A stretch of 64,000 bases of DNA, from contig MSGZ01000039.1 in the NCBI GenBank assembly GCA_001940925.1, forward strand, positions 29,004 to 93,003, in the 5' to 3' direction. Positions within the stretch are counted from its first letter, which is position 1. Each line of letters opens with the position of its first letter. The translations under genes were made by a program, and so were the position numbers. The stretch is from Ruminococcus sp. Phil11 (GTDB taxonomy: Bacteria > Bacillota > Clostridia > Oscillospirales > Ruminococcaceae). This document shows, in pieces, positions 1 through 64,000 of the stretch. Under the pieces are notes generated by a model. That model saw nothing but the letters and a program-made list of their open reading frames with translations. It was not told where the DNA came from and ran no database searches.

Positions 1-110
1 GTCGCTCGCCGCAGCGAGCGAAACTCCCCAGCGTTCAAGCACCTGCGGGCTTGGGTGCTTGTAAGAGAAGCGCCCATTCAAAATAGCATCCGCGAAGCGG
101 ATACCTTATT
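1..110. other. Hairpin-rich gene-free left edge
   Basis: No coding region was recognised before the lipoprotein start at 222. The stretch holds three short perfect hairpins: CGCTCG/CGAGCG near 4-21, AAGCACC (37-43) with GGTGCTT (54-60), and ATCCGC (88-93) with GCGGAT (97-102). It may be the end of an intergenic repeat or of a gene outside the window; nothing here decides between them. Confidence 0.35.
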
Positions 111-221
111 TCACATTTTCCATGCATGATTTTTCAGAAAACGGGGAATGCTGATACTGCCCTGCATACCTGCAGGAGCAGTTTGGCAGAAGCATCTGCC
201 GGAAAGGAACGGCATTCTCTT

Positions 222-551
222 ATGAAACGATTGGCAAAAGCAATGCTGCCTGCATTCTGCACACTGATGCTGCTTGCGGGCTGCGGTGCAGATACCGAAC
301 GTGCAGAGCATGACACACACCGCGCCGGAACATCTGCGCTGCCTGCCGCAACAACGGCAGCGGACAGTCATCACAAGCTCTACGAAAGCGACGATGTGCA
401 CAGAGAGACTGACATTACGGAGCCGGATATCCTCGACCGTGCGGAAACAGCAGTCAGCAAGGCCGGCGACAAGGCAAAGGAGCTCGTGACCGAGGCAAAG
501 GACATGATGTCGGATGCAGCAGCGGACATGACCGCAACATCGGTCAACTGA
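222..551 (+). CDS. Small putative lipoprotein
   Basis: A 109-residue secreted protein of unknown function. The ATG at 222 is chosen because it has GGAAAGGA upstream and opens directly into a lipoprotein signal: Met-Lys-Arg, a hydrophobic core, then the lipobox LLAGC with Cys near residue 21, which would be lipidated and anchored outside the membrane. The mature part is Thr/Ala/Asp-rich, low in complexity and probably disordered, with an alternating Ala/Lys/Glu stretch near the C terminus that could be helical. An upstream in-frame ATG at 126 would bury the signal peptide and was rejected. No family was recognised. Confidence 0.7.
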   Translation: MKRLAKAMLPAFCTLMLLAGCGADTERAEHDTHRAGTSALPAATTAADSHHKLYESDDVHRETDITEPDILDRAETAVSKAGDKAKELVTEAKDMMSDAAADMTATSVN

Positions 552-556
552 AACAC

Positions 557-593
557 AAAATCCCGAAGGCAGACCGCTTTCGGGATTTTTTTG
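557..593. terminator. Bidirectional terminator
   Basis: TCCCGAA and TTCGGGA form a hairpin followed by a T-run on the plus strand, with an A-run before it. It therefore serves the lipoprotein gene to the left and the convergent membrane-protein gene to the right. Confidence 0.8.
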
Positions 594-600
594 TCCGTAT

Positions 601-1080
601 TCAATTCCGGTTCGCCTGAATCAGCTGATATGCACGGAACAGCGGGACGTCCTCATCCGGGAGCTCCCTGCTGCTGCGGAGCAGAAATCCGCCGGTGCTT
701 TCCATCGCCGTATCCGTCAGCACGGTCTTTTTGCCGTCCGCCAGCAAGACCGTCATCCGCATCCGCTGCTCTTTGTAGTGGTTTTTGTGCCTTCTGGTAT
801 ACCGTTCGATCCGGAGATCGCGGATGTCGCTGACTGCAAAGGTCTTTTTCATGAACAGCCGGTTGACCGTAACGGTCTGCTTGCCGACGTCGATCAGGGT
901 TTTGGCGGTCAGCGCGACAGCAATCAGGATGATGACCGCAATGGCCAGAATCAGCGTGATGATCACGGCAGCCGTCATCTCCCTGACGATGAACATAAAT
1001 GCTGCTGTGAGCAGGAGCAGAAACAGCCCGACCAGAATGAGCACCTCGATGATGCTTTCGTGTCTGATCTGAAAAGTCAT
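601..1080 (-). CDS. Two-helix membrane protein, unknown function
   Basis: A 159-residue protein with two adjacent hydrophobic helices near residues 12-33 and 38-60, then a soluble beta-rich C-terminal region with many Arg/Lys. The organisation resembles small membrane-anchored PH-like or YcxB-like proteins, but no family was assigned. The ATG at 1080 follows GGAG at good spacing; a longer reading from 1170 has no support. It is convergent with the lipoprotein gene and shares its terminator. Confidence 0.6.
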   Translation of the reverse strand: MTFQIRHESIIEVLILVGLFLLLLTAAFMFIVREMTAAVIITLILAIAVIILIAVALTAKTLIDVGKQTVTVNRLFMKKTFAVSDIRDLRIERYTRRHKNHYKEQRMRMTVLLADGKKTVLTDTAMESTGGFLLRSSRELPDEDVPLFRAYQLIQANRN

Positions 1081-1184
1081 AGTTTCTCCTTCATCCGGGT
1101 GCAAAGATTTCCCGTACCGGCAGCCGGATTCTGTTGGCATTATCATAGCATAATTCTGCGGAAAAGTCAAGGCAGCGTATCAGA

Positions 1185-1220
1185 AAAAGGACGCCGATTG
1201 CACCGGCGTCCTTTTTTATT
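1185..1220. terminator. Terminator after the Ca2+ ATPase gene
   Basis: AGGACGCCG and CGGCGTCCT form a strong hairpin with A/T runs on both sides. On the minus strand it lies a few bases after the ATPase stop codon and ends in T5. Confidence 0.85.
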
Positions 1221-1222
1221 GT

Positions 1223-3850
1223 TTATTTTATGGCTCCGCACCGACGCCGGATCGCCTTGACCGTTTCTACGATCGGAACAATCGCAGCAGCAAGCAGAAC
1301 CGCGTACAGCACCTGCATTCCGCTGAGCGAAACAAGGGAGAAGATCTTTCTGAGTGCCGGGATAAAGACCAGCGGGATCGTCAGTGCCAGCGAGACCAGC
1401 ACGGAGCCGAGCAGGAATCTGTTGCTGTGATGCATCCGGAACACCGAACCGGTCAGGCTGCGCATGTTCCATGCATGGAGCATCTCACAGACCGAAAGCG
1501 TCAGGAACGCCATGGTCGTGCCCGTCTCCGGCGAGGTGCGGTGCCCGATCATATAGGAAGCAAGCGTCAGGCTTGCAATGACAAAGCCCTGCCAGAGCAG
1601 ATTGATGCCGAGGCCGTCTGAGAAAATATGCGAACCGCTGCTTCTCGGCTTGCGCTTCATGACGCCGTCCTCTGCGGCCTCCATGCCGAGGCCGACCGCA
1701 GGGAAGCAGTCCGAAACGAGATTGATCCACAGCAGGTGCACCGGACTGAAAATACTCCGTCCGCCGCCGATCGCGAGCGTCGCCATGAGGATGCACAGCA
1801 CCTCACTGAGATTGCTGGACAGCAGGAACTGGATCGCCTTGCGGATGTTGTCGTAAATGCGGCGGCCTTCCTCGACCGCACCGACGATCGTTGCAAAGTT
1901 GTCGTCCGTCAGCACCATGTCCGCGACATTCTTTGTGACATCTGTGCCGGTAATGCCCATGCCGACACCGATATCCGCACTCTTGATCGAAGGCGCATCA
2001 TTGACGCCGTCGCCGGTCATTGCGGTGGTCATGCCCTTTTTCCGCCATGCATTGACAATGCGCACCTTATGCTCCGGCTGCACGCGCGCGTAGACGCTGT
2101 ACTGTTCAACGGTCTCCGCAAATTCCTCATCCGGGATCTTGGAGAGCTCCGCGCCGGTCAGTGCCTTCTGCCCCTCGCCGAGGATGCCGAGCTCCTTCGC
2201 GATCGCGACTGCGGTATCGCGGTGGTCGCCGGTGATCATGACCGGACGGATGCCCGCAGTCCGGCAAAGCCCGATTGCGTCCTTGACCTCCGGCCGCACA
2301 GGGTCGATCATGCCGGTCATGCCGATGTAGATGAGCTCCTGTTCCAGCGATTCCGGCGAGCAGTCCGCAGGCAGTGCGGGATATTCGCGGTAAGCAGCCA
2401 GCAGCACGCGGAGTGCCTGATCTGCCATTTCCTTATTCTGCCGCAGAATCTGCTTGCGGTCGTTCTCCGTCAGGGAGCGCACCTTTCCGCCTTCGAGCAT
2501 GTAGCAGCAGCGGCGGAGCACCTCATCCGGCGCACCCTTTGTATACTGAATGATGCCGTTTTCCGTCTGATGCAGCGTGGACATCATCTTGCGGAGCGAA
2601 TCAAACGGTGCTTCCGCAATTCTGGGCGTCTCCGCTTCGAGATCGTATTTTTTCAGGCCGCATTTGTTCGCATATACGACCAGTGCGGCTTCCGTCGGCT
2701 CGCCGGTGACGGATTCGTCCGGATTCAGCACGGCGTCGCAGCAAAGTGCCATTGCCTTCGCGAGCATCTCCTGATCGGCACTGATCTCCTGCACGACCGT
2801 CATCTTATTCTGCGTGAGCGTACCGGTCTTGTCGCTGCAGATGACCTGCGCGCAGCCGAGTGCTTCAACAGCCGTCAGCCGGCGGATGACCGCACCGCGC
2901 TTCGACATATTGGTCACACCGATGCTCAGCACAACTGTCACAACAGCCGCCAGACCCTCCGGGATCGCCGCAACGGCAAGGCTGACAGAGATCATGAAGG
3001 ATTCGAGGAATCCGGGCAGTGTGATGACGCCGTCACGGACAAGCATCTGAATCACGTTGATGCCGAGGATAAACACGCAGATGCAGAGCACAGCAATTGA
3101 AAGAATCTTGCTGAGCTGATCGAGATTCTTCTGCAGCGGGGTTTCATCGTCATCGGCATCCGCGATCGCGCCCGCGATCTTGCCCATTTCGGTCTGCATA
3201 CCGGTCGCAACGACGACTGCCTCCGCGCGGCCGTAGGCAATGCTGCTGCCCATATACAGCATATTTTTGCGGTCGCCGAGCGGGACCTCCTCACCGGAAA
3301 GCACCGCGCTGTCCTTATCCGAGGGGACGCTCTCGCCGGTCAGTGCGGATTCCTCCGCCTTCAGTGCCGCACATTCGAGGATGCGGCAGTCGGCGGGAAC
3401 ATTGTCGCCGGCCTCCAGCGTGATGACGTCGCCCGGTACCAGCTCGGAGCTGTGAATGACGGTCAGCTCGCCGGAGCGGTAGACCTTGCTGTTTGCGGCA
3501 CTCATTGCCTGCAGTGCTTCGATCGCGGATTCCGCCTTGTTCTCCTGATACACGCCGAGCACCGCATTCGCGATGACGACGAACAGAATGATAAAGACGT
3601 CGGCGTCCAGTTTGCCCTCAGAGATGATGCCCGTGATTGCGGAGATCACCGCAGCGGCGATCAGCACAAGGATCATGGGGTTTTTGAACTGTTCGAGAAA
3701 GCGCGCTGCCAGCGTCGGCTTCGGGGGTTCGTCCAGCTTGTTCGCGCCGAACTTCTCAAGCCGGCTCGCTGCCTCCTCAGCAGTGAGGCCGCCCTGTGTG
3801 CTGCCGACCTCCTCAAGAACCTTCTCTGCGGATACCAGATAATGCTTCAT
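1223..3850 (-). CDS. P-type cation ATPase, Ca2+-transporting (P2A)
   Basis: An 875-residue integral membrane pump that would export Ca2+ using ATP. Signatures in order: an N-terminal cation-ATPase domain, the actuator loop motif TGES, the TM4 motif IPEGL, the phosphorylation motif DKTGTLT, the hinge motif TGDGVNDAP, and a C-terminal set of helices. IPEGL and the TM6 segment with Asn/Ser/Glu fit the SERCA/PMR1-like P2A group. Length matches the family. The ATG at 3850 follows GGAGGG; the longer reading from 3916 lacks a ribosome site. Mn2+ could be a second substrate, as known for some relatives. It is monocistronic, with a terminator immediately downstream. Confidence 0.93.
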   Translation of the reverse strand: MKHYLVSAEKVLEEVGSTQGGLTAEEAASRLEKFGANKLDEPPKPTLAARFLEQFKNPMILVLIAAAVISAITGIISEGKLDADVFIILFVVIANAVLGVYQENKAESAIEALQAMSAANSKVYRSGELTVIHSSELVPGDVITLEAGDNVPADCRILECAALKAEESALTGESVPSDKDSAVLSGEEVPLGDRKNMLYMGSSIAYGRAEAVVVATGMQTEMGKIAGAIADADDDETPLQKNLDQLSKILSIAVLCICVFILGINVIQMLVRDGVITLPGFLESFMISVSLAVAAIPEGLAAVVTVVLSIGVTNMSKRGAVIRRLTAVEALGCAQVICSDKTGTLTQNKMTVVQEISADQEMLAKAMALCCDAVLNPDESVTGEPTEAALVVYANKCGLKKYDLEAETPRIAEAPFDSLRKMMSTLHQTENGIIQYTKGAPDEVLRRCCYMLEGGKVRSLTENDRKQILRQNKEMADQALRVLLAAYREYPALPADCSPESLEQELIYIGMTGMIDPVRPEVKDAIGLCRTAGIRPVMITGDHRDTAVAIAKELGILGEGQKALTGAELSKIPDEEFAETVEQYSVYARVQPEHKVRIVNAWRKKGMTTAMTGDGVNDAPSIKSADIGVGMGITGTDVTKNVADMVLTDDNFATIVGAVEEGRRIYDNIRKAIQFLLSSNLSEVLCILMATLAIGGGRSIFSPVHLLWINLVSDCFPAVGLGMEAAEDGVMKRKPRSSGSHIFSDGLGINLLWQGFVIASLTLASYMIGHRTSPETGTTMAFLTLSVCEMLHAWNMRSLTGSVFRMHHSNRFLLGSVLVSLALTIPLVFIPALRKIFSLVSLSGMQVLYAVLLAAAIVPIVETVKAIRRRCGAIK

Positions 3851-4046
3851 AATGCCCTCCATATAGTCAAAGAAATCCAAACAATTTATTTTACCATTCA
3901 ATGAGCGGAAATGCAAGCGGAATTTGTGTTGTTTAAGCGAAATTAAGATGATGATTCTGTGAAAAAGAAACCGGTTGCCCGAAACAGTGCCGTCATACTA
4001 CACAAAACCGGCACTTCTTTTTTGTGCACAAACACATCTGCGAATA

Positions 4047-4055
4047 TGTTATAAT
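4047..4055 (+). promoter_or_regulatory. Extended -10 promoter of ade
   Basis: TGT followed by TATAAT forms an extended -10 element about 30 bases before the adenine deaminase start. No good -35 is present at 17 bases, which is usual for extended -10 promoters. Confidence 0.6.
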
Positions 4056-4085
4056 AGAAGCAGCTTACAAAAAGGAGTGACCGCA

Positions 4086-5774
4086 ATGAAAACGCTGCTG
4101 AAAAACGGCACCGTCCTGAATGTCTTTACCGGCGAGCTGCTGCGCGAAAACGTCCTGATCGCCGGCGATACCGTACTCGGCACCGGCGATTATACCGATG
4201 CAGACGCCGATACCGTCCGCGATGTGACCGGCTGCATCCTCTGCCCCGGCCTGACCGACGGACATATCCACATCGAAAGCACGATGCTTACCCCGGCAGA
4301 GCTGGCGCGCGCTGTTCTGCCGCACGGCACGACCGCGATCGTCGCAGACCCGCACGAGATCGCGAATGTCTGCGGCACGGCGGGCATCGACTTCATGCTG
4401 GAAATGAGCGAGAATCTGCCGCTGCATGTGTATCTGACGGCACCCTCCTGTGTTCCGGCGATGCCGCTGGACGAATCCGGCGCTGCACTTTCCGCGGCTG
4501 ATCTTGCGCCGTATCTGGCGAACCCGCGCGTGCCGGGTCTTGCGGAGATGATGAACTATCCGGGCGTGCTGGCCGGTGCGGATTTTGTCATGGACAAGCT
4601 CAAAGCGGCGAAGGCTGCCGGCAAGGTCATCGACGGCCATGCGCCGCTGCTGACCGGTCACGACCTCGACCGTTATATCGCAGCGGGCATTCAGAGCGAT
4701 CACGAATGTTCCTCTGCCGCGGAGGGACTGGAGCGCGTGCGCAAGGGACAGTGGCTGATGATCCGGCAGGGTACTGCGGCGCGGAATCTGGAAGCACTGC
4801 TCCCGCTGTTTGAGGAGCCTTACTGCCGCCGCTGCCTGCTTGTCACGGATGACCGGCATCCTGCCGACATCCTTGCAGACGGTCACATTGACAACATCAT
4901 CCGTCTTGCGGTACAGGCGGGAAAATCCGCCGTTACCTGCATACAAATGGCGACGATCCAGGCGGCACAGTGCTTTCATCTGCAGCGCACCGGCGCGATC
5001 GCACCGGGTTACCGCGCCGACATTCTCGTGCTCAGCGACCTTGACCGCATGGCCGTGCGGGATGTATACTGCAGCGGCGTCCGCGTGGTTGAAAACGGCG
5101 TATGCAGGCCGTTTGATGCGCCGGATCTCCGGGCGGAGAAATGGTCGCCGGTGCTGCATTCGTTTCATCTGGACGCGCTTTCCGCAGACGATTTCCGTAT
5201 CGAACCGCAGGGTGATAAATGCCGCGTGATCGGCGTGATCCCCGGGCAGCTGCTGACGAAAGAACGCATTGAAACGCTTGATTTTACGAAGAACAACGGC
5301 ATTGACATTTCGCGGGATATCCTGAAGCTCGCGGTGATCGAGCGGCATAAAGGCACGGGTCACAGGGGGCTCGGCTATATCAGCGGCATCGGGCTGCAGC
5401 GCGGTGCGATCGCGGCGTCTGTCTCGCATGATGCGCATAATCTCATTGTGATCGGCACGAATGATGCGGACATGGCTGCGGCGGCAAACCGCATCCGGGC
5501 ATTGGGCGGCGGATGCGCGGCAGCCGCGGACGGCGAAATTCTTGCAGAGCTGCCGCTGCCGGTCGCGGGACTGATGAGCGATGCGGATGCGGAAACGGTC
5601 GCGGCGCAGAACCGTGTACTGAATGAAGCGGTGCGCGCACTCGGCGTGCCGGAGAACATCTCGCCGTTTATGAACATGGCTTTTGTTTCTCTGACGGTGA
5701 TCCCGGCAATCAAAATGACGACCTTCGGGCTTGCCGATGTGCAGACGCAGACGCTGCTTGATTTATTTGTGTGA
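4086..5774 (+). CDS. ade: Adenine deaminase
   Basis: A 562-residue amidohydrolase that converts adenine to hypoxanthine and ammonia in purine salvage. The metal-binding motif HIHIEST is at residues 60-66, DPHEIANV follows at about 98-105, and a VTDDRHP block typical of AdeC proteins lies mid-protein; the C-terminal adenine-deaminase domain is present. The length agrees with B. subtilis AdeC (about 577). The ATG at 4086 follows AAAGGAGTGA, and the extension to 3975 overlaps the promoter. It is followed 41 bases later by an acetyltransferase gene. Confidence 0.93.
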   Translation: MKTLLKNGTVLNVFTGELLRENVLIAGDTVLGTGDYTDADADTVRDVTGCILCPGLTDGHIHIESTMLTPAELARAVLPHGTTAIVADPHEIANVCGTAGIDFMLEMSENLPLHVYLTAPSCVPAMPLDESGAALSAADLAPYLANPRVPGLAEMMNYPGVLAGADFVMDKLKAAKAAGKVIDGHAPLLTGHDLDRYIAAGIQSDHECSSAAEGLERVRKGQWLMIRQGTAARNLEALLPLFEEPYCRRCLLVTDDRHPADILADGHIDNIIRLAVQAGKSAVTCIQMATIQAAQCFHLQRTGAIAPGYRADILVLSDLDRMAVRDVYCSGVRVVENGVCRPFDAPDLRAEKWSPVLHSFHLDALSADDFRIEPQGDKCRVIGVIPGQLLTKERIETLDFTKNNGIDISRDILKLAVIERHKGTGHRGLGYISGIGLQRGAIAASVSHDAHNLIVIGTNDADMAAAANRIRALGGGCAAAADGEILAELPLPVAGLMSDADAETVAAQNRVLNEAVRALGVPENISPFMNMAFVSLTVIPAIKMTTFGLADVQTQTLLDLFV

Positions 5775-5815
5775 CCTGTGCCGATGAAGCAAAGAATATG
5801 CGGAGGTGACAACCG

Positions 5816-6271
5816 GTGACGGCAGAATACAGAAAAGCATTACCGGAAGATGCAGAATTGCTGATCAATATCTACAATGCTGCATTTTACAGCGATTACA
5901 TAAAATACGGCGCGTGCCCCGGGTACGGCAAAACAGCAGCAGAGATGGAAGCATCCGTCAGAGAGCATCCGAAATATATCATTCTGTGTGACGGGCAACC
6001 TGTTGGATGCATTGCCTGTAAAAAGCCGGAAACACATGTCTATGAGATCACCTGCCTTTGCATTGTTCCGGAATATCAGGGCAAAGGGCTCGGTACAGGG
6101 GCAGTTCAGTTTATAAAGGAGCTTTTTGCGGATTGGGAGAAGATCACGCTGGTAACGCCTGCGGATAAGAAAGAAAATGTGAAGTTCTACACGGAAAAAT
6201 GCGGATTTCGTATCGTATCCGCGGAAACAGACGGGAATGTAGAACTTGCCCGATTCGTGACAGAAAGATAA
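5816..6271 (+). CDS. GNAT-family N-acetyltransferase
   Basis: A 151-residue cytosolic acyltransferase. The acetyl-CoA loop is visible as the EYQGKGLG segment at about residues 84-91 (Q/R-x-x-G-x-G/A), preceded by the beta-strand ITCLCIVP and followed by the FYTEKCGF motif common in this family. The start is a GTG placed 8 bases after GGAGGT. The substrate cannot be read from sequence. It probably shares the ade transcript. Confidence 0.85.
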   Translation: MTAEYRKALPEDAELLINIYNAAFYSDYIKYGACPGYGKTAAEMEASVREHPKYIILCDGQPVGCIACKKPETHVYEITCLCIVPEYQGKGLGTGAVQFIKELFADWEKITLVTPADKKENVKFYTEKCGFRIVSAETDGNVELARFVTER

Positions 6272-6333
6272 ATTCAGCTTTCTCGCAAAGCCCTTTTTCT
6301 GTAATATGAGATTTGGAAAGGAAGGGAAACCGC

Positions 6334-6975
6334 ATGGGGCTTGATGTGTATCTCGATGCGAAGATCACCGAAAAGGCAACCGGCAGATGCATTTCCGTGC
6401 AGGATAAGAAGCAGCCGGTCGAGTGGGATGAGGATCAATGGATCACCTTTCACTGGATATGCGGCCACGACGCATACCCGCTGCGGAACGACTGGATCGA
6501 CATTATCAACCGGCACGGGAAAACGGCATACAGCTATAACGACAATGACATTCCGTTTCCGCCGTCCGCGCTGCGGGAAATGTGCAGCTGTGCTTTCAGC
6601 TATATCTGTCTTCCGGAATCCAACCGCTTTGAATTTGACGTTCAATGCGGCTTCTGGAACCCGAAGCTGCGCGAACAGGAGGCCGGGCTTCCGTACCGCA
6701 CAGAACAGAAATATGACTGGGTTGACTGGAACCTGGCGGAAACGGAAACTGCGTACCGCTTCTGGGCAGATGATTTTTATAAATTCATCGGGTTCATTGA
6801 GCGGCTCTATTATGAGAATCAGTGCACACAGTTGAAAGCCAGCGGCTCTGACGGCATCCGCGATGACGGCGAACTGGTGTTCCCGGACGATTTCATTTTC
6901 GATTCCGATCTGGAACAGTTCAAAGCGAACCCGCGGGCCTATGAATGGACGTTCCGGCTGTTCAATTCCTATTGA
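6334..6975 (+). CDS. Hypothetical protein
   Basis: A 213-residue soluble protein rich in Trp, Tyr and Asp, beginning MGLDVYL. It has no signal peptide or membrane segment. The start has GGAAAGGAAGGG upstream. No family was recognised. A strong hairpin terminator follows the stop codon. Confidence 0.65.
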   Translation: MGLDVYLDAKITEKATGRCISVQDKKQPVEWDEDQWITFHWICGHDAYPLRNDWIDIINRHGKTAYSYNDNDIPFPPSALREMCSCAFSYICLPESNRFEFDVQCGFWNPKLREQEAGLPYRTEQKYDWVDWNLAETETAYRFWADDFYKFIGFIERLYYENQCTQLKASGSDGIRDDGELVFPDDFIFDSDLEQFKANPRAYEWTFRLFNSY

Positions 6976-6988
6976 CCGTTATGATATG

Positions 6989-7022
6989 AGGCACCGCTGC
7001 GATGCATCGGTGCCTTGTTTTG
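6989..7022 (+). terminator. Terminator
   Basis: AGGCACCG and CGGTGCCT pair around an 11-base loop and are followed by TGTTTTGT, just after the hypothetical gene. Confidence 0.7.
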
Positions 7023-7040
7023 TCTGCGGCCGCAGAATGA

Positions 7041-7077
7041 AAAAGAACGCCGATCAAAGCATCAGCGTCCTTTTTCG
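7041..7077. terminator. Terminator downstream of birA
   Basis: An imperfect hairpin (GAACGCCGAT with ATCAGCGTCC) is flanked by A4 on the left and T5 on the right. On the minus strand it lies downstream of the biotin ligase operon and ends in T5; it could also act on the plus strand. Confidence 0.65.
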
Positions 7078-7134
7078 ATACAAATAACGGGGTCTGGCTG
7101 TGCGCTCCCATTCGGGATGCAGCGCAGCTCCTTC

Positions 7135-7947
7135 TTATTTTCGCAGTTTAATGCGGATTTCTCCTGTCGAACGCCACTGCTCCGTGCCGTCATCGTACCG
7201 CACAAGCAGCCGCAGATCGTCGTCAACAGCCAGCGCGGTTGCCGGACGCTCAATACCGTTTTCGTTCACGGTGATCGGCCTGCCGAGCACGCAGAGCCGC
7301 TCACGGTAGCCGCTGAGATAGCCCTTCTGCGGCAGATTCCGGTATTGCCGCAGGAGTGCCGCAGTCAGCGCGGCGGCTGATTCCGCAAAGGCGTTCTCCG
7401 GTGCTGTTCCATGCGGATAAACCGCCCCCGCGATCTCCTGCAGCTCTTTCGGGAAACCACCCTTCGGCGCGGTCAGATTGATGCCAATGCCGACAATTAC
7501 GTATTCCGGAACGGAATCTGCCGAAAACTTCGCTTCTGCGAGGATGCCGCAGATCTTTTTTTCATGCAGCAGCAGATCGTTGACCCATTTGATCTGTACC
7601 TGCTGCCCGCTGCACTGCTCGACCGCCTCCGCAGCAGCGACCGCTGCCATCGGTGTCAGGGCGAGCACATCCGCCGCGCCGATCTGCGGGCGCAGCAGCA
7701 TACTGAGATACAGCCCGGACTGCGGCGGCGAATAAAACTGCCGTCCCTGCCGACCTTTGCCTGCGGTCTGCTGCCGGGCGGCATACACCGTAAATTCCGG
7801 CGCGCCCTGCTCTGCGGCGTCCCGCAGCAGGTCGTTCGTCGAGGTCACCGTATCGAAAACATGCAGCTTTGCGTCTTTGGCATCCGCCGGCAGACGCGCC
7901 GCGATTATGCGGGTCAATTCCGCTTCTTCATGATACCGTTGTTCCAT
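7135..7947 (-). CDS. birA: Biotin--[acetyl-CoA-carboxylase] ligase
   Basis: A 270-residue enzyme that makes biotinyl-AMP and transfers biotin to a lysine of carboxylase carrier proteins. The biotin/ATP loop GKGRQGR is at 63-69, KWVND at 120-124, and KKICGIL follows. The C-terminal SH3-like domain is present. There is no N-terminal helix-turn-helix, so this is a monofunctional class I ligase and should not repress biotin genes. It overlaps nothing and is last in a minus-strand run. Confidence 0.93.
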   Translation of the reverse strand: MEQRYHEEAELTRIIAARLPADAKDAKLHVFDTVTSTNDLLRDAAEQGAPEFTVYAARQQTAGKGRQGRQFYSPPQSGLYLSMLLRPQIGAADVLALTPMAAVAAAEAVEQCSGQQVQIKWVNDLLLHEKKICGILAEAKFSADSVPEYVIVGIGINLTAPKGGFPKELQEIAGAVYPHGTAPENAFAESAAALTAALLRQYRNLPQKGYLSGYRERLCVLGRPITVNENGIERPATALAVDDDLRLLVRYDDGTEQWRSTGEIRIKLRK

Positions 7948-7963
7948 TCGGATGCTCCCGCAT

Positions 7964-8434
7964 TCAGGTTCTGATATTCAGCCAGAACTCGCCCTCAAAC
8001 GGAGCGGTCAGTTCCGGTCTGGAATAGCCGTCCGTGATCGCGGTCCCGCTGATCTGAATATGCAGCTGACCGCCCTCTTTTCCGAGGATCTTCAGCTTAT
8101 AATGCATCAGCGGCTCGTGCTCAAAGACATACAGCGTGTCCTCGCGTTCTTCGGCTTCTTCGACGTCTTTAACCTCAAACTCCATGCCGATCATGTCGTC
8201 AATGTTATCCGTTCCGGTTGCAAATTCGTTGATGATCAGTTCCGGAGAAACCTCCTCATCACCGAACATTCCTTTCTCAAACCAGACGTCTATGGATAAC
8301 GTCTTGGTGATGACGTCTCTTTCCTCGTCGATATCCTCGTCGTTATCGAAGAGAAAGACCGTTGTGTCGCTGCAGTCTTTGACGGTGAATTTGTATCCGC
8401 CCAGAATCAGTGTGCCTCTCTGGACCTCAGCCAT
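7964..8434 (-). CDS. Acidic hypothetical protein
   Basis: A 156-residue soluble, strongly acidic protein (clusters such as DNDEDIDEE) with alternating hydrophobic strands, suggesting a beta-sandwich. A GGGAGG ribosome site precedes the ATG. It lies 16 bases upstream of birA in the same direction, so co-transcription is likely. No family was recognised. Confidence 0.65.
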   Translation of the reverse strand: MAEVQRGTLILGGYKFTVKDCSDTTVFLFDNDEDIDEERDVITKTLSIDVWFEKGMFGDEEVSPELIINEFATGTDNIDDMIGMEFEVKDVEEAEEREDTLYVFEHEPLMHYKLKILGKEGGQLHIQISGTAITDGYSRPELTAPFEGEFWLNIRT

Positions 8435-8455
8435 GATAAAGCCTCCCTTGCATAT

Positions 8456-8836
8456 TTATGTTTTGCTTTCGGTATGCCCCCTGTCACGGCCGCATTTCCG
8501 CCGGACGATCAGGCTCCCGTACAGAAACCAGATATAGAAATACCACAGAACGAGTGTGACTGCCGGATATTCCGCACCGGCGAGCTTCATGATGACCGCA
8601 GTCACGATCATCACCAGCGAGATGATATGCGGCAGGATATGCCGGTCTTTTTTATCTGCAATCAGATGCAGAATTGTTGCGGGCATGAAGGTATAGTCCA
8701 TGCAGACGACCAGTATGCCGACAAAGCCGTACCATTTCAGCGTCATGCCCTCGTAGAACACGCCTGCGATCGCCAGCGTCGTGCAGACGAACACGATGAT
8801 ATCGGCAGCGGGAATGATTTTCTGTAATCTGTTCAT
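8456..8836 (-). CDS. Four-helix membrane protein
   Basis: A 126-residue hydrophobic protein with four predicted transmembrane stretches (about residues 10-28, 34-56, 68-86 and 90-110) and a short basic C-terminal tail. The start lies 3 bases after the rapZ stop, so translation may be coupled. Function unknown. Confidence 0.6.
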   Translation of the reverse strand: MNRLQKIIPAADIIVFVCTTLAIAGVFYEGMTLKWYGFVGILVVCMDYTFMPATILHLIADKKDRHILPHIISLVMIVTAVIMKLAGAEYPAVTLVLWYFYIWFLYGSLIVRRKCGRDRGHTESKT

Positions 8837-8839
8837 AGC

Positions 8840-9718
8840 TCACTTATTTTTCTTATAATCGCGGTGATGCAGGATCACATGCATATCCGCATCCCGGAGC
8901 TCTGCGGAAATGAGCTCCGCAAAGGTCACGGAGCGGTGCTGTCCGCCGGTGCAGCCGAACGCAACGACCAGCTGCGGCCTGCCCTCGCGGATGTACAGCG
9001 GGATCAGAAATTTCAGCATTTGCGTAATTTTATCAAAATACTCCTGCGATTCCGCTGCTTGCATGACATAGTCCTGCACGCATTGCTCGACGCCGGTGTG
9101 CTGCTTTAATTCCTCGACATAGTAGGGATTCGGCAGGCAGCGGACGTCAAAGACCAGATCGGCTTCGAGCGGCACGCCGTACTTGAACCCGAAGCTCATG
9201 ACCTGGATCGGCATGGCATCGGTGACGCGCTGCAGGAAATGCGTCTTGACCTGCTCTTTGAGCTGTGCCGCGGTGATGAGCGAGGAATCCAGCGGGAAAT
9301 CCGCCGTTGCGCGGAGCACCTGCAGCTCCTCATGCTCAAAGCGGATCGCCTTTTCAAGGTCGCCCTCAAATTTGCGCACCGCGACCGGGTGACTTCTGCG
9401 CGAGGTGCGGAAGCGCTTTAAGAGCACCTCGACCGACGCCTCCACGCAGAGCATGGAAAAGCGCACCTCATTCTGATACTGCGCCTGCATCGCACGGAAT
9501 ACCTCTGCCAGCTCGGAATACCGGTGACAGGAGCGCAGGTCGATGACCGCCGCAGCGCGGGAATACCGCCCGCCCTTGTCGAGACAGTGCCGCACGAACG
9601 GCTCCAGCATGGCCAGCGGCAGATTGTCCACCGCGTAATATCCGATATCCTCCAACGCATCGAGCGCGCTGGTCTTGCCGGCACCTGCCATGCCGGTCAC
9701 TAAGATCAGTTCCATCAT
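8840..9718 (-). CDS. rapZ: RapZ/YvcJ nucleotide-binding protein
   Basis: A P-loop ATPase/GTPase family protein. The Walker A motif GMAGAGKT is near residues 9-16, and the C-terminal half carries the conserved CTGGQHRSV block. In E. coli RapZ is an RNase adapter that controls GlmS through small RNAs; in B. subtilis YvcJ affects competence. Which role applies here is unknown. Two adjacent ATG codons (9718 and 9715) are both possible starts. It lies in the conserved hprK-murB-rapZ neighbourhood of Firmicutes. Confidence 0.93.
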   Translation of the reverse strand: MMELILVTGMAGAGKTSALDALEDIGYYAVDNLPLAMLEPFVRHCLDKGGRYSRAAAVIDLRSCHRYSELAEVFRAMQAQYQNEVRFSMLCVEASVEVLLKRFRTSRRSHPVAVRKFEGDLEKAIRFEHEELQVLRATADFPLDSSLITAAQLKEQVKTHFLQRVTDAMPIQVMSFGFKYGVPLEADLVFDVRCLPNPYYVEELKQHTGVEQCVQDYVMQAAESQEYFDKITQMLKFLIPLYIREGRPQLVVAFGCTGGQHRSVTFAELISAELRDADMHVILHHRDYKKNK

Positions 9719-9746
9719 TTTTATTTGTGTCCTTATTTATTGCGGT

Positions 9747-10208
9747 TCATTCCGCAAGATCAAGCTGCTCTTTCAGCTTTTCAAATTCCGCAGTCAGTGC
9801 CGTTCCCATGACGCAGATTTCCGCGCGCCACGGATGCCCGAACAGACCGAGCTGCCAGTCCGCAGACAGAAAAAAATGAAAATCTCCGTCCGGATAAAAG
9901 CCGGGGAAATAAACATTGCAGTCCCGCTCCGCATCGTAAAACTGAAAATCCGGCGGGATATGTTCATCCGGCGAAAAGGTAAAGCAGTCATGCTGCCAGT
10001 CCAGCGCATACATTTCCCCTGTGCACAGTCTGCTGAAAATACCGCTGATGATGCGCTCCTGTTCTTCTGTCCATGGCCGCAAGACCTTGTACGACTTGTG
10101 CGGAAGCGGCAGAATCAGCCAGTTCTCCTTCTCCCGGTCAAAGCCGAATTCCGCACAGAACCGGTCCCAGAGCTCCCGGTACACGGTCTTATCTTTGATT
10201 ACCTGCAT
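9747..10208 (-). CDS. Hypothetical protein, possibly DUF2716-like
   Basis: A 153-residue soluble aromatic-rich protein. The motif order YFPGFYPDGD-FHFFLS followed by GHPWRAEICVMG recalls small immunity or SUKH-like proteins described as DUF2716; this family link is from memory of the pattern and is tentative. GGGAG precedes the ATG. It is inserted between murB and rapZ. Confidence 0.55.
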   Translation of the reverse strand: MQVIKDKTVYRELWDRFCAEFGFDREKENWLILPLPHKSYKVLRPWTEEQERIISGIFSRLCTGEMYALDWQHDCFTFSPDEHIPPDFQFYDAERDCNVYFPGFYPDGDFHFFLSADWQLGLFGHPWRAEICVMGTALTAEFEKLKEQLDLAE

Positions 10209-10239
10209 TTTGTTCTCCCGTATTGCTTACCGCATCGGA

Positions 10240-11151
10240 TCAGTGTTTTCCCAGAATCTCCGGCTCCAGTTCGAGCACAAAGCCGGTCTGTTCTCTGACA
10301 ACATCCTGCACATGACTGCATACTGCCATGACATCCGCGAAGGTCGCGCCGCCGCGGTTGACGACAAAGCCTGCGTGCTTCTCGCTGACCTGCGCGCCGC
10401 CGACCGTATAGCCTTTCAGGCCGCATTCGTCGATCAGCTTGGAGGCATAGCTGCCTTCGGGACGCTTGAACGTGCTGCCCGCGCTCGGAAATTCCAGCGG
10501 CTGCTTCGATCTTCTTCTGCCGAGCAGATCCTGCATTTTGGCGCGGATCTCATCCTGATTGCCCTGCTCCGGCATGACGGAAGCAGTCAGCACGACCCAG
10601 TCCTTCTCCATGAAAATGCTGTGCCGGTAGCTTAATTCCAGTGCCTCTGCCGGAACTGTGCGGATTTCGCCCGCTTCATCCAGCACGGTGACGGAGAGCA
10701 GAATCTGCGACATTTCGCCGTCATAAGCACCCGCATTCATATACACCGCACCGCCGACCGTTCCCGGAATGCCGTAGGCGAATTCCAGACCCGTCAGGCA
10801 GTGTTCCAGTGCAAACAGGCATAGCTTTTTCAGGGAGACACCCGCCCCGCAGGTGATGATGCCGTCCTGATAGGTGATGCGCTCCGCAAGTGCACCGCCG
10901 AACCGCAGCACGATGCCGTCATAGCCTTCGTCCGGGCAGAGCAGATTGCTCCCGCGCCCGATCAGGCTGTACGGGAGCTGATGTTCACACAGATACGTGA
11001 TCACCGTCTTGGCTGCCGTCTCATCGGGCAGCGTGACGAGCGCGGCACAAGGACCGCCGATCTGAAAGGTCGTCAGGGAAGAAAGCGGCACCTGCTGTTC
11101 CAGCGAGGCACCACAGTCAGCGCAGATTTTTGATAATGCATCAGGATTCAT
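10240..11151 (-). CDS. murB: UDP-N-acetylenolpyruvoylglucosamine reductase
   Basis: A 303-residue FAD enzyme that reduces UDP-GlcNAc-enolpyruvate to UDP-MurNAc with NADPH in peptidoglycan synthesis. The FAD-binding GRGSNLL and YGIPGTVGGAVYMNAGAY blocks, the catalytic region PSAGSTFKRP and the C-terminal KHAGFVVN motif are visible, typical of type II MurB. The ATG at 11151 follows AAAGGGGAA and overlaps the end of the PHP gene by 11 bases; the longer reading from 11229 runs through that gene and is unlikely. Confidence 0.95.
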   Translation of the reverse strand: MNPDALSKICADCGASLEQQVPLSSLTTFQIGGPCAALVTLPDETAAKTVITYLCEHQLPYSLIGRGSNLLCPDEGYDGIVLRFGGALAERITYQDGIITCGAGVSLKKLCLFALEHCLTGLEFAYGIPGTVGGAVYMNAGAYDGEMSQILLSVTVLDEAGEIRTVPAEALELSYRHSIFMEKDWVVLTASVMPEQGNQDEIRAKMQDLLGRRRSKQPLEFPSAGSTFKRPEGSYASKLIDECGLKGYTVGGAQVSEKHAGFVVNRGGATFADVMAVCSHVQDVVREQTGFVLELEPEILGKH

Positions 11152-11911
11152 AGGGTTCCCCTTTCTCTGTCTCCTCGGTAAAGACAATGCCGCGCTTTCT
11201 GTGCGCGATCTCCATGACGCGTTCCGCATCGAGATTGACGATCAGTCTTTCCGGAAAATCAAGATCACGGAGAAGCTGCTCCGCGATCGGCGTTTTTCCG
11301 ACCAGTCCCGCATAATGCGCATCGGTATTCAGAACGATCGGTATTTCATACTTTTTGCAGAGCGCATAAACGGTTTTTCCGTTTTCGAGTGCACCCTTTT
11401 TCCACTGCAGGGAGCTCTCGTTGATCTCGACCAGCTTGCCCGCTTCCTTAAAAAGCTTCAGTACCGGCTCATAGTCGAACGGAAACAGCGCGGTCGTCGG
11501 ATGCCCGATCACATCAACGAGCGGGTTCTCGCAGACCTTTCTGTAGCCCTGCGTGACGAGCTCTTTTGTCAGCGGGAAATTCACGCAGGAGCCGTGATAG
11601 GACGCGATGACCCACTCGCAGAATTTCAGCTCATCGGCGTTCATGTCCAGCGTACCGTGTTCGTCCATGATGTTCGCCTCGACGCCTTTCAGGAGCCAGA
11701 CGCCGCCGATTCTGCGCGGGAGGATCTTATAATTATGGAAATGCCAGACATGGGGCGCATCGGGTGCGCCGGGGCCGTGGTCTGTGATGCCGAGTAACTG
11801 CACGCCGGTCTGTGCGGCAGCCGCGGCCATTTCCGTAACAGTTGAATATGCATGTGTGGATGCAATGGTATGCGTGTGCAGGTCTGCACGAATCTGAAAA
11901 TGCTCTGTCAT
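11141..11911 (-). CDS. PHP-domain phosphoesterase (YcdX-like)
   Basis: A 256-residue metal-dependent phosphatase of the PHP superfamily. Metal ligands are visible in DLHTHT (residues 10-15), ITDHGPG, HGTLDMN, the SYHG motif, GHP and the C-terminal NTDAHY. This set matches YcdX-like phosphatases rather than histidinol phosphatase or the polymerase PHP domain. The substrate is unknown. It lies 8 bases downstream of hprK and overlaps murB, so it is translated as part of that operon. Confidence 0.88.
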   Translation of the reverse strand: MTEHFQIRADLHTHTIASTHAYSTVTEMAAAAAQTGVQLLGITDHGPGAPDAPHVWHFHNYKILPRRIGGVWLLKGVEANIMDEHGTLDMNADELKFCEWVIASYHGSCVNFPLTKELVTQGYRKVCENPLVDVIGHPTTALFPFDYEPVLKLFKEAGKLVEINESSLQWKKGALENGKTVYALCKKYEIPIVLNTDAHYAGLVGKTPIAEQLLRDLDFPERLIVNLDAERVMEIAHRKRGIVFTEETEKGEPYES

Positions 11912-11919
11912 CGGACACC

Positions 11920-12882
11920 TCAGAACGCGTCGAAATCCTTGATGATCTCTTTGCCCTGCATAGATTCCAGACCGAGATTGTGCAGCAGCTCCTCTGTGGC
12001 GTTGTAGCCCATTTTCTTCTGACGGCTGTTCATGGCGGCGACCTCCATGATGACAGCGGTATTTCTGCCCGGCTTGACCGGGATCGTCATGGACGGCACC
12101 TTGACGCCGAGGATGTTGGCATATTCCTCATCGACACCCATGCGGTCGTAGTCCTTGTTGGAGTCCCACGGTTCCAGCTCAATGATGAGGTCGATCTCCT
12201 GCTGGAGCTTGACCGCGCCCATGCCGAACAGTCTGCGGACATTGATGATGCCGATGCCGCGCAGTTCGAGGAAATGGCGGATGTTCTCCGGCGAGGTGCC
12301 GACCAGATTCGTATTCGAGACCTTGCGCAGCTCGACGGCATCGTCCGCGACCAGACGGTGCCCGCGCTTGACCAGCTCGATCGCGCATTCGGATTTGCCG
12401 ACGCCGCTTTCACCGGTGATGAAGATGCCCTCGCCGTAGATCTCGATCAGAACGCCGTGACGGGTCACGCGCGGTGCGAGATGCAGGTTCAGGAACGACA
12501 GCAGATTCGAGGTGAAATGCGAGGTCGATTCCGCGGTACGGAGCACCGGAACGGCGTATTTCTGTGCGAGCGTCAGCATCTCCGCAAAGCAGGGCAGACC
12601 GCGGCTCAGGCACAGGCATTTGATATGCTGCGCGAACAGGGCGTTCAGATGCTCGGCGCGCTCCTTTTCGTCGATCGTGGAGAGATAGGCAAACTCCATT
12701 TTGCCGATGATCTGGATGCGCTCCGGATTGAAATATTCGTAAAAGCCCATGAGCTGCAGGCCCGGACGGGTGATGTCGTTTTCTGAAACCAGAATATCGG
12801 CGGGGTCGCCGGGGCAGTAAAGCACCTCAAGACGGAACTCGTCAATGATCTGTTTCAGGGTGACGGTAAAGCGTTCAGCCAT
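11920..12882 (-). CDS. hprK: HPr kinase/phosphorylase
   Basis: A 320-residue bifunctional enzyme that phosphorylates and dephosphorylates HPr on Ser46 in Firmicutes carbon catabolite control. Walker A GESGVGKS is at 157-164, the catalytic segment VADDAV at 178-183, and the HprK signature ELRGIGIINV at about 206-215. Length is standard. It is the first gene of the hprK-PHP-murB run and is preceded by its own promoter. Confidence 0.96.
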   Translation of the reverse strand: MAERFTVTLKQIIDEFRLEVLYCPGDPADILVSENDITRPGLQLMGFYEYFNPERIQIIGKMEFAYLSTIDEKERAEHLNALFAQHIKCLCLSRGLPCFAEMLTLAQKYAVPVLRTAESTSHFTSNLLSFLNLHLAPRVTRHGVLIEIYGEGIFITGESGVGKSECAIELVKRGHRLVADDAVELRKVSNTNLVGTSPENIRHFLELRGIGIINVRRLFGMGAVKLQQEIDLIIELEPWDSNKDYDRMGVDEEYANILGVKVPSMTIPVKPGRNTAVIMEVAAMNSRQKKMGYNATEELLHNLGLESMQGKEIIKDFDAF

Positions 12883-12923
12883 GATACTTCCTCCTTAAAA
12901 ATAATATAAGTGTATACCTGATT

Positions 12924-12952
12924 ATCATACCACATTTTCCGGAGAATTGCAA
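12924..12952 (-). promoter_or_regulatory. Sigma-A promoter of hprK
   Basis: On the minus strand TTGCAA (12947-12952) and TATGAT (12924-12929) are separated by exactly 17 bases, about 40 bases before the hprK start codon. Confidence 0.75.
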
Positions 12953-13013
12953 GTGTTCTGTATAAACTTCACAAAAAGTTCGCATTTTGTGAAAAGGAGT
13001 GCTCCGGAAATCA

Positions 13014-13051
13014 GAAGCCCGAAGGCAGGAGTTCCGCTGCCTTCGGGCTGT
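13014..13051 (-). terminator. Terminator-like hairpin
   Basis: AGCCCGAAGGCAG and CTGCCTTCGGGCT pair perfectly over 13 bases just after the downstream gene on the minus strand. The T-run is poor (CTTCTGATTT). Confidence 0.6.
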
Positions 13052-13056
13052 ATGAT

Positions 13057-13992
13057 TTACAGTTCATCCTGCCGGATGCCGTTCACAAAGTTCCATTCAT
13101 CGTCCGGATCGTAATCCGACCACGGAGAATTGCAGTCGAAGCTGCCGAGATACAGCACCCGGTCTCCGCGGATGATGATTTCAAGGCCGTGCTCCGGCTC
13201 CCAGTCCGCATGACCGCTCAGCCGGTAAGCGGGGATGCGTGCATTCTCCGGTGCTTCGATCTGCATGGAAGTGACCCCGAAATATTTTGCAAATTCCGCT
13301 GCGGGGGTCTCCGGCGTGACGGGCGGAAATTCATTGGGATCATACTGATTCCCTGCTGCTTCTTTGCAGAGCTCCATGAAGAACAGGCAGTATTTCTTTG
13401 CCCCCTCCATGATCACTCCGGCCATGCGTTCCGGCATATTTTTCAGGTGTTCCTCACAGCGCTTCACAAACTCCGGACTGACTGTCTCATCCTCCACATT
13501 GAACCGGATCTCCGAACGAAACGCCTCGCTGTAATACGGCTCCGGCGTGATGCTTGCAAGCTGATCCGCCTGCTGCTGCGCCTGCGCCTGTAATTGCAGC
13601 CTGATCTGTTCCAGCCGCGGGTCGGTCAGACCGTCCTCTATAATCGCAGTGAGCAAATATTTATTGAGGTAATGATTTTTCAGCTTTATTTCCTCAGGAA
13701 CAGCTGCGCTTTTTCTGGCTCTGACATGATAGATGCCGTACTTCACAAAATTGCCGAAGCGATGCGGATCCGGCATCAGGAAGTTCAGAAAGCCGGAATG
13801 TGCAGAGAGCTCGCCGGATGCAAGATCCAGCACTGCGGCAAACTCCGTGCTCGTGTACAGCGTTCCGTTTTGTTGGGGCTGTCCGCCGAAGTCCTCACGC
13901 GCAATCAGAACAAGCATTTCCCGCTCCTCTGTAGAAAAGCCTGCGGCGATTTCCTCAAAATCCGGTCCGGATACGATCAGTTCCAATGCCAT
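13057..13992 (-). CDS. Hypothetical protein (possible DUF6985-like C terminus)
   Basis: A 311-residue soluble protein with no signal peptide. A Gln/Ala-rich helical stretch lies mid-protein (around 130-145). The C-terminal part (GLEIIIRGDRVLYLGSFD, then PWSDYDPDDEWNFV) resembles small immunity-like domains catalogued as DUF6985; that comparison is from memory and tentative. An ATG with a GGAGGA ribosome site upstream supports the start. Function unknown. Confidence 0.6.
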   Translation of the reverse strand: MALELIVSGPDFEEIAAGFSTEEREMLVLIAREDFGGQPQQNGTLYTSTEFAAVLDLASGELSAHSGFLNFLMPDPHRFGNFVKYGIYHVRARKSAAVPEEIKLKNHYLNKYLLTAIIEDGLTDPRLEQIRLQLQAQAQQQADQLASITPEPYYSEAFRSEIRFNVEDETVSPEFVKRCEEHLKNMPERMAGVIMEGAKKYCLFFMELCKEAAGNQYDPNEFPPVTPETPAAEFAKYFGVTSMQIEAPENARIPAYRLSGHADWEPEHGLEIIIRGDRVLYLGSFDCNSPWSDYDPDDEWNFVNGIRQDEL

Positions 13993-14034
13993 AGCCTGTT
14001 CCTCCTGTTCCGTTTGCTTTTTCAGTCTGCGTGT

Positions 14035-14919
14035 TTACTCCGCAGCTTCCTCAGACGCATCCTCCGCGGGAGCAGCCTCGCCGCCCTCTTTTCCGAAGAT
14101 GATCGGAATGGACTTGCCGTCCTTATCATAGAATGTGATATTGTCGATGTAGAAATCCGCATCGTTCTTCTGCGGCCAGCGCATGATAACGAGCGTTGTG
14201 CCGTCGTCGTTCGCGGCATAGCCGTTTGCTGGAATCTTATTGCCGGGAACGTCGGTCTCAATGCGCCATGTATGCTCCGGGAACTCCCAGTCCTCATGCT
14301 TGAACTCAAAATGCGTTGCCCATGTGTTCTGCGTGATATTGCCGTCTGCGTCCTTGCCTTTTTCCGATGCAAGATTACCCGCCAGCGCACCGAGGAAATT
14401 GCCGACGACCACAGCTTCGGAGCCGTCGTCATTCTTCCAGAGCTCATTGCCGACACAGGTGAAATCAACGCTGATATGAGCAATATCACCGATTCGCGCT
14501 TTGTCGATCATTTTCGGCAGATTGAACACGATCTTCGGCACGCCGAAATCAGACGAAGGGTCGTCGCGCAGAACATGTACTTTCAGCTTTTTGTCGCCCT
14601 CAAAGTCCACAACGGAAAGCTCGATATCGGCCTCATCGCCGCCCTCGCCCATCTGGTGACCGGAGTACATCTCGCCGTCCTCGAAGGTGATCGCATTCGG
14701 GTCGACCGCGCCGACATCTCTGGACGGCGGCTCCTTGACCTCCTCCTCGGACGATTCCTCAGAGGATTCCTCGGAAGCCTCGTCAGATTCTTCCGGTGCG
14801 GCGGTGGTCTCCGCGGCGGAGCTTTCGGCATCCGTCTGCGAAGTACCCGGCTGCGGTGCGGCGGTGCATCCGCAAAGTGTCAATGCTGCAAGCAGCGCGA
14901 TCATGATTTTTGTTTTCAT
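14035..14919 (-). CDS. Lipoprotein with acidic linker and beta-sandwich domain
   Basis: A 294-residue secreted protein. The signal peptide ends in LTLCGC, placing a lipidated Cys near residue 18. A Glu/Ser-rich linker (about residues 28-65) leads to a globular domain of roughly 200 residues whose end (FYIDNITFYDKDGKSIPI) looks like a carbohydrate-binding beta-sandwich. A second acidic Ala/Glu tail closes the protein. A carbohydrate-binding role at the cell surface is an inference. The ATG at 14919 follows GGGGAGGAA. Confidence 0.7.
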   Translation of the reverse strand: MKTKIMIALLAALTLCGCTAAPQPGTSQTDAESSAAETTAAPEESDEASEESSEESSEEEVKEPPSRDVGAVDPNAITFEDGEMYSGHQMGEGGDEADIELSVVDFEGDKKLKVHVLRDDPSSDFGVPKIVFNLPKMIDKARIGDIAHISVDFTCVGNELWKNDDGSEAVVVGNFLGALAGNLASEKGKDADGNITQNTWATHFEFKHEDWEFPEHTWRIETDVPGNKIPANGYAANDDGTTLVIMRWPQKNDADFYIDNITFYDKDGKSIPIIFGKEGGEAAPAEDASEEAAE

Positions 14920-14974
14920 AACGGTTCCTCCCCGTAACGGTTTCAATTTCCCTGCCGGTGATCCCGGCACTCCC

Positions 14975-15003
14975 ATTATAGCATATTACAAACAGAATAT
15001 CAA
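14975..15003 (-). promoter_or_regulatory. Promoter of the lipoprotein gene
   Basis: TTGATA (14998-15003) and TATAAT (14975-14980) with a 17-base spacer. The region around the -35 is nearly the same as that of the fruK promoter at 19630-19658. Confidence 0.8.
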
Positions 15004-15020
15004 TGGGAGAAAAGCAAAAA

Positions 15021-15130
15021 AGTGAAAAGTGAAGCGTGCATAACAGCGGAATCGCCTGCGGCGATCTGTCAAATCTGCCGAAGGCACACCGCAATGCTTT
15101 CCTTTTCGTTATTCACCTTCACTGTTCACT
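15021..15130. repeat. MITE-like element with terminal inverted repeats
   Basis: A 110-base stretch begins AGTGAAAAGTGAAGCGTGC and ends in the near inverse complement (AGTGAACAGTGAAGGTGAA when read on the minus strand). About 20 of 24 positions agree, with one indel. The interior has no coding region. Size and ends suggest a miniature inverted-repeat element, but no target-site duplication was established. Confidence 0.45.
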
Positions 15131-15161
15131 GAACCATAATATTGGGTGTGATAACGCAAAA

Positions 15162-15348
15162 AAGCCGCTCCGCGGCGTGCGTTCAGTCTATTGGGAGAGC
15201 TTCGCTCACCGCCTCCGAGGGAAACGCCCGCAGGGTCTCCCCTTTGGGAGAAGTTACCAATCAGAAGCCGCCCCGCGGCGTGCGTTCAGTCTGTTGGGAG
15301 TGCTCCGCTCACCGCCTCCGAAGGGAAACGGCTGTCGGCCCTGCCGAC
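15162..15348 (+). repeat. Tandem pair of dispersed intergenic repeat units
   Basis: Two related units (15162-15224 and 15265-15348) share the core AAGCCG-GCGGCGTGCGTTCAGTCT-TTGGGAG-CTCACCGCCTCCG-GGGAAACG. The second ends CTGTCGGCCCTGCCGAC, itself a short inverted repeat. Between them lies a conserved spacer with a TCTCCC/GGGAGA hairpin. The same unit-plus-spacer order occurs in inverted orientation at 32411-32700. Short frames inside are not genes. Confidence 0.8.
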
Positions 15349-15643
15349 CAAAAAAAAACAGATACCAAGCCAGGTATCTGCTTTCCTCTTGGGGAGAGGT
15401 AAAATTGTGGGGTTTACATCTTTGGGTTGAATTGGGGAAGGGGGACTGCCGCAGACCGGTTCTTGGGGGAGAAACAGCTGCTCCTCGGCAGTCCTTGTAA
15501 TCCGGTTTCCATGTATTATGATACTACAGACTGTATTTGTTTTCAATGATGTATGGTATTGAATCACTGATCTATAGTCCTGCAACATAATCGCATCAGA
15601 CAAAAGTTCAGCCGGCACGCATTTGCACACCGGCTGATGAATC
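15349..15643. other. Gene-free region with two hairpins
   Basis: No gene was recognised. It holds a perfect hairpin CAGATACC/GGTATCTG at 15359-15380 and a longer one, GGACTGCCG/CGGCAGTCC, at 15443-15494, then AT-rich sequence up to the glyQS terminator. These hairpins may belong to the neighbouring repeat. Confidence 0.5.
15601..15637 (-). terminator. Terminator of glyQS
   Basis: TCAGCCGG and CCGGCTGA pair just beyond the glyQS stop codon. On the minus strand the hairpin is followed by ACTTTTG. Confidence 0.65.
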
Positions 15644-17038
15644 TTAATACTTGATCTTGTCGTTCAGGTAGGAAACCAGCTCCGTGATCGGGATGCGAAC
15701 CTGCTCCATGGTGTCGCGGTCGCGGACGGTCACGCACTGATCCTTCTCGTCCGTATCGAAATCGTAGGTCACGCAGAACGGCGTACCGATCTCGTCCTCA
15801 CGGCGATAACGCTTGCCGATCGAGCCGGTGTCGTCGAAATCAACCATGAAATGCTCCGAAAGCATATCGTAGACCTCGCGTGCCTTGTCGGAGAGCTTCT
15901 TGGAAAGCGGCAGCACCGCGCACTTGAACGGCGCGAGCATCGGGTGGAAGTGCATGACGGTACGCACATCCTCCTTGCCCTTGTCATCCGTGCCGAGCAC
16001 TTCCGTATCATACGCCTCTGTCAGGATCGACAGGAACAGTCTCTCAACACCGAGGGACGGCTCAATGACATACGGGATATAACGCTCGTTGGTCTCCGGA
16101 TCGAAGTAATCGAGCGTCTTGCCGGAAGTGTTGCTGTGCTGCGTGAGGTCGTAGTCGGTTCTGTCTGCGACGCCCCAGAGCTCGCCCCAGCCGAACGGGA
16201 ACAGATACTCAAAGTCCGTGGTCGCCTTGGAATAGAAGCAGAGCTCCTCTGCAGAGTGATCGCGCAGGCGGAGATTCTCCTCCTTCAGGCCGATGCGGAG
16301 CAGGAAGTCCTTGCAGTAGCCGCGCCAGTACCGGAACCATTCGAGGTCAGTGCCGGGCTTGCAGAAGAACTCAAGCTCCATCTGCTCGAACTCGCGGACG
16401 CGGAAGATGAAGTTGCCGGGCGTGATCTCATTGCGGAAGGACTTGCCGATCTGGCCGACGCCGAACGGGATCTTGCGGCGGGTCGTGCGCTGGATGTTCG
16501 CGAAGTTGACGAAGATGCCCTGCGCAGTCTCCGGACGGAGATACAGCTCGGATTTGCTGTCCTCGGTGACGCCCTGGAAGGTCTTGAACATCAGGTTGAA
16601 CTGGCGGATATCGGTGAAGTTTGCCTTGCCGCAGTTCGGGCAGACAATGCCCTTTTCCTTGATGTAGTCGGTCATCTGCTGATTCGTCCAGCCTGCGACG
16701 TTCGTGCCGTCGAAGTCCTCGATCAGGTTATCTGCGCGGTGACGGGTCTTGCACTCGCGGCAGTCCATGAGCGGATCGGAGAAGCCGCCGAGATGACCGG
16801 ATGCCACCCATGTCTGCGGGTTCATGAGGATCGCGCTGTCCAGACCGACATTGTGCGGATTGGCCTGCACAAAGAAATGCCACCATGCCTTTTTGATATT
16901 GTTTTTCAGTTCCACGCCGAGGGGGCCGTAATCCCATGTGTTTGCAAGGCCGCCGTAGATCTCGGAGCCTGCGTACACAAAGCCGCGGCCCTGACAGAGC
17001 GCGACGAGCTGATCCATTTGCTTATCCGTATTTTTCAT
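15644..17038 (-). CDS. glyQS: Glycyl-tRNA synthetase, alpha2 type
   Basis: A 464-residue class II synthetase that charges tRNA-Gly. It is the single-chain homodimeric type rather than the GlyQ/GlyS heterotetramer. Visible signatures are the N-terminal [12 protein letters not shown], motif 2 around [21 protein letters not shown], motif 3 near EPSLGVERL and a C-terminal anticodon-binding domain. A CxxC pair (CRECKTRH) and CPNCGK could bind zinc. The ATG at 17038 follows AAAGGCGG; a reading from 17083 would include the -10 element. Confidence 0.95.
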
Positions 17039-17071
17039 GCGAAAAACCGCCTTTCCATAATATGCCCCTCT

Positions 17072-17100
17072 ATTATAAAGCAAAAATAAGGATTTGTCAA
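17072..17100 (-). promoter_or_regulatory. Sigma-A promoter of glyQS
   Basis: TTGACA (17095-17100) and TATAAT (17072-17077) with a 17-base spacer, both perfect consensus. No T-box was seen in the short leader. Confidence 0.9.
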
Positions 17101-17156
17101 GCGGAAAGCCGAAAGTGCGCGCGGAATCCTCGCGGGTGATTCCCTCTGTTCGCGCT

Positions 17157-17783
17157 TTACGCCCGTATCTTCATGCGGTACCATTCGCTTCCGTCCTCAT
17201 AGCAGATGATCCAATAGCGACGCCCGTTATACTTGTACTCAAAAAAGCCGGTGCAGCCGTCCCTGCCGATGAAATCCTGCACCGTTCCGCGTGTAAAAGC
17301 ACCGCGTTCTTCCTCATCCGGCAGCGGCGCGTCATAATGCAAAATGCCGTCCTGATCGGTCAGGGCGGCAGCATCATAGACGATGCCGTCTGCGGTAAAG
17401 GTTTTCAGATCCCCGCGGCAGCAGGTTTCAAGCACGGTCATCGGCGCAGTCCTGCACCTGAGCGTCAGGCTGCGGTTTGTGCCGTCCGGCCCGCCGAAGG
17501 CTGACGAAAACTTCGTATAGCGGACATCAGTGCTGTCGAGCATTCCCATTTCGGCAGCGACAGTCTGCTTCCGGCTCTCTGTAAAATACAGAAAATAATG
17601 GTATGTCATGAGCTGCATAAGCAAAACCATGATGCCGCCGAAGATCATCAGCCCGGCAAAGAGCCCCCCGGCCATGCCGTATCCGACCTGTGACTGATCG
17701 CCTTTTGCAAGATCTGCACGCTTTTTGCGTTTCAGCAGCAGAATGCCGGAGACCAGTACCGCGGCATAAATCCAGAGAAACAT
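17157..17783 (-). CDS. Membrane protein, unknown function
   Basis: A 208-residue protein with an N-terminal hydrophobic helix (about 3-17), a second near 39-60, and a soluble C-terminal region with scattered Cys. GAGGTGA precedes the ATG. It lies 15 bases after the DUF3592-like gene and probably belongs to the same transcript. Its relation in size and topology to that gene hints at a shared membrane role. Confidence 0.6.
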
Positions 17784-17798
17784 ACCGTCACCTCATGA

Positions 17799-18629
17799 TT
17801 ATCCTGTCAGATACCGGAACAGCATCAGCGCGGGGAAAAACAGCGCAAAAAAGACGCACCACCACCGCAGCCATTCCACACGGTCGGCACATTCCGCCGC
17901 AAACGGCGCCTTTTTCAGATACCGGACAGGAATACGGCTGCCGGGCAGACAGGATTTTGCAGACCGCCCTGACTGCGCCTGTGTAAAGGTATACGTCTGA
18001 TTGCTGACCGTGTAGCGGACGGTCTGATACCGGGTGACAGTGCCCCGGTAACTCGTCGAAAATGACCGGACGACAGTGCCGGTTGTATGCGCACTCTGCG
18101 TCCGCATACAGATGCGCTCCCAGACGATAAACGCGGCGAACAGCAGGCATGCAGCGACCCAGAGGATCAGACTGCCCTGCAATGCAGGCGTCCGCAGGTT
18201 TTGCGGAAACAATTCGGAGACTGCGCCGGAACCGAATGCCGTCAGTCCCAGCAGTACGATGTGCGCGGCGGTCATCATGCACTGTTGGCGGAAACAGTCT
18301 GTTTCCAGCTGTGCGTATGCCGCAGATGGCTTTCCTTCCGGATAAATGACCACGATGCGTTTGCCGGTGCTGACCGGCCCGTCGGTTTCTGTCCGTTCAA
18401 ACCGGAAGGTATATTCCTGTTCATCGGCTAGAAAGCGCACGGTATAGCGGTAAGTATCGGCACCGCCGCGCTTGCTGCACTTTTTGCTGGCAATGACAGA
18501 ACCGCGTGTACGGCAGGAATATGTGCTGCGCCGCAGAATTTCCCGCAATGCAGCAAACTGCCGGATGACGAAGTATATTTCTGCTGCAAGTACGGAGCAG
18601 ACGATGATCACCGGAATCGCGGCGGTCAT
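17799..18629 (-). CDS. DUF3592-like membrane protein with two repeats
   Basis: A 276-residue protein with transmembrane segments near the N terminus, in the middle and at the C terminus. Two extracytoplasmic-type modules share the pattern G-S/T-V-x6-S/K followed by Y-R/T-VRFLAD or VRYTVSNQTYTF, and then G-x-R-I-x-V-x-Y, which is the DUF3592 pattern. The ATG at 18629 overlaps the fruK stop in an ATGA junction, so translation is coupled; a start at 18695 would run deep into fruK. Function unknown. Confidence 0.7.
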   Translation of the reverse strand: MTAAIPVIIVCSVLAAEIYFVIRQFAALREILRRSTYSCRTRGSVIASKKCSKRGGADTYRYTVRFLADEQEYTFRFERTETDGPVSTGKRIVVIYPEGKPSAAYAQLETDCFRQQCMMTAAHIVLLGLTAFGSGAVSELFPQNLRTPALQGSLILWVAACLLFAAFIVWERICMRTQSAHTTGTVVRSFSTSYRGTVTRYQTVRYTVSNQTYTFTQAQSGRSAKSCLPGSRIPVRYLKKAPFAAECADRVEWLRWWCVFFALFFPALMLFRYLTG

Positions 18630-19558
18630 AAAAGCTCTGTCGGGCAGGGGAGTGTTTTCAGCAGATTCTCCATGCGGGAGCGCGTTGCAATCCACTCGCT
18701 GAACGCAGTCGCGGAGCCCGCCGCAATGCCCATGCGCAGTGCCTCCGTGAGCTCCCGGCCGGCCGCGCAGCCCGCAAGGAAACCGCCAAGCATCGAATCG
18801 CCGGAGCCGACCGCATTCTTGACCTCGCCGTGCGGCGCGGAAAGATGCCAGACACGGTTCTCGTCATTGAACAGCAGGGCACCGTCCGCCCCGAGAGAAA
18901 GCAGCACATTCTGTGCACCCATTTCGATCATCTGCCTGCCGTAGGGCAGTGCATCCCACCATGTTACAATCTCATCAATCCCGAACACGGAGCAGAGCTC
19001 TCTGAGGTTCGGCTTGACGACAAACGGATGCTCCGCGAGTGCCGCACGGAGTGCCTCGCCCTCCGCATCGACGGCAAAACGCACACCGGTATCGGCCAGC
19101 GCGTGCATGATATCCGCATAGAAGGTCGCGGGTGCGCCTGCGGGAACAGAGCCCGCCAGCACGATGTAATCGCCGTCGCCGTATTTTCGCAGCTTGTTCA
19201 GAAGCATCTCGGCGTCTGCCGGAGAGACCGCGACGCCTCTGCCGTTCAGCTCCGTGACAGCGTCGTGATCCTTGACCTTCAGGTTGATGCGGTTCATCTG
19301 ATTCGGCAGCACGATCCAGTCCGTCGGGATCTGCGTGCGCTGCAGCTGCTCCGCGATCATGGTGCCGGTCGTTCCGGAAAGGTAGCCGTAGACGGTCGTG
19401 GGGATCTGCAGCTGCTGCAAAATCAGCGAGACATTGACGCCCTTGCCGCCCGCGGTAATGCGCTCATGCGAGGTGCGGTTGACGCTGTTCCGGACAAGCG
19501 GTTCTTCCAGCAGAACGGTGTAATCCACTGCGGGATTCATGGTAACGGTTGCGATCAT
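18626..19558 (-). CDS. fruK: 1-phosphofructokinase, PfkB family
   Basis: A 310-residue ribokinase-fold sugar kinase, expected to make fructose-1,6-bisphosphate from fructose-1-phosphate. The N-terminal TVTMNPAVDYTV and AGGKGVNVS motifs, the mid-protein LAGSVPAG, and the C-terminal catalytic loop VGSGDSMLGGF (Asp as base) are diagnostic for FruK/LacC. No fruA transporter or fruR is beside it, so tagatose-6-phosphate kinase activity is also possible. The ATG at 19558 follows AAAAGGAG. Confidence 0.88.
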   Translation of the reverse strand: MIATVTMNPAVDYTVLLEEPLVRNSVNRTSHERITAGGKGVNVSLILQQLQIPTTVYGYLSGTTGTMIAEQLQRTQIPTDWIVLPNQMNRINLKVKDHDAVTELNGRGVAVSPADAEMLLNKLRKYGDGDYIVLAGSVPAGAPATFYADIMHALADTGVRFAVDAEGEALRAALAEHPFVVKPNLRELCSVFGIDEIVTWWDALPYGRQMIEMGAQNVLLSLGADGALLFNDENRVWHLSAPHGEVKNAVGSGDSMLGGFLAGCAAGRELTEALRMGIAAGSATAFSEWIATRSRMENLLKTLPCPTELL

Positions 19559-19629
19559 CTGAAAAACTCCTTTTATCGGTGATGCGGCTGATGCGGGGTT
19601 GCTCCCCTGATTCGGCAAATTTCATCTTC

Positions 19630-19658
19630 ATTATAGCATATTATGCGGGGAATTTCAA
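19630..19658 (-). promoter_or_regulatory. Promoter of fruK
   Basis: TTGAAA (19653-19658) and TATAAT (19630-19635) with a 17-base spacer. The flank TTCTCCCATTGA and the segment TAATATGCTATAATG also occur in the promoter at 14975-15003. Confidence 0.85.
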
Positions 19659-19659
19659 T

Positions 19660-19825
19660 GGGAGAAGTACGAAAAAGTTTCTGCTTCGCTGCATGGGAGA
19701 TAAAACGGAGGCGGGCACTGCCCGCTTATGGCATATTATCATGTAAAAAGCAAGCAGAGCAGTATATTTATGTTTCGGCTTTCCCTCCGGCGAACTTTAG
19801 GAATCGCCCGCGGGGGCTGCCCCGC
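19660..19825. other. Gene-free region with GC hairpins
   Basis: No gene was seen. A perfect hairpin GCGGGC-act-GCCCGC lies at 19711-19725, with further GC-rich palindromic sequence near 19806-19825. It may be a decayed intergenic repeat. Confidence 0.45.
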
Positions 19826-19857
19826 AAAAATACCGCAGAGCACACAGCCCTGCGGTA
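19826..19857 (-). terminator. Terminator of the lectin-dockerin gene
   Basis: TACCGCAG and CTGCGGTA pair around an 11-base loop; on the minus strand T5 follows. It lies 40 bases past the stop codon. Confidence 0.8.
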
Positions 19858-19896
19858 CATAAATATTCACGATTCTTTCTGCGTTATTCTTCCCGG

Positions 19897-22077
19897 TCAG
19901 AGCGTGATGCCCCAGCCGCCCGCAAGATATCTGCGCAGGGTCGTAACGTCCTTGAGGTCGATCGAGCCGTCCCTGTTCACATCGGAATTTGCCTCGCTGA
20001 TGATGACATTCCAGCCGCCTGCAAGATGACGCCGCAGCACAGTCACATCCTTCAGGTCAATGCTGCCGTCTGCATTGACATCACCGCGGCGGAGCGTTTG
20101 CTGAGGTTCCTTACTGAACACAAACTTATCTGCATTCATCACATAATCCGGCGAATCGTTCCGGAATATGATATACAGATCATGAACGCCCTCTGTCGGC
20201 GTAATCTCACCCCCGAACGGATAATAGATCAGCCAGTCATCCGCTGTACTGCCGGTCAGCGGGACATCAATGCTGCCGATCAGCTTTCCGTCTGCGCTGT
20301 CGAGATGCAGTTCTGCCGTGCCGCCCGATGCGGAAGAAGCAGAAGCATTTGCCGTCATGGAGAAGTATTTTGCGCCGTCTCCGAAATCAAGATTCTGATA
20401 CACTGCATAGTTTCCGTTACTGATATATCCGAGCACGGTCAGATTATCCGCCTGCTCCTGCACAGTGAGTCCGTATATCTGATCTGCGGTTTCCGCTTCG
20501 ATCGTTTCAAAAGCGGAACGAACGGCAGGCAGGGCAGTCGTCGTGACAGCTTCTGTTGTTGTTTCTGCCGGAACTTCGGCAGCCGTGGTTTCCGATGCTG
20601 TTGTGACCGCGGCAGCTGTGGATTCTGCCGTTGTCGTCGTTGCAGCGGCAGCGGTCGTTTCGGGTGCTGCTGCGGTCGTGACCTGCGGCGGTTCTGTCGT
20701 GACCTGCGGCGTTTCTTCCGTTCCTTCCCATTCACAGATAAAACCGATGTTATCCGTGCCGAACAGATCGCGGAATGAATTATCGCTCTCACCGCTCCGG
20801 TTGAGGTCATGCCAGTCGAAAGGCTTTATGATCGAACCGACCGGCTCGCGTGAGATGACAAGGCTGTCTTCATCCCCGAAGTAATTATCCGGCTGACCGC
20901 CCGCCCAGTGCGTATATTCAACGGTCTCTCCCGTAATCCATGTCAGTTTCCGGCTGCTGAGCTGTCCGCCGAGCCAGTAATGATTTTTGCTGCCTGATTC
21001 CAGCAAGTCCTCGATCAGAGCCTGTTCCCCCGCACTTGTGACCGTCGCAAGATGACCGCCCTGTGCCCTGCAGTAGGCATCCGCCTCGTCCCATGTCATA
21101 CCGAGATCAAAGCACTGATATCTGTGCGTTCCCTGTTCCTCCTGTCCTTCCCATTCACAGATAAAACCGATGTTTTCCGTGCCGAACAGATCGCGGAATG
21201 AATTATCGCTTTCGCCGCTTCTGTTGAGGTCATGCCAGTCGAAAGGCTTTATGATCGAGCCGACCGGCTCGCGTGAGATGACAAGGCTGTCTTCATCTCC
21301 GAAGTAATTATCCGGCTGACCGCCCGCCCAGTGCGTATATTCGACGGTCTCTCCCGTGATCCATGTCAGTTCCCGGCTGCTGAGCTGTCCGCCGAGCCAG
21401 TAATGATTTTTGCTGCCTGATTCCAGCAAGTCCTCGATCAGAGCCTGTTCCCCCGCACTTGTGACCGTCGCAAGATGACCGCCCTGCGCCCTGCAGTAGG
21501 CATCCGCCTCGTCCCATGTCATACCGAGATCAAAGCGCTGATATCTGTGCGTTCCCTGTTCCTCCTGTCCTTCCCATTCACAGATAAAACCGATGTTATC
21601 CGTGCCGAACAGATCGCGGAATGAATTATCGCTCTCACCGCTCCGGTTGAGGTCATGCCAGTCGAAAGGCTTTATGATCGAACCGACCGGCTCGCGTGAG
21701 ATGACAAGGCTGTCTTCATCCCCGAAGTAATTATCCGGCTGACCGCCCGCCCAGTGCGTATAGTCGACGGTCTCTCCCGTGATCCATGTCAGTTCCCGGC
21801 TGCTGAGCTGTCCGCCGAGCCAGTAATGATTTTTGCTGCCTGATTCCAGCAAGTCCTCGATCAGAGCCTGTTCCTCTGCACTTGTGACCGTCGCAAGATG
21901 ACCGCCCTGTGCTCTGCAGTAGGCATCCGCCTCGTCCCATGTCATGCTGAGTTCAAAACGCCGGTATCTGTGTTCGTTCTGTTCTGCGGAATCATCCGCC
22001 GTAACAGCCGTTCCTGTTCCGCACATACCTGCCGCCATTGCCGCAGATAAAACGATCGACAATAACCTCTTTTTCAT
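19897..22077 (-). CDS. Secreted protein: three C-type lectin domains, CBM6-like domain, dockerin
   Basis: A 726-residue extracellular protein. After a signal peptide (to about residue 27) come three almost identical C-type lectin-like domains at about 36-172, 177-313 and 318-454. Each has the AYCRAQGGHLATV and GFICEWEG halves with their Cys, the core WLGG, and a QPD motif that in animal lectins favours galactose-type sugars. A Thr/Ala/Glu linker (about 455-522) leads to a CBM6-like domain (EAE-x-A opening, MNADKFVF end), then a type I dockerin with two calcium repeats (DVNADGSIDLKD and DVNRDGSIDLKD). Likely job: attaching a cellulosome to glycans; this is inferred. It has no catalytic domain. 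Confidence 0.88.
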   Translation of the reverse strand: MKKRLLSIVLSAAMAAGMCGTGTAVTADDSAEQNEHRYRRFELSMTWDEADAYCRAQGGHLATVTSAEEQALIEDLLESGSKNHYWLGGQLSSRELTWITGETVDYTHWAGGQPDNYFGDEDSLVISREPVGSIIKPFDWHDLNRSGESDNSFRDLFGTDNIGFICEWEGQEEQGTHRYQRFDLGMTWDEADAYCRAQGGHLATVTSAGEQALIEDLLESGSKNHYWLGGQLSSRELTWITGETVEYTHWAGGQPDNYFGDEDSLVISREPVGSIIKPFDWHDLNRSGESDNSFRDLFGTENIGFICEWEGQEEQGTHRYQCFDLGMTWDEADAYCRAQGGHLATVTSAGEQALIEDLLESGSKNHYWLGGQLSSRKLTWITGETVEYTHWAGGQPDNYFGDEDSLVISREPVGSIIKPFDWHDLNRSGESDNSFRDLFGTDNIGFICEWEGTEETPQVTTEPPQVTTAAAPETTAAAATTTTAESTAAAVTTASETTAAEVPAETTTEAVTTTALPAVRSAFETIEAETADQIYGLTVQEQADNLTVLGYISNGNYAVYQNLDFGDGAKYFSMTANASASSASGGTAELHLDSADGKLIGSIDVPLTGSTADDWLIYYPFGGEITPTEGVHDLYIIFRNDSPDYVMNADKFVFSKEPQQTLRRGDVNADGSIDLKDVTVLRRHLAGGWNVIISEANSDVNRDGSIDLKDVTTLRRYLAGGWGITL
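20704..21972 (-). repeat. Three tandem 423-base direct repeats inside the lectin gene
   Basis: The three lectin domains are encoded by tandem copies spaced exactly 423 bases (141 codons): 21550-21972, 21127-21549 and 20704-21126. Copies differ at only a few scattered bases, many silent (for example Asp/Glu before NIGF, TAT/TAC changes), pointing to recent duplication or ongoing gene conversion. Confidence 0.9.
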
Positions 22078-22111
22078 AATCAACATCCTTTCAGTCCAAG
22101 CATTCTGACAC

Positions 22112-22141
22112 TATATATAAAGTTTAGCATAAATTGTTCAA
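22112..22141 (-). promoter_or_regulatory. Probable promoter of the lectin-dockerin gene
   Basis: TTGAAC (22136-22141) and a TATATA run (22112-22119) lie 16-18 bases apart, depending on register, some 35 bases before the start codon. Confidence 0.5.
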
Positions 22142-22269
22142 AATTGCAAGCGGTTTTATGATAATTGTCAAATATCCCAAATATGAAACGCACCCGCTGT
22201 CCAATCCGCCGAAAACGCAGCGCACTATGTCATATTATCCCCATACCATGCGCAATCGCAATCCGCGAC

Positions 22270-22298
22270 TTGACTTTACATGCGGATATTGCTATAAT
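22270..22298 (+). promoter_or_regulatory. Sigma-A promoter before the tsaE operon
   Basis: TTGACT (22270-22275), a 17-base spacer and TATAAT (22293-22298), 40 bases upstream of the first gene. Confidence 0.85.
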
Positions 22299-22337
22299 AA
22301 ATATGTATGGATTTCTGACGAACAGGAGGCGAACCGA

Positions 22338-23009
22338 ATGACGCAGCTTTCCACAGAAGGGCTCGCGGCGGAGCTGTTCTCCGAGGCGATGCGCTCAGAC
22401 GGCAAAGGATTTACGCTCACAAAGGAGCTCGGCACGCTGCAAAGCCCCGGCAATACCGCAGAGCTGGAAATGAATGCGGCGGCAGTCCGCGGGCTGGCCG
22501 ACCGCTACCCCGATCTGCATATCACCTATCCGCAGACCGTGCTCTCCGATGAAGAACCGGACGATCCCGATGCGTTCCGGCCTTCGCGCACGGACGCCGT
22601 CATCACCGTACCGGACGCCTTTGTCGAGGTGCACTGCGGCACGGCCTTTCAGCAGATCGTGCAGGAGAAATTTCAGGAGCCGCTCAAAGAGCTCACCGCA
22701 CAGATTGCGAAGCGTCTGCAGCGGCATGAGATGCGGACCGCACGGCTGTTTGACAAGGAACCCGCCGCCTCGTTCCGCATCACGGCGGAGACCGCGGAAT
22801 CCGAAATCTGGACGGTCATGCTCGAACACTGCGGATTCTATCCGCTGCAGTGGGACGGCGAGGTCTGCGGCATGGCACTGCTGCTGAAGCAGACGCTCTC
22901 CGGAGCGTTCGCGGACAACAGCGAGGAGATCACGGAGATCACCGCGGTACGCGACCCGAAGCAGAAATGCTGCACCCTCACGGTGCAATACTCTATGAAA
23001 CAGGACTGA
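22338..23009 (+). CDS. Hypothetical protein upstream of tsaE
   Basis: A 223-residue soluble protein with no recognised family, signal or membrane segment. The start at 22338 follows AGGAGGC; the longer reading from 22134 would include the promoter. The gene ends 4 bases before tsaE, so it heads the tsaE-tsaB-rpiB transcript. Confidence 0.65.
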   Translation: MTQLSTEGLAAELFSEAMRSDGKGFTLTKELGTLQSPGNTAELEMNAAAVRGLADRYPDLHITYPQTVLSDEEPDDPDAFRPSRTDAVITVPDAFVEVHCGTAFQQIVQEKFQEPLKELTAQIAKRLQRHEMRTARLFDKEPAASFRITAETAESEIWTVMLEHCGFYPLQWDGEVCGMALLLKQTLSGAFADNSEEITEITAVRDPKQKCCTLTVQYSMKQD

Positions 23010-23013
23010 ACCT

Positions 23014-23460
23014 ATGCTTTCGTTTACAACCAATTCGCCCGCGGAAACGCACGCGCTTGCAAAGAAGATCGGCGCGGCTCTCCGTCCGGGAACCTGCGTC
23101 GCATTCTTCGGCGGACTCGGCGCGGGCAAAACGACCTTTACCAGAGGATTGGCCGAGGGCTTGGGACTGCCCGATCTGGTCAGCTCCCCGACCTTCGCAC
23201 TTGTCAATGAATATCACGCGGCGGGCTGCGTTCCGGTATATCATTTTGATATGTACCGCGTGACCTCTCCCGAAGCACTGGAAACGACCGGCTTCTGGGA
23301 CTATCCGCTGGAGGATTCGGTCTTTGTGATCGAATGGGCGGAGAATATCGCGGATGATCTGCCGGAGCCGCTCGTGAAAATCACGATCACCGGCTCGGGT
23401 GACCTGCCGCGTCAGATCACACTGGAAGGAGATGAGCTGCTTGATCGTTCTGGCAGTTGA
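23014..23460 (+). CDS. tsaE: tRNA threonylcarbamoyladenosine biosynthesis ATPase TsaE
   Basis: A 148-residue P-loop protein that drives turnover of the TsaB-TsaD complex in t6A37 tRNA modification. Walker A is GGLGAGKTTF near residues 33-42, followed by the SSPTFALVNEY block and YHFDMYR, both typical of YjeE/TsaE. Length fits. Its 3' end overlaps tsaB by 20 bases. tsaD is not in the window. Confidence 0.95.
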   Translation: MLSFTTNSPAETHALAKKIGAALRPGTCVAFFGGLGAGKTTFTRGLAEGLGLPDLVSSPTFALVNEYHAAGCVPVYHFDMYRVTSPEALETTGFWDYPLEDSVFVIEWAENIADDLPEPLVKITITGSGDLPRQITLEGDELLDRSGS

Positions 23461-24091
23461 TACCTCGGGCAGCACCGCGTCCTGCGCGCTCACGGAAAAC
23501 GGCACGCTGCTCGGATACCGGATGCTGTATACCAAGCGGGCACATTCGCAGATCCTGCTGCCTATGGTCAAAGAACTGATCGCGGAAACCGGCCATACCG
23601 TACAGGAGGTCGATGTGTTTGCGGCTGCGAACGGCCCCGGCTCGTATACCGGCCTGCGGATCGGCATTTCCGCGATGCAGGCACTCGCCTTTGCGGGCAA
23701 TAAAACATGCGCGGGCATTTCCACATTGGAGGGGCTTGCGTGGAATCTCTGCGGCAGAACGGGCATTCTCTGCGCCTGCCTTGCCGCAAGAAAAAATCTC
23801 TGCTACTGCGCCTTTTTTGAGAGTAACGGCAGAACCGTCACCCGGCTGACGGAGGACGCGGTGCTCGAAGCGGGCGATATCGCCGCGCAGATCGAGCATT
23901 ACAGCGAACCGGTCATGGTGATCGGCGACGGCACCGCGATCCTGCGGGAAAGCTGCGAGGGCTTCCTCGAAGCACCGATGCATCTGCGGGATCAGTCGGC
24001 ATGCGGCATTGCAATGGCAGCGATGCGCACGGAGCCTGTCCCGCCGGAAGCACTTTCCGTCAGCTATCTGCAGGCAGTCAAAATCGGATAA
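23441..24091 (+). CDS. tsaB: tRNA threonylcarbamoyladenosine biosynthesis protein TsaB
   Basis: A 216-residue ASKHA-fold protein that scaffolds TsaD and TsaE in t6A synthesis. It begins with the phosphate-1 motif AVDTSGSTAS and carries NGPGSYTGLRIG, the YeaZ signature. The start is read as TTG at 23441 because AAGGAG lies 9 bases upstream; the in-frame ATG at 23432 directly abuts that site and is less likely. The overlap with tsaE implies coupled translation. Confidence 0.92.
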   Translation: MIVLAVDTSGSTASCALTENGTLLGYRMLYTKRAHSQILLPMVKELIAETGHTVQEVDVFAAANGPGSYTGLRIGISAMQALAFAGNKTCAGISTLEGLAWNLCGRTGILCACLAARKNLCYCAFFESNGRTVTRLTEDAVLEAGDIAAQIEHYSEPVMVIGDGTAILRESCEGFLEAPMHLRDQSACGIAMAAMRTEPVPPEALSVSYLQAVKIG

Positions 24092-24117
24092 CAACATAAA
24101 ATTCAGGAGGTACAATT

Positions 24118-24549
24118 ATGATCGCAATCGGAAGTGACCACGCCGCAGCAGATCTGCGGAAGATCGTCAAGGAGTATTTAGAGGATCAGGAGATGCCGTA
24201 CATCGACTGCGGCACCGACGAAGCACCGAGCGACTACCCGGTCATCGGCAAGGCTGTCTGCGAGAAGATCCAGAACGGCGAGGCCGATATGGGCATTCTG
24301 CTCTGCGGCACCGGCATCGGCATGTGCATGACCGCCAACAAGATGAAGGGCATCCGCGCGGCGGTATGCTCGGAGACCTACAGTGCAAAGTTCACCCGCC
24401 TGCACAATGACGCAAACGTGCTCTGCATGGGCGCACGCGTCGTCGGCTCGGGACTTGCAAAGGAGATCCTCGATGCATTCCTGTTCACGGAATTTGAGGG
24501 CGGCCGTCATCAGCGCAGAGTTGATATGGTCATGGAGCTGGAGAAATAA
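24118..24549 (+). CDS. rpiB: Ribose-5-phosphate isomerase B
   Basis: A 143-residue LacAB/RpiB-family isomerase interconverting ribose-5-phosphate and ribulose-5-phosphate. The GSDHAA start, YPVIGKAV, the catalytic Cys in LLCGTGIGM, and RLHNDANVLCMGARV are all family-diagnostic. It follows tsaB by 26 bases with an AGGAGG site. An allose/galactose-6-phosphate isomerase role cannot be fully excluded. Confidence 0.93.
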   Translation: MIAIGSDHAAADLRKIVKEYLEDQEMPYIDCGTDEAPSDYPVIGKAVCEKIQNGEADMGILLCGTGIGMCMTANKMKGIRAAVCSETYSAKFTRLHNDANVLCMGARVVGSGLAKEILDAFLFTEFEGGRHQRRVDMVMELEK

Positions 24550-24614
24550 AAAAGGTATCTGCGATACACGGATACCGATGAAAGGAAAAACGTGATGCCG
24601 CGAATTAACTGCCC

Positions 24615-24670
24615 GGTGCAGCACTGACAGCAGGCTGCAACGGGACACAATCCTGCTGTCAGACTGCACC
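24615..24670 (+). other. Long stable hairpin between rpiB and a methyltransferase gene
   Basis: GGTGCAG (24615-24621) pairs with CTGCACC (24664-24670), and CTGACAGCAGG (24624-24634) with CCTGCTGTCAG (24652-24662), interrupted only by a small bulge and closed by a 17-base loop. There is no T-run, so it is not a simple terminator. It may be an mRNA-stability element or a regulatory leader. Confidence 0.6.
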
Positions 24671-24709
24671 TGTCATATCGGAACATGAATATGATAAAAA
24701 GGAGCAGTT

Positions 24710-25474
24710 ATGATGCACAAACAAGAATTGATTGAAAGCTGGAAGGCCGAGGAGCGTCAGGCACAGATGCACGGCTGGGATTTTTCGCATCTGGACGGCA
24801 GAATGCTGTCCGGCGACGACGCGCTCCCGTGGGAGCTGACTGAAGTCCTGCGGCGGTATCTGCACCCGGACGACCAGCTGCTTGACATGGACACCGGCGG
24901 CGGAGAGTTTCTGCTGTCGCTCGGTCATCCGCATGAGAACACCGCCGCAACAGAGGGCTGGCCGCCGAACATTGCGCTTTGCAGAGAGCGTCTGCTGCCG
25001 CTGGGCATTGACTTCCGCCCCATGCCGGACGAAACCGCAATGCCGTTTGGCGACGCGCAGTTTGACGTGATCCTCAACCGGCACGGCAGCTACGACGTCC
25101 GCGAATTAAAGCGCGTCCTCAGACCGGGCGGCTTCTTCGTGACGCAGCAGGTCGGGCGGGACAATGACCGCGAGCTTGTGAATCTCCTGCAGCCCGGTAC
25201 GCCGGTTCCGTTCCCGGAGCTTACGCTTTCAGAGCAGACAGAACGGTTCTGTCAGGCGGGTTTTACGCTCCGGGAGCAGGGAGAGGTGCATCTCCCGATC
25301 CGTTTTTATGATGTCGGCGCGCTGGTCTGGTTTGCACGGGTGATCGTATGGGAGTTCCCCGGCTTTTCCGTTGACCGCTGCACCGAGCAGCTTTTTGCCG
25401 CCGAACAGCTCTGCCGGGTGCAGGGATATCTCGAAGGACGGATTCACAGGTTTTATCTGGTTGCTGAAAAATAA
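24710..25474 (+). CDS. Class I SAM-dependent methyltransferase
   Basis: A 254-residue cytosolic methyltransferase. Motif I appears as LLDMDTGGGEFLLSL near residues 58-72, motif II/III as FDVILNRHGSYDV, and motif post-I as VLRPGGFFVTQQVG. The substrate is unknown; small-molecule type folds of this size act on diverse targets. Two consecutive ATGs follow AAAAGGAG. It lies just after the long hairpin. Confidence 0.85.
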   Translation: MMHKQELIESWKAEERQAQMHGWDFSHLDGRMLSGDDALPWELTEVLRRYLHPDDQLLDMDTGGGEFLLSLGHPHENTAATEGWPPNIALCRERLLPLGIDFRPMPDETAMPFGDAQFDVILNRHGSYDVRELKRVLRPGGFFVTQQVGRDNDRELVNLLQPGTPVPFPELTLSEQTERFCQAGFTLREQGEVHLPIRFYDVGALVWFARVIVWEFPGFSVDRCTEQLFAAEQLCRVQGYLEGRIHRFYLVAEK

Positions 25475-25575
25475 AGGAATCTGCGGTGCATCAGCAACGG
25501 GATTCCAAGCCTATAAAAGGTCACACGGCTCCGCACGGGGCTGATGATAGATTTTATCTGAAAGAGGTTACAAAC

Positions 25576-27498
25576 ATGAGAAAGAGAAAATCAACTGCAC
25601 TGCTGATTTCAGCGATGCTGAGCATCAGTGCGCTCTCGCTGCCGGCGGGGACTTCTGCCGCGGCGGGAACGGAGATCAAGGCCGAATTTGAAAGCGGCAC
25701 GCTGACAGACTGCGAAAACCGTGAGCCGATCACCTGGGAGCAGATCGACGAGGACGGCTTCGGAAATGTCTGCGACATGAAGGGCTGGTCGGGCGACAGC
25801 TATGTCTACATCGACCGCAAGGACGCCGCCGCAACCGTGACGGTCAATGTCCCGGCGGACGGCTACTACGGGCTGAGCATCTGCTATATCCAGTGCTTCG
25901 GCAATCCCGAAAAGCCCGACAAAACGCAGTATCTGCTTGTCAACGGCGAATCACAGGGCGAGGTGCTGTTCCCGTTCAACTCCGGCAAGGGCTGGCAGGA
26001 GCTTCCCGCAGGCTATGTGCATCTCAAAAAAGGCGAAAATACGATCACGGTCAAAAGCTACTGGGGCTATACCTTCCTTGACTATCTCAAGCTGACGGAC
26101 GCCCCTGCCTATCTGACAAGCTTCACGCCGGACGATGCGCCCTGCAATCCGAATGCGAGCACGGAAGCACGCAAGCTTTATACCTATCTGCGGAGCGTCT
26201 ACGGCAAGCATATCCTCTCCGGGCAGCAGGAATACTGCGGCTCACACAATTATAATAAGAATGCGTGGGAATCGCAGGGCAGAGAGATCGACTATCTCGT
26301 TGACAACGAAGCGGAATTTGAGTATATTCAGAAAACGACCGGCAAGCAGCCCGCGATCCGCGGCATCGACTTCCTGTTCTACAATACGACAAATGCCTAC
26401 GAGGACGATGCGCCGGAGCGCGTGGTCGCGTGGTACAAGGAAAAGGGCGGCATCCCGACCGTGACCTTCCACTGGAATGTCCCGACCGAAAAAGGCAGCA
26501 GCGAGGTCGCATTCTATGTCGAGTCCGCGGCAAACGGCGGCAACTTCACGACGTTCAGCGCGGCGAATGCGGTCAAGGAGGGCACATGGGAGCGCGAGAA
26601 GATCGACGCTGACCTTGAAAACCTCGCAAAGCAGCTCGGCAAGGCGCGCGATGCCGGTGTTCCGATCCTGTTCCGTCCGCTGCATGAGGCAGAAGGCGCA
26701 TGGTTCTGGTGGGGCGCAGACGGCCCCGAAGCCTGCAAGGCTCTGTACCGCTACATGTGGGATCAGCTTACGAACAAGTATAAGCTGAACAACCTGCTCT
26801 GGATCTGGACAGGCTCGACCTCCGCACATGCTGCCGAATGGTATCCGGGCGACGAATATGTCGATTTTCAGGGGATTGACAAGTACAACGCGATCAACAA
26901 CAGTGAGCCGAACCCGAGCGCGATCTCCGCGACATTCTACTCCATGGTCGCGCAGACCGAGGGCCGCAAAATGGTCGTCATGAGCGAAAACGACACGATC
27001 CCGTCGCTTGAAAATCTGCTTGCGGACAAGGCCGCATGGCTGTATTTCTGCCCGTGGTATCAGCGGTATCTGACCGAGCTGACCGATCCCGCCGAGCTGA
27101 AAAAAATCTACACAAGCGACTACTGCATCACGCTTGACGAGCTCCCCGACTGGGACACCTACGATCCCGAACTCCCGCCGGCCGTGACCCAGCCTGCCGA
27201 AACGACGACAACGGAAGCTCCGGCTGCCACAACAGAATCCGTCATCAAGACCGGTTCCGGCAGCACCGGCAAAGTCACGCTGCTCGGTGACGCAGACTGC
27301 AGCGGCGTTGTGGATGTCTCCGACGCCGTGCTGATCGCAAGATTCTCTGCCGAGGACAAAAGTGCGGTCATTACCGATCAGGGGCTGCGCAATGCGGACT
27401 GTGACGGCACCGCAGGCGTCAACGGCTCCGACATGACCCGCGTACTCCGGTATATTGCAAAACAGCTCACCAAAGAGCAGTTCGAGAACAGACAGTGA
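25576..27498 (+). CDS. Cellulosomal GH26 endo-beta-1,4-mannanase with CBM35-like domain and dockerin
   Basis: A 640-residue secreted enzyme expected to cut mannans and glucomannans. Order: signal peptide (to about residue 28), a CBM35-like domain (about 33-172; EFE opening, FLDYLKL end), a GH26 catalytic domain (about 185-555), a Thr-rich linker, and a type I dockerin (about 592-635; GDADCSGVVDVSDAV then NADCDGTAGVNGSD). In GH26 the acid/base fits Glu371 in RPLHEAEGAWFWWG and the nucleophile fits Glu471 in VVMSEND. The ATG at 25576 starts a canonical signal peptide. Confidence 0.9.
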   Translation: MRKRKSTALLISAMLSISALSLPAGTSAAAGTEIKAEFESGTLTDCENREPITWEQIDEDGFGNVCDMKGWSGDSYVYIDRKDAAATVTVNVPADGYYGLSICYIQCFGNPEKPDKTQYLLVNGESQGEVLFPFNSGKGWQELPAGYVHLKKGENTITVKSYWGYTFLDYLKLTDAPAYLTSFTPDDAPCNPNASTEARKLYTYLRSVYGKHILSGQQEYCGSHNYNKNAWESQGREIDYLVDNEAEFEYIQKTTGKQPAIRGIDFLFYNTTNAYEDDAPERVVAWYKEKGGIPTVTFHWNVPTEKGSSEVAFYVESAANGGNFTTFSAANAVKEGTWEREKIDADLENLAKQLGKARDAGVPILFRPLHEAEGAWFWWGADGPEACKALYRYMWDQLTNKYKLNNLLWIWTGSTSAHAAEWYPGDEYVDFQGIDKYNAINNSEPNPSAISATFYSMVAQTEGRKMVVMSENDTIPSLENLLADKAAWLYFCPWYQRYLTELTDPAELKKIYTSDYCITLDELPDWDTYDPELPPAVTQPAETTTTEAPAATTESVIKTGSGSTGKVTLLGDADCSGVVDVSDAVLIARFSAEDKSAVITDQGLRNADCDGTAGVNGSDMTRVLRYIAKQLTKEQFENRQ

Positions 27499-27518
27499 AA
27501 ATCCACAAAAATCGCGCA

Positions 27519-27550
27519 GAAAGCCGCCGATGATTCTACCGGCGGCTTTC
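27519..27550 (+). terminator. Terminator-like hairpin after the mannanase gene
   Basis: GAAAGCCGCC and GGCGGCTTTC pair perfectly; the following T-run is weak (TGTCAGCTCTT). Confidence 0.6.
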
Positions 27551-27559
27551 TGTCAGCTC

Positions 27560-27588
27560 TTGACAAAACGGCGAAAATTTTGTATAAT
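27560..27588 (+). promoter_or_regulatory. Sigma-A promoter of rplU-prp-rpmA
   Basis: Perfect TTGACA (27560-27565) and TATAAT (27583-27588) with 17 bases between. Confidence 0.95.
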
Positions 27589-27589
27589 G

Positions 27590-27690
27590 AAAAAGCCGCA
27601 TGTTGTACGGTTGAAGCCGTATTATGCCCGTTTCCGGGCGGGATACGCACCGTTCGCAGCGAGATTAAAGAAAAGGCAGGTGCCAAAATA
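27590..27690 (+). promoter_or_regulatory. Structured rplU leader, candidate L21 leader
   Basis: A 100-base untranslated leader with short GC inverted repeats (for example GCCCG-tttc-CGGGC) separates the promoter from rplU. Firmicutes rplU genes are known to carry an autoregulatory L21 leader; whether this one matches that RNA family was not tested. Confidence 0.4.
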
Positions 27691-27692
27691 CC

Positions 27693-28004
27693 ATGTATGC
27701 AGTCATTTTGACAGGCGGTAAGCAGCTGAAGGTCGAGGAAGGCAGCGTCGTCCGCGTTGAGAAGCTCGCCGCTGACGTTGATGCTACCGTCACCTTCGAT
27801 CAGGTCGCAGCAATCGGCGACGAGAGCGGTCTGACCGTCGGCGCACCGCTCGTTGACGGTGCAAAGGTCACCGCTACGGTGCTCGCAAACGGCAAGGGCA
27901 AGAAGATTCGCGTCTTTACCTACAAGCCGAAGTGCGGTCAGAAGCGTGCAAAGGGCCACAGACAGCCGTTCACGCAGGTCCGCATCGACTCCATCAGCAA
28001 ATAA
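27693..28004 (+). CDS. rplU: 50S ribosomal protein L21
   Basis: A 103-residue ribosomal protein. YAVILTGGKQLKVEEG at the N terminus and KCGQKRAKGHRQPFT near the C terminus are diagnostic. First gene of the conserved Firmicutes rplU-prp-rpmA operon. Confidence 0.98.
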   Translation: MYAVILTGGKQLKVEEGSVVRVEKLAADVDATVTFDQVAAIGDESGLTVGAPLVDGAKVTATVLANGKGKKIRVFTYKPKCGQKRAKGHRQPFTQVRIDSISK

Positions 28005-28013
28005 GCACGGGCA

Positions 28014-28349
28014 ATGCTGAAAGCGCATTTCATGCGTCAGAACGGGATGCTGATTGCCTGTACCGTTTCCGGACACGACGACTTCACAGAGGATACCGGT
28101 TACTCGGTACTCTGCGCGGCAGTGTCCTCGGCAGTGCAGCTGACCACGGCGATCCTTCAGGACGGCTTCGGCGCACCGGAGGATTGTGTGCAGGTCTCCC
28201 CTGCCGCAGACGGACAGAATCAGATCTCGATCCGGCTTGACAGACCGGATCCCGTGCATTCCAAAATCCTTAACGGGCTGCTGCTGCATTTTCAGGCACT
28301 CTCGGAGGACTTTGCGGACGATTTCTGCGTCACGGTCTCCGGTTCCTGA
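28014..28349 (+). CDS. prp: Ribosomal-processing cysteine protease Prp
   Basis: A 111-residue protease that removes the N-terminal extension of L27. The catalytic pair is visible as His21 in SGHDDF and Cys34 in GYSVLCAAVS, at the same positions as described for the S. aureus enzyme (about 22 and 34). It sits between rplU and rpmA, and the L27 encoded next door carries the matching cleavage motif. Confidence 0.93.
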   Translation: MLKAHFMRQNGMLIACTVSGHDDFTEDTGYSVLCAAVSSAVQLTTAILQDGFGAPEDCVQVSPAADGQNQISIRLDRPDPVHSKILNGLLLHFQALSEDFADDFCVTVSGS

Positions 28350-28385
28350 GCAGCGGTACAATCTGAAAAACGGAGGTGTATTTCA

Positions 28386-28670
28386 ATGATCCGTATTAGT
28401 ATGCAGTTCTTCGCGCACAAAAAGGGCGTCGGTTCCACCAAGAACGGCCGTGACTCCGAGGCAAAGCGTCTGGGCGTCAAGCGCGGCGACGGTCAGTATG
28501 TGCTGGCCGGTAATATTCTGGTTCGTCAGCGCGGCACCCACATCCACCCGGGCAACAATGTCGGCATCGGTTCGGATGATACCCTGTTTGCAACGATCGA
28601 CGGTCAGGTCCGCTTCGAGCGCTACGGCCGCGACCGCAAGCGCGTCAGCGTTTACGCTGTCGAGCAGTAA
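28386..28670 (+). CDS. rpmA: 50S ribosomal protein L27 with cleavable N-terminal extension
   Basis: A 94-residue protein of the peptidyl-transferase centre. It begins MIRISMQFF before [12 protein letters not shown]. In Firmicutes the extension ending QFF is removed by Prp so that the Ala-His-Lys tail can reach the active site; cleavage here would fall between Phe9 and Ala10. AGGTG precedes the start codon. Confidence 0.98.
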
Positions 28671-28733
28671 GAAAAAGCACGGTACCGTGCCGGAGCGTTC
28701 CGGTGCGGTGCCGCTTATGCGATGACCGCATAG

Positions 28734-28765
28734 TCCCCTTGCTGTTCCGGCAGGGGGATTTCTTA
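28734..28765 (+). terminator. Terminator between rpmA and obg
   Basis: Nine base pairs (TCCCCTTGC with GCAGGGGGA) and a 7-base loop, followed by TTTCTTA. It may only attenuate read-through into obg. Confidence 0.6.
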
Positions 28766-28777
28766 TGAGGTGAGTTT

Positions 28778-30052
28778 ATGTCTATGTTCGTGGATCAGGC
28801 AAGGATCCGCATCGAAGCCGGCAACGGCGGCGACGGCGCAGTCAGCTTCCACCGCGAGAAGTATGTCGCGGCAGGCGGCCCGGACGGCGGCGACGGCGGT
28901 AAGGGCGGCGATGTGGTATTCGTAGCCGATGACCATTTCACATCCCTGATCTCCTTCCGCTACAAGCGGAAATATGTTGCAGAGAACGGGCAGAACGGTG
29001 CCGCCAAGCGGTGCACCGGCAAAAGTGCCCCCGATCTGGTCATCAAGGTGCCGCGCGGCACGGTCATCCGGGAAGCGGAGACCGGCAGGGTCATGGCGGA
29101 TATCTCCGGCGATGAGCCTGTGATCCTCGCAAAGGGCGGCAGAGGCGGCAAAGGCAATCAGCACTTTGCAACCTCGACCAGACAGGTCCCCCGCTTTGCA
29201 AAGCCCGGCTACGACGGCGAAAAATATGACGTCATCTTAGAGCTCAAGCTGCTCGCGGATGTCGGTCTGGTCGGATTCCCGAACGTGGGCAAATCCACGC
29301 TGATCTCTGTCGTATCGGCTGCCAAGCCGAAAATCGCAAACTATCATTTCACAACGCTTGAGCCGGTGCTCGGCGTTGTCCGGCTCGATGATGAGCGTTC
29401 CTTCGTCATGGCCGATATCCCCGGCCTGATCGAGGGTGCCGCCGAAGGCGCAGGGCTCGGCCACGCGTTCCTGCGGCATGTGGAACGCTGCCGCCTGATC
29501 GTCCATGTGATCGACGTTTCCGGCAGCGAGGCGCGCGACCCGATCGAGGACTTTGAAATGATCAACAAGGAGCTGCGCAATTTCTCCGAGGAGCTGAGCC
29601 AATGTCCGCAGATTGTTGCGGCAAACAAGGCCGATCTTGCAGATGAAGCGCAGATCGAACGGCTCCACAGCTATGTGGCCGAAAAGGGACTGCCGTTCTT
29701 CGTGATCTCCGCAGCCGCCGCGCAGGGCACCAAGCCGCTGCTCGACGAAATTGCGGCGACACTCGCGACGCTCCCGCCGGTCAAGCGGTTTGAGCCGGAG
29801 GCGATTCCGGAGAAAACACCGGAGGAGCAGAAGCGGTTTACAATCGTGATCGACAGCGACGGTGTGTATCAGGTCGATGCACCGTTCATGGAACCGATCA
29901 TGCGCACGATCAATCCCGATGACTGGTCGTCGCTCCAGTATTTCGAGCGTGTGCTCCGCAGCAGCGGCATCATCGACAAGCTCGAGGCAATGGGTGCGAA
30001 GGAGGGCGTGACCGTTTCGATCAACGGTTTCGAGTTCGATTATGTCGATTGA
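28778..30052 (+). CDS. obg: Obg GTPase
   Basis: A 424-residue ribosome-associated GTPase needed for 50S maturation and stress control. The Gly-rich Obg domain (GGPDGGDGGKGGD) occupies about residues 1-158, the G domain has GFPNVGKST (G1), DIPGLIEGA (G3) and NKADL (G4), and a C-terminal OCT domain is present. GAGGTGA precedes the ATG. It overlaps mrnC by 11 bases. Confidence 0.97.
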   Translation: MSMFVDQARIRIEAGNGGDGAVSFHREKYVAAGGPDGGDGGKGGDVVFVADDHFTSLISFRYKRKYVAENGQNGAAKRCTGKSAPDLVIKVPRGTVIREAETGRVMADISGDEPVILAKGGRGGKGNQHFATSTRQVPRFAKPGYDGEKYDVILELKLLADVGLVGFPNVGKSTLISVVSAAKPKIANYHFTTLEPVLGVVRLDDERSFVMADIPGLIEGAAEGAGLGHAFLRHVERCRLIVHVIDVSGSEARDPIEDFEMINKELRNFSEELSQCPQIVAANKADLADEAQIERLHSYVAEKGLPFFVISAAAAQGTKPLLDEIAATLATLPPVKRFEPEAIPEKTPEEQKRFTIVIDSDGVYQVDAPFMEPIMRTINPDDWSSLQYFERVLRSSGIIDKLEAMGAKEGVTVSINGFEFDYVD

Positions 30053-30479
30053 TTTTTTGCAGACGCAGACGCCGCTGACTGCGGACGAGGCAAAGCAGTA
30101 CAGCCCGCTGACACTCGCATTTCTGGGCGACAGCGTCTATGAGGTCATGGTGCGGGAAACGCTCCTGCGCGAGGGGAACCGTCCCGCGCGAGAGCTGCAC
30201 AAGCAGGCCGTCGCCCATGTCAGAGCCGCATATCAGGCGGACGCCGCAGGCAGGATCGCAGAGCTGCTCACCGAGCAGGAGGCGGATATCCTCCGGCGCG
30301 GCAGGAACGCAAGCGGCATCAGCGTGCCGAAGCACGCAACACCGGCGGATTACCGGAAGGCAACAGGCTTTGAATGCCTGTTCGGATATTTATATCTCTG
30401 CGGACAGACCGAAAGACTGCGGGAGCTCTTTTCCGTGATCTGGCAGGAAAGTCAGCAGGAACAGAATATTTCAGAATAG
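30042..30479 (+). CDS. mrnC: Mini-ribonuclease 3
   Basis: A 145-residue RNase III-like enzyme lacking the dsRNA-binding domain; in B. subtilis it matures 23S rRNA. The catalytic Asp is in LAFLGDSVYE, and the RRGRNA motif plus the Glu in ATGFECLFGYLYL fit the family. It starts inside obg, so translation is coupled. Confidence 0.92.
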   Translation: MSIDFLQTQTPLTADEAKQYSPLTLAFLGDSVYEVMVRETLLREGNRPARELHKQAVAHVRAAYQADAAGRIAELLTEQEADILRRGRNASGISVPKHATPADYRKATGFECLFGYLYLCGQTERLRELFSVIWQESQQEQNISE

Positions 30480-30491
30480 GAGGCGTTCTTC

Positions 30492-31229
30492 ATGTCCGGA
30501 CATTCCAAATGGAATAACATTAAGCGGAAAAAGGAAGCGACCGACGCCGTCAAGGCGAAGATCTTTACGAAGATCGGCCGTGAGATGATGGTCGTCATCA
30601 AAGAGGGCGGTCCCGATCCGAACAACAACAGCAAGCTGCGCGATCTGATCGCGAAGGCAAAGGCAAACAACGTGCCGAATGACAACATCGACCGCCTGAT
30701 CAAAAAGGCAGCCGGCGACAGCGACAAGAACAACTATGAATCACTCACCTACGAAGGCTACGGCCCGAACGGCGTGGCCGTCATCGTCGAGTGCCTGACC
30801 GATAACAAGAACCGCACCGCGGGCAACATCCGCCATTATTTCGATAAGTTCGGCGGCAACCTCGGCACCACGGGCTGCGTTTCCTACCTGTTCTCCGAAA
30901 AAGGCATCATCGTCATCGAGCACGAGGGCGAGCTGGAGGAGGACGCTGTACTTGAGGACGTCATGGAGCTGGGCGGCGACGATATGACCTATTCCGAGGA
31001 CAGCATCGAGATCGTCTGCGATCCCGCAGCGGTCAGCGATCTGCGCGAAGGTCTGACCGCAAAGGGCTATCTCGTCACCTCCGCAGAGGCTGAGGAGGTT
31101 CCGAGCACCTATGTCACCCTGACCGAGGAGGAGTCCCTCCGCAAAATGGGTCTGCTGCTTGAGCATCTCGAAGATGACGACGATGTGCAAAACGTCTGGC
31201 ATAACTGGGATATGCCGGAAGAGGACTGA
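30492..31229 (+). CDS. yebC: YebC/PmpR-family translation factor or regulator
   Basis: A 245-residue protein of the YebC/TACO1 family, with MSGHSKWNNIKRKK at the start and GGPDPNNNSKLRD and EGYGPNGVAVIVECLTDN later. Members have been described as transcription regulators and more recently as factors easing ribosome stalling. It follows mrnC by 12 bases with AGGAGG. Confidence 0.95.
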   Translation: MSGHSKWNNIKRKKEATDAVKAKIFTKIGREMMVVIKEGGPDPNNNSKLRDLIAKAKANNVPNDNIDRLIKKAAGDSDKNNYESLTYEGYGPNGVAVIVECLTDNKNRTAGNIRHYFDKFGGNLGTTGCVSYLFSEKGIIVIEHEGELEEDAVLEDVMELGGDDMTYSEDSIEIVCDPAAVSDLREGLTAKGYLVTSAEAEEVPSTYVTLTEEESLRKMGLLLEHLEDDDDVQNVWHNWDMPEED

Positions 31230-31376
31230 TTTTTCTGCATATCTGCTTGTTTTTCTGCCTCTCCCCTACCGGATCTCAAAAGTGAAATGAAAGACGAGAA
31301 AACGAGCAATCCGGAGAGATATCCAGAGAAAACAAGAGAACGGGCGATATATTTTGAAAATTCGGGATTTTGCCCA

Positions 31377-31405
31377 TTGACAAGCAATGCCTTATCGTGT
31401 ATAAT
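31377..31405 (+). promoter_or_regulatory. Sigma-A promoter of rplM-rpsI
   Basis: Perfect TTGACA (31377-31382) and TATAAT (31400-31405) with a 17-base spacer. Confidence 0.95.
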
Positions 31406-31478
31406 AAGGAAGCACGCCGGAAACCGGTCATGATCCGCCCCGTGGATCGCCCGCGCGCCGGCACCTAGAAATTTGTAT
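31406..31478 (+). promoter_or_regulatory. Structured rplM leader, candidate L13 leader
   Basis: The leader contains GCCGG (from 31416) pairing with CCGGC before the ribosome site, enclosing a GATCC/GGATC hairpin. L13 leaders are known in Firmicutes upstream of rplM-rpsI; agreement with that RNA family was not tested. Confidence 0.45.
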
Positions 31479-31491
31479 GGAGGAAACTACT

Positions 31492-31920
31492 ATGTCAACC
31501 ACGATGCCGAAGGTTGCAGAGATCAACCGGAAATGGTACATCATTGACGCAGCAGGTCAGCCGCTCGGCCGCACCGCTGCAAAGGCTGCTGCGATTCTCC
31601 GCGGCAAGCACAAGGTCGATTTCACCCCGAACGTCGATTGCGGCGATCATGTTATCATCATCAACTGCGCAAAGGCAGTTCTGACCGGCAAGAAGCTGGA
31701 TCAGAAGTTCGAGATCTGGCACACCGGCTGGATCGGCCACCTGAAGAAGGTCTCCTACCGCGAGCTGATGGAAAAGAGACCGGAGCACGCAATGTTCATC
31801 GCTGTTGAGGGTATGCTGCCGCACAATCACATCGGCAGAACCTCGATGAAGCGTCTCCGCGTTTATGCAGATGCAGAGCACAAGAACGCCGCTCAGAAGC
31901 CTGAGCTGTGGACACTGTAA
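31492..31920 (+). CDS. rplM: 50S ribosomal protein L13
   Basis: A 142-residue ribosomal protein with WYIIDAAGQPLGRTA, HTGWIGHLK and AVEGMLPHN motifs. The ATG at 31492 is chosen because GGAGG lies 9 bases upstream; the earlier in-frame ATG at 31477 overlaps that site. Confidence 0.98.
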   Translation: MSTTMPKVAEINRKWYIIDAAGQPLGRTAAKAAAILRGKHKVDFTPNVDCGDHVIIINCAKAVLTGKKLDQKFEIWHTGWIGHLKKVSYRELMEKRPEHAMFIAVEGMLPHNHIGRTSMKRLRVYADAEHKNAAQKPELWTL

Positions 31921-31936
31921 GAAAGGAGCCTGAACA

Positions 31937-32353
31937 ATGAGTGAAACAGTTTCTTACGAAGCAAAGCTGAAGTCGTTTTACGGCACCGGCAGACGGAAGC
32001 ACTCCGTCGCAAGAGTTCGCCTGTACCCGGGCTCCGGCAATGTCACGATCAACGGCAGAAGCATCGACGAGTACTTCGGTCTTGAGACCCTGAAGCTGAT
32101 CGTCCGTCAGCCGCTCGAGCTGACCGAGACTGCTGCACAGTTCGACGTTGTCTGCACCGTTGCAGGCGGCGGCGTGACCGGTCAGGCAGGTGCGATCCGT
32201 CACGGTGTTTCCCGCGCACTGCTGCAGTTCAACGCAGAGCTGCGTCCGGCACTGAAGAAGGCCGGTTTCCTCACGCGCGACCCGAGAATGAAGGAAAGAA
32301 AGAAGTACGGTCTCAAGGCTGCACGTCGTGCACCGCAGTTCAGCAAGCGCTGA
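31937..32353 (+). CDS. rpsI: 30S ribosomal protein S9
   Basis: A 138-residue ribosomal protein; [29 protein letters not shown] and the basic C-terminal tail ending in KR (contacts P-site tRNA) are diagnostic. It follows rplM in the usual pair and ends at a strong terminator. Confidence 0.98.
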
Positions 32354-32373
32354 TCCCGTATTTTATTGCAATC

Positions 32374-32408
32374 AAAACAGACTGTTCCGCAAGGAGCAGT
32401 CTGTTTTT
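32374..32408 (+). terminator. Terminator of rplM-rpsI
   Basis: ACAGACTG and CAGTCTGT with a 12-base loop, then T5. Confidence 0.9.
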
Positions 32409-32410
32409 GC

Positions 32411-32700
32411 GTCGGCAGGGCCGACAGCCGTTTCCCTCCGGGGGCGGTGAGCGGAGCTCTCCCATTTTTCTTTACTGCACGCCGCTGATCGCGGCTTCTT
32501 TGGTGTTACTTCTCCCAGCGGGGAGCCCCCGCCGACATTTCTCTCCGGCGCGGAGCCCGCGCTGGCAATTTCCTCCGTGTCGGCAGGGCCGACAGCCGTT
32601 TCCCTCCGGGGGCGGTGAGCGGAGCTCCCCCAATTTTCTTTACTGCACGCCGCTGATCGCGGCTTCTGATAGGCTGCTTCTCCCAGCGGGGAGCCCGCCG
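32411..32700 (-). repeat. Inverted copy of the dispersed repeat, tandem pair
   Basis: Two 87-base units (32411-32497 and 32579-32665) are nearly identical and match, on the opposite strand, the units at 15162-15348. Each is followed on its 5' side by the same GCTCCCC-GGGAGAAG hairpin spacer. The unit interior here reads GCGTGCAGTAAAG where the other locus has GCGTGCGTTCAGT. Short frames inside have no ribosome sites and are not genes. Confidence 0.82.
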
Positions 32701-32752
32701 AAATCATACCGGTATTATTAAGAGTGAACAGCGGAATACGCTGGAAAACGGC

Positions 32753-32780
32753 AGGGGCACGGTCGCAAAACCGTGCCCCT
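32753..32780 (-). terminator. Terminator-like hairpin after amt-PII
   Basis: AGGGGCACGGT and ACCGTGCCCCT pair perfectly over 11 bases downstream of the amt-PII stop; T residues follow after a short gap (GCCGTTTT). Confidence 0.6.
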
Positions 32781-32820
32781 GTCGCTTTGTAAGGAAATGA
32801 GATAAAAGAGGTAGTCTGGG

Positions 32821-34602
32821 TTATGCCGTTTCGGGCTCGGGCATTTCCTCGCTCTGCAGCGCGTCGTAGCCTGTGGAGCCTGTACGGACCTTGATGACCT
32901 GCTCGACCGGGTAGACGAAGATCTTGCCGTCGCCGACCTGACCGGTATAGAGCACCTCGCGGGCGGTCTTGATGACCGTATCGACCGGCACCTTGCAGAC
33001 GACGATCTCCGCCTTGATCTTCGGGTGCAGCGTCGCGCTCATCTTTGCGCCGCGGTAGTAGCTGTTCGACTTCTGGATGCCGCAGCCCATAACATTCGTG
33101 ACGGTCACGCCCGTGATGCCGATGCGCTCCATCGCGTGAATGAAGTGGTGCAGCTTCTCCTGATTGAACACGACCGCGATCTTGGTCATCTTCGGATACT
33201 TCTTGTTGCCGGAATTGTTCGGAACACTGTTTGCAGATGCAGCAGCCGGAACTGTCTCGACCGGGACAGCCTCCTCTGCCGGGACCTTCTGGACGCTCTT
33301 TGCGTCACCCTTGACATAGCCTGCGATCGCAGTCTCGCTCATTGCAGGCATAAAGTCTGCGTAGGAGCTGACCAGACCGTGCTCTGTTGCGTCCATGCCG
33401 ATGATCTCCTCCTGCTCGGATGCGCGCAGGCCGATCGTGTGCTTGATAACGAGAAATACGATTGCCATTGTGGTTGCAGCCCATGCGGCGACAGATGCAA
33501 AGCCGAGCAGCTGTGTGCCGAGCAGCGAGAAGCCGCCGCCGTAGAACAGACCGTTGTAAACATCATTGCCGGGTGCGGAGGTCGTTGCGAACAGACCGAC
33601 TGCCAGCGTGCCCCAGATGCCGTTCATCATGTGGACGGCGACTGCACCGACCGGATCGTCGATATGCAGCACATAGTCGAGGAGCCAGACGCCGAAGCAG
33701 ACGAGCAGACCGGAGACAATTCCGACAATGCCTGCGCCCGCAGCGTCCATGACGTCGCAGCCGGCCGTGATGCCGACCAGACCGGCCAGCGAAGCGTTCA
33801 GGCACATCGAAACATCAGGCTTTCCGTATTTGATCCATGTGAAGATCATGCAGGTGACCGTTGCAACTGCCGGTGCAATTGTAGTCGTCACAAAGACGGA
33901 TGCGAGCTGACCGGTGCTTGTACATGCCGCACCGTTGAAGCCGTACCAGCCGAACCAGAGGATGAAGCAGCCCAGTGCGCCGAGCGTCAGGTTGTGGCCG
34001 GGGATCGCATTCGGCTGAATGCTGCCGTCAGACTTCTTCGAGAACTTGCCGATACGCGGTCCGAGGATCTTTGCGCCGACCAGTGCGGCGATACCGCCGA
34101 CCATGTGGATCGCGCAGGAGCCTGCGAAATCGTGGAAGCCGAGCTGAGCAAGCCAGCCGCCGCCCCAGATCCAGTGCGCTTCGATCGGATAGACCAGTGC
34201 GCTGATGATGCCGGAATAGATGCAGTAGGACAGGAACTTGCAGCGCTCTGCCATTGCGCCGGAAACGATCGTCGCGGCCGTTGCGCAGAACACGAGGTTG
34301 AACACGAAGTTCGACCAGTCAAAGCTTTCGTAAGCGGTAAAGACGTCAAGACCCGGCTTTCCGATCAGGCCGCAGAGGTCCTCACCGAGGAACAGGCCGA
34401 AGCCGATCAGCACGAACATCGGGGTGCCGATACAGAAGTCCATGAGGTTTTTCATGATGATGTTGGCGGCATTCTTGGCGCGGGTAAAGCCCGTTTCCAC
34501 CATGGCGAAGCCCGCCTGCATAAAGAACACGAGTGCTGCGCCGATCAAAAACCATATCGCAAACACTTCACTGTCAACTGCCTGCAGCAATTCATTCTGC
34601 AT
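32821..34602 (-). CDS. amt: Ammonium transporter with C-terminal PII domain
   Basis: A 593-residue fusion. The first about 410 residues form an Amt channel with 11 transmembrane helices, the opening FFMQAGFAMVE, GGGWLAQLGFHDFAGS and a twin-His pore (HDFAG and HMMNG). An Ala/Pro/Val linker (about 440-475) joins a complete PII domain: KMTKIAVVF start, a T-loop with NSYYRGAK and the C-terminal VGDGKIFVYPVEQVIKVRTG ATP/2-oxoglutarate site. In other bacteria a free GlnK blocks Amt; here the sensor is tethered, so uptake would be gated in cis. The leader has two terminators and an ANTAR-like hairpin. Confidence 0.95.
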   Translation of the reverse strand: MQNELLQAVDSEVFAIWFLIGAALVFFMQAGFAMVETGFTRAKNAANIIMKNLMDFCIGTPMFVLIGFGLFLGEDLCGLIGKPGLDVFTAYESFDWSNFVFNLVFCATAATIVSGAMAERCKFLSYCIYSGIISALVYPIEAHWIWGGGWLAQLGFHDFAGSCAIHMVGGIAALVGAKILGPRIGKFSKKSDGSIQPNAIPGHNLTLGALGCFILWFGWYGFNGAACTSTGQLASVFVTTTIAPAVATVTCMIFTWIKYGKPDVSMCLNASLAGLVGITAGCDVMDAAGAGIVGIVSGLLVCFGVWLLDYVLHIDDPVGAVAVHMMNGIWGTLAVGLFATTSAPGNDVYNGLFYGGGFSLLGTQLLGFASVAAWAATTMAIVFLVIKHTIGLRASEQEEIIGMDATEHGLVSSYADFMPAMSETAIAGYVKGDAKSVQKVPAEEAVPVETVPAAASANSVPNNSGNKKYPKMTKIAVVFNQEKLHHFIHAMERIGITGVTVTNVMGCGIQKSNSYYRGAKMSATLHPKIKAEIVVCKVPVDTVIKTAREVLYTGQVGDGKIFVYPVEQVIKVRTGSTGYDALQSEEMPEPETA

Positions 34603-34628
34603 AATGATCTCTCCCTTATTCTGAAACG

Positions 34629-34669
34629 AAAAAAGGGTGCATGAGCTGTACTTTCAGCATCATGCACCC
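34629..34669 (-). terminator. Leader terminator 2 of amt-PII
   Basis: GGGTGCATGA pairs with TCATGCACCC and is followed by T6 on the minus strand, 30 bases before the start codon: an attenuator. Its apical part folds as GCTG-AAAGTA-CAGC, another six-base loop with A1 and G4. Confidence 0.88.
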
Positions 34670-34712
34670 CATTGTGCGTTTCATCAGATTTTTTTCAAAG
34701 CGCTTTATAAAC

Positions 34713-34747
34713 GGCAAAAGGCTGCGGAGTTCTGTTTCTCCGCAGCC
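34713..34747 (-). terminator. Leader terminator 1 of amt-PII
   Basis: GGCTGCGGAG pairs with CTCCGCAGCC followed by T4. Its 5' arm shares bases with the upstream hexaloop hairpin at 34743-34756, so the two cannot coexist. Confidence 0.75.
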
Positions 34748-34756
34748 CCTTTGCTG
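34743..34756 (-). promoter_or_regulatory. ANTAR-type hexaloop hairpin in the amt-PII leader
   Basis: On the minus strand CAGC-AAAGGG-GCTG forms a four-pair stem with a six-base loop with A at 1 and G at 4, the features described for ANTAR-protein RNA targets. It overlaps leader terminator 1. Confidence 0.65.
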
Positions 34757-34766
34757 TTCTGGTTGT

Positions 34767-34795
34767 AGTATAGCACATTGTGAAAGATTTGTCAA
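34767..34795 (-). promoter_or_regulatory. Promoter of amt-PII
   Basis: TTGACA (34790-34795) and TATACT (34767-34772) with a 17-base spacer; the transcript starts about 160 bases before the gene. Confidence 0.9.
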
Positions 34796-34864
34796 GCGTT
34801 TTTCTGCATTTCGGAATGCAGTATAAAACTTTCTGCTCTGTTCAGACAAATTTCGTCATTTGGA

Positions 34865-36283
34865 TCATTTATCCTCAAATTCGCTGACCAGCGAGGACAC
34901 CGTCTGCTTTGCGTCGCCGTAGATCATGATCGTGTTGTCGTTCGTAAACAGCGGGTTTTCCACACCGGAGAAGCCGGCGCCCTTGCCGCGCTTCAGCACG
35001 AATACGGTGCGTGCCTCATATGCATTGATGATCGGCATTCCGTACAGCGGCGAGGATTCGTCGGTCTGTGCGGAGGGGTTGACGACGTCGTTTGCGCCGA
35101 TGACGATCGCGACGTCGGTGTTCGGCATCTGCGGATTCATCTCATCCGCGGTCTTGAGCTGCTCATACGGCACATTTGCCTCTGCGAGCAGCACGTTCAT
35201 GTGGCCGGGCATACGGCCGGCGACCGGGTGGATTGCAAAGCTGACCTCTGCGCCGTTTTCCTCCAGCTTGTCGCAGAGCTCCTTGACGGCGTGCTGCGCC
35301 TGTGCAACGGCCATGCCGTAGCCGGGGATAAAGACAACAGAAGAAGCCGCTTCGAGAATGAGGTACGCGTCCTCAACGGACATGGACTTCGGCTCCTTGC
35401 CGCTGCCTGCCGCGCTCTTGGACTTCGATGCGCCGAAGCTGCCGAACAGCAGCGCATAGAGCGTGCGGTTCATTGCCTTGCACATGATGAGCGTCAGGAT
35501 CAGGCCGGAGGTACCGACCAGACAGCCGGAAACGACCAGCACGGAGTTATTGAGCGCGAGACCTGCAAATGCCGCTGCCAGACCCGAAAATGCATTCAGC
35601 AGCGAGATAATGACCGGCATATCGCCGCCGCCGATCGTAACGACCATCGTAAAGCCGAGGATCAGGAATGCAGCCGTGACGGCGATCATGCCGATGAAGC
35701 CGAGCTGCGTATTGCTGCCGCTGAACGCGTACAGGCAGATGCCTGCCAGACCGACGATCGCCAGCACTGCATTGAGTGCATTCTTTGCCGGGATCGTCAC
35801 GGACTTCTTGAACATTTTGCCGGAGAGCTTGCCCCATGCGACCACGGAGCCCGTGAACGCAATCGCGCCGATCGCGACAGTCAGACCCATGGTGATGCCC
35901 TCAAGCGGCTGCGCATCCGCGCCGAGCGTGCGGTAGTTCGCATACTGCGCGAGCGCGACCAGCAGCGAGGACAGACCGCCGAAGCCGTTGAACAGTGCAA
36001 CCAGCTGCGGCATACCGGTCATCTCGACCTTTTTCGCCCAGACCGCACCGATGATGCTGCCGACGATCATCGCAGCAGCGATCAGCAGATAGCTGTTCAG
36101 ACCTGCCGCCACGACCTGCTTTTCAAACAGAACCGTGATGACTGCGATCAGCATACCGACCGCGGAAAGCCCGTTGCCCTTTCTTGCGGTATCCGCTTTG
36201 CCGAGCAGCTTGATGCCGCGGATAAACAGCACGGCCGATACCATATAAAGAACGGTGATGATAACGTCTCTAAAGTCGTTCAC
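34865..36283 (-). CDS. pntB: NAD(P) transhydrogenase beta subunit
   Basis: A 472-residue membrane protein of the proton-translocating transhydrogenase that makes NADPH from NADH at the expense of the proton gradient. It has eight or nine helices, then the NADP(H)-binding domain III with PGYGMAVAQAQH, GHMNVLLAEANVPY and GANDVVNPSA motifs. It overlaps the preceding subunit gene by 4 bases. Located beside the NADP-type glutamate dehydrogenase, which it could supply with reductant (inference). Confidence 0.96.
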   Translation of the reverse strand: MNDFRDVIITVLYMVSAVLFIRGIKLLGKADTARKGNGLSAVGMLIAVITVLFEKQVVAAGLNSYLLIAAAMIVGSIIGAVWAKKVEMTGMPQLVALFNGFGGLSSLLVALAQYANYRTLGADAQPLEGITMGLTVAIGAIAFTGSVVAWGKLSGKMFKKSVTIPAKNALNAVLAIVGLAGICLYAFSGSNTQLGFIGMIAVTAAFLILGFTMVVTIGGGDMPVIISLLNAFSGLAAAFAGLALNNSVLVVSGCLVGTSGLILTLIMCKAMNRTLYALLFGSFGASKSKSAAGSGKEPKSMSVEDAYLILEAASSVVFIPGYGMAVAQAQHAVKELCDKLEENGAEVSFAIHPVAGRMPGHMNVLLAEANVPYEQLKTADEMNPQMPNTDVAIVIGANDVVNPSAQTDESSPLYGMPIINAYEARTVFVLKRGKGAGFSGVENPLFTNDNTIMIYGDAKQTVSSLVSEFEDK

Positions 36284-36585
36284 TTCTGATTGTCCCCCTT
36301 CTTCTTGAACATGCCGAGCATTCTGTCAGTGACCAGATAGCCGCCGACCACGTTGATCGCGGCCAGTACGATCGCAATGATGCCGAACACCATGCCGATC
36401 GTGCTGCACGGTGCCAGAACTGCGACCGCCGTTGCGGACATCGCGCCGACGATCGTGATGCCGGAGATCGCATTCGTACCGGACATCAGCGGGGTGTGCA
36501 GCTGGGACGGGACCTTGGAAATCAGCTCAACGCCGAGAAAGCCGGCGATGACAAAAACAAAAATCAAAAGCATGATCTCGTGCAT
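36280..36585 (-). CDS. pntAB: NAD(P) transhydrogenase alpha subunit, membrane part
   Basis: A 101-residue protein with three or four helices that corresponds to the C-terminal membrane domain of E. coli PntA, here encoded separately as in Rhodospirillum and many Firmicutes. SKVPSQLHTPLMSGTNAISGI is the family signature. Overlapping stop/start with pntB. Confidence 0.95.
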   Translation of the reverse strand: MHEIMLLIFVFVIAGFLGVELISKVPSQLHTPLMSGTNAISGITIVGAMSATAVAVLAPCSTIGMVFGIIAIVLAAINVVGGYLVTDRMLGMFKKKGDNQK

Positions 36586-36586
36586 A

Positions 36587-37711
36587 TTATGCCTCCTTAA
36601 ACCGGTCGTGGATGATCGCGCCGCCCTTTGTCAGCAGACATCCGCGCATGATCTCATCCTCGAGATTGACGACAAACTCGCCCTGTTCCTTGTTGTAGAA
36701 ATGCGTGAGGAATGCCGTGAAGTTGCCCGAAAGCATCTTCGAGGCATCGAACGGGACCTGACGCTCCAGATAATCGCCGGACATGATGATGACGCCGTTG
36801 TCCGTGACGACCTCCTCAAACAGCTTGGAGCCCTCGACATTGCCGCCGGTCGAAACTGCCATATCGACGATGATCGAGCCCGGCTGCATCCGGTCGATGA
36901 CGTCCTTGCCGATCAGGCGCGGTGCCTTGCGGCCGAACACCTTTGCCGTCGTAATGACGATATTCGAGCGTTCGCAGACCTTTGCCTGCGCCTCCTGCTG
37001 CTTTTTGATCTGCTCGGGGGTCAGCTCCTTTGCATAGCCCTGATCGGTCTGTCCCATTTCACCGAGGTCGATCTTGACAAAGCTCGCGCCGAGCGACTTG
37101 ACCTGCTCCTCGACGACCGGGCGGGTATCGAACGCATCCACTCTCGCGCCGAGACGCTTCGCGGTCGCGATCGCCTGCAGGCCGGCAACGCCGACGCCGA
37201 TGATAAACACACGCGCCGGATTGATCGTACCGGACGGCGTGACCATCATCGGCAGGATCTTCGGAAGTCTTGCCGCCGCATTGACGACTGCGACATAACC
37301 GGCCAGCGAAGTCTGCGAGGACTGAACGTCCATTTTCTGTGCAAGCGTGGTGCGCGGGATCATCTCCAGCGAAACCGCCTGAATGCCCTTCTCCGCAAAC
37401 TCTTTCAGCAGTGCCTTTTCATTGAACGGGTCAAGGTAACTCAGGTGCAGCGTATCCTTTTTCAGGCCGTCCGCGCTCTGCGGCTTCAGAATGCGCAGGA
37501 CGATCTCGCTGTCATAGCCCTGCTCCTCCTTGTCGATCAGGGATGCACCGGCTTTTTCATAGGCTTCGTCGGAAAAGCCGCTCTTGATGCCCGCGCCGCG
37601 CACGACCTTGAACGAAAAGCCCATGCCGATGAGCTTTTTGATATCGTCGGGGATCAGCGCAACTCTCGTTTCGCGCGGATCGGTCTCCCGACAGACGAGT
37701 ACAGTTTTCAT
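36587..37711 (-). CDS. pntAA: NAD(P) transhydrogenase alpha subunit, NAD-binding part
   Basis: A 374-residue soluble protein (domain I) with an alanine-dehydrogenase-like fold. Visible blocks are RETRVALIP at the N terminus, the nucleotide fold VFIIGVGVAGLQAIATAKRLGA, and DTRPVVEEQVKSLGA. It is separated from the membrane part by one base. The start follows GAGGAGAATGAG. Confidence 0.96.
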   Translation of the reverse strand: MKTVLVCRETDPRETRVALIPDDIKKLIGMGFSFKVVRGAGIKSGFSDEAYEKAGASLIDKEEQGYDSEIVLRILKPQSADGLKKDTLHLSYLDPFNEKALLKEFAEKGIQAVSLEMIPRTTLAQKMDVQSSQTSLAGYVAVVNAAARLPKILPMMVTPSGTINPARVFIIGVGVAGLQAIATAKRLGARVDAFDTRPVVEEQVKSLGASFVKIDLGEMGQTDQGYAKELTPEQIKKQQEAQAKVCERSNIVITTAKVFGRKAPRLIGKDVIDRMQPGSIIVDMAVSTGGNVEGSKLFEEVVTDNGVIIMSGDYLERQVPFDASKMLSGNFTAFLTHFYNKEQGEFVVNLEDEIMRGCLLTKGGAIIHDRFKEA

Positions 37712-37752
37712 CTCATTCTCCTCTCAGAAAGATAGTTCAGTAAACAGCAAGA

Positions 37753-37786
37753 GATACGCCCCCTGCATCCTTGAAAGGGGCGTATC
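37753..37786 (-). terminator. Hairpin between the small ORF and pntAA
   Basis: GATACGCCCC pairs with GGGGCGTATC over 10 bases; the T-run is weak on the minus strand (TCTTGCTGTTT), so partial read-through from gdhA into pntAA is plausible. Confidence 0.55.
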
Positions 37787-37800
37787 CTTATTGTATTTTG

Positions 37801-37947
37801 TTAATCCCACGTTTGTGTGTCGCGTGAAAAATCGGTTTCCGCCGCGACCGGCTCAAAGGGGTTTGCAGGCGGCGTTTCGATCTGCATGTCCGCCTGCTTC
37901 ATCGGGAAGCCGGTGAACGGGATCCCTCTCAGATCAAATTTCTCCAT
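37801..37947 (-). CDS. Small conserved-looking ORF after gdhA (48 aa)
   Basis: A 48-residue peptide that begins MEKFDLRGIPFTGFP and ends QTWD. AGGAG lies 8 bases before the ATG, and codon choice matches neighbours. It starts 46 bases after the gdhA stop and ends before the hairpin preceding pntAA. No family was recognised. It is Pro/Phe-rich, without signal peptide or membrane helix. Possible roles include a small partner of glutamate dehydrogenase; this is speculation from position only. Confidence 0.55.
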   Translation of the reverse strand: MEKFDLRGIPFTGFPMKQADMQIETPPANPFEPVAAETDFSRDTQTWD

Positions 37948-37992
37948 ATAAAATTCTCCTGTGTTGCGGGCGTAGTGAGCAGCGGTCTGTGC

Positions 37993-39345
<1,353 letters not shown>

Positions 39346-39382
39346 TTATTTCACCGGCAACAGCCGATAAACTTGCATAATA

Positions 39383-39412
39383 ATCATATCGTATTTTCTG
39401 CGGGAAAGTCAA
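39383..39412 (-). promoter_or_regulatory. Promoter of gdhA
   Basis: TTGACT (39407-39412) and TATGAT (39383-39388) with an 18-base spacer. No terminator or hexaloop hairpin was found in this leader. Confidence 0.8.
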
Positions 39413-39476
39413 CGAACATTCCCCTGCAAATATCCGACATCTGCCCGTATTTATCCGCGCATCGGTACGATTGCAC

Positions 39477-39505
39477 TTGTGATGCGGCAGCGTTTTCCGT
39501 ATAAT
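39477..39505 (+). promoter_or_regulatory. Promoter of the stand-alone receiver gene
   Basis: TTGTGA (39477-39482) and TATAAT (39500-39505) with a 17-base spacer, back to back with the gdhA promoter. Confidence 0.75.
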
Positions 39506-39544
39506 TGGAGATACGAAAATGAAAGATGCAAGGGGTATCTGAAC

Positions 39545-39880
39545 ATGAAAACGATCCATATTTTATCGGAATCCGGAGCGGTCGGAACGCGGCTGCGCAA
39601 TATCCTGTATCAGGCGGGATATGCGGATATCCTGCTGTCCGATCTCTCCGCAATTCCGGAGGAATGGCAGGACAGTATCCTGATGATCTACGCAAAAACG
39701 CGGATCTCAGCCGTCATGCAGAATGCCGCGGACAGCGGATGTCCCGTGGTGATGCTGCTCAATCCGGACTGCTACGCGATGTATCTGGACCGCGCAAGGC
39801 ATCTCGGCATCACGCTGCTGCTGATGCCTGCTCCGCCCTATGCGCTGCTGGATGCCGTGCAGGAAGCTTCTAGTTCCTGA
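39545..39880 (+). CDS. Stand-alone pseudo-receiver protein
   Basis: A 111-residue protein that looks like a response-regulator receiver domain without an output domain. It opens KTIHILSES (beta 1), has the third strand SILMIYAK where the phosphoacceptor Asp should end it (Tyr49/Ala50 here), and ends LLLMPAPPYALLDAV with Met-Pro instead of Lys-Pro. The degenerate pattern resembles the N-terminal part of the ANTAR regulator at 50875. It could be an ANTAR protein that lost its RNA-binding half, or a competing partner. Its 3' end overlaps the convergent AraC-type gene by 11 bases. Confidence 0.7.
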   Translation: MKTIHILSESGAVGTRLRNILYQAGYADILLSDLSAIPEEWQDSILMIYAKTRISAVMQNAADSGCPVVMLLNPDCYAMYLDRARHLGITLLLMPAPPYALLDAVQEASSS

Positions 39881-40631
39881 CCGCAGACGGCGTATGCCCG
39901 GTGTGCTTTTTGAACACGCGCGTGAAATAATCCGGCGTGGAAAAGCCGAGCAGACGGCTGACCTCCAGCACCTTGAACTGTCCTGTTTCGAGCAGCCGTT
40001 TGGCATAGCCGATCTGGAAGCCTTTGTAAAACTCCCCGAAGGTCAAGCCGAATTTGCCTTTGAAGTACCGGCCGAAGTAGTCGCGGTTGAAGCCGAAATA
40101 ATCCGCTGCCAGCTCGACGGTCGCGGTCTGGTGCTCCATTTTCTGCAGGAATGCGCTGAGCTTGTCAAGGACAGGCTGCAGCTCCTCCGCCTGCGGCAAA
40201 GCAGCAAGTGCCTCGGCCGCGGCATTGCGGTATTCCGATTCGATGAGCTGCTCGTGGATCATCGAGCCTGCTCTGGAAAGTGCCGCCAGCAGATCCTCGG
40301 GCGGGATCGGCTCCGAGAGAAAGTCGATCGCGCCGAGCAGGAAGCACTCGCGCATCCGCTGGGAATCGTCCTGCTCACTGATGATGATCGCAGGGATCTT
40401 GCGGTCCTTTCCGCCGGTCAGACGCAGCAGCTTGGCTGCGATGTATTCCGGTGCGCGGTTGATGCAGAGGAGAATGTCAAACTGACGGCTCAGTACCAGA
40501 TTCACCGCGTCATTGAGGCTTGCCGTGTACCTGCCGACTGCAAAATCCGTGTCCTCCAGCATGGAAAAGAGGCTGTTCAGATTTCTGGCGGTACGTTCGC
40601 CGGAATCAGCGACTAAAATCTGCAGCTTCAT
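39870..40631 (-). CDS. AraC-type regulator with degenerate receiver domain
   Basis: A 253-residue regulator. Residues about 1-125 form a receiver-like domain that lacks the phosphoacceptor Asp (FDILLCIN, residues 51-58) and the conserved Lys (SEP at 106-108). A helical linker leads to a C-terminal AraC double helix-turn-helix (about 155-250) with VLEVSRLLGFSTPDYFTRVFKKHTGHTP. The start follows AAAGGAGG. Placed among nitrogen genes, it probably senses something other than phosphorylation. Its own leader carries a terminator and a weak hexaloop hairpin. Confidence 0.85.
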   Translation of the reverse strand: MKLQILVADSGERTARNLNSLFSMLEDTDFAVGRYTASLNDAVNLVLSRQFDILLCINRAPEYIAAKLLRLTGGKDRKIPAIIISEQDDSQRMRECFLLGAIDFLSEPIPPEDLLAALSRAGSMIHEQLIESEYRNAAAEALAALPQAEELQPVLDKLSAFLQKMEHQTATVELAADYFGFNRDYFGRYFKGKFGLTFGEFYKGFQIGYAKRLLETGQFKVLEVSRLLGFSTPDYFTRVFKKHTGHTPSAVRN

Positions 40632-40668
40632 CTGAATTCCTCCTTTCATAAACACACATCCGACGGTA

Positions 40669-40711
40669 TAAAAAGCAGGGCTGTCCCGCCTTTTTTCAAG
40701 CGGAACAGCCC
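40669..40711 (-). terminator. Leader terminator of the AraC-type gene
   Basis: GGGCTGTTCCGC pairs with GCGGGACAGCCC (one mismatch) and is followed by TGCTTTTTAT on the minus strand, about 40 bases before the start codon. Confidence 0.8.
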
Positions 40712-40718
40712 CATTGCT
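40707..40718 (-). promoter_or_regulatory. Weak hexaloop hairpin in the AraC-type leader
   Basis: AGC-AATGGG-GCT on the minus strand gives a six-base loop with A1 and G4 but only three pairs. Its 3' half is the start of the terminator stem. The surrounding AAGCAATGGGGCTG is close to CAGCAAAGGGGCTG in the amt leader. Confidence 0.5.
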
Positions 40719-40731
40719 TTTCCTTGCCCTC

Positions 40732-40760
40732 ATCATAGCACAAACACCTTTGAAAGTCAA
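40732..40760 (-). promoter_or_regulatory. Promoter of the AraC-type gene
   Basis: TTGACT (40755-40760) and TATGAT (40732-40737) with a 17-base spacer. Confidence 0.85.
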
Positions 40761-40892
40761 TCGTTCTGCGGACAGTTGTCTGATTTTTAACGGGATATGT
40801 CGGGATTTATACAAATTCCTGCCGCATCTGCGGAACGGCAATCCGGACATTTTCCGATCTCAGACAGAGAGCCTGATGCTGTAAGGCGTGCA

Positions 40893-40978
40893 TAAAACAA
40901 TACCGCGCGGCAGCGAAGGCTACCGCGCAGCATTGCTTTGTAAGGATGATGGCAGAGGCTATGGAGAACCCCGCATCG
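40893..40978 (-). ncRNA. Candidate small RNA or far-upstream attenuated leader
   Basis: A promoter (TTGCAT 41008-41013, 18 bases, TATGAT 40984-40989) is followed within about 90 bases by a 16-pair terminator hairpin with T4 (40893-40935). No reading frame fits in between. It is either a short transcript or an extra attenuated promoter for the AraC-type gene. The segment AAAGCAATGCTGCG resembles the hexaloop hairpins of the neighbouring leaders but lacks the six-base loop. Confidence 0.5.
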
Positions 40979-41013
40979 GCTCTATCATAGCACAGGAACG
41001 GCTGCCCATGCAA

Positions 41014-41265
41014 GACAGACAGCTGAAGATGTCGGTTTTCTGCTATGAAACCGCGGGATTTTATATGGTCGCGCGCTTTCTCCGTATCCGGACTGCATTC
41101 ATGCGGCCGCAAATAAAACCGCAGACCTTTCGGCTAACTTCAGATCAGCGGATGCAGACGCTTTCTGCTTGTCAAAAAACGACAATTTTCTTTTCGCGGC
41201 AGCGGGAAGATTCCGGTCACTGTTCCGAAATCGTGCGCCGGATGCGGAAATCTGTCCGCCGGATA
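41014..41265. other. Gene-free region upstream of the glutamate synthase promoter
   Basis: No convincing gene, ribosome site or hairpin was seen. Frames that cross it start without ribosome sites and run through the regulatory leaders on both sides. Confidence 0.5.
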
Positions 41266-41294
41266 TTGACAAAACTTTCACAATATGCTATAAT
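41266..41294 (+). promoter_or_regulatory. Promoter of the glutamate synthase operon
   Basis: Perfect TTGACA (41266-41271) and TATAAT (41289-41294) with a 17-base spacer. Confidence 0.95.
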
Positions 41295-41308
41295 AGCGGC
41301 AATGATGA

Positions 41309-41328
41309 GATGAACAAAGGCGTTCATC
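41309..41328 (+). promoter_or_regulatory. ANTAR-type hexaloop hairpin, glutamate synthase leader
   Basis: GATGAAC-AAAGGC-GTTCATC: seven pairs and a six-base loop with A1 and G4. Its 3' arm is also the 5' arm of the following terminator, so only one of the two can form. Confidence 0.75.
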
Positions 41329-41371
41329 CGGAACACGGGTTACGTGTCTCCGGGTGGACGCTTCTTTTTTT
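41320..41371 (+). terminator. Leader terminator of the glutamate synthase operon
   Basis: GCGTTCATCCGG pairs with CCGGGTGGACGC over 12 positions (three G-T pairs), then TTCTTTTTTT, 20 bases before the first start codon. Confidence 0.88.
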
Positions 41372-41391
41372 ATCTGCAAGGAGGAATTGAG

Positions 41392-42486
41392 ATGATCCCA
41401 CTCGAAGGCCAGGTGCGTATTCCGTCCGGCTGTGCGGTCTCCGCGATGATCTCGCGCGACGGCAGACGCATGAACGGCGAAAGCATCATTCAGAGCATGA
41501 TCCCGATGCATGACCGCTCGAACGGTCTGGGCGGCGGCTTCGCGGCATACGGCATCTACCCCGAATACCGCGATTTCTACGCGCTGCACATCTTCTTCAA
41601 CAGCAAGAGCGCACAGGCTGAATGTATGACGCTCCTGAAGGAGTATTTCGAGATCGTGCAGGACGAGCACATCAAGGTGCGCAAAATGCCGCAGATCACC
41701 GATGAGCCGATCATCCGGCGCGTGTTTGTCTCGCCGATGCAGTCCGTGCTGCGGCATCTGCAGATCGACGACAAGGAGCTTGTCGTGCGCGTGGTCAACC
41801 GCATCAACGCACAGCTCGACGGCAGCTATGTGTTCTCCTGCGGCAAGAATATGGGCGCATTCAAGGCGGTCGGCTTCCCGGAGGACGTCGGCCGGTACTA
41901 CCGCCTCGAGGAATACGAGGCTTACAGCTGGACGGCGCACGGCCGCTATCCGACGAACACCCCCGGCTGGTGGGGCGGCGCGCATCCGTTCTGTATGCTC
42001 GATTATTCGATCGTGCACAACGGTGAGATCTCGTCCTATGACGCGAACCGCCGCTTCATTGAAATGTACGGCTACAAATGTACGCTGCAGACCGATACCG
42101 AGGTCATCACCTATATCGCGGACTATCTGCTCCGCCGGCAGGGCCTGACGCTCGACGAGACCGCTGCGGTCATCGCGGCACCGTTCTGGTCCACGATCGA
42201 GGGCAAGTCCGACGCGGACAAGGAAAAGTACACCTATCTGCGGACGGTATTCCCGAGCCTGCTGGTCACGGGTCCGTTCTCGATCATCCTCGGATTCGAC
42301 GGCGGCCTCATGGCACTGAACGACCGCTTAAAGCTGCGTTCGATGGTCGTCGGCGAGCAGGACGATATGGTCTATATCGCGAGTGAGGAAGCCGCGATCC
42401 GCGTCATGGCACCGGAGATCCAGAAGATCTGGTCGCCTGCCGGCGGCGAGCCGGTCATCGTTCGGGTAAAGGAGGGAGCATTTTGA
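41392..42486 (+). CDS. Glutamate synthase, glutaminase (class II amidotransferase) protein
   Basis: A 364-residue protein corresponding to the N-terminal glutaminase domain of GltB, encoded alone. The presumed nucleophile is Cys14 in IPSGCAVSAM, which implies removal of a short propeptide, as in other class II amidotransferases. YPTNTPGWWGGAHPF and IVHNGEISSYDANR match the glutamine-binding region. It releases ammonia for the FMN subunit encoded next. AGGAGG lies before the ATG at 41392. Confidence 0.92.
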   Translation: MIPLEGQVRIPSGCAVSAMISRDGRRMNGESIIQSMIPMHDRSNGLGGGFAAYGIYPEYRDFYALHIFFNSKSAQAECMTLLKEYFEIVQDEHIKVRKMPQITDEPIIRRVFVSPMQSVLRHLQIDDKELVVRVVNRINAQLDGSYVFSCGKNMGAFKAVGFPEDVGRYYRLEEYEAYSWTAHGRYPTNTPGWWGGAHPFCMLDYSIVHNGEISSYDANRRFIEMYGYKCTLQTDTEVITYIADYLLRRQGLTLDETAAVIAAPFWSTIEGKSDADKEKYTYLRTVFPSLLVTGPFSIILGFDGGLMALNDRLKLRSMVVGEQDDMVYIASEEAAIRVMAPEIQKIWSPAGGEPVIVRVKEGAF

Positions 42487-43979
42487 ATTTCTATCCGGAA
42501 TTTGAGGTCGTCCGCAATGACAGCCGCTGCATCCGCTGCAGAGTCTGCGAACGGCAGTGCGCCAATGAGGTGCATTGGTACGACGAGGACGGCAAGGTCA
42601 TGCTCTCCGATGAGTCCAAGTGCGTGAACTGTCAGCGGTGCGTGACGCTGTGTCCGACCAGAGCACTGAAGATCGTCAAAAGCGACTGCCGTCTGCGCGA
42701 GAATGCAAACTACTCCGATCAGACGATCAAGGAGATTTACCGGCAGGCAGAGACCGGCGGCGTGCTGCTCTCCTCTATGGGCAACCCGAATCCGCTGCCT
42801 GTTTACTGGGACAAAATCCTCATCAATGCTTCGCAGGTCACGAACCCGCCGATCGACCCGCTGCGTGAACCGATGGAAACACGCGTGTTCCTCGGCAAGA
42901 AGCCGGATCACATCACCAGAAATGCGGACGGCTCGCTGGATACCAAGCTTGCCCCGCAGCTGACGCTCAGTATGCCGGTCATGTTCTCGGCAATGAGCTA
43001 CGGTTCGATCAGCTACAATGCACACGCCTCCCTTGCAAGAGCAGCATCCGCGCTCGGCATCTACTACAATACCGGTGAGGGCGGTCTGCACGAGGACTTC
43101 TACAAATACGGCAAGAACACGATCGTTCAGGTCGCGTCCGGACGCTTCGGCGTGCATAAGGATTATCTCGAAGCCGGCGCGGCGATCGAGATCAAAATGG
43201 GACAGGGCGCAAAGCCCGGCATCGGCGGACATCTGCCCGGAACCAAGGCGGTCGGCGACGTCTCCAAGACGCGCATGATCCCCGAGGGCAGCGATGCGAT
43301 CTCCCCTGCCCCGCATCACGATATCTATTCGATCGAGGATCTGCGGCAGCTGGTCTATTCGCTGAAGGAAGCGACCGAATACCGTCTGCCGGTCATCGTC
43401 AAGGTCGCGGCGGTGCACAATATCGCGGCGATCGCGAGCGGCATTGCACGCTCCGGTGCGGATATCATTGCGATCGACGGCTTCCGCGGCGGTACCGGTG
43501 CGGCTCCGACGAGGATCCGCGACAACGTCGGCATTCCGATCGAACTGGCACTCGCGGCGGTCGATAAGCGGCTGAGAGATGAGGGCATCCGCAACAATGT
43601 TTCCATTATCTGCGGCGGCTCGGTGCGTTCGGCGGCGGATGTGGTCAAGGCGATCGCGCTCGGCGCAGATGCCTGCTATATCGCGACGGCGGCATGTCTG
43701 GCAATGGGATGTCATCTCTGCCGGAGCTGCCATACCGGCAAGTGCAACTGGGGCATCGCAACGCAGCGGCCTGATCTGGTCAAGCGTCTGAATCCGGATA
43801 TCGGCTCGCAGCGGCTCATCAATTTAATGGACGCATGGCGGCATGAGATCAAGGAGCTGATGGGCGGCATGGGCATCAATTCGATCGAGGCACTCCGCGG
43901 CAACAGACTGATGCTGCGCGGCGTCGGACTGACCGAAAAAGAGCTTGAGATCCTCGGCATCTCTCATGCGGGCGAATAA
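42483..43979 (+). CDS. Glutamate synthase, ferredoxin-FMN synthase protein
   Basis: A 498-residue protein that condenses ammonia with 2-oxoglutarate. The N terminus has two 4Fe-4S motifs (CIRCRVCERQC and CVNCQRCVTLC), followed by the FMN-binding glutamate synthase domain: AMSYGSISYNAH, NTGEGG, GGTGAAPTRIRD, and a Cys cluster in MGCHLCRSCHTGKC that fits the 3Fe-4S site. The start is read as TTG overlapping the previous stop, with AAAGGAGGGAG upstream. This is the archaeal-type organisation. Confidence 0.93.
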   Translation: MNFYPEFEVVRNDSRCIRCRVCERQCANEVHWYDEDGKVMLSDESKCVNCQRCVTLCPTRALKIVKSDCRLRENANYSDQTIKEIYRQAETGGVLLSSMGNPNPLPVYWDKILINASQVTNPPIDPLREPMETRVFLGKKPDHITRNADGSLDTKLAPQLTLSMPVMFSAMSYGSISYNAHASLARAASALGIYYNTGEGGLHEDFYKYGKNTIVQVASGRFGVHKDYLEAGAAIEIKMGQGAKPGIGGHLPGTKAVGDVSKTRMIPEGSDAISPAPHHDIYSIEDLRQLVYSLKEATEYRLPVIVKVAAVHNIAAIASGIARSGADIIAIDGFRGGTGAAPTRIRDNVGIPIELALAAVDKRLRDEGIRNNVSIICGGSVRSAADVVKAIALGADACYIATAACLAMGCHLCRSCHTGKCNWGIATQRPDLVKRLNPDIGSQRLINLMDAWRHEIKELMGGMGINSIEALRGNRLMLRGVGLTEKELEILGISHAGE

Positions 43980-43995
43980 AGCGGGGGCGTGAAGT

Positions 43996-44439
43996 ATGAA
44001 ACGAATCTATGTGAAAGAGGAATGGTGCCTCGGGTGCCATTTGTGCGAATACAACTGCGCCTTTGCCAATTCCGGCATGACGGACATGGTCAAGGCACTG
44101 CGCGGCAAGACGATCTATCCGCGCATTCAGGTCGAGACGGACGAGAACGGCGTGACCTATGCGGTCTCCTGCCGCCACTGCAATGACCCGCTCTGCGTCA
44201 AGAGCTGCATTGCCGGTGCGCTCTCCAAAAAGGACGGCGTCATCGAGATCGACCACAGCAAATGCGTCGGATGTCTGACCTGCGTGCTCGTCTGTCCCTA
44301 CGGCGCGGTCGTCGAGGACGGCAGCGGTGTCGCGCAGAAATGTGAGCTGTGCATGAAGAATACCTGCGGTGCGCCGGCCTGTGTCAAGGGCTGTCCGAAC
44401 GGCGCGATCGTGTATGAGGATCGGGGTGAGGCAGAATGA
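43996..44439 (+). CDS. Glutamate synthase, polyferredoxin subunit
   Basis: A 147-residue HycB/PhsB-like iron-sulfur protein with about four 4Fe-4S motifs (CLGCHLCEYNC, CRHCNDPLCVKSC, CVGCLTCVLVC and a C-terminal CELC set). It likely relays electrons between the flavoprotein and the synthase protein. Its stop overlaps the following start by 4 bases. Confidence 0.92.
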   Translation: MKRIYVKEEWCLGCHLCEYNCAFANSGMTDMVKALRGKTIYPRIQVETDENGVTYAVSCRHCNDPLCVKSCIAGALSKKDGVIEIDHSKCVGCLTCVLVCPYGAVVEDGSGVAQKCELCMKNTCGAPACVKGCPNGAIVYEDRGEAE

Positions 44440-45674
44440 AGAAATACGTTATCATCGGTAACGGAGTTGCCGCGGCGGGGTGTATCGAAGGCATCCGCTC
44501 CGTGGATGCGGAGGGCAGCATCACGGTCATTTCCGCGGAAAGCTATCCGGTCTACTGCCGCCCGCTGATCTCCTATTATCTCGAAAACAAGACCGATCTG
44601 CAGCGCATGAACTACCGCGGCGAATCGTTCTATGCGGATCACAATGCGACGGTGCTGTACGGCAAAAATGCCGCTGAGATCCGCACGGATGCAAAGCAGG
44701 TCGTTCTGAACGACGGAAGCAGCATTGCATACGATGCACTCTGCTGCTGCACGGGCTCCTCGCCGTTCGTTCCGCCGATGACCGGACTTGATACCGTTGA
44801 AAAAAAGTTCAGCTTTATGACGATCGACGATACGCTTGCACTGGAAAAAGCGATCACGCCGGAGAGCCGCGTGCTCATCATCGGCGCGGGTCTGATCGGC
44901 CTCAAATGCGCAGAGGGTCTGCATGAACGTGTCAGAAGCATCACGGTCTGCGACCTTGCGCCGCGTGTGCTGTCCTCGATCCTCGATGACAGATGCGCCG
45001 CGATGATGCAGAAGCATCTTGAGGATCACGGCATTTCGTTTATTCTCGGGACAAGCGCAAAGGAATTTCAGGGCGGCCATGCCGTTATGCAGAACGGAAC
45101 GGAGGTCGATTTTGACGTTCTGGTGCTGGCGGTCGGCGTGCGCGCCAATACCGCACTTGTGAAGAACGCGGGCGGCAATGTCGGCCGCGGCATTGCGGTC
45201 GATGATGCGTGCAGAACCTCGCTGGCGGGTATCTATGCCGCGGGCGACTGCACCGAATATCACGATATTTCGTCCGATGCGGTCAAGGTCATGGCACTGA
45301 TGCCGAATGCTTATATGCAGGGACGCACCGCCGGCGTCAATATGGCGGGCGGCGAAGCTGCGTTTGACAATGCGATCCCGATGAACTCGATCGGCTTTTT
45401 CGGGTTCCACTGCCATACGGCAGGCTCCCAGCCGGAGGGCTGCGAAATGTTCGAGGAAGCGGACGAAAACCATATCAAGCGGCTGTTCGTCAAGGACGAC
45501 AGACTGACCGGCTTCATGATCCTCGGGACCATGCACCGGACGGGTATTTATACGGCACTGATCCGCAATCAGACGCCGCTGTCGTCGGTCGATTTTGCGC
45601 GGCTGAAGATCGAACCGCAGCTCGCGGCCATGGGCAGCGCATACCGCGATAAAGTATTGAAAGGAGCGGTCTGA
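44436..45674 (+). CDS. Glutamate synthase, FAD/NAD(P)H oxidoreductase subunit
   Basis: A 412-residue flavoprotein of the pyridine-nucleotide disulfide oxidoreductase group (NirB or ferredoxin-reductase type). The FAD site is VIIGNGVAAAGCI at the N terminus, the NAD(P) site VLIIGAGLIGLKCAEGL mid-protein, and the second FAD block is GIYAAGDC. It would feed electrons from NAD(P)H to the polyferredoxin. It directly abuts the next gene (TGA then ATG). Confidence 0.9.
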   Translation: MKKYVIIGNGVAAAGCIEGIRSVDAEGSITVISAESYPVYCRPLISYYLENKTDLQRMNYRGESFYADHNATVLYGKNAAEIRTDAKQVVLNDGSSIAYDALCCCTGSSPFVPPMTGLDTVEKKFSFMTIDDTLALEKAITPESRVLIIGAGLIGLKCAEGLHERVRSITVCDLAPRVLSSILDDRCAAMMQKHLEDHGISFILGTSAKEFQGGHAVMQNGTEVDFDVLVLAVGVRANTALVKNAGGNVGRGIAVDDACRTSLAGIYAAGDCTEYHDISSDAVKVMALMPNAYMQGRTAGVNMAGGEAAFDNAIPMNSIGFFGFHCHTAGSQPEGCEMFEEADENHIKRLFVKDDRLTGFMILGTMHRTGIYTALIRNQTPLSSVDFARLKIEPQLAAMGSAYRDKVLKGAV

Positions 45675-48007
<2,333 letters not shown>

Positions 48008-48029
48008 GAGGTATCTCCGACGGATCTGT

Positions 48030-48080
48030 AACGGGGACGCCGGTTCCCCTGCCGGGGTGATTCCCCAGCCCCCGTTATGA
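48030..48080 (+). other. GC-rich structured leader before purF
   Basis: Alternating GGGG and CCCC blocks (AACGGGG near 48031, GTTCCCC, GCCGGGG, ATTCCCC and CCCCCGTT) allow several competing stems, the outermost AACGGGG/CCCCGTT. No T-run follows. The role is unknown. Confidence 0.45.
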
Positions 48081-48098
48081 AATCATGAGGTTTATAAT

Positions 48099-49517
48099 AT
48101 GGGATATTTGCATGAAGAATGCGGCGTATTCGGCATCATGTCACCGCAGCCGGAGAACCTTGCACATCTGACCTACTGCGGACTGTTTGCGCTGCAGCAC
48201 CGCGGGCAGGAGGGTGCCGGCATCACAGTCAATGACGACGGCGTGTTCACGACGCACAAGGATCTCGGACTTGTCGATCATGTGTTCACGCCGCAGATTT
48301 TGTCCGGCTTTCCGCAGGGCAATATGGCGGTCGGGCACACGCGCTACGGCACGACCGGCGGCAATCAGCGGCGGAACTGTCAGCCCATGGAGATCAATCA
48401 CCAGAAGGGCAAAATGGCACTTGTCCACAACGGCAATCTCAGCAATGCAGGCAGACTGCGCAGCGTGTTAGAGCAGCGCGGCGCGATCTTCCACACGACC
48501 AGCGATACCGAGATCATCGCGTATCTCATCACGCAGGCGCGGCTGCAGACCGACTCGATCGAGGACGCCGTCCGCCTTGCGGTGCCGCAGCTGGAGGGTG
48601 CCTTTTCGCTGATCGTCATGTCCGCACAGAAGATGATCGCCGTGCGCGATCCCCACGGCTTCCGGCCGCTGTGCATCGGCAAACGGACAGACGGCAGCTT
48701 TGTGCTCGCATCGGAGAGCTGCGCGCTGAATGCGGTCGGTGCGGCATTCCTGCGGGATATCGAGCCCGGTGAAATGATCGTGCTCACGCCGGACGGCAGA
48801 CTGCAGTCCGACCGCAGATATGCAGGAACAGCACCGAAGCGCATCTGCATTTTTGAGTATATTTATTTTGCCCGCCCTGATTCGGTTCTGGACGGCGTTT
48901 CCGTTCATGCAGCCAGAAAAAAGGCGGGCGCGCTGCTTGCCGAAGCGCATCCCGCGGATGCGGATGTCGTCATCGGCGTGCCGGATTCGGGGCTGGATGC
49001 CGCGCTCGGATTTGCAGAAGCCTCCGGCATCCCATACGGCATCGGGCTCATCAAGAACAAGTATATCGGCCGCACCTTCATCGCGCCGTCGCAGTCCGAA
49101 CGCGACAGCGGCGTACAGCTCAAGCTGAGCCCGGTCTGTGATACGGTCGCAGGCAGGCGCATCGTACTGATCGACGATTCGATCGTCCGCGGCACGACCA
49201 GCCGCCGCATCGTCTCGCTGCTGCGGAAGGCGGGCGCAAAGGAGATCCATTTCCGCGTATCCGCCCCGCCGTTTCTGCATCCGTGCTATTACGGCACGGA
49301 CATTGATTCGGAGGAAAACCTGATCGCGAATCATCATACCGTTCAGGAGATCGCGGCGATTATCGGCGCGGATTCACTCGGATTTCTGCCGGTCGGAGCA
49401 CTGCCGCAGCTTGCAAAATCCGACGGGATCTGCACAGCCTGCTTTACCGGTGATTATCCGACCGCTGTCGAGAATGACGAATCCAAAGACCGCTTTGAGC
49501 GGAAGATTCACGGCTGA
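48099..49517 (+). CDS. purF: Amidophosphoribosyltransferase
   Basis: A 472-residue enzyme of the first committed purine step (PRPP plus glutamine). The class II glutaminase nucleophile is the Cys in HEECGVFGI after a short propeptide; the PRPP loop is VLIDDSIVRGTTS. Cys residues in LHPCYYGTD and in the pair ICTACFTGDYP fit the 4Fe-4S cluster of the B. subtilis-type enzyme. It stands outside any purine operon, among glutamine enzymes. Confidence 0.96.
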   Translation: MGYLHEECGVFGIMSPQPENLAHLTYCGLFALQHRGQEGAGITVNDDGVFTTHKDLGLVDHVFTPQILSGFPQGNMAVGHTRYGTTGGNQRRNCQPMEINHQKGKMALVHNGNLSNAGRLRSVLEQRGAIFHTTSDTEIIAYLITQARLQTDSIEDAVRLAVPQLEGAFSLIVMSAQKMIAVRDPHGFRPLCIGKRTDGSFVLASESCALNAVGAAFLRDIEPGEMIVLTPDGRLQSDRRYAGTAPKRICIFEYIYFARPDSVLDGVSVHAARKKAGALLAEAHPADADVVIGVPDSGLDAALGFAEASGIPYGIGLIKNKYIGRTFIAPSQSERDSGVQLKLSPVCDTVAGRRIVLIDDSIVRGTTSRRIVSLLRKAGAKEIHFRVSAPPFLHPCYYGTDIDSEENLIANHHTVQEIAAIIGADSLGFLPVGALPQLAKSDGICTACFTGDYPTAVENDESKDRFERKIHG

Positions 49518-49556
49518 CAGGCCGCAGCCGCGCAATGCCCGCCGAAAAATTCACGG

Positions 49557-49586
49557 TTGACAAATCGCGGCTTTTTATGGTATGAT
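49557..49586 (+). promoter_or_regulatory. Promoter of glnA-ANTAR
   Basis: TTGACA (49557-49562) and TATGAT (49581-49586) with an 18-base spacer. The 54-base leader has no terminator. Confidence 0.85.
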
Positions 49587-49640
49587 AGGTGCAGAATGTC
49601 TTGAAAAAAGACTGAACAAAAGAAAAAAGGATGTGATTTC

Positions 49641-50867
49641 ATGCTGAATGTTTCGCAGCGCGAAGCTGTGGAGCTGATCGAAAGCAGTGATATCAAATTT
49701 GTGCGCCTTGCATTCTGTGATGTATTCGGCGTACAGAAAAACATTTCGGTGCAGGCCGCAGAGCTCGCGCGTGCCTTTGAACAGGGCATCGCGTTCGATG
49801 CGTCGTCGATCGCAGGTTTCCGCGACCCCTCGCACTCCGATCTGTTTCTGTTTCCCGATCCTGCAACCATGACACTGCTGCCGTGGCGGCCTTCCAGAGG
49901 GGGCGTCGCGCGCTTTTTCTGCGAGATCAGAAATCCGGACGGCACACCGTTTTCTGCGGACTGCCGCAGATTTCTTGCCGATACCGAGCAGCTTTTAGCG
50001 GAGCATGATCTCCGCTGCGATATCGGCGCGGAATGCGAATTCTATCTTTTCAAGCTGGACGAAAACGGCAATCCGACCGACACGCCGCTCGACCGTGCCG
50101 GCTATTTCGATATCGCACCGGCGGACGGCGGCGAAAATGTCCGCAGAGAGATCTGCCAGACGCTTGAAGCAATGGGGATGCAGCCGGAACGCTCGCACCA
50201 TGAACAGGGTCCCGGTCAGAATGAAATTGATTTCCGCTACAGCAACGCATTGAGTGCCGCGGATCATGTCGTGACGTTCAAGCAGGTCGTCAGCACGGTC
50301 GCTGCGCGGAACGGGCTCTGGGCTTCGTTTGCACCGAAGCCGATCAAGGGCGAGGCCGGAAACGGTTTCCATATCAACATTTCCCTCACCCGCATTTCGG
50401 ACGGCACGGTGCCGGATGACCCGGTGCTCTGTTCGTTCATGGCAGGACTGCTCGCGCATACGCCGGAGATGACTGCCATTCTGAATCCGCTCGAAGAATC
50501 CTATACAAGGCTCGGCAGAGACAAGGCCCCGAACCGCGTTTCGTGGTCGCCCTCGAACCGTTCGCAGCTGATCCGCATTCCGGCCGCCGACGCATCGCAT
50601 CAGCGCATGGAGCTGCGATCGCCGGATGCCGCCGCAAATCCGTATCTTGCATTTGCGCTCGTGATGCGCGCCGGACTTGACGGCATTCTCCGCGGCATGA
50701 CACCGCCGCCCTCCTGCGACCAGAATCTGCTGGATGTGTCTGCGGAAACCGCAAATCAGTATCCGGATCTGCCCGCCGACCTCAATGCGGCCAAGCGCCT
50801 TGCGGCGGAGAGCAGCTTCATGCAGAACGCACTTCCTGCGCATCTGCTCGTAGCATATACGGAGTGA
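49641..50867 (+). CDS. glnA: Glutamine synthetase, type I family (short)
   Basis: A 408-residue ligase of glutamate and ammonium. Motifs: FCDVFGVQKNI, AFDASSIAGF, the metal/glutamate segment GAECEFYLF, HHEQGPGQNEIDFRY, the ATP-binding GNGFHINISL, and NRSQLIRIPA with RMELRSPDAAANPY. It is about 35 residues shorter than B. subtilis GlnA (444). No adenylylation Tyr motif was seen, consistent with a Firmicutes GSI-alpha-like enzyme. It is followed 7 bases later by the ANTAR regulator, suggesting a functional link. Confidence 0.9.
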   Translation: MLNVSQREAVELIESSDIKFVRLAFCDVFGVQKNISVQAAELARAFEQGIAFDASSIAGFRDPSHSDLFLFPDPATMTLLPWRPSRGGVARFFCEIRNPDGTPFSADCRRFLADTEQLLAEHDLRCDIGAECEFYLFKLDENGNPTDTPLDRAGYFDIAPADGGENVRREICQTLEAMGMQPERSHHEQGPGQNEIDFRYSNALSAADHVVTFKQVVSTVAARNGLWASFAPKPIKGEAGNGFHINISLTRISDGTVPDDPVLCSFMAGLLAHTPEMTAILNPLEESYTRLGRDKAPNRVSWSPSNRSQLIRIPAADASHQRMELRSPDAAANPYLAFALVMRAGLDGILRGMTPPPSCDQNLLDVSAETANQYPDLPADLNAAKRLAAESSFMQNALPAHLLVAYTE

Positions 50868-50874
50868 CGGCACC

Positions 50875-51465
50875 ATGCTGACACGCTTTGAGCAGAAAGA
50901 GGTTTTCGTCATTTCCTCGAATGACAATTTTCACCGCTATGTGCGGGAGAATCTGCCCGACGGCGACTTTACCGTTTCCGGCGGCGCGGATTCCTGCACG
51001 GAAGCACGCCAAAAAATGATGGGCAATTCCTGCGCGGTCGTCCTCATCAATATCCCGCTGACCGATGAATGCGGCACGGAGCTTGCAAGCGATCTCGCGG
51101 AGAATACGCCTTCTTCGGTCGTGGCCGTCGTCAAGAACGAGCAGGAGCCTGAATTCCGGCAGTCGCTGGAACCGGCAGGCGTTTTTGTCCTCGGCAGGCC
51201 GTTCCCGCATACCACGTTTCATCAGGTGCTCTATGACGCTGCATCTGCATACGCGCGGACACAGATCATATCGCAGGAAAACCAGCGTCTGCAGATCAAG
51301 CTGATCGACCTGCGGATCGTCAACCGTGCGAAGTATGCGCTGATCCGGTATCTCGGCATGACCGAGGAGCAGGCGCATAAATATATCGAGCAGCAGGCGA
51401 TGAATCAGCGCATCTCCAAACGGAAGGCTGCGGAAAATATCCTAAAAACATACGAGAATCATTGA
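50875..51465 (+). CDS. ANTAR-domain antiterminator with pseudo-receiver
   Basis: A 196-residue regulator. Residues about 8-125 form a receiver fold in which the phosphoacceptor position is Asn59 (VVLINIPL) and the conserved Lys is Arg108 (GRPF), so control by phosphorylation is unlikely. A coiled-coil (about 126-148) leads to the ANTAR domain (about 140-193), with RAKYALIRYLGMTEEQAHKY and the AMNQRISKRKAAENIL half. ANTAR proteins bind paired hexaloop hairpins and prevent termination. Four leaders nearby carry such hairpins. Co-transcribed with glnA. Confidence 0.92.
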   Translation: MLTRFEQKEVFVISSNDNFHRYVRENLPDGDFTVSGGADSCTEARQKMMGNSCAVVLINIPLTDECGTELASDLAENTPSSVVAVVKNEQEPEFRQSLEPAGVFVLGRPFPHTTFHQVLYDAASAYARTQIISQENQRLQIKLIDLRIVNRAKYALIRYLGMTEEQAHKYIEQQAMNQRISKRKAAENILKTYENH

Positions 51466-51512
51466 GGATTCATGGGCAAAGCGTCAAACCTTGTGAAATT
51501 CCTGTCAAAGTC

Positions 51513-51541
51513 TTGACAAGCGAAGAAAAATGTGCTATCAT
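51513..51541 (+). promoter_or_regulatory. Promoter of glnN
   Basis: TTGACA (51513-51518) and TATCAT (51536-51541) with a 17-base spacer; the leader is about 105 bases. Confidence 0.9.
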
Positions 51542-51552
51542 GTAACACAGAA

Positions 51553-51606
51553 AACAGCAACGGTGCTGCTTCGGGAAGATTCCCGAAATGCCGTTGCTGT
51601 TTTTTT
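51553..51606 (+). terminator. Leader terminator of glnN
   Basis: AACAGCAACGG (51553-51563) pairs with CCGTTGCTGTT (51591-51601) and is followed by T6, 47 bases before the start codon. Confidence 0.93.
51555..51587 (+). promoter_or_regulatory. Two-hairpin ANTAR target in the glnN leader
   Basis: Hairpin 1 is CAGC-AACGGT-GCTG (51555-51568; loop with A1 and G4). Hairpin 2, one base later, is TTCGGG-AAGATT-CCCGAA (51570-51587; six-base loop with A1, though G is at position 3). Hairpin 1 uses the bases of the terminator's 5' arm, and hairpin 2 lies in its loop, so hairpin 1 and terminator are mutually exclusive. Confidence 0.75.
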
Positions 51607-51652
51607 GTTGATCGGAAAAAGCGGGTTACGCCCGTAGAAAGGATGTATTTTT

Positions 51653-53722
<2,070 letters not shown>

Positions 53723-53740
53723 TTACAACAAATTTGCGGT

Positions 53741-53767
53741 GCCGCATTGTATCCGATACAGTGCGGC
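53741..53767 (+). other. Strong hairpin between glnN and carA
   Basis: GCCGCATTGTAT and ATACAGTGCGGC form 12 pairs (one G-T) around a three-base loop, with no T-run. It may stabilise the glnN mRNA end or terminate weakly. Confidence 0.5.
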
Positions 53768-53795
53768 TCGCCGTGTAAATATCAGGAGTGAGGAA

Positions 53796-54899
53796 ATGAA
53801 CGGTACGGAGATGAAGCCGGGCTGTCTGGTGCTGGAAAACGGCATGGTTTTTCACGGGATGCGGCTCGGAGCGCAGAAGAATGTGACTGCGGAAATCGTA
53901 TTTGCAACCGGCATGAACGGGTATCTGGAAACGCTGACCGACCCGAGCTATTACGGGCAGGCGGTCGTGCAGACCTTCCCGCTGATCGGAAATTACGGCG
54001 TGATCCCGGCGGATTTTGAATCGCGGAAGCCGTTTTTATCGGCTTATATTGTCACGGAAATGTGCGATGCACCTTCCAATTTCAGATGCGAAGGACAGCT
54101 TGCAGAATGGCTGGCCGCGCAGCAGATCCCGGCACTGACCGGCGTTGATACGCGGACACTGACAAGAGTGCTCCGGGATCACGGCACGATGAACGGCATG
54201 ATCTGCGATTCGCCCGATGAAGCGGATATTGAGAAGATACGCGCATACCGCGTGACGGACGCCGTAAATAACACGACCTGCGATCAGGCGTATACGCTCG
54301 GCGATGCCGATGCAGAGCGGCATATTGCGCTGCTCGATTTCGGCGCAAAGGCGAACATCGCCAGAGAGCTTGTGAAGCGCGGCTGCAAAGTGACCGTGCT
54401 GCCGGCATATACAAAATGTGAGGAAATTGCAGCACTGGCTCCCGACGGCATCATGCTTTCCAACGGCGCGGGCGACCCGGCCGACAATCCGGAGATTATT
54501 GCGGAGCTGCAGAAGATCATGACGCTGAACATCCCGACCATGGCGATCTGCCTCGGGCATCAGCTGCTGGCACTGGCCAACGGCATCCCGACCGCAAAGC
54601 TGAAATTCGGTCACCGCGGCGCGAATCAGCCGGTGCTGAATCTCCTGACAAAACGCATGGCTGTCACGACGCAGAATCACGGCTATCAGGTGCAGTATGA
54701 TCCGGATGACGCGCACTGCCGTGAGACCGCCGAGCTGCTGTACGTGAACCTCAACGACAACACCTGCGAGGGACTGCGCTACAAAAACATCCCGGCGATG
54801 TCGGTGCAGTTCCACCCGGAGGCCTGTGCAGGTCCGCAGGATACGGCGTTCATTTTCGATGAGTTCATGCAGATGACGGAGGTGCAGAAATGCCGCTGA
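53796..54899 (+). CDS. carA: Carbamoyl-phosphate synthase small subunit
   Basis: A 367-residue glutaminase subunit that delivers ammonia to CarB. The N-terminal domain has ATGMNGYLETLTDPSYYGQ; the GATase domain has the nucleophile in AICLGHQLLALA, then NHGYQV and VQFHPEA. The ATG at 53796 follows AGGAGTGAGG. It overlaps carB by 10 bases. Confidence 0.96.
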   Translation: MNGTEMKPGCLVLENGMVFHGMRLGAQKNVTAEIVFATGMNGYLETLTDPSYYGQAVVQTFPLIGNYGVIPADFESRKPFLSAYIVTEMCDAPSNFRCEGQLAEWLAAQQIPALTGVDTRTLTRVLRDHGTMNGMICDSPDEADIEKIRAYRVTDAVNNTTCDQAYTLGDADAERHIALLDFGAKANIARELVKRGCKVTVLPAYTKCEEIAALAPDGIMLSNGAGDPADNPEIIAELQKIMTLNIPTMAICLGHQLLALANGIPTAKLKFGHRGANQPVLNLLTKRMAVTTQNHGYQVQYDPDDAHCRETAELLYVNLNDNTCEGLRYKNIPAMSVQFHPEACAGPQDTAFIFDEFMQMTEVQKCR

Positions 54900-57800
54900 A
54901 TCGTGATATTCATAAGGTACTTGTCATCGGCTCCGGCCCGATCGTCATCGGACAGGCAGCGGAGTTTGACTACTCCGGCACACAGGCCTGCCGCGCACTC
55001 AAAGAGGACGGCATCGAGGTCGTGCTCGTCAATTCCAACCCGGCGACGATCATGACCGACAGCCAGATCGCCGATAAAATCTACATGGAGCCGCTGAAAT
55101 CAGAGGTCATCAAGCGCATCTGCCTGAAGGAACAGCCCGACAGCATTCTCTCGGGTCTCGGCGGACAAACCGGCCTGAACCTCTGCGCGGAGCTCGCCGA
55201 AAGCGGATTCCTCGCGGCGCACGGCATCAAGCTGCTCGGCGCAAATCCGGAGACGATCGCCAAAGCCGAGGACAGAAAGCTGTTCAAGGAGACAATGGAC
55301 AGCATCCATCAGCCGTGCATCCCGTCCGGCATTGCGGAGGACATGGACACCGCACGGCAGATCGCGGCGGAGATCGGCTATCCGGTCATTATTCGGCCGG
55401 CCTTTACGCTCGGCGGAACCGGCGGCGGCATTGCCGGAATGCCCGAAGAATTTGACAATATTGCGGAGAACGGCCTGCGTCTTTCTCCGATTCACCAGAT
55501 CCTTGTGGAACGCTGCATCGCGGGATGGAAGGAGATCGAATTTGAGATCGTGCGCGATGCCGACGGCAACAAGATCACGGTCTGCTCCATGGAGAATCTT
55601 GATCCGGTCGGCATCCATACCGGCGATTCGATCGTCATTGCACCGGCGGTCACGCTCTCGGACAAGGAGTATCAGATGCTGCGTACCGCTGCGCTTAAAA
55701 TCGCGGAGGTACTGAAAATAGAAGGCGGCTGCAACTGCCAGTTCGCACTGAATCCGGATTCGTTTGAATACGCGGTCATCGAGGTCAATCCGCGTGTCTC
55801 GCGTTCTTCGGCACTCGCGTCGAAAGCGACCGGCTATCCGATCGCAAAGGTCGCCGCGAAGATCGCAGTCGGCTACCGGCTGTACGAGATTGCGAATAAA
55901 GTCACCGGCAAAACGTCCGCGGCTTTTGAGCCTGCATTGGACTATGTTGCGGTCAAGATGCCGAAGTTCCCGTTCGAGAAATTTGCGGGCGCATCGCACC
56001 GGCTCGGCACACAGATGAAGGCGACCGGCGAGGTCATGGCGATTTCCGATACCTTTGAATCTGCGCTGCTGAAGGCACTCCGCGGCGCAGAGGTCAAGCA
56101 CAGCGCGCTGCTCGTCCGCGACATGCGCAGCGTTCCGGACGACAAGCTCCGGGAGCATCTGATCCACGCGGATGATATCCGGCTGTTTGCGGTCGCCGAG
56201 GCACTCCGCCGCGGCATGACAGTCGATGAGATCCGCGCATTATCGAAGATCGACGCATGGTTTTTGAGCAAGATCGAAAAGCTGATCCGCTGCGAATGCA
56301 GTCTGGAAGCCGACCCGCTGACGGATAAACTTTACCGGTCGGCAAAGCGTTTCGGCTATCCGGATGCGGCGATCCATGCGATCTCCGGCCATGATCTGCC
56401 GGAAAAGCGCATCCGTCCGGTCTACCGCATGGTCGATACCTGCGCCGGTGAATTTGCAGCAGAAACGCCGTATTTCTACGGCGTGTACCAGCCGGACGCG
56501 ATGCCGGAAGCGAACGAAGCTGCGCATTTTCTGGCCGGCGCACAGCATCAGACGGTCGTCGTGCTCGGCAGCGGCCCGATCCGCATCGGACAGGGCATCG
56601 AGTTCGACTATTCGGCTGTCCATTGCGTGCAGGTGCTGAAACATGCAGGCTATGAGGTCGTGCTCATCAACAACAACCCGGAGACGGTCTCGACCGATTT
56701 CGACACCGCCGACCGCCTGTATTTTGAGCCGCTGACGCCCGAGGATGTGCTCTCGATCCTTGCGCTGGAACAGCCCGTCGGCGTCGTGACCGCATTCGGC
56801 GGTCAGACCGCGATCCGGCTTGCGCGCACGATCGAAGAAGCCGGCTATAAGCTGCTCGGCGCGACCGCGGACAGCATCGACCTTGCGGAGGACCGCGAAC
56901 GCTTTGACGCGCTGCTCGAATCGCTGCAGATCGAGCGTCCGCGCGGCTGCACGGTCAACACGCTGGACGAAGCCGCAGAGGCCGTCAATGAGCTCGGACT
57001 GCCGGTTCTGGTGCGTCCGTCCTACGTGCTCGGCGGCCAGAATATGAACATCGCATTTGAGAAAAGCGACGTAGCTGCGTTCATGTCGAACATTCTTGCG
57101 GACGGCATCGACAACCCCGTGCTGATCGACCAGTACATCCGCGGCACGGAGATCGAGGTCGATGCGATCTGCGACGGCAGAGACATCCTCATCCCCGGCA
57201 TCATGGAGCATATCGAGCGCACGGGCGTGCATTCCGGCGATTCGATCGCGATCTGCCCGCCGGTGCACATCGACGACGACATGCGGAAGAAGATCCTCAC
57301 GGATACGAAGAAAATCTGTCTCGGACTGCACGCGGTCGGCCTCATCAATCTGCAGTATATCGTCAAGGGGCAGTCGCTCTATGTGATCGAGGTCAACCCG
57401 CGCGCATCGCGGACGGTGCCGTTCATGAGCAAGCTGACCGGCCTGCCGCTCTGCGACTGCGCCATGCGCGTTTGCCTCGGAGAAAAACTCAGCGAAATGG
57501 AATACGGCACAGGCTACTACAAGACCCCGCCGTTTACCGCGGTCAAGGTGCCGGTGTTCTCGTTCCAGAAGATCGGCGGCGAATCGCAGCTCGGCCCCGA
57601 AATGAAATCGACCGGCGAGGTCATCGGCATCGGCAAGACGCTGACCGAGGCACTCTATAAGGGACTTCGCGCGGCGGGCTACCGGCTTGAGGACACCGGC
57701 AAAAACAAAAACGGCGTCCTGCTGACTGTCTGCAATGCGGATAAGCCGGATATCGTCGAAATTGCGCGTAAATTCGCAAAGCTCGGCTTCGTGCTCTATG

Positions 57801-58951
57801 CGACCGGCGGCACCGCGGCGGCACTCAGCCGCGCAGGACTTGCGGTGCATACGCTCAGCAAGCTGCACGCCGGCGATACCGAAACATTTACGCTCATGGA
57901 GAACGGCACGATCCGCTATATCGTCTCCACGGACGCAAATGCCCGCATGGCTGCCCGTGACGGCGCGAAGATCCGCAAAAAGGCGGTCGAGCTCGGCATC
58001 CCCTGCCTGACCTGCACCGATACCGCGGCGGCAGTTGCGAACTGCCTGCATACCGGCTACCGGGATTCCAATGTGGAGCTGATGAATATGAACGAACTCA
58101 GAACAGCCAAGCGGCGCATCCCGTTTGTGAAGATGCACGGCTGCGGCAATGATTATATCTATGTCAACTGCATGGAAAAGCGCATAGATGCGCCGGAATC
58201 GCTCAGCGTGCAGCTGTCCGACCGGCACTTCGGCATCGGCGGCGACGGGCTTGTCCTGATCGAACGCTCCGACTGCGCGGATGCAAGGATGCGGATGTTC
58301 AATCTCGACGGCAGCGAGGGCAACATGTGCGGCAACGCGATCCGCTGCGTCGCAAAGTATCTTTACGACAACGGCATCTGCCCGAAAAAGGAGATCGTCA
58401 TCGAGACGAAAAGCGGCCTGCGGACGGTCAGCGTCACAACACAGAACGGCGTTGTGACGCGTGCGGCGGTCGATATGGGCAAGGCGATCTTTGATCCGAA
58501 GCGGATCCCGGTGCGGTTTGAGGGCTCCGAAATGATCGCCGAACCGCTGACCGTTGCCGGAACGGAATATACCGTCACCTGTGTGTCCATGGGCAATCCG
58601 CACTGTGTCGTGTTCGGAGACAATCCGGAGCTTCTTGACCTTGCGGCGATCGGCCCGGAATTTGAGCATCATCCGGCATTCCCGGAGCAGGTCAATACGG
58701 AATTTGTGCAGGTGATTGACGACCGCACGCTGCGGATGCGCGTCTGGGAACGCGGCTCCGGCGAGACCATGGCCTGCGGTACGGGTGCCTGCGCGACCGT
58801 CGCGGCGGCGGTGAAAAACGGCTATTGTCAGCCGGATACCGACGTCACGGTGCACCTGAACGGCGGTGATCTGGTCATCCGCTATACTGAAGATACGGTC
58901 ATGATGACCGGCGAGGCCGTGCTGATCTTCAGCGGCGAGATTGAGGTATAA
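54890..58951 (+). CDS. carB-dapF: Fusion: carbamoyl-phosphate synthase large subunit - diaminopimelate epimerase
   Basis: One uninterrupted frame of 1353 residues. About 1-1074 is a full-length CarB with two ATP-grasp halves (VLVIGSGPIVIGQAAEFDYSG and VVLGSGPIRIGQGIEFDYS) and a C-terminal allosteric domain. About 1075-1353 is a full-length DapF (start IPFVKMHGCGNDYIYVN) with both catalytic Cys motifs (EGNMCGNAIR and MACGTGACA). The junction is only a few residues (NELRTAKRR). GGAG at 58075 lies 9 bases before an in-frame ATG at 58088, so a free DapF could also be made. dapL and lysA follow, which supports a working epimerase. Confidence 0.93.
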   Translation: MPLNRDIHKVLVIGSGPIVIGQAAEFDYSGTQACRALKEDGIEVVLVNSNPATIMTDSQIADKIYMEPLKSEVIKRICLKEQPDSILSGLGGQTGLNLCAELAESGFLAAHGIKLLGANPETIAKAEDRKLFKETMDSIHQPCIPSGIAEDMDTARQIAAEIGYPVIIRPAFTLGGTGGGIAGMPEEFDNIAENGLRLSPIHQILVERCIAGWKEIEFEIVRDADGNKITVCSMENLDPVGIHTGDSIVIAPAVTLSDKEYQMLRTAALKIAEVLKIEGGCNCQFALNPDSFEYAVIEVNPRVSRSSALASKATGYPIAKVAAKIAVGYRLYEIANKVTGKTSAAFEPALDYVAVKMPKFPFEKFAGASHRLGTQMKATGEVMAISDTFESALLKALRGAEVKHSALLVRDMRSVPDDKLREHLIHADDIRLFAVAEALRRGMTVDEIRALSKIDAWFLSKIEKLIRCECSLEADPLTDKLYRSAKRFGYPDAAIHAISGHDLPEKRIRPVYRMVDTCAGEFAAETPYFYGVYQPDAMPEANEAAHFLAGAQHQTVVVLGSGPIRIGQGIEFDYSAVHCVQVLKHAGYEVVLINNNPETVSTDFDTADRLYFEPLTPEDVLSILALEQPVGVVTAFGGQTAIRLARTIEEAGYKLLGATADSIDLAEDRERFDALLESLQIERPRGCTVNTLDEAAEAVNELGLPVLVRPSYVLGGQNMNIAFEKSDVAAFMSNILADGIDNPVLIDQYIRGTEIEVDAICDGRDILIPGIMEHIERTGVHSGDSIAICPPVHIDDDMRKKILTDTKKICLGLHAVGLINLQYIVKGQSLYVIEVNPRASRTVPFMSKLTGLPLCDCAMRVCLGEKLSEMEYGTGYYKTPPFTAVKVPVFSFQKIGGESQLGPEMKSTGEVIGIGKTLTEALYKGLRAAGYRLEDTGKNKNGVLLTVCNADKPDIVEIARKFAKLGFVLYATGGTAAALSRAGLAVHTLSKLHAGDTETFTLMENGTIRYIVSTDANARMAARDGAKIRKKAVELGIPCLTCTDTAAAVANCLHTGYRDSNVELMNMNELRTAKRRIPFVKMHGCGNDYIYVNCMEKRIDAPESLSVQLSDRHFGIGGDGLVLIERSDCADARMRMFNLDGSEGNMCGNAIRCVAKYLYDNGICPKKEIVIETKSGLRTVSVTTQNGVVTRAAVDMGKAIFDPKRIPVRFEGSEMIAEPLTVAGTEYTVTCVSMGNPHCVVFGDNPELLDLAAIGPEFEHHPAFPEQVNTEFVQVIDDRTLRMRVWERGSGETMACGTGACATVAAAVKNGYCQPDTDVTVHLNGGDLVIRYTEDTVMMTGEAVLIFSGEIEV

Positions 58952-59033
58952 TGCATTTATTTTGGGATTTACACACAGTTTGTAAGGAATAACGGCAGCG
59001 CAGTCCGCTGCCGGCAGAAAGGACAAATTTGGT

Positions 59034-60206
59034 ATGAAAGTCAATCATCATGCGCTCGAGCTGGAACAGAATTATCTGTTTTCCGAGGTCGCAAAGCGCA
59101 TTCGTGCATTTCAGGCATCAAACCCGGACAAGGAGCTGTTAAAGCTCAGCATCGGCGACGTCACCCGCCCGCTCGCGAGGATCATCACCGATGAGATGAA
59201 GGCCGCCGCCGAGGACATGTCTCATGCGGAGACTTTCCACGGCTACGGCGCAGAGCAGGGCGAGGCGTTTCTCCGGGAGGCAATCGCGCAGTATTATCAG
59301 AAGCGCGGCATCACCGTTGATGCGGAAGATGTGTTCGTCAGCGACGGCGCAAAATGTGACCTCGGCAATCTCTGCGACCTGTTTGACGCGAACAATACCG
59401 TGCTGCTGCCGAATCCGGTCTATCCGGTCTATTACGACACGAGCATCATGGCAGGCCGCCGCGTGATCTTCGCGGAGGGCAGCAAGGAAAACGGCTTCCT
59501 GCCGATGCCCGACAGCAGCGTTCATGCGGACATCATTTATCTCTGCTCGCCGAACAATCCGACCGGCGCGGTGTATACGAAGGAACAGCTTGCGGAATGG
59601 GTCGCCTATGCGAAGAAGAACGGCGCACTGATCCTGTTCGATGCGGCATATGAAGCCTACATCCGCGACCCGGCGCTGCCGCACAGCATCTTCGGGATCG
59701 CCGGTGCGGAGACCTGCGCGATCGAGATCAATTCGCTCTCGAAAACCGCAGGCTTTACGGGCGTCCGCTGCGGCTGGACGGTCGTGCCGCGCACGCTGCA
59801 GTTTGAAGCATCCCTGCACGACATGTGGTTCCGCCGCATGGCGACAAAGTACAACGGCAATTCGTATATCATCCAGCGCGCCGCGGCCAAGGTGTTTACC
59901 GACGAGGGCCTTGCAGCGGTGCACAAGGACATTGACTACTACATGGAAAATGCGCGCATCATCAAGGCGGCACTGACAAAGGCCGGTATCCATTCCGTCG
60001 GCGGCGAGAATGCGCCGTATGTCTGGATGGAGTGCCCCGGAAATGCAGATTCGTGGGCATTCTTTGACGAACTGCTGTATACCTACGGCATTGCCGGAAC
60101 ACCGGGCGTCGGCTTCGGTACGGCAGGTCAGGGCTGGCTGCGGTTCTCGTCCTTCGGCACAAGGGAGACCGTTGAAAAGGCTGCGGCCTATCTGGCAGCA
60201 CTGTAA
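59034..60206 (+). CDS. dapL: LL-diaminopimelate aminotransferase
   Basis: A 390-residue PLP enzyme that makes LL-diaminopimelate directly from tetrahydrodipicolinate, bypassing the succinyl or acetyl branches. LSIGDVTRPLA near the start, CSPNNPTGAV, and the PLP-lysine block SLSKTAGFTGVRCGW are diagnostic of DapL. The product is the substrate of the DapF half encoded just before. Confidence 0.95.
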   Translation: MKVNHHALELEQNYLFSEVAKRIRAFQASNPDKELLKLSIGDVTRPLARIITDEMKAAAEDMSHAETFHGYGAEQGEAFLREAIAQYYQKRGITVDAEDVFVSDGAKCDLGNLCDLFDANNTVLLPNPVYPVYYDTSIMAGRRVIFAEGSKENGFLPMPDSSVHADIIYLCSPNNPTGAVYTKEQLAEWVAYAKKNGALILFDAAYEAYIRDPALPHSIFGIAGAETCAIEINSLSKTAGFTGVRCGWTVVPRTLQFEASLHDMWFRRMATKYNGNSYIIQRAAAKVFTDEGLAAVHKDIDYYMENARIIKAALTKAGIHSVGGENAPYVWMECPGNADSWAFFDELLYTYGIAGTPGVGFGTAGQGWLRFSSFGTRETVEKAAAYLAAL

Positions 60207-60318
60207 TTGAAAGATTCCGGGAACATGATCCGTACCGCACGCTTCCGCCGTGCTTCAGATCAATGCCTGCGGGTGCTGCCCGCCCCGTACTTTGTAAGGA
60301 AACATGGAGATTTGAAAA

Positions 60319-61587
60319 ATGAAAAAAGTACCGTTTATCACGAAATCACAGGCGGAGGAGATCGCCGCACAGTATCCGACGCCGTTTCACATTTATGACG
60401 AGCGCGGCATCCGCGAGAATGCACGGCTTGTGAAGAAAGCATTTGCATGGAACAAGGGCTTCCGCGAATATTTTGCGGTCAAGGCGACCCCGAATCCGTT
60501 TATCCTCAGGATCCTGCAGGAGGAGGGCTGCGGCGTGGACTGCTCCTCGCTGACCGAGCTGCAGATGTCCGATGCCTGCGGATTCTCCGGCAGCGATATC
60601 ATGTTCTCGTCGAATGTGACCCCTGCCGCGGACTATCAGCTTGCGTACAAGCTCGGCGCGTACATCAACCTCGACGACATCACCCATATCGACTATCTCG
60701 ATCAGCTGACCGGCATTCCGGAAACGATCTGCTGCCGCTTCAATGCGGGCGGTGATTTCAAGATCTCGACATTTGTCATGGACAAGCCGCAGGATGCAAA
60801 ATACGGCTTCACCCGCGAGCAGATGTTCGAGGGCTTCCGGATGCTGATGCAGAAGGGCGCAAAGCATTTCGGCATTCACGCATTTCTCGCGTCGAACACC
60901 GTCACGAATGAATACTACCCGACGCTCGCACGGCAGATGTTCCAGCTTGCCGCCGATCTGAAACAGGAGACCGGCGCGGATATCCGCTTCATCAATCTGT
61001 CGGGCGGTGTCGGCATTGCGTATAAGCCGGAGCAGACCCCGAACGATATTCTCGCGATCGGCGAAGGTGTCCGCAAGGTATATGAGGAAATTCTGGTGCC
61101 TGCAGGGCTCGGTGACGTCGCGATCTTCACGGAAATGGGCAGATTCATGCTTGCGCCATACGGCGGACTGGTCACGCGTGTGCTGCACAAAAAGCATATC
61201 TACAAGGAATATGTCGGCTGCGATGCCTGTGCCGCGAACCTGATGCGTCCGGCGATGTACGGCGCGTATCATCATATCACGGTGCTCGGCAAGGAGGACG
61301 AGCCCTGCACCTATCTCTGCGATGTGACAGGCGGTCTCTGCGAAAACAACGATAAATTCGCAATTGACCGGATGCTGCCTCCCGTGGACATCGGCGATCT
61401 GCTGTTTATCCACGATGCGGGCGCGCACGGCTTCTCCATGGGCTATAACTATAACGGAAAGCTGCGATCCGCGGAGCTGCTGCTCTGCGAGGACGGCTCC
61501 GTGAAAATGATCCGCCGCGCCGAAACACCTGCAGACTACTTTGCCACATTTGATTTCTGCGATGTCATGGACAAGTACAGAAAATAA
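60319..61587 (+). CDS. lysA: Diaminopimelate decarboxylase
   Basis: A 422-residue fold III PLP enzyme that converts meso-diaminopimelate to lysine. The PLP lysine is in YFAVKATPNP; the Gly-rich phosphate loop is LSGGVGIAY, and the substrate-site Cys is in VGCDACAANLMRPAMYGAYH. Carboxynorspermidine decarboxylase is a close relative, but position after dapL favours LysA. A strong terminator follows. Confidence 0.92.
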   Translation: MKKVPFITKSQAEEIAAQYPTPFHIYDERGIRENARLVKKAFAWNKGFREYFAVKATPNPFILRILQEEGCGVDCSSLTELQMSDACGFSGSDIMFSSNVTPAADYQLAYKLGAYINLDDITHIDYLDQLTGIPETICCRFNAGGDFKISTFVMDKPQDAKYGFTREQMFEGFRMLMQKGAKHFGIHAFLASNTVTNEYYPTLARQMFQLAADLKQETGADIRFINLSGGVGIAYKPEQTPNDILAIGEGVRKVYEEILVPAGLGDVAIFTEMGRFMLAPYGGLVTRVLHKKHIYKEYVGCDACAANLMRPAMYGAYHHITVLGKEDEPCTYLCDVTGGLCENNDKFAIDRMLPPVDIGDLLFIHDAGAHGFSMGYNYNGKLRSAELLLCEDGSVKMIRRAETPADYFATFDFCDVMDKYRK

Positions 61588-61605
61588 TGCTCCGGAAAAA
61601 AACAC

Positions 61606-61640
61606 AGCTGACCGGCTCACAGGAACCGGTCAGCTTTTTG
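61606..61640. terminator. Bidirectional terminator
   Basis: AGCTGACCGG and CCGGTCAGCT with a 10-base loop, T5 to the right and an A-rich stretch to the left; it serves lysA and the convergent dockerin gene. Confidence 0.9.
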
Positions 61641-61658
61641 TTATAAGAATAGATATGC

Positions 61659-63428
61659 TCAGAGCACGATCTTCTTTGCAAGTGCCTGCAGCAGACAAAG
61701 GATATCGTCTGCATTCAGACCTGCAATGCCGTCAGCATCTGCATTGCGGACGCCCTGCTCACTGATCGCTGCGCCCGTATCCTCAACGACGATCCGCGCG
61801 ACCAGAACGGCATCCGACACATCAAATATGCCGTCGCAGTTTGCGTCGCCCCTGACGCTCTGCTTCAAAGGCTGTGCCGCCTTTTTCACTTCCAGATCAA
61901 GCACGTTTTCCGAAATCTCCGCATTGCCGAGCACTTTTTGCCATGCTTCGGTGTTGCCTGCTTCGACGAACACCTTTGCGTCATAAAGCGCGCCTGCCTG
62001 CTGCCCGAGTGCACGGTATCCCTCCAGATGTGCTGCAATGTCAACGCTGTTCCGGAATTCTTCATCCGGATCAGTCTGCAGATTGTCTCTGCGCACACTG
62101 TAAAAGGCCGGTGCCGGAACTGCGCCGTCAATGCTTACCTGCGTAGACCATTCCCGGTACACATCATAGACCGCGCCGTCCACGGTGATCTCACCGAGCT
62201 TCTCGTTTGCGGTTGACGGGTGAAGCTCCTGCAGCACGCTGAACGGTGCCTGCTCCCCTGTCCATGCGTCGATGACGTAAAATCTTGCCAGATATCTGCC
62301 GAGGTCTGCCGCAGCGGCGTTCTCCGGGATCTGATAATACTGCACCGCGCCGCTGACACCCGAAAATGCGGTTCCAAATCCGCCGAGCGTCATCGCATAG
62401 TCATACCGTGCCGGATTTTCCGCATCGCATACGACAGGCTTTTCAAGTCCCCTGCCCATTTCAAACAGCGTAACCGGCACATCGCTCCATGCACAGCTGA
62501 ATGCACCGTTTACGCCCGGGGTCATCTCGGATGCGCGGTAAGGCGGAAGTGCCCACTGGCTCCACTGATAACCGTCCTCCGTCACGCCCGTTTCGGCGGC
62601 CTCCGTATAGGTGCGTCCGTCCCGAATCGGCGCGCAGATATCAATATACGGCGATACAGCAGTACCGGTGCCCGCCTTCACATCCATGAAGAATGCGGAT
62701 TCACACCACGCGCCCGGCTCGAAGTCATAATCCGCTGTCAGACCCCGGAACAGCTCCGGCAGATCGGCATTCAGCTCGTATGCGCCGGTTATTTCGTCCG
62801 GTGCAATGCCTGCTTCGCGGACAATCCAGTATTCCTTCACGGTCTCCCACTTCTCTGCGGACTTGGCCGGGCTTGCTGAAAGCTGCTCTCCGTCCAGCAG
62901 ATAGATGTCATACGCCGCCTCATTATAGGTCAGCGTGCCGATCTTTGCGCTGTCGGGCAGCACCGGACGCTGCGTGCTGAATCCGTCCACAAGATAGCAG
63001 TCGGTCATGTATGTCGCTTCACCGTCCGTCTCGGCGAACCGGGTGCGCCAGCCGAAGTATGCGTCCTGCCCTGTCAGATCGGTCTGCAGCGTGCAGTGCG
63101 CATCCAGAACGTCAAGCTCCGGAAATTCGACTGCCTGCTGCGTCAATCTGCCGGCAAGGAACATTGTCTCGGTGTCGGCGGTTACATCCTGCCAGCCCGC
63201 TGAAAAGCCGTAGCATGTATCCGCTTTTTCGAGATTCAGCTCCGATTCGTCTCCGCCGCCCAATGCTTCGCGTGAGTAGAAATAGCAGTCCTCCAGAACA
63301 TGGTGGAGCCGCACCTGCTCCGCAGCACCCGTATCCGGCACTGCTTCTGCTGCTGCGGGAAGCATCGGCACAGCCGTACATGCGATCGCTCCCGCCCCCA
63401 GCAAACTGATAAGCTTCCGTTGTTTCAT
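61659..63428 (-). CDS. Secreted dockerin protein with two degenerate GH11-like domains
   Basis: A 589-residue extracellular protein: signal peptide (cleavage near residue 29), two regions resembling GH11 xylanases (about 41-262 and 283-500) and a type I dockerin (about 526-585). In the second region VNGAFSCAWSDV, FYVIDAW, then GEITVDGAVYDVY and AFYSVRRD follow GH11 order. The nucleophile Glu of the VEYY motif is Arg382 there and Asp143 in the first region; the acid/base position is Glu489 and Asp249. It therefore looks non-catalytic, perhaps xylan-binding. The family link is by motif reading only. Confidence 0.7.
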   Translation of the reverse strand: MKQRKLISLLGAGAIACTAVPMLPAAAEAVPDTGAAEQVRLHHVLEDCYFYSREALGGGDESELNLEKADTCYGFSAGWQDVTADTETMFLAGRLTQQAVEFPELDVLDAHCTLQTDLTGQDAYFGWRTRFAETDGEATYMTDCYLVDGFSTQRPVLPDSAKIGTLTYNEAAYDIYLLDGEQLSASPAKSAEKWETVKEYWIVREAGIAPDEITGAYELNADLPELFRGLTADYDFEPGAWCESAFFMDVKAGTGTAVSPYIDICAPIRDGRTYTEAAETGVTEDGYQWSQWALPPYRASEMTPGVNGAFSCAWSDVPVTLFEMGRGLEKPVVCDAENPARYDYAMTLGGFGTAFSGVSGAVQYYQIPENAAAADLGRYLARFYVIDAWTGEQAPFSVLQELHPSTANEKLGEITVDGAVYDVYREWSTQVSIDGAVPAPAFYSVRRDNLQTDPDEEFRNSVDIAAHLEGYRALGQQAGALYDAKVFVEAGNTEAWQKVLGNAEISENVLDLEVKKAAQPLKQSVRGDANCDGIFDVSDAVLVARIVVEDTGAAISEQGVRNADADGIAGLNADDILCLLQALAKKIVL

Positions 63429-63481
63429 TTTTGGTTCCCTCCTGAACATCGTTCATTCGCAGAACAAAATTCCCCATATAC

Positions 63482-63510
63482 AATATAGCACATCTGCCCG
63501 AAAAAATCAA
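63482..63510 (-). promoter_or_regulatory. Promoter of the GH11-like dockerin gene
   Basis: TTGATT (63505-63510) and TATATT (63482-63487) with a 17-base spacer. Confidence 0.75.
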
Positions 63511-63611
63511 TAGAAAATCGCAGCATCCTGCTTATTTTTGTGCGAATTTCCCATTCCCACAGCATTGCGCAGCCTTCAGCCGTATTATTTTACAAAAAGA
63601 GAATATTGTGC

Positions 63612-63640
63612 TTGCATTCTGTCAAAAAATATGCTATATT
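63612..63640 (+). promoter_or_regulatory. Promoter of the right-edge secreted protein gene
   Basis: TTGCAT (63612-63617) and TATATT (63635-63640) with a 17-base spacer. Confidence 0.8.
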
Positions 63641-63643
63641 TAT

Positions 63644-63664
63644 ATGCGGGGTATGTCCCCGCAT
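63644..63664 (+). other. Leader hairpin of the right-edge gene
   Basis: ATGCGGGG pairs perfectly with CCCCGCAT around a five-base loop near the transcript start; a T-rich stretch follows after seven bases. It may be a 5' stabiliser or an attenuator. Confidence 0.5.
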
Positions 63665-63699
63665 AACAATCTTATTTTTTCAAAATCAGGAGGGACAGT

Positions 63700-64000
63700 A
63701 TGATGAAACACAAGAGACTTTTGAGTCTGCTCTGTGCAGCGGGCTTGATACTCACATCGGTACCGGCACTTCCGGTCATCGCGGCGGAGGAAGCACCGGT
63801 CAGCACGGTCGCAGAGGAAGACGATCTGTTTCTGAGCGGTCAGACAGAGGACGGCTGCTGGTGGGATGTCTTTAACGTAGGCAACGCAGGCACCGTTGCA
63901 CAGACCGCCGGAAAATACGGCAGCTTTCAGTTCTCATGGAAGAATGTCAAAAACGCACAGTTTGTGATCGACAGCCGCGATGAGGAGCATAAGCGAATCG
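63700..64000 (+). CDS. Secreted GH11-like protein, truncated by the window end
   Basis: The first 100 residues of a protein that continues beyond the window. A signal peptide (to about residue 29) is followed by an acidic stretch, and then SGQTEDGCWWDVFN, TVAQTAGKYGSFQFSWKNV, which follows the first strands of GH11 xylanases (acidic-Gly-Tyr/Trp start, Gly-x-Phe/Tyr-x-x-x-Trp-x-Asn-Val). AGGAGGG lies before two adjacent ATGs (63700 and 63703). Divergent from the GH11-like dockerin gene. Whether catalytic residues are kept cannot be seen. Confidence 0.65.
   Translation, partial: MMKHKRLLSLLCAAGLILTSVPALPVIAAEEAPVSTVAEEDDLFLSGQTEDGCWWDVFNVGNAGTVAQTAGKYGSFQFSWKNVKNAQFVIDSRDEEHKRI

Follow-up and report, generated by a model that had tools for sequence, protein, structure and literature searches.

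What decides whether transcription proceeds into glnN, the type III glutamine synthetase gene at 51653-53722 (+ strand; Pfam GSIII_N, 271 bits) of the window, as we call the whole 64,000-nt stretch of Ruminococcus sp. Phil11 DNA analysed here? The gene is preceded by a promoter, two hairpins and an intrinsic terminator, and upstream of these by the gene for an ANTAR protein (50875-51465, + strand). A preliminary description had read the leader as an ANTAR-controlled terminator switch with two hexaloop hairpins; the mutual exclusion of the first hairpin and the terminator, and the conservation of that hairpin, support such a switch, but not its two-hexaloop form. Comparison of leader sequences makes it probable that the glnN leader is an attenuator controlled by this ANTAR protein via a single hexaloop.

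The glnN leader and its conservation

The sigma70-type glnN promoter (51513-51541, + strand; promoter and terminator calls are rule-based throughout) joins TTGACA at 51513-51518 to TATCAT at 51536-51541 across a 17-nt spacer, with TG preceding the -10. At 11 of 12 consensus matches it is strong, though short of the perfection first ascribed to it. Hairpin P1, CAGC-AACGGT-GCTG, lies at 51555-51568 (+ strand) as originally described; it is an ANTAR-type hexaloop hairpin, a putative protein target and antiterminator, and agrees, compared by eye, with the eut hexaloop consensus AGCAANGRRGCUY (PMC3369931, in excerpt) at 11 of 13 positions. P1 begins 13 nt past the -10, so that a transcript from this promoter contains no second hexaloop upstream of it. 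Nested inside the terminator is P2, TTCGGG-AAGATT-CCCGAA (51570-51587, + strand), whose stem had likewise been recognized; its supposed six-base loop is narrowed in the predicted fold by an A-U closure that leaves AGAT, and the G of AAGATT is misplaced, as had been remarked from the outset.

The strong intrinsic terminator (51552-51606, + strand) re-uses P1 in the manner first claimed: its 5' arm, AAACAGCAACGG at 51552-51563, covers the 5' arm and loop of P1 and pairs with CCGTTGCTGTTT at 51591-51602, and its T-run comprises seven T (51600-51606). The segment 51545-51612 folds at -33.1 kcal/mol (z = -5.94), a value equalled by none of 200 shuffles. P1 and the terminator are mutually exclusive in folding, P2 fits both states, and forcing P1 to form is predicted to cost 15.0 kcal/mol relative to the terminator fold. 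The P1 stem of the window has only 4 bp, against 6-7 bp in 15 of 19 leaders of the genus. AACGGT loops, which the window shares with seven other leaders of the genus, allow an A1-U6 pair, and the window's P1, folded alone from its own sequence, is predicted to form a tetraloop with this pair closed.

How well is this arrangement kept in related genomes? Relatives of the ANTAR protein were found in 36 of 61 searched genomes, and 30 loci were examined, of which 19 (L002-L020, the window's included, all from one genus) have glnN downstream; a further glnN locus with only 175 nt of upstream sequence, in which P1 is absent, was left out (L048, genome G001). Promoter, P1, nested hairpin and terminator are kept in all 19 leaders, which settles in favour of P1 the conservation check that the preliminary description had proposed. 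P1 occurs there in three variants (in 10, 8 and 1 leaders), all of the form CAGC-AAYGGY-GCTG, and its 3' arm GCTG is invariant even though the terminator does not use it. In five of the 19 the 3' arm of the terminator mismatches loop A2, and the loop A is nevertheless retained. Across 24 distinct P1 hairpins the closing C-G is present in all and 94.2% of cells are paired, a percentage biased upward because the rows were preselected as hairpin-forming. Four of five pairs show changes on both sides, and the covariation score was matched by none of 500 shuffles, with the caveat that leaders from related genomes are not independent.

Recurrence of the hairpin at nitrogen genes

The window has C-AANGRN-G hairpins that overlap a terminator in three further places, on which the preliminary description is silent: before gltB, before amtB, where two stand in tandem, and before a REC-AraC regulator gene. 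The gltB leader (41266-41371, + strand) has a promoter at 41266-41294 that matches the consensus at 12 of 12 positions, a P1, GATGAAC-AAAGGC-GTTCATC (41309-41328), with a stem unlike that of glnN, and a terminator (41320-41371) that uses the loop and 3' arm of P1. It precedes the gene for a glutamate synthase glutaminase domain (41392-42486, + strand; named from its translation), the first of a split gltB set: glutamate synthase is apparently spread over five consecutive ORFs (41392-46397) for the glutaminase, FMN/ferredoxin part, ferredoxin, FAD oxidoreductase and GXGXG part, read from translations and confirmed by Pfam for GXGXG. The hairpin is present at 28 of 29 gltB loci, the only candidate at the remaining one (L091) lying far from the promoter; one more locus (L081) was dropped because its contig begins inside the gene.

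The gene for the ammonium transporter AmtB (32821-34602, - strand; 593 aa; Pfam PF00909, 408 bits) carries two units of this kind at a spacing of about 80 nt. Attenuator 1 (34716-34795, - strand) consists of a promoter at 34795-34767, P1a, CAGC-AAAGGG-GCTG, at 34756-34743 and a terminator at 34747-34716, and attenuator 2 (34629-34677, - strand) of P1b, GCAC-AATGGG-GTGC, at 34677-34664 and a terminator at 34669-34629. Both P1a and P1b occur in all 15 amtB loci examined from the genus. Among amtB loci more generally (24 of 30 examined), the hairpin is present in 19 of the 24: 17 have it with a promoter, L274 has it without one, and L259 has both hairpins. One locus (L267, genome G043) shows three AANGRN hexaloop hairpins in series 259, 186 and 114 nt upstream of its amtB match, spaced by about 73 nt; these are candidate attenuators, seen as hairpins alone. 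As a separate observation, the C-terminus of the window's AmtB reads in translation like PII (GlnB), so that transporter and nitrogen sensor seem fused.

The REC-AraC gene (39870-40631, - strand; domains named from translation) is divergent from gltB, and its leader (40670-40760, - strand) contains a promoter at 40760-40732, a 3-bp P1, AGC-AATGGG-GCT, at 40718-40707 and a terminator at 40711-40670. This leader scores 29.0 bits, near background, with R1, a model of promoter plus P1, and was accepted on context. The hairpin occurs in this position at five of 19 gltB loci, among them that of the window, and in four of the five it was read by eye; three others have an amtB-like leader there, and in 11 the hairpin was not found. 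The encoded protein, like the ANTAR protein discussed below, seems by eye to lack a phospho-acceptor aspartate, and a small ORF in the interval between gdhA and the REC-AraC gene (39479-39880, + strand) translates to a receiver-like protein without output domain. The second GSIII gene of the genome lacks a C-AANGRN-G leader.

Of 2703 hexaloop hairpins in the window with stems of at least 4 bp, nine have the form C-AANGRN-G and 36 are overlapped by a terminator-like stem, and three of these 36 are C-AANGRN-G (hypergeometric P = 1.7e-4), a count by a rule that misses amtB attenuator 1, with its short T-run, and the 3-bp REC-AraC hairpin.

Two further features of the window deserve mention in their own right. 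The promoter spacers of gltB (41276-41283, + strand) and amtB (34785-34778, - strand) contain the motif TTTCACAA, which occurs again at 51498-51491 (- strand), 14 nt before the -35 of glnN, and at this last position is largely conserved across the genus; the window holds five copies against 1.48 expected, and two of 100 shuffles reach five. It is possibly an operator for a DNA-binding regulator and hence a second layer of control. Downstream of glnN, a 1353-aa ORF (54890-58951) reads in translation as CarB with a DapF-like domain continuing in the same frame, either a fusion or the result of a missing stop.

Applied to the order at E<=1e-5, R1 found matches in 65 of 247 genomes. ANTAR genes are present in 63 of these 65 (counted by eye), the exceptions being G052 and G259, compared with 164 of all 247 (Fisher 2.1e-11); because the genomes on which R1 was trained overlap the tested set, six of them were also removed, leaving 57 of 59 (1.9e-10). 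At this strict cut-off 101 of the 164 ANTAR genomes have no R1 match. The first long ORF downstream, named from translation at 29 of these loci, is gltB in 17, GSIII in eight (two of them read off frame), asnA in two (L161, L169), gdhA in one (L167) and terminase-like in one (L166), the last probably a false match. At L161, in genome G052 where no ANTAR gene was detected, TCAGC-AAAGGC-GCTGA stands before the asnA-like gene, and the T-run of the terminator is weak. Among 20 other GSIII leaders that were fetched, a C-AANGRN-G hairpin is present in six and absent from 14. R1 did not serve as a genome-wide regulon finder. It gives 143 matches in this genome. The leaders used to train it take the first three places; the fourth match (L116, 43 bits) was rejected as an attenuator for its loop AACAGG and absent terminator, and of 17 loci read out of 30, only the REC-AraC leader (L122) was accepted beyond the training leaders. 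There may be further targets among the 143.

Over all the loci fetched, 164 leader rows combine a TTGAC-type promoter, a C-AANGRN-G hairpin with a stem of at least 4 bp and an overlapping terminator by a loose rule, whereas 16 control loop patterns gave 0-2 rows each. The rows were de-duplicated by exact 65-nt sequence, so that close relatives count separately (the loci L240 and L250 twice each), and 125 of them come from loci not fetched by R1. When R1-fetched loci were excluded and the loop was left free, 103 of 125 promoter-proximal, terminator-overlapped hexaloops proved to be C-AANGRN-G. In 156 of the 164 rows only 4-15 nt separate the -10 from the start of the hairpin, which therefore lies at the RNA's 5' end or close to it and leaves no room for a preceding hexaloop.

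One hexaloop, two, or none

Why would an ANTAR protein make do with one loop? In the literature, dual hexaloops are described as a requirement, the second being the one that overlaps the terminator, and antitermination in the EutV system needs both (PMC3369936); excerpts of PMC3369931 and PMC8934654 say the same of dual hexaloops, and an Actinobacteria survey likewise requires two stems (PMC8164766, in excerpt). The 2022 study, as excerpted, treats one hexaloop as the minimal binding site, allows single sites where the time limit set by the transcribing polymerase is absent, and leaves open why the dimer needs two (PMC8934654). Measured against the canonical target (Ramesh 2012), the glnN leader has the first A1/G4 hexaloop but not a second with a short linker, and its terminator overlaps P1 and encloses P2, unlike the EutV scheme, in which it overlaps the second hairpin.

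The best-surviving alternative, still an unlikely one, is that the leader is a canonical dual-hairpin target whose P2 is degenerate yet used, the protein contacting first P1 and afterwards P2, in the way suggested for EutV. By eye, all 19 leaders of the genus allow a P2 stem, and 13 of the 14 P2 loops that are hexaloops begin with A. Against this, only one of those 14 has G4 and the other five of the 19 loops are not hexaloops at all, so that an A1 and G4 loop is found in P1 in 19 of 19 leaders and in P2 in one; the nested loops of gltB and amtB attenuator 1 are 5 and 8 nt. Because the P2 loop is not conserved, the two-hairpin reading of the preliminary description fails, and P2 was rejected as a second ANTAR loop on this drift within the genus. 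A scan of the 164 rows for a second C-AANGRN-G hairpin (at least 4 bp, 0-25 nt downstream, this side only) recovered L240 and L250 alone, although some A1/G4 hexaloop with at least 3 bp stands nearby in 19 rows, four of which are those of L240 and L250. These two loci, from Ruminococcus sp., demonstrate that the scan can detect the dual form: their nested P2 is a good AANGRN hexaloop three bases past the first. The leader precedes amtB in L250, and L240 has the same leader with its gene cut by the end of the locus. There, at about 3734-3825, the terminator shares sequence with the first hairpin and has the second inside it, an arrangement opposite to that of the eut leaders. The dual form thus exists in this protein family, and P2 of the glnN leader could be its relic.

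Could the conserved loop have nothing to do with an ANTAR protein? A slightly less probable alternative holds that attenuation responds to a small molecule, the ribosome or another RNA-binding protein, AANGG being kept mainly for terminator pairing. The loop bases do lie in the 5' arm of the terminator in the gltB and amtB leaders as well, and A-runs can pair with the U-run, so part of the AANGG conservation could serve that pairing. However, the P1 arm outside the terminator is also kept or covaries, and two types of leader use opposite arms of P1 and yet have the loop in common. That loop equals the ANTAR consensus, the leader is linked with ANTAR genes across genomes, and Rfam gives the glnN leader no match at gathering scores, only four weak ones.

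No terminator was listed on the + strand from the ANTAR stop to the glnN promoter (51466-51512), so the glnA-ANTAR transcript should continue into the glnN attenuator, which would couple the two; that the terminator is constitutive, mainly ends this transcript and has P1 only incidentally is very improbable, given its position downstream of the strong glnN promoter and the recurrence of the layout at unrelated loci.

ANTAR control through the single hexaloop P1 is well supported by these comparisons, and the leaders seem to form a family that departs from the two-hexaloop ANTAR attenuators of the literature; no report of single-hexaloop attenuators was found among the openly licensed papers searched.

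The ANTAR protein and the proposed switch

The ANTAR protein (196 aa) ends at a stop at 51465, 47 nt before the -35 at 51513, a distance given correctly from the start. It comprises a degenerate receiver (Response_reg, 22.7 bits, below the cut-off of 30.2), a coiled coil and a C-terminal ANTAR domain (aa 138-190; 47.4 bits, cut-off 27.3), and is the only ANTAR match in the genome, which is 94.6% complete. Its predicted structure (pLDDT 91.8) matches RNA-bound EutV (6ww6) over the full length (TM 0.74/0.76), and the top match by E-value in a structure search is Rv1626, another ANTAR protein. Compared by eye, and with numbering that differs by two residues between paper and chain, the RNA-contact residues K149 (K153 here), E160 (E164), M172 (M176), N173 and R175 (R179) of EutV are kept, K143 and K147 are Arg, and four are changed: Y164 to His (His168), R142 to Leu, R168 to Glu and R177 to Ser. 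In EutV, Tyr164 stacks on loop G4 (PMC8934654, in excerpt). Pseudomonas aeruginosa AmiR, like the window protein a pseudo-receiver ANTAR protein, also has His at this position, and its fold is similar (TM 0.62-0.64). Unlike EutV, the window protein lacks the phospho-acceptor aspartate, having Asn58 at that position, which among 20 aligned proteins, the window's included, is Asn in 17, Asp in two and Cys in one.

Directly 5' of the ANTAR gene, with a gap of 7 nt, lies glnA (GSI; 49641-50867, + strand; TIGR00653, 347.7 bits, below the model cut-off of 429). At 73 of 80 named loci a glnA precedes the ANTAR gene in the same orientation at a distance of no more than about 350 nt, the NitR-type position, and in three of the other seven the upstream DNA covers less than 0.5 kb. 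Among named relatives, the closest are uncultured Oscillospiraceae, for example from sheep omasum and horse faeces; cultured carriers of the system include Sedimentibacter saalensis (L200) and Yanshouia hominis (L189). The frequent glnA neighbour, a point of difference from AmiR/AmiC, and the missing phospho-aspartate point to control via protein contact, perhaps with GlnA, which is perhaps the sensor partner of the ANTAR protein.

How would the switch work? P1 would form very near the transcript's 5' end, and the active ANTAR protein would bind its loop, C-AANGRN-G, and keep P1 closed, withholding its 5' arm and loop from the terminator so that polymerase reads into glnN. With the protein inactive, the terminator would displace P1 and transcription would stop at 51600-51606. 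P2 would be a spacer hairpin inside the terminator, compatible with both states, and together with spacer sequence it may buy time before the 3' arm of the terminator is made. The same protein would control gltB, amtB, with two attenuators in series that would sharpen the response, and the REC-AraC gene, an ammonium-assimilation regulon. We infer the binding to P1 from the leaders and proteins compared here, and by analogy the protein would turn these genes on, with nitrogen limitation as the presumed signal and the neighbouring GlnA as a possible route of sensing.

In known cases AmiC captures AmiR, and feedback-inhibited glutamine synthetase captures TnrA in Bacillus. It is conceivable, if rather doubtful, that GlnA, which shares an operon with the ANTAR protein, is the sensor here in a similar way, capturing the pseudo-receiver when glutamine is plentiful and freeing it when nitrogen is short to open glnN, gltB and amtB, with single-hexaloop attenuators used clade-wide.

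These systems resemble EutV/EutW and the eut leaders of Enterococcus faecalis in their receiver-ANTAR fold, A1/G4 hexaloop and hairpin overlapping an intrinsic terminator, but differ in having one hexaloop at the transcript start, itself the predicted antiterminator, and an unconserved nested loop. They are like NitR, an ANTAR protein of Clostridium saccharobutylicum that is reported to raise GS/GOGAT genes under nitrogen limitation (Stutz et al. 2007 as cited in PMC6316151, in excerpt), in linking an ANTAR protein with ammonium assimilation; here GSIII, amtB and the REC-AraC gene also carry the leader. The features defining the NitR type follow that citing paper, and here an action on GS/GOGAT is suggested by the leaders. 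In Desulfotomaculum, the predicted ANTAR regulons likewise count glutamate synthase among their nitrogen-gene targets, with several targets per genome, but the model used there demands two hexaloops (PMC3369931, in excerpt).

A clade-wide single-hexaloop variant of ANTAR antitermination thus seems, on comparative evidence, to govern ammonium assimilation. Dual-hexaloop searches are predicted to overlook most such sites. A natural one-hexaloop family, with some tandem members and a few two-loop relatives, would make the question of why the dimer needs two directly testable, and, if true, our reading would account for the control of ammonium assimilation in many uncultured and some cultured Clostridia.
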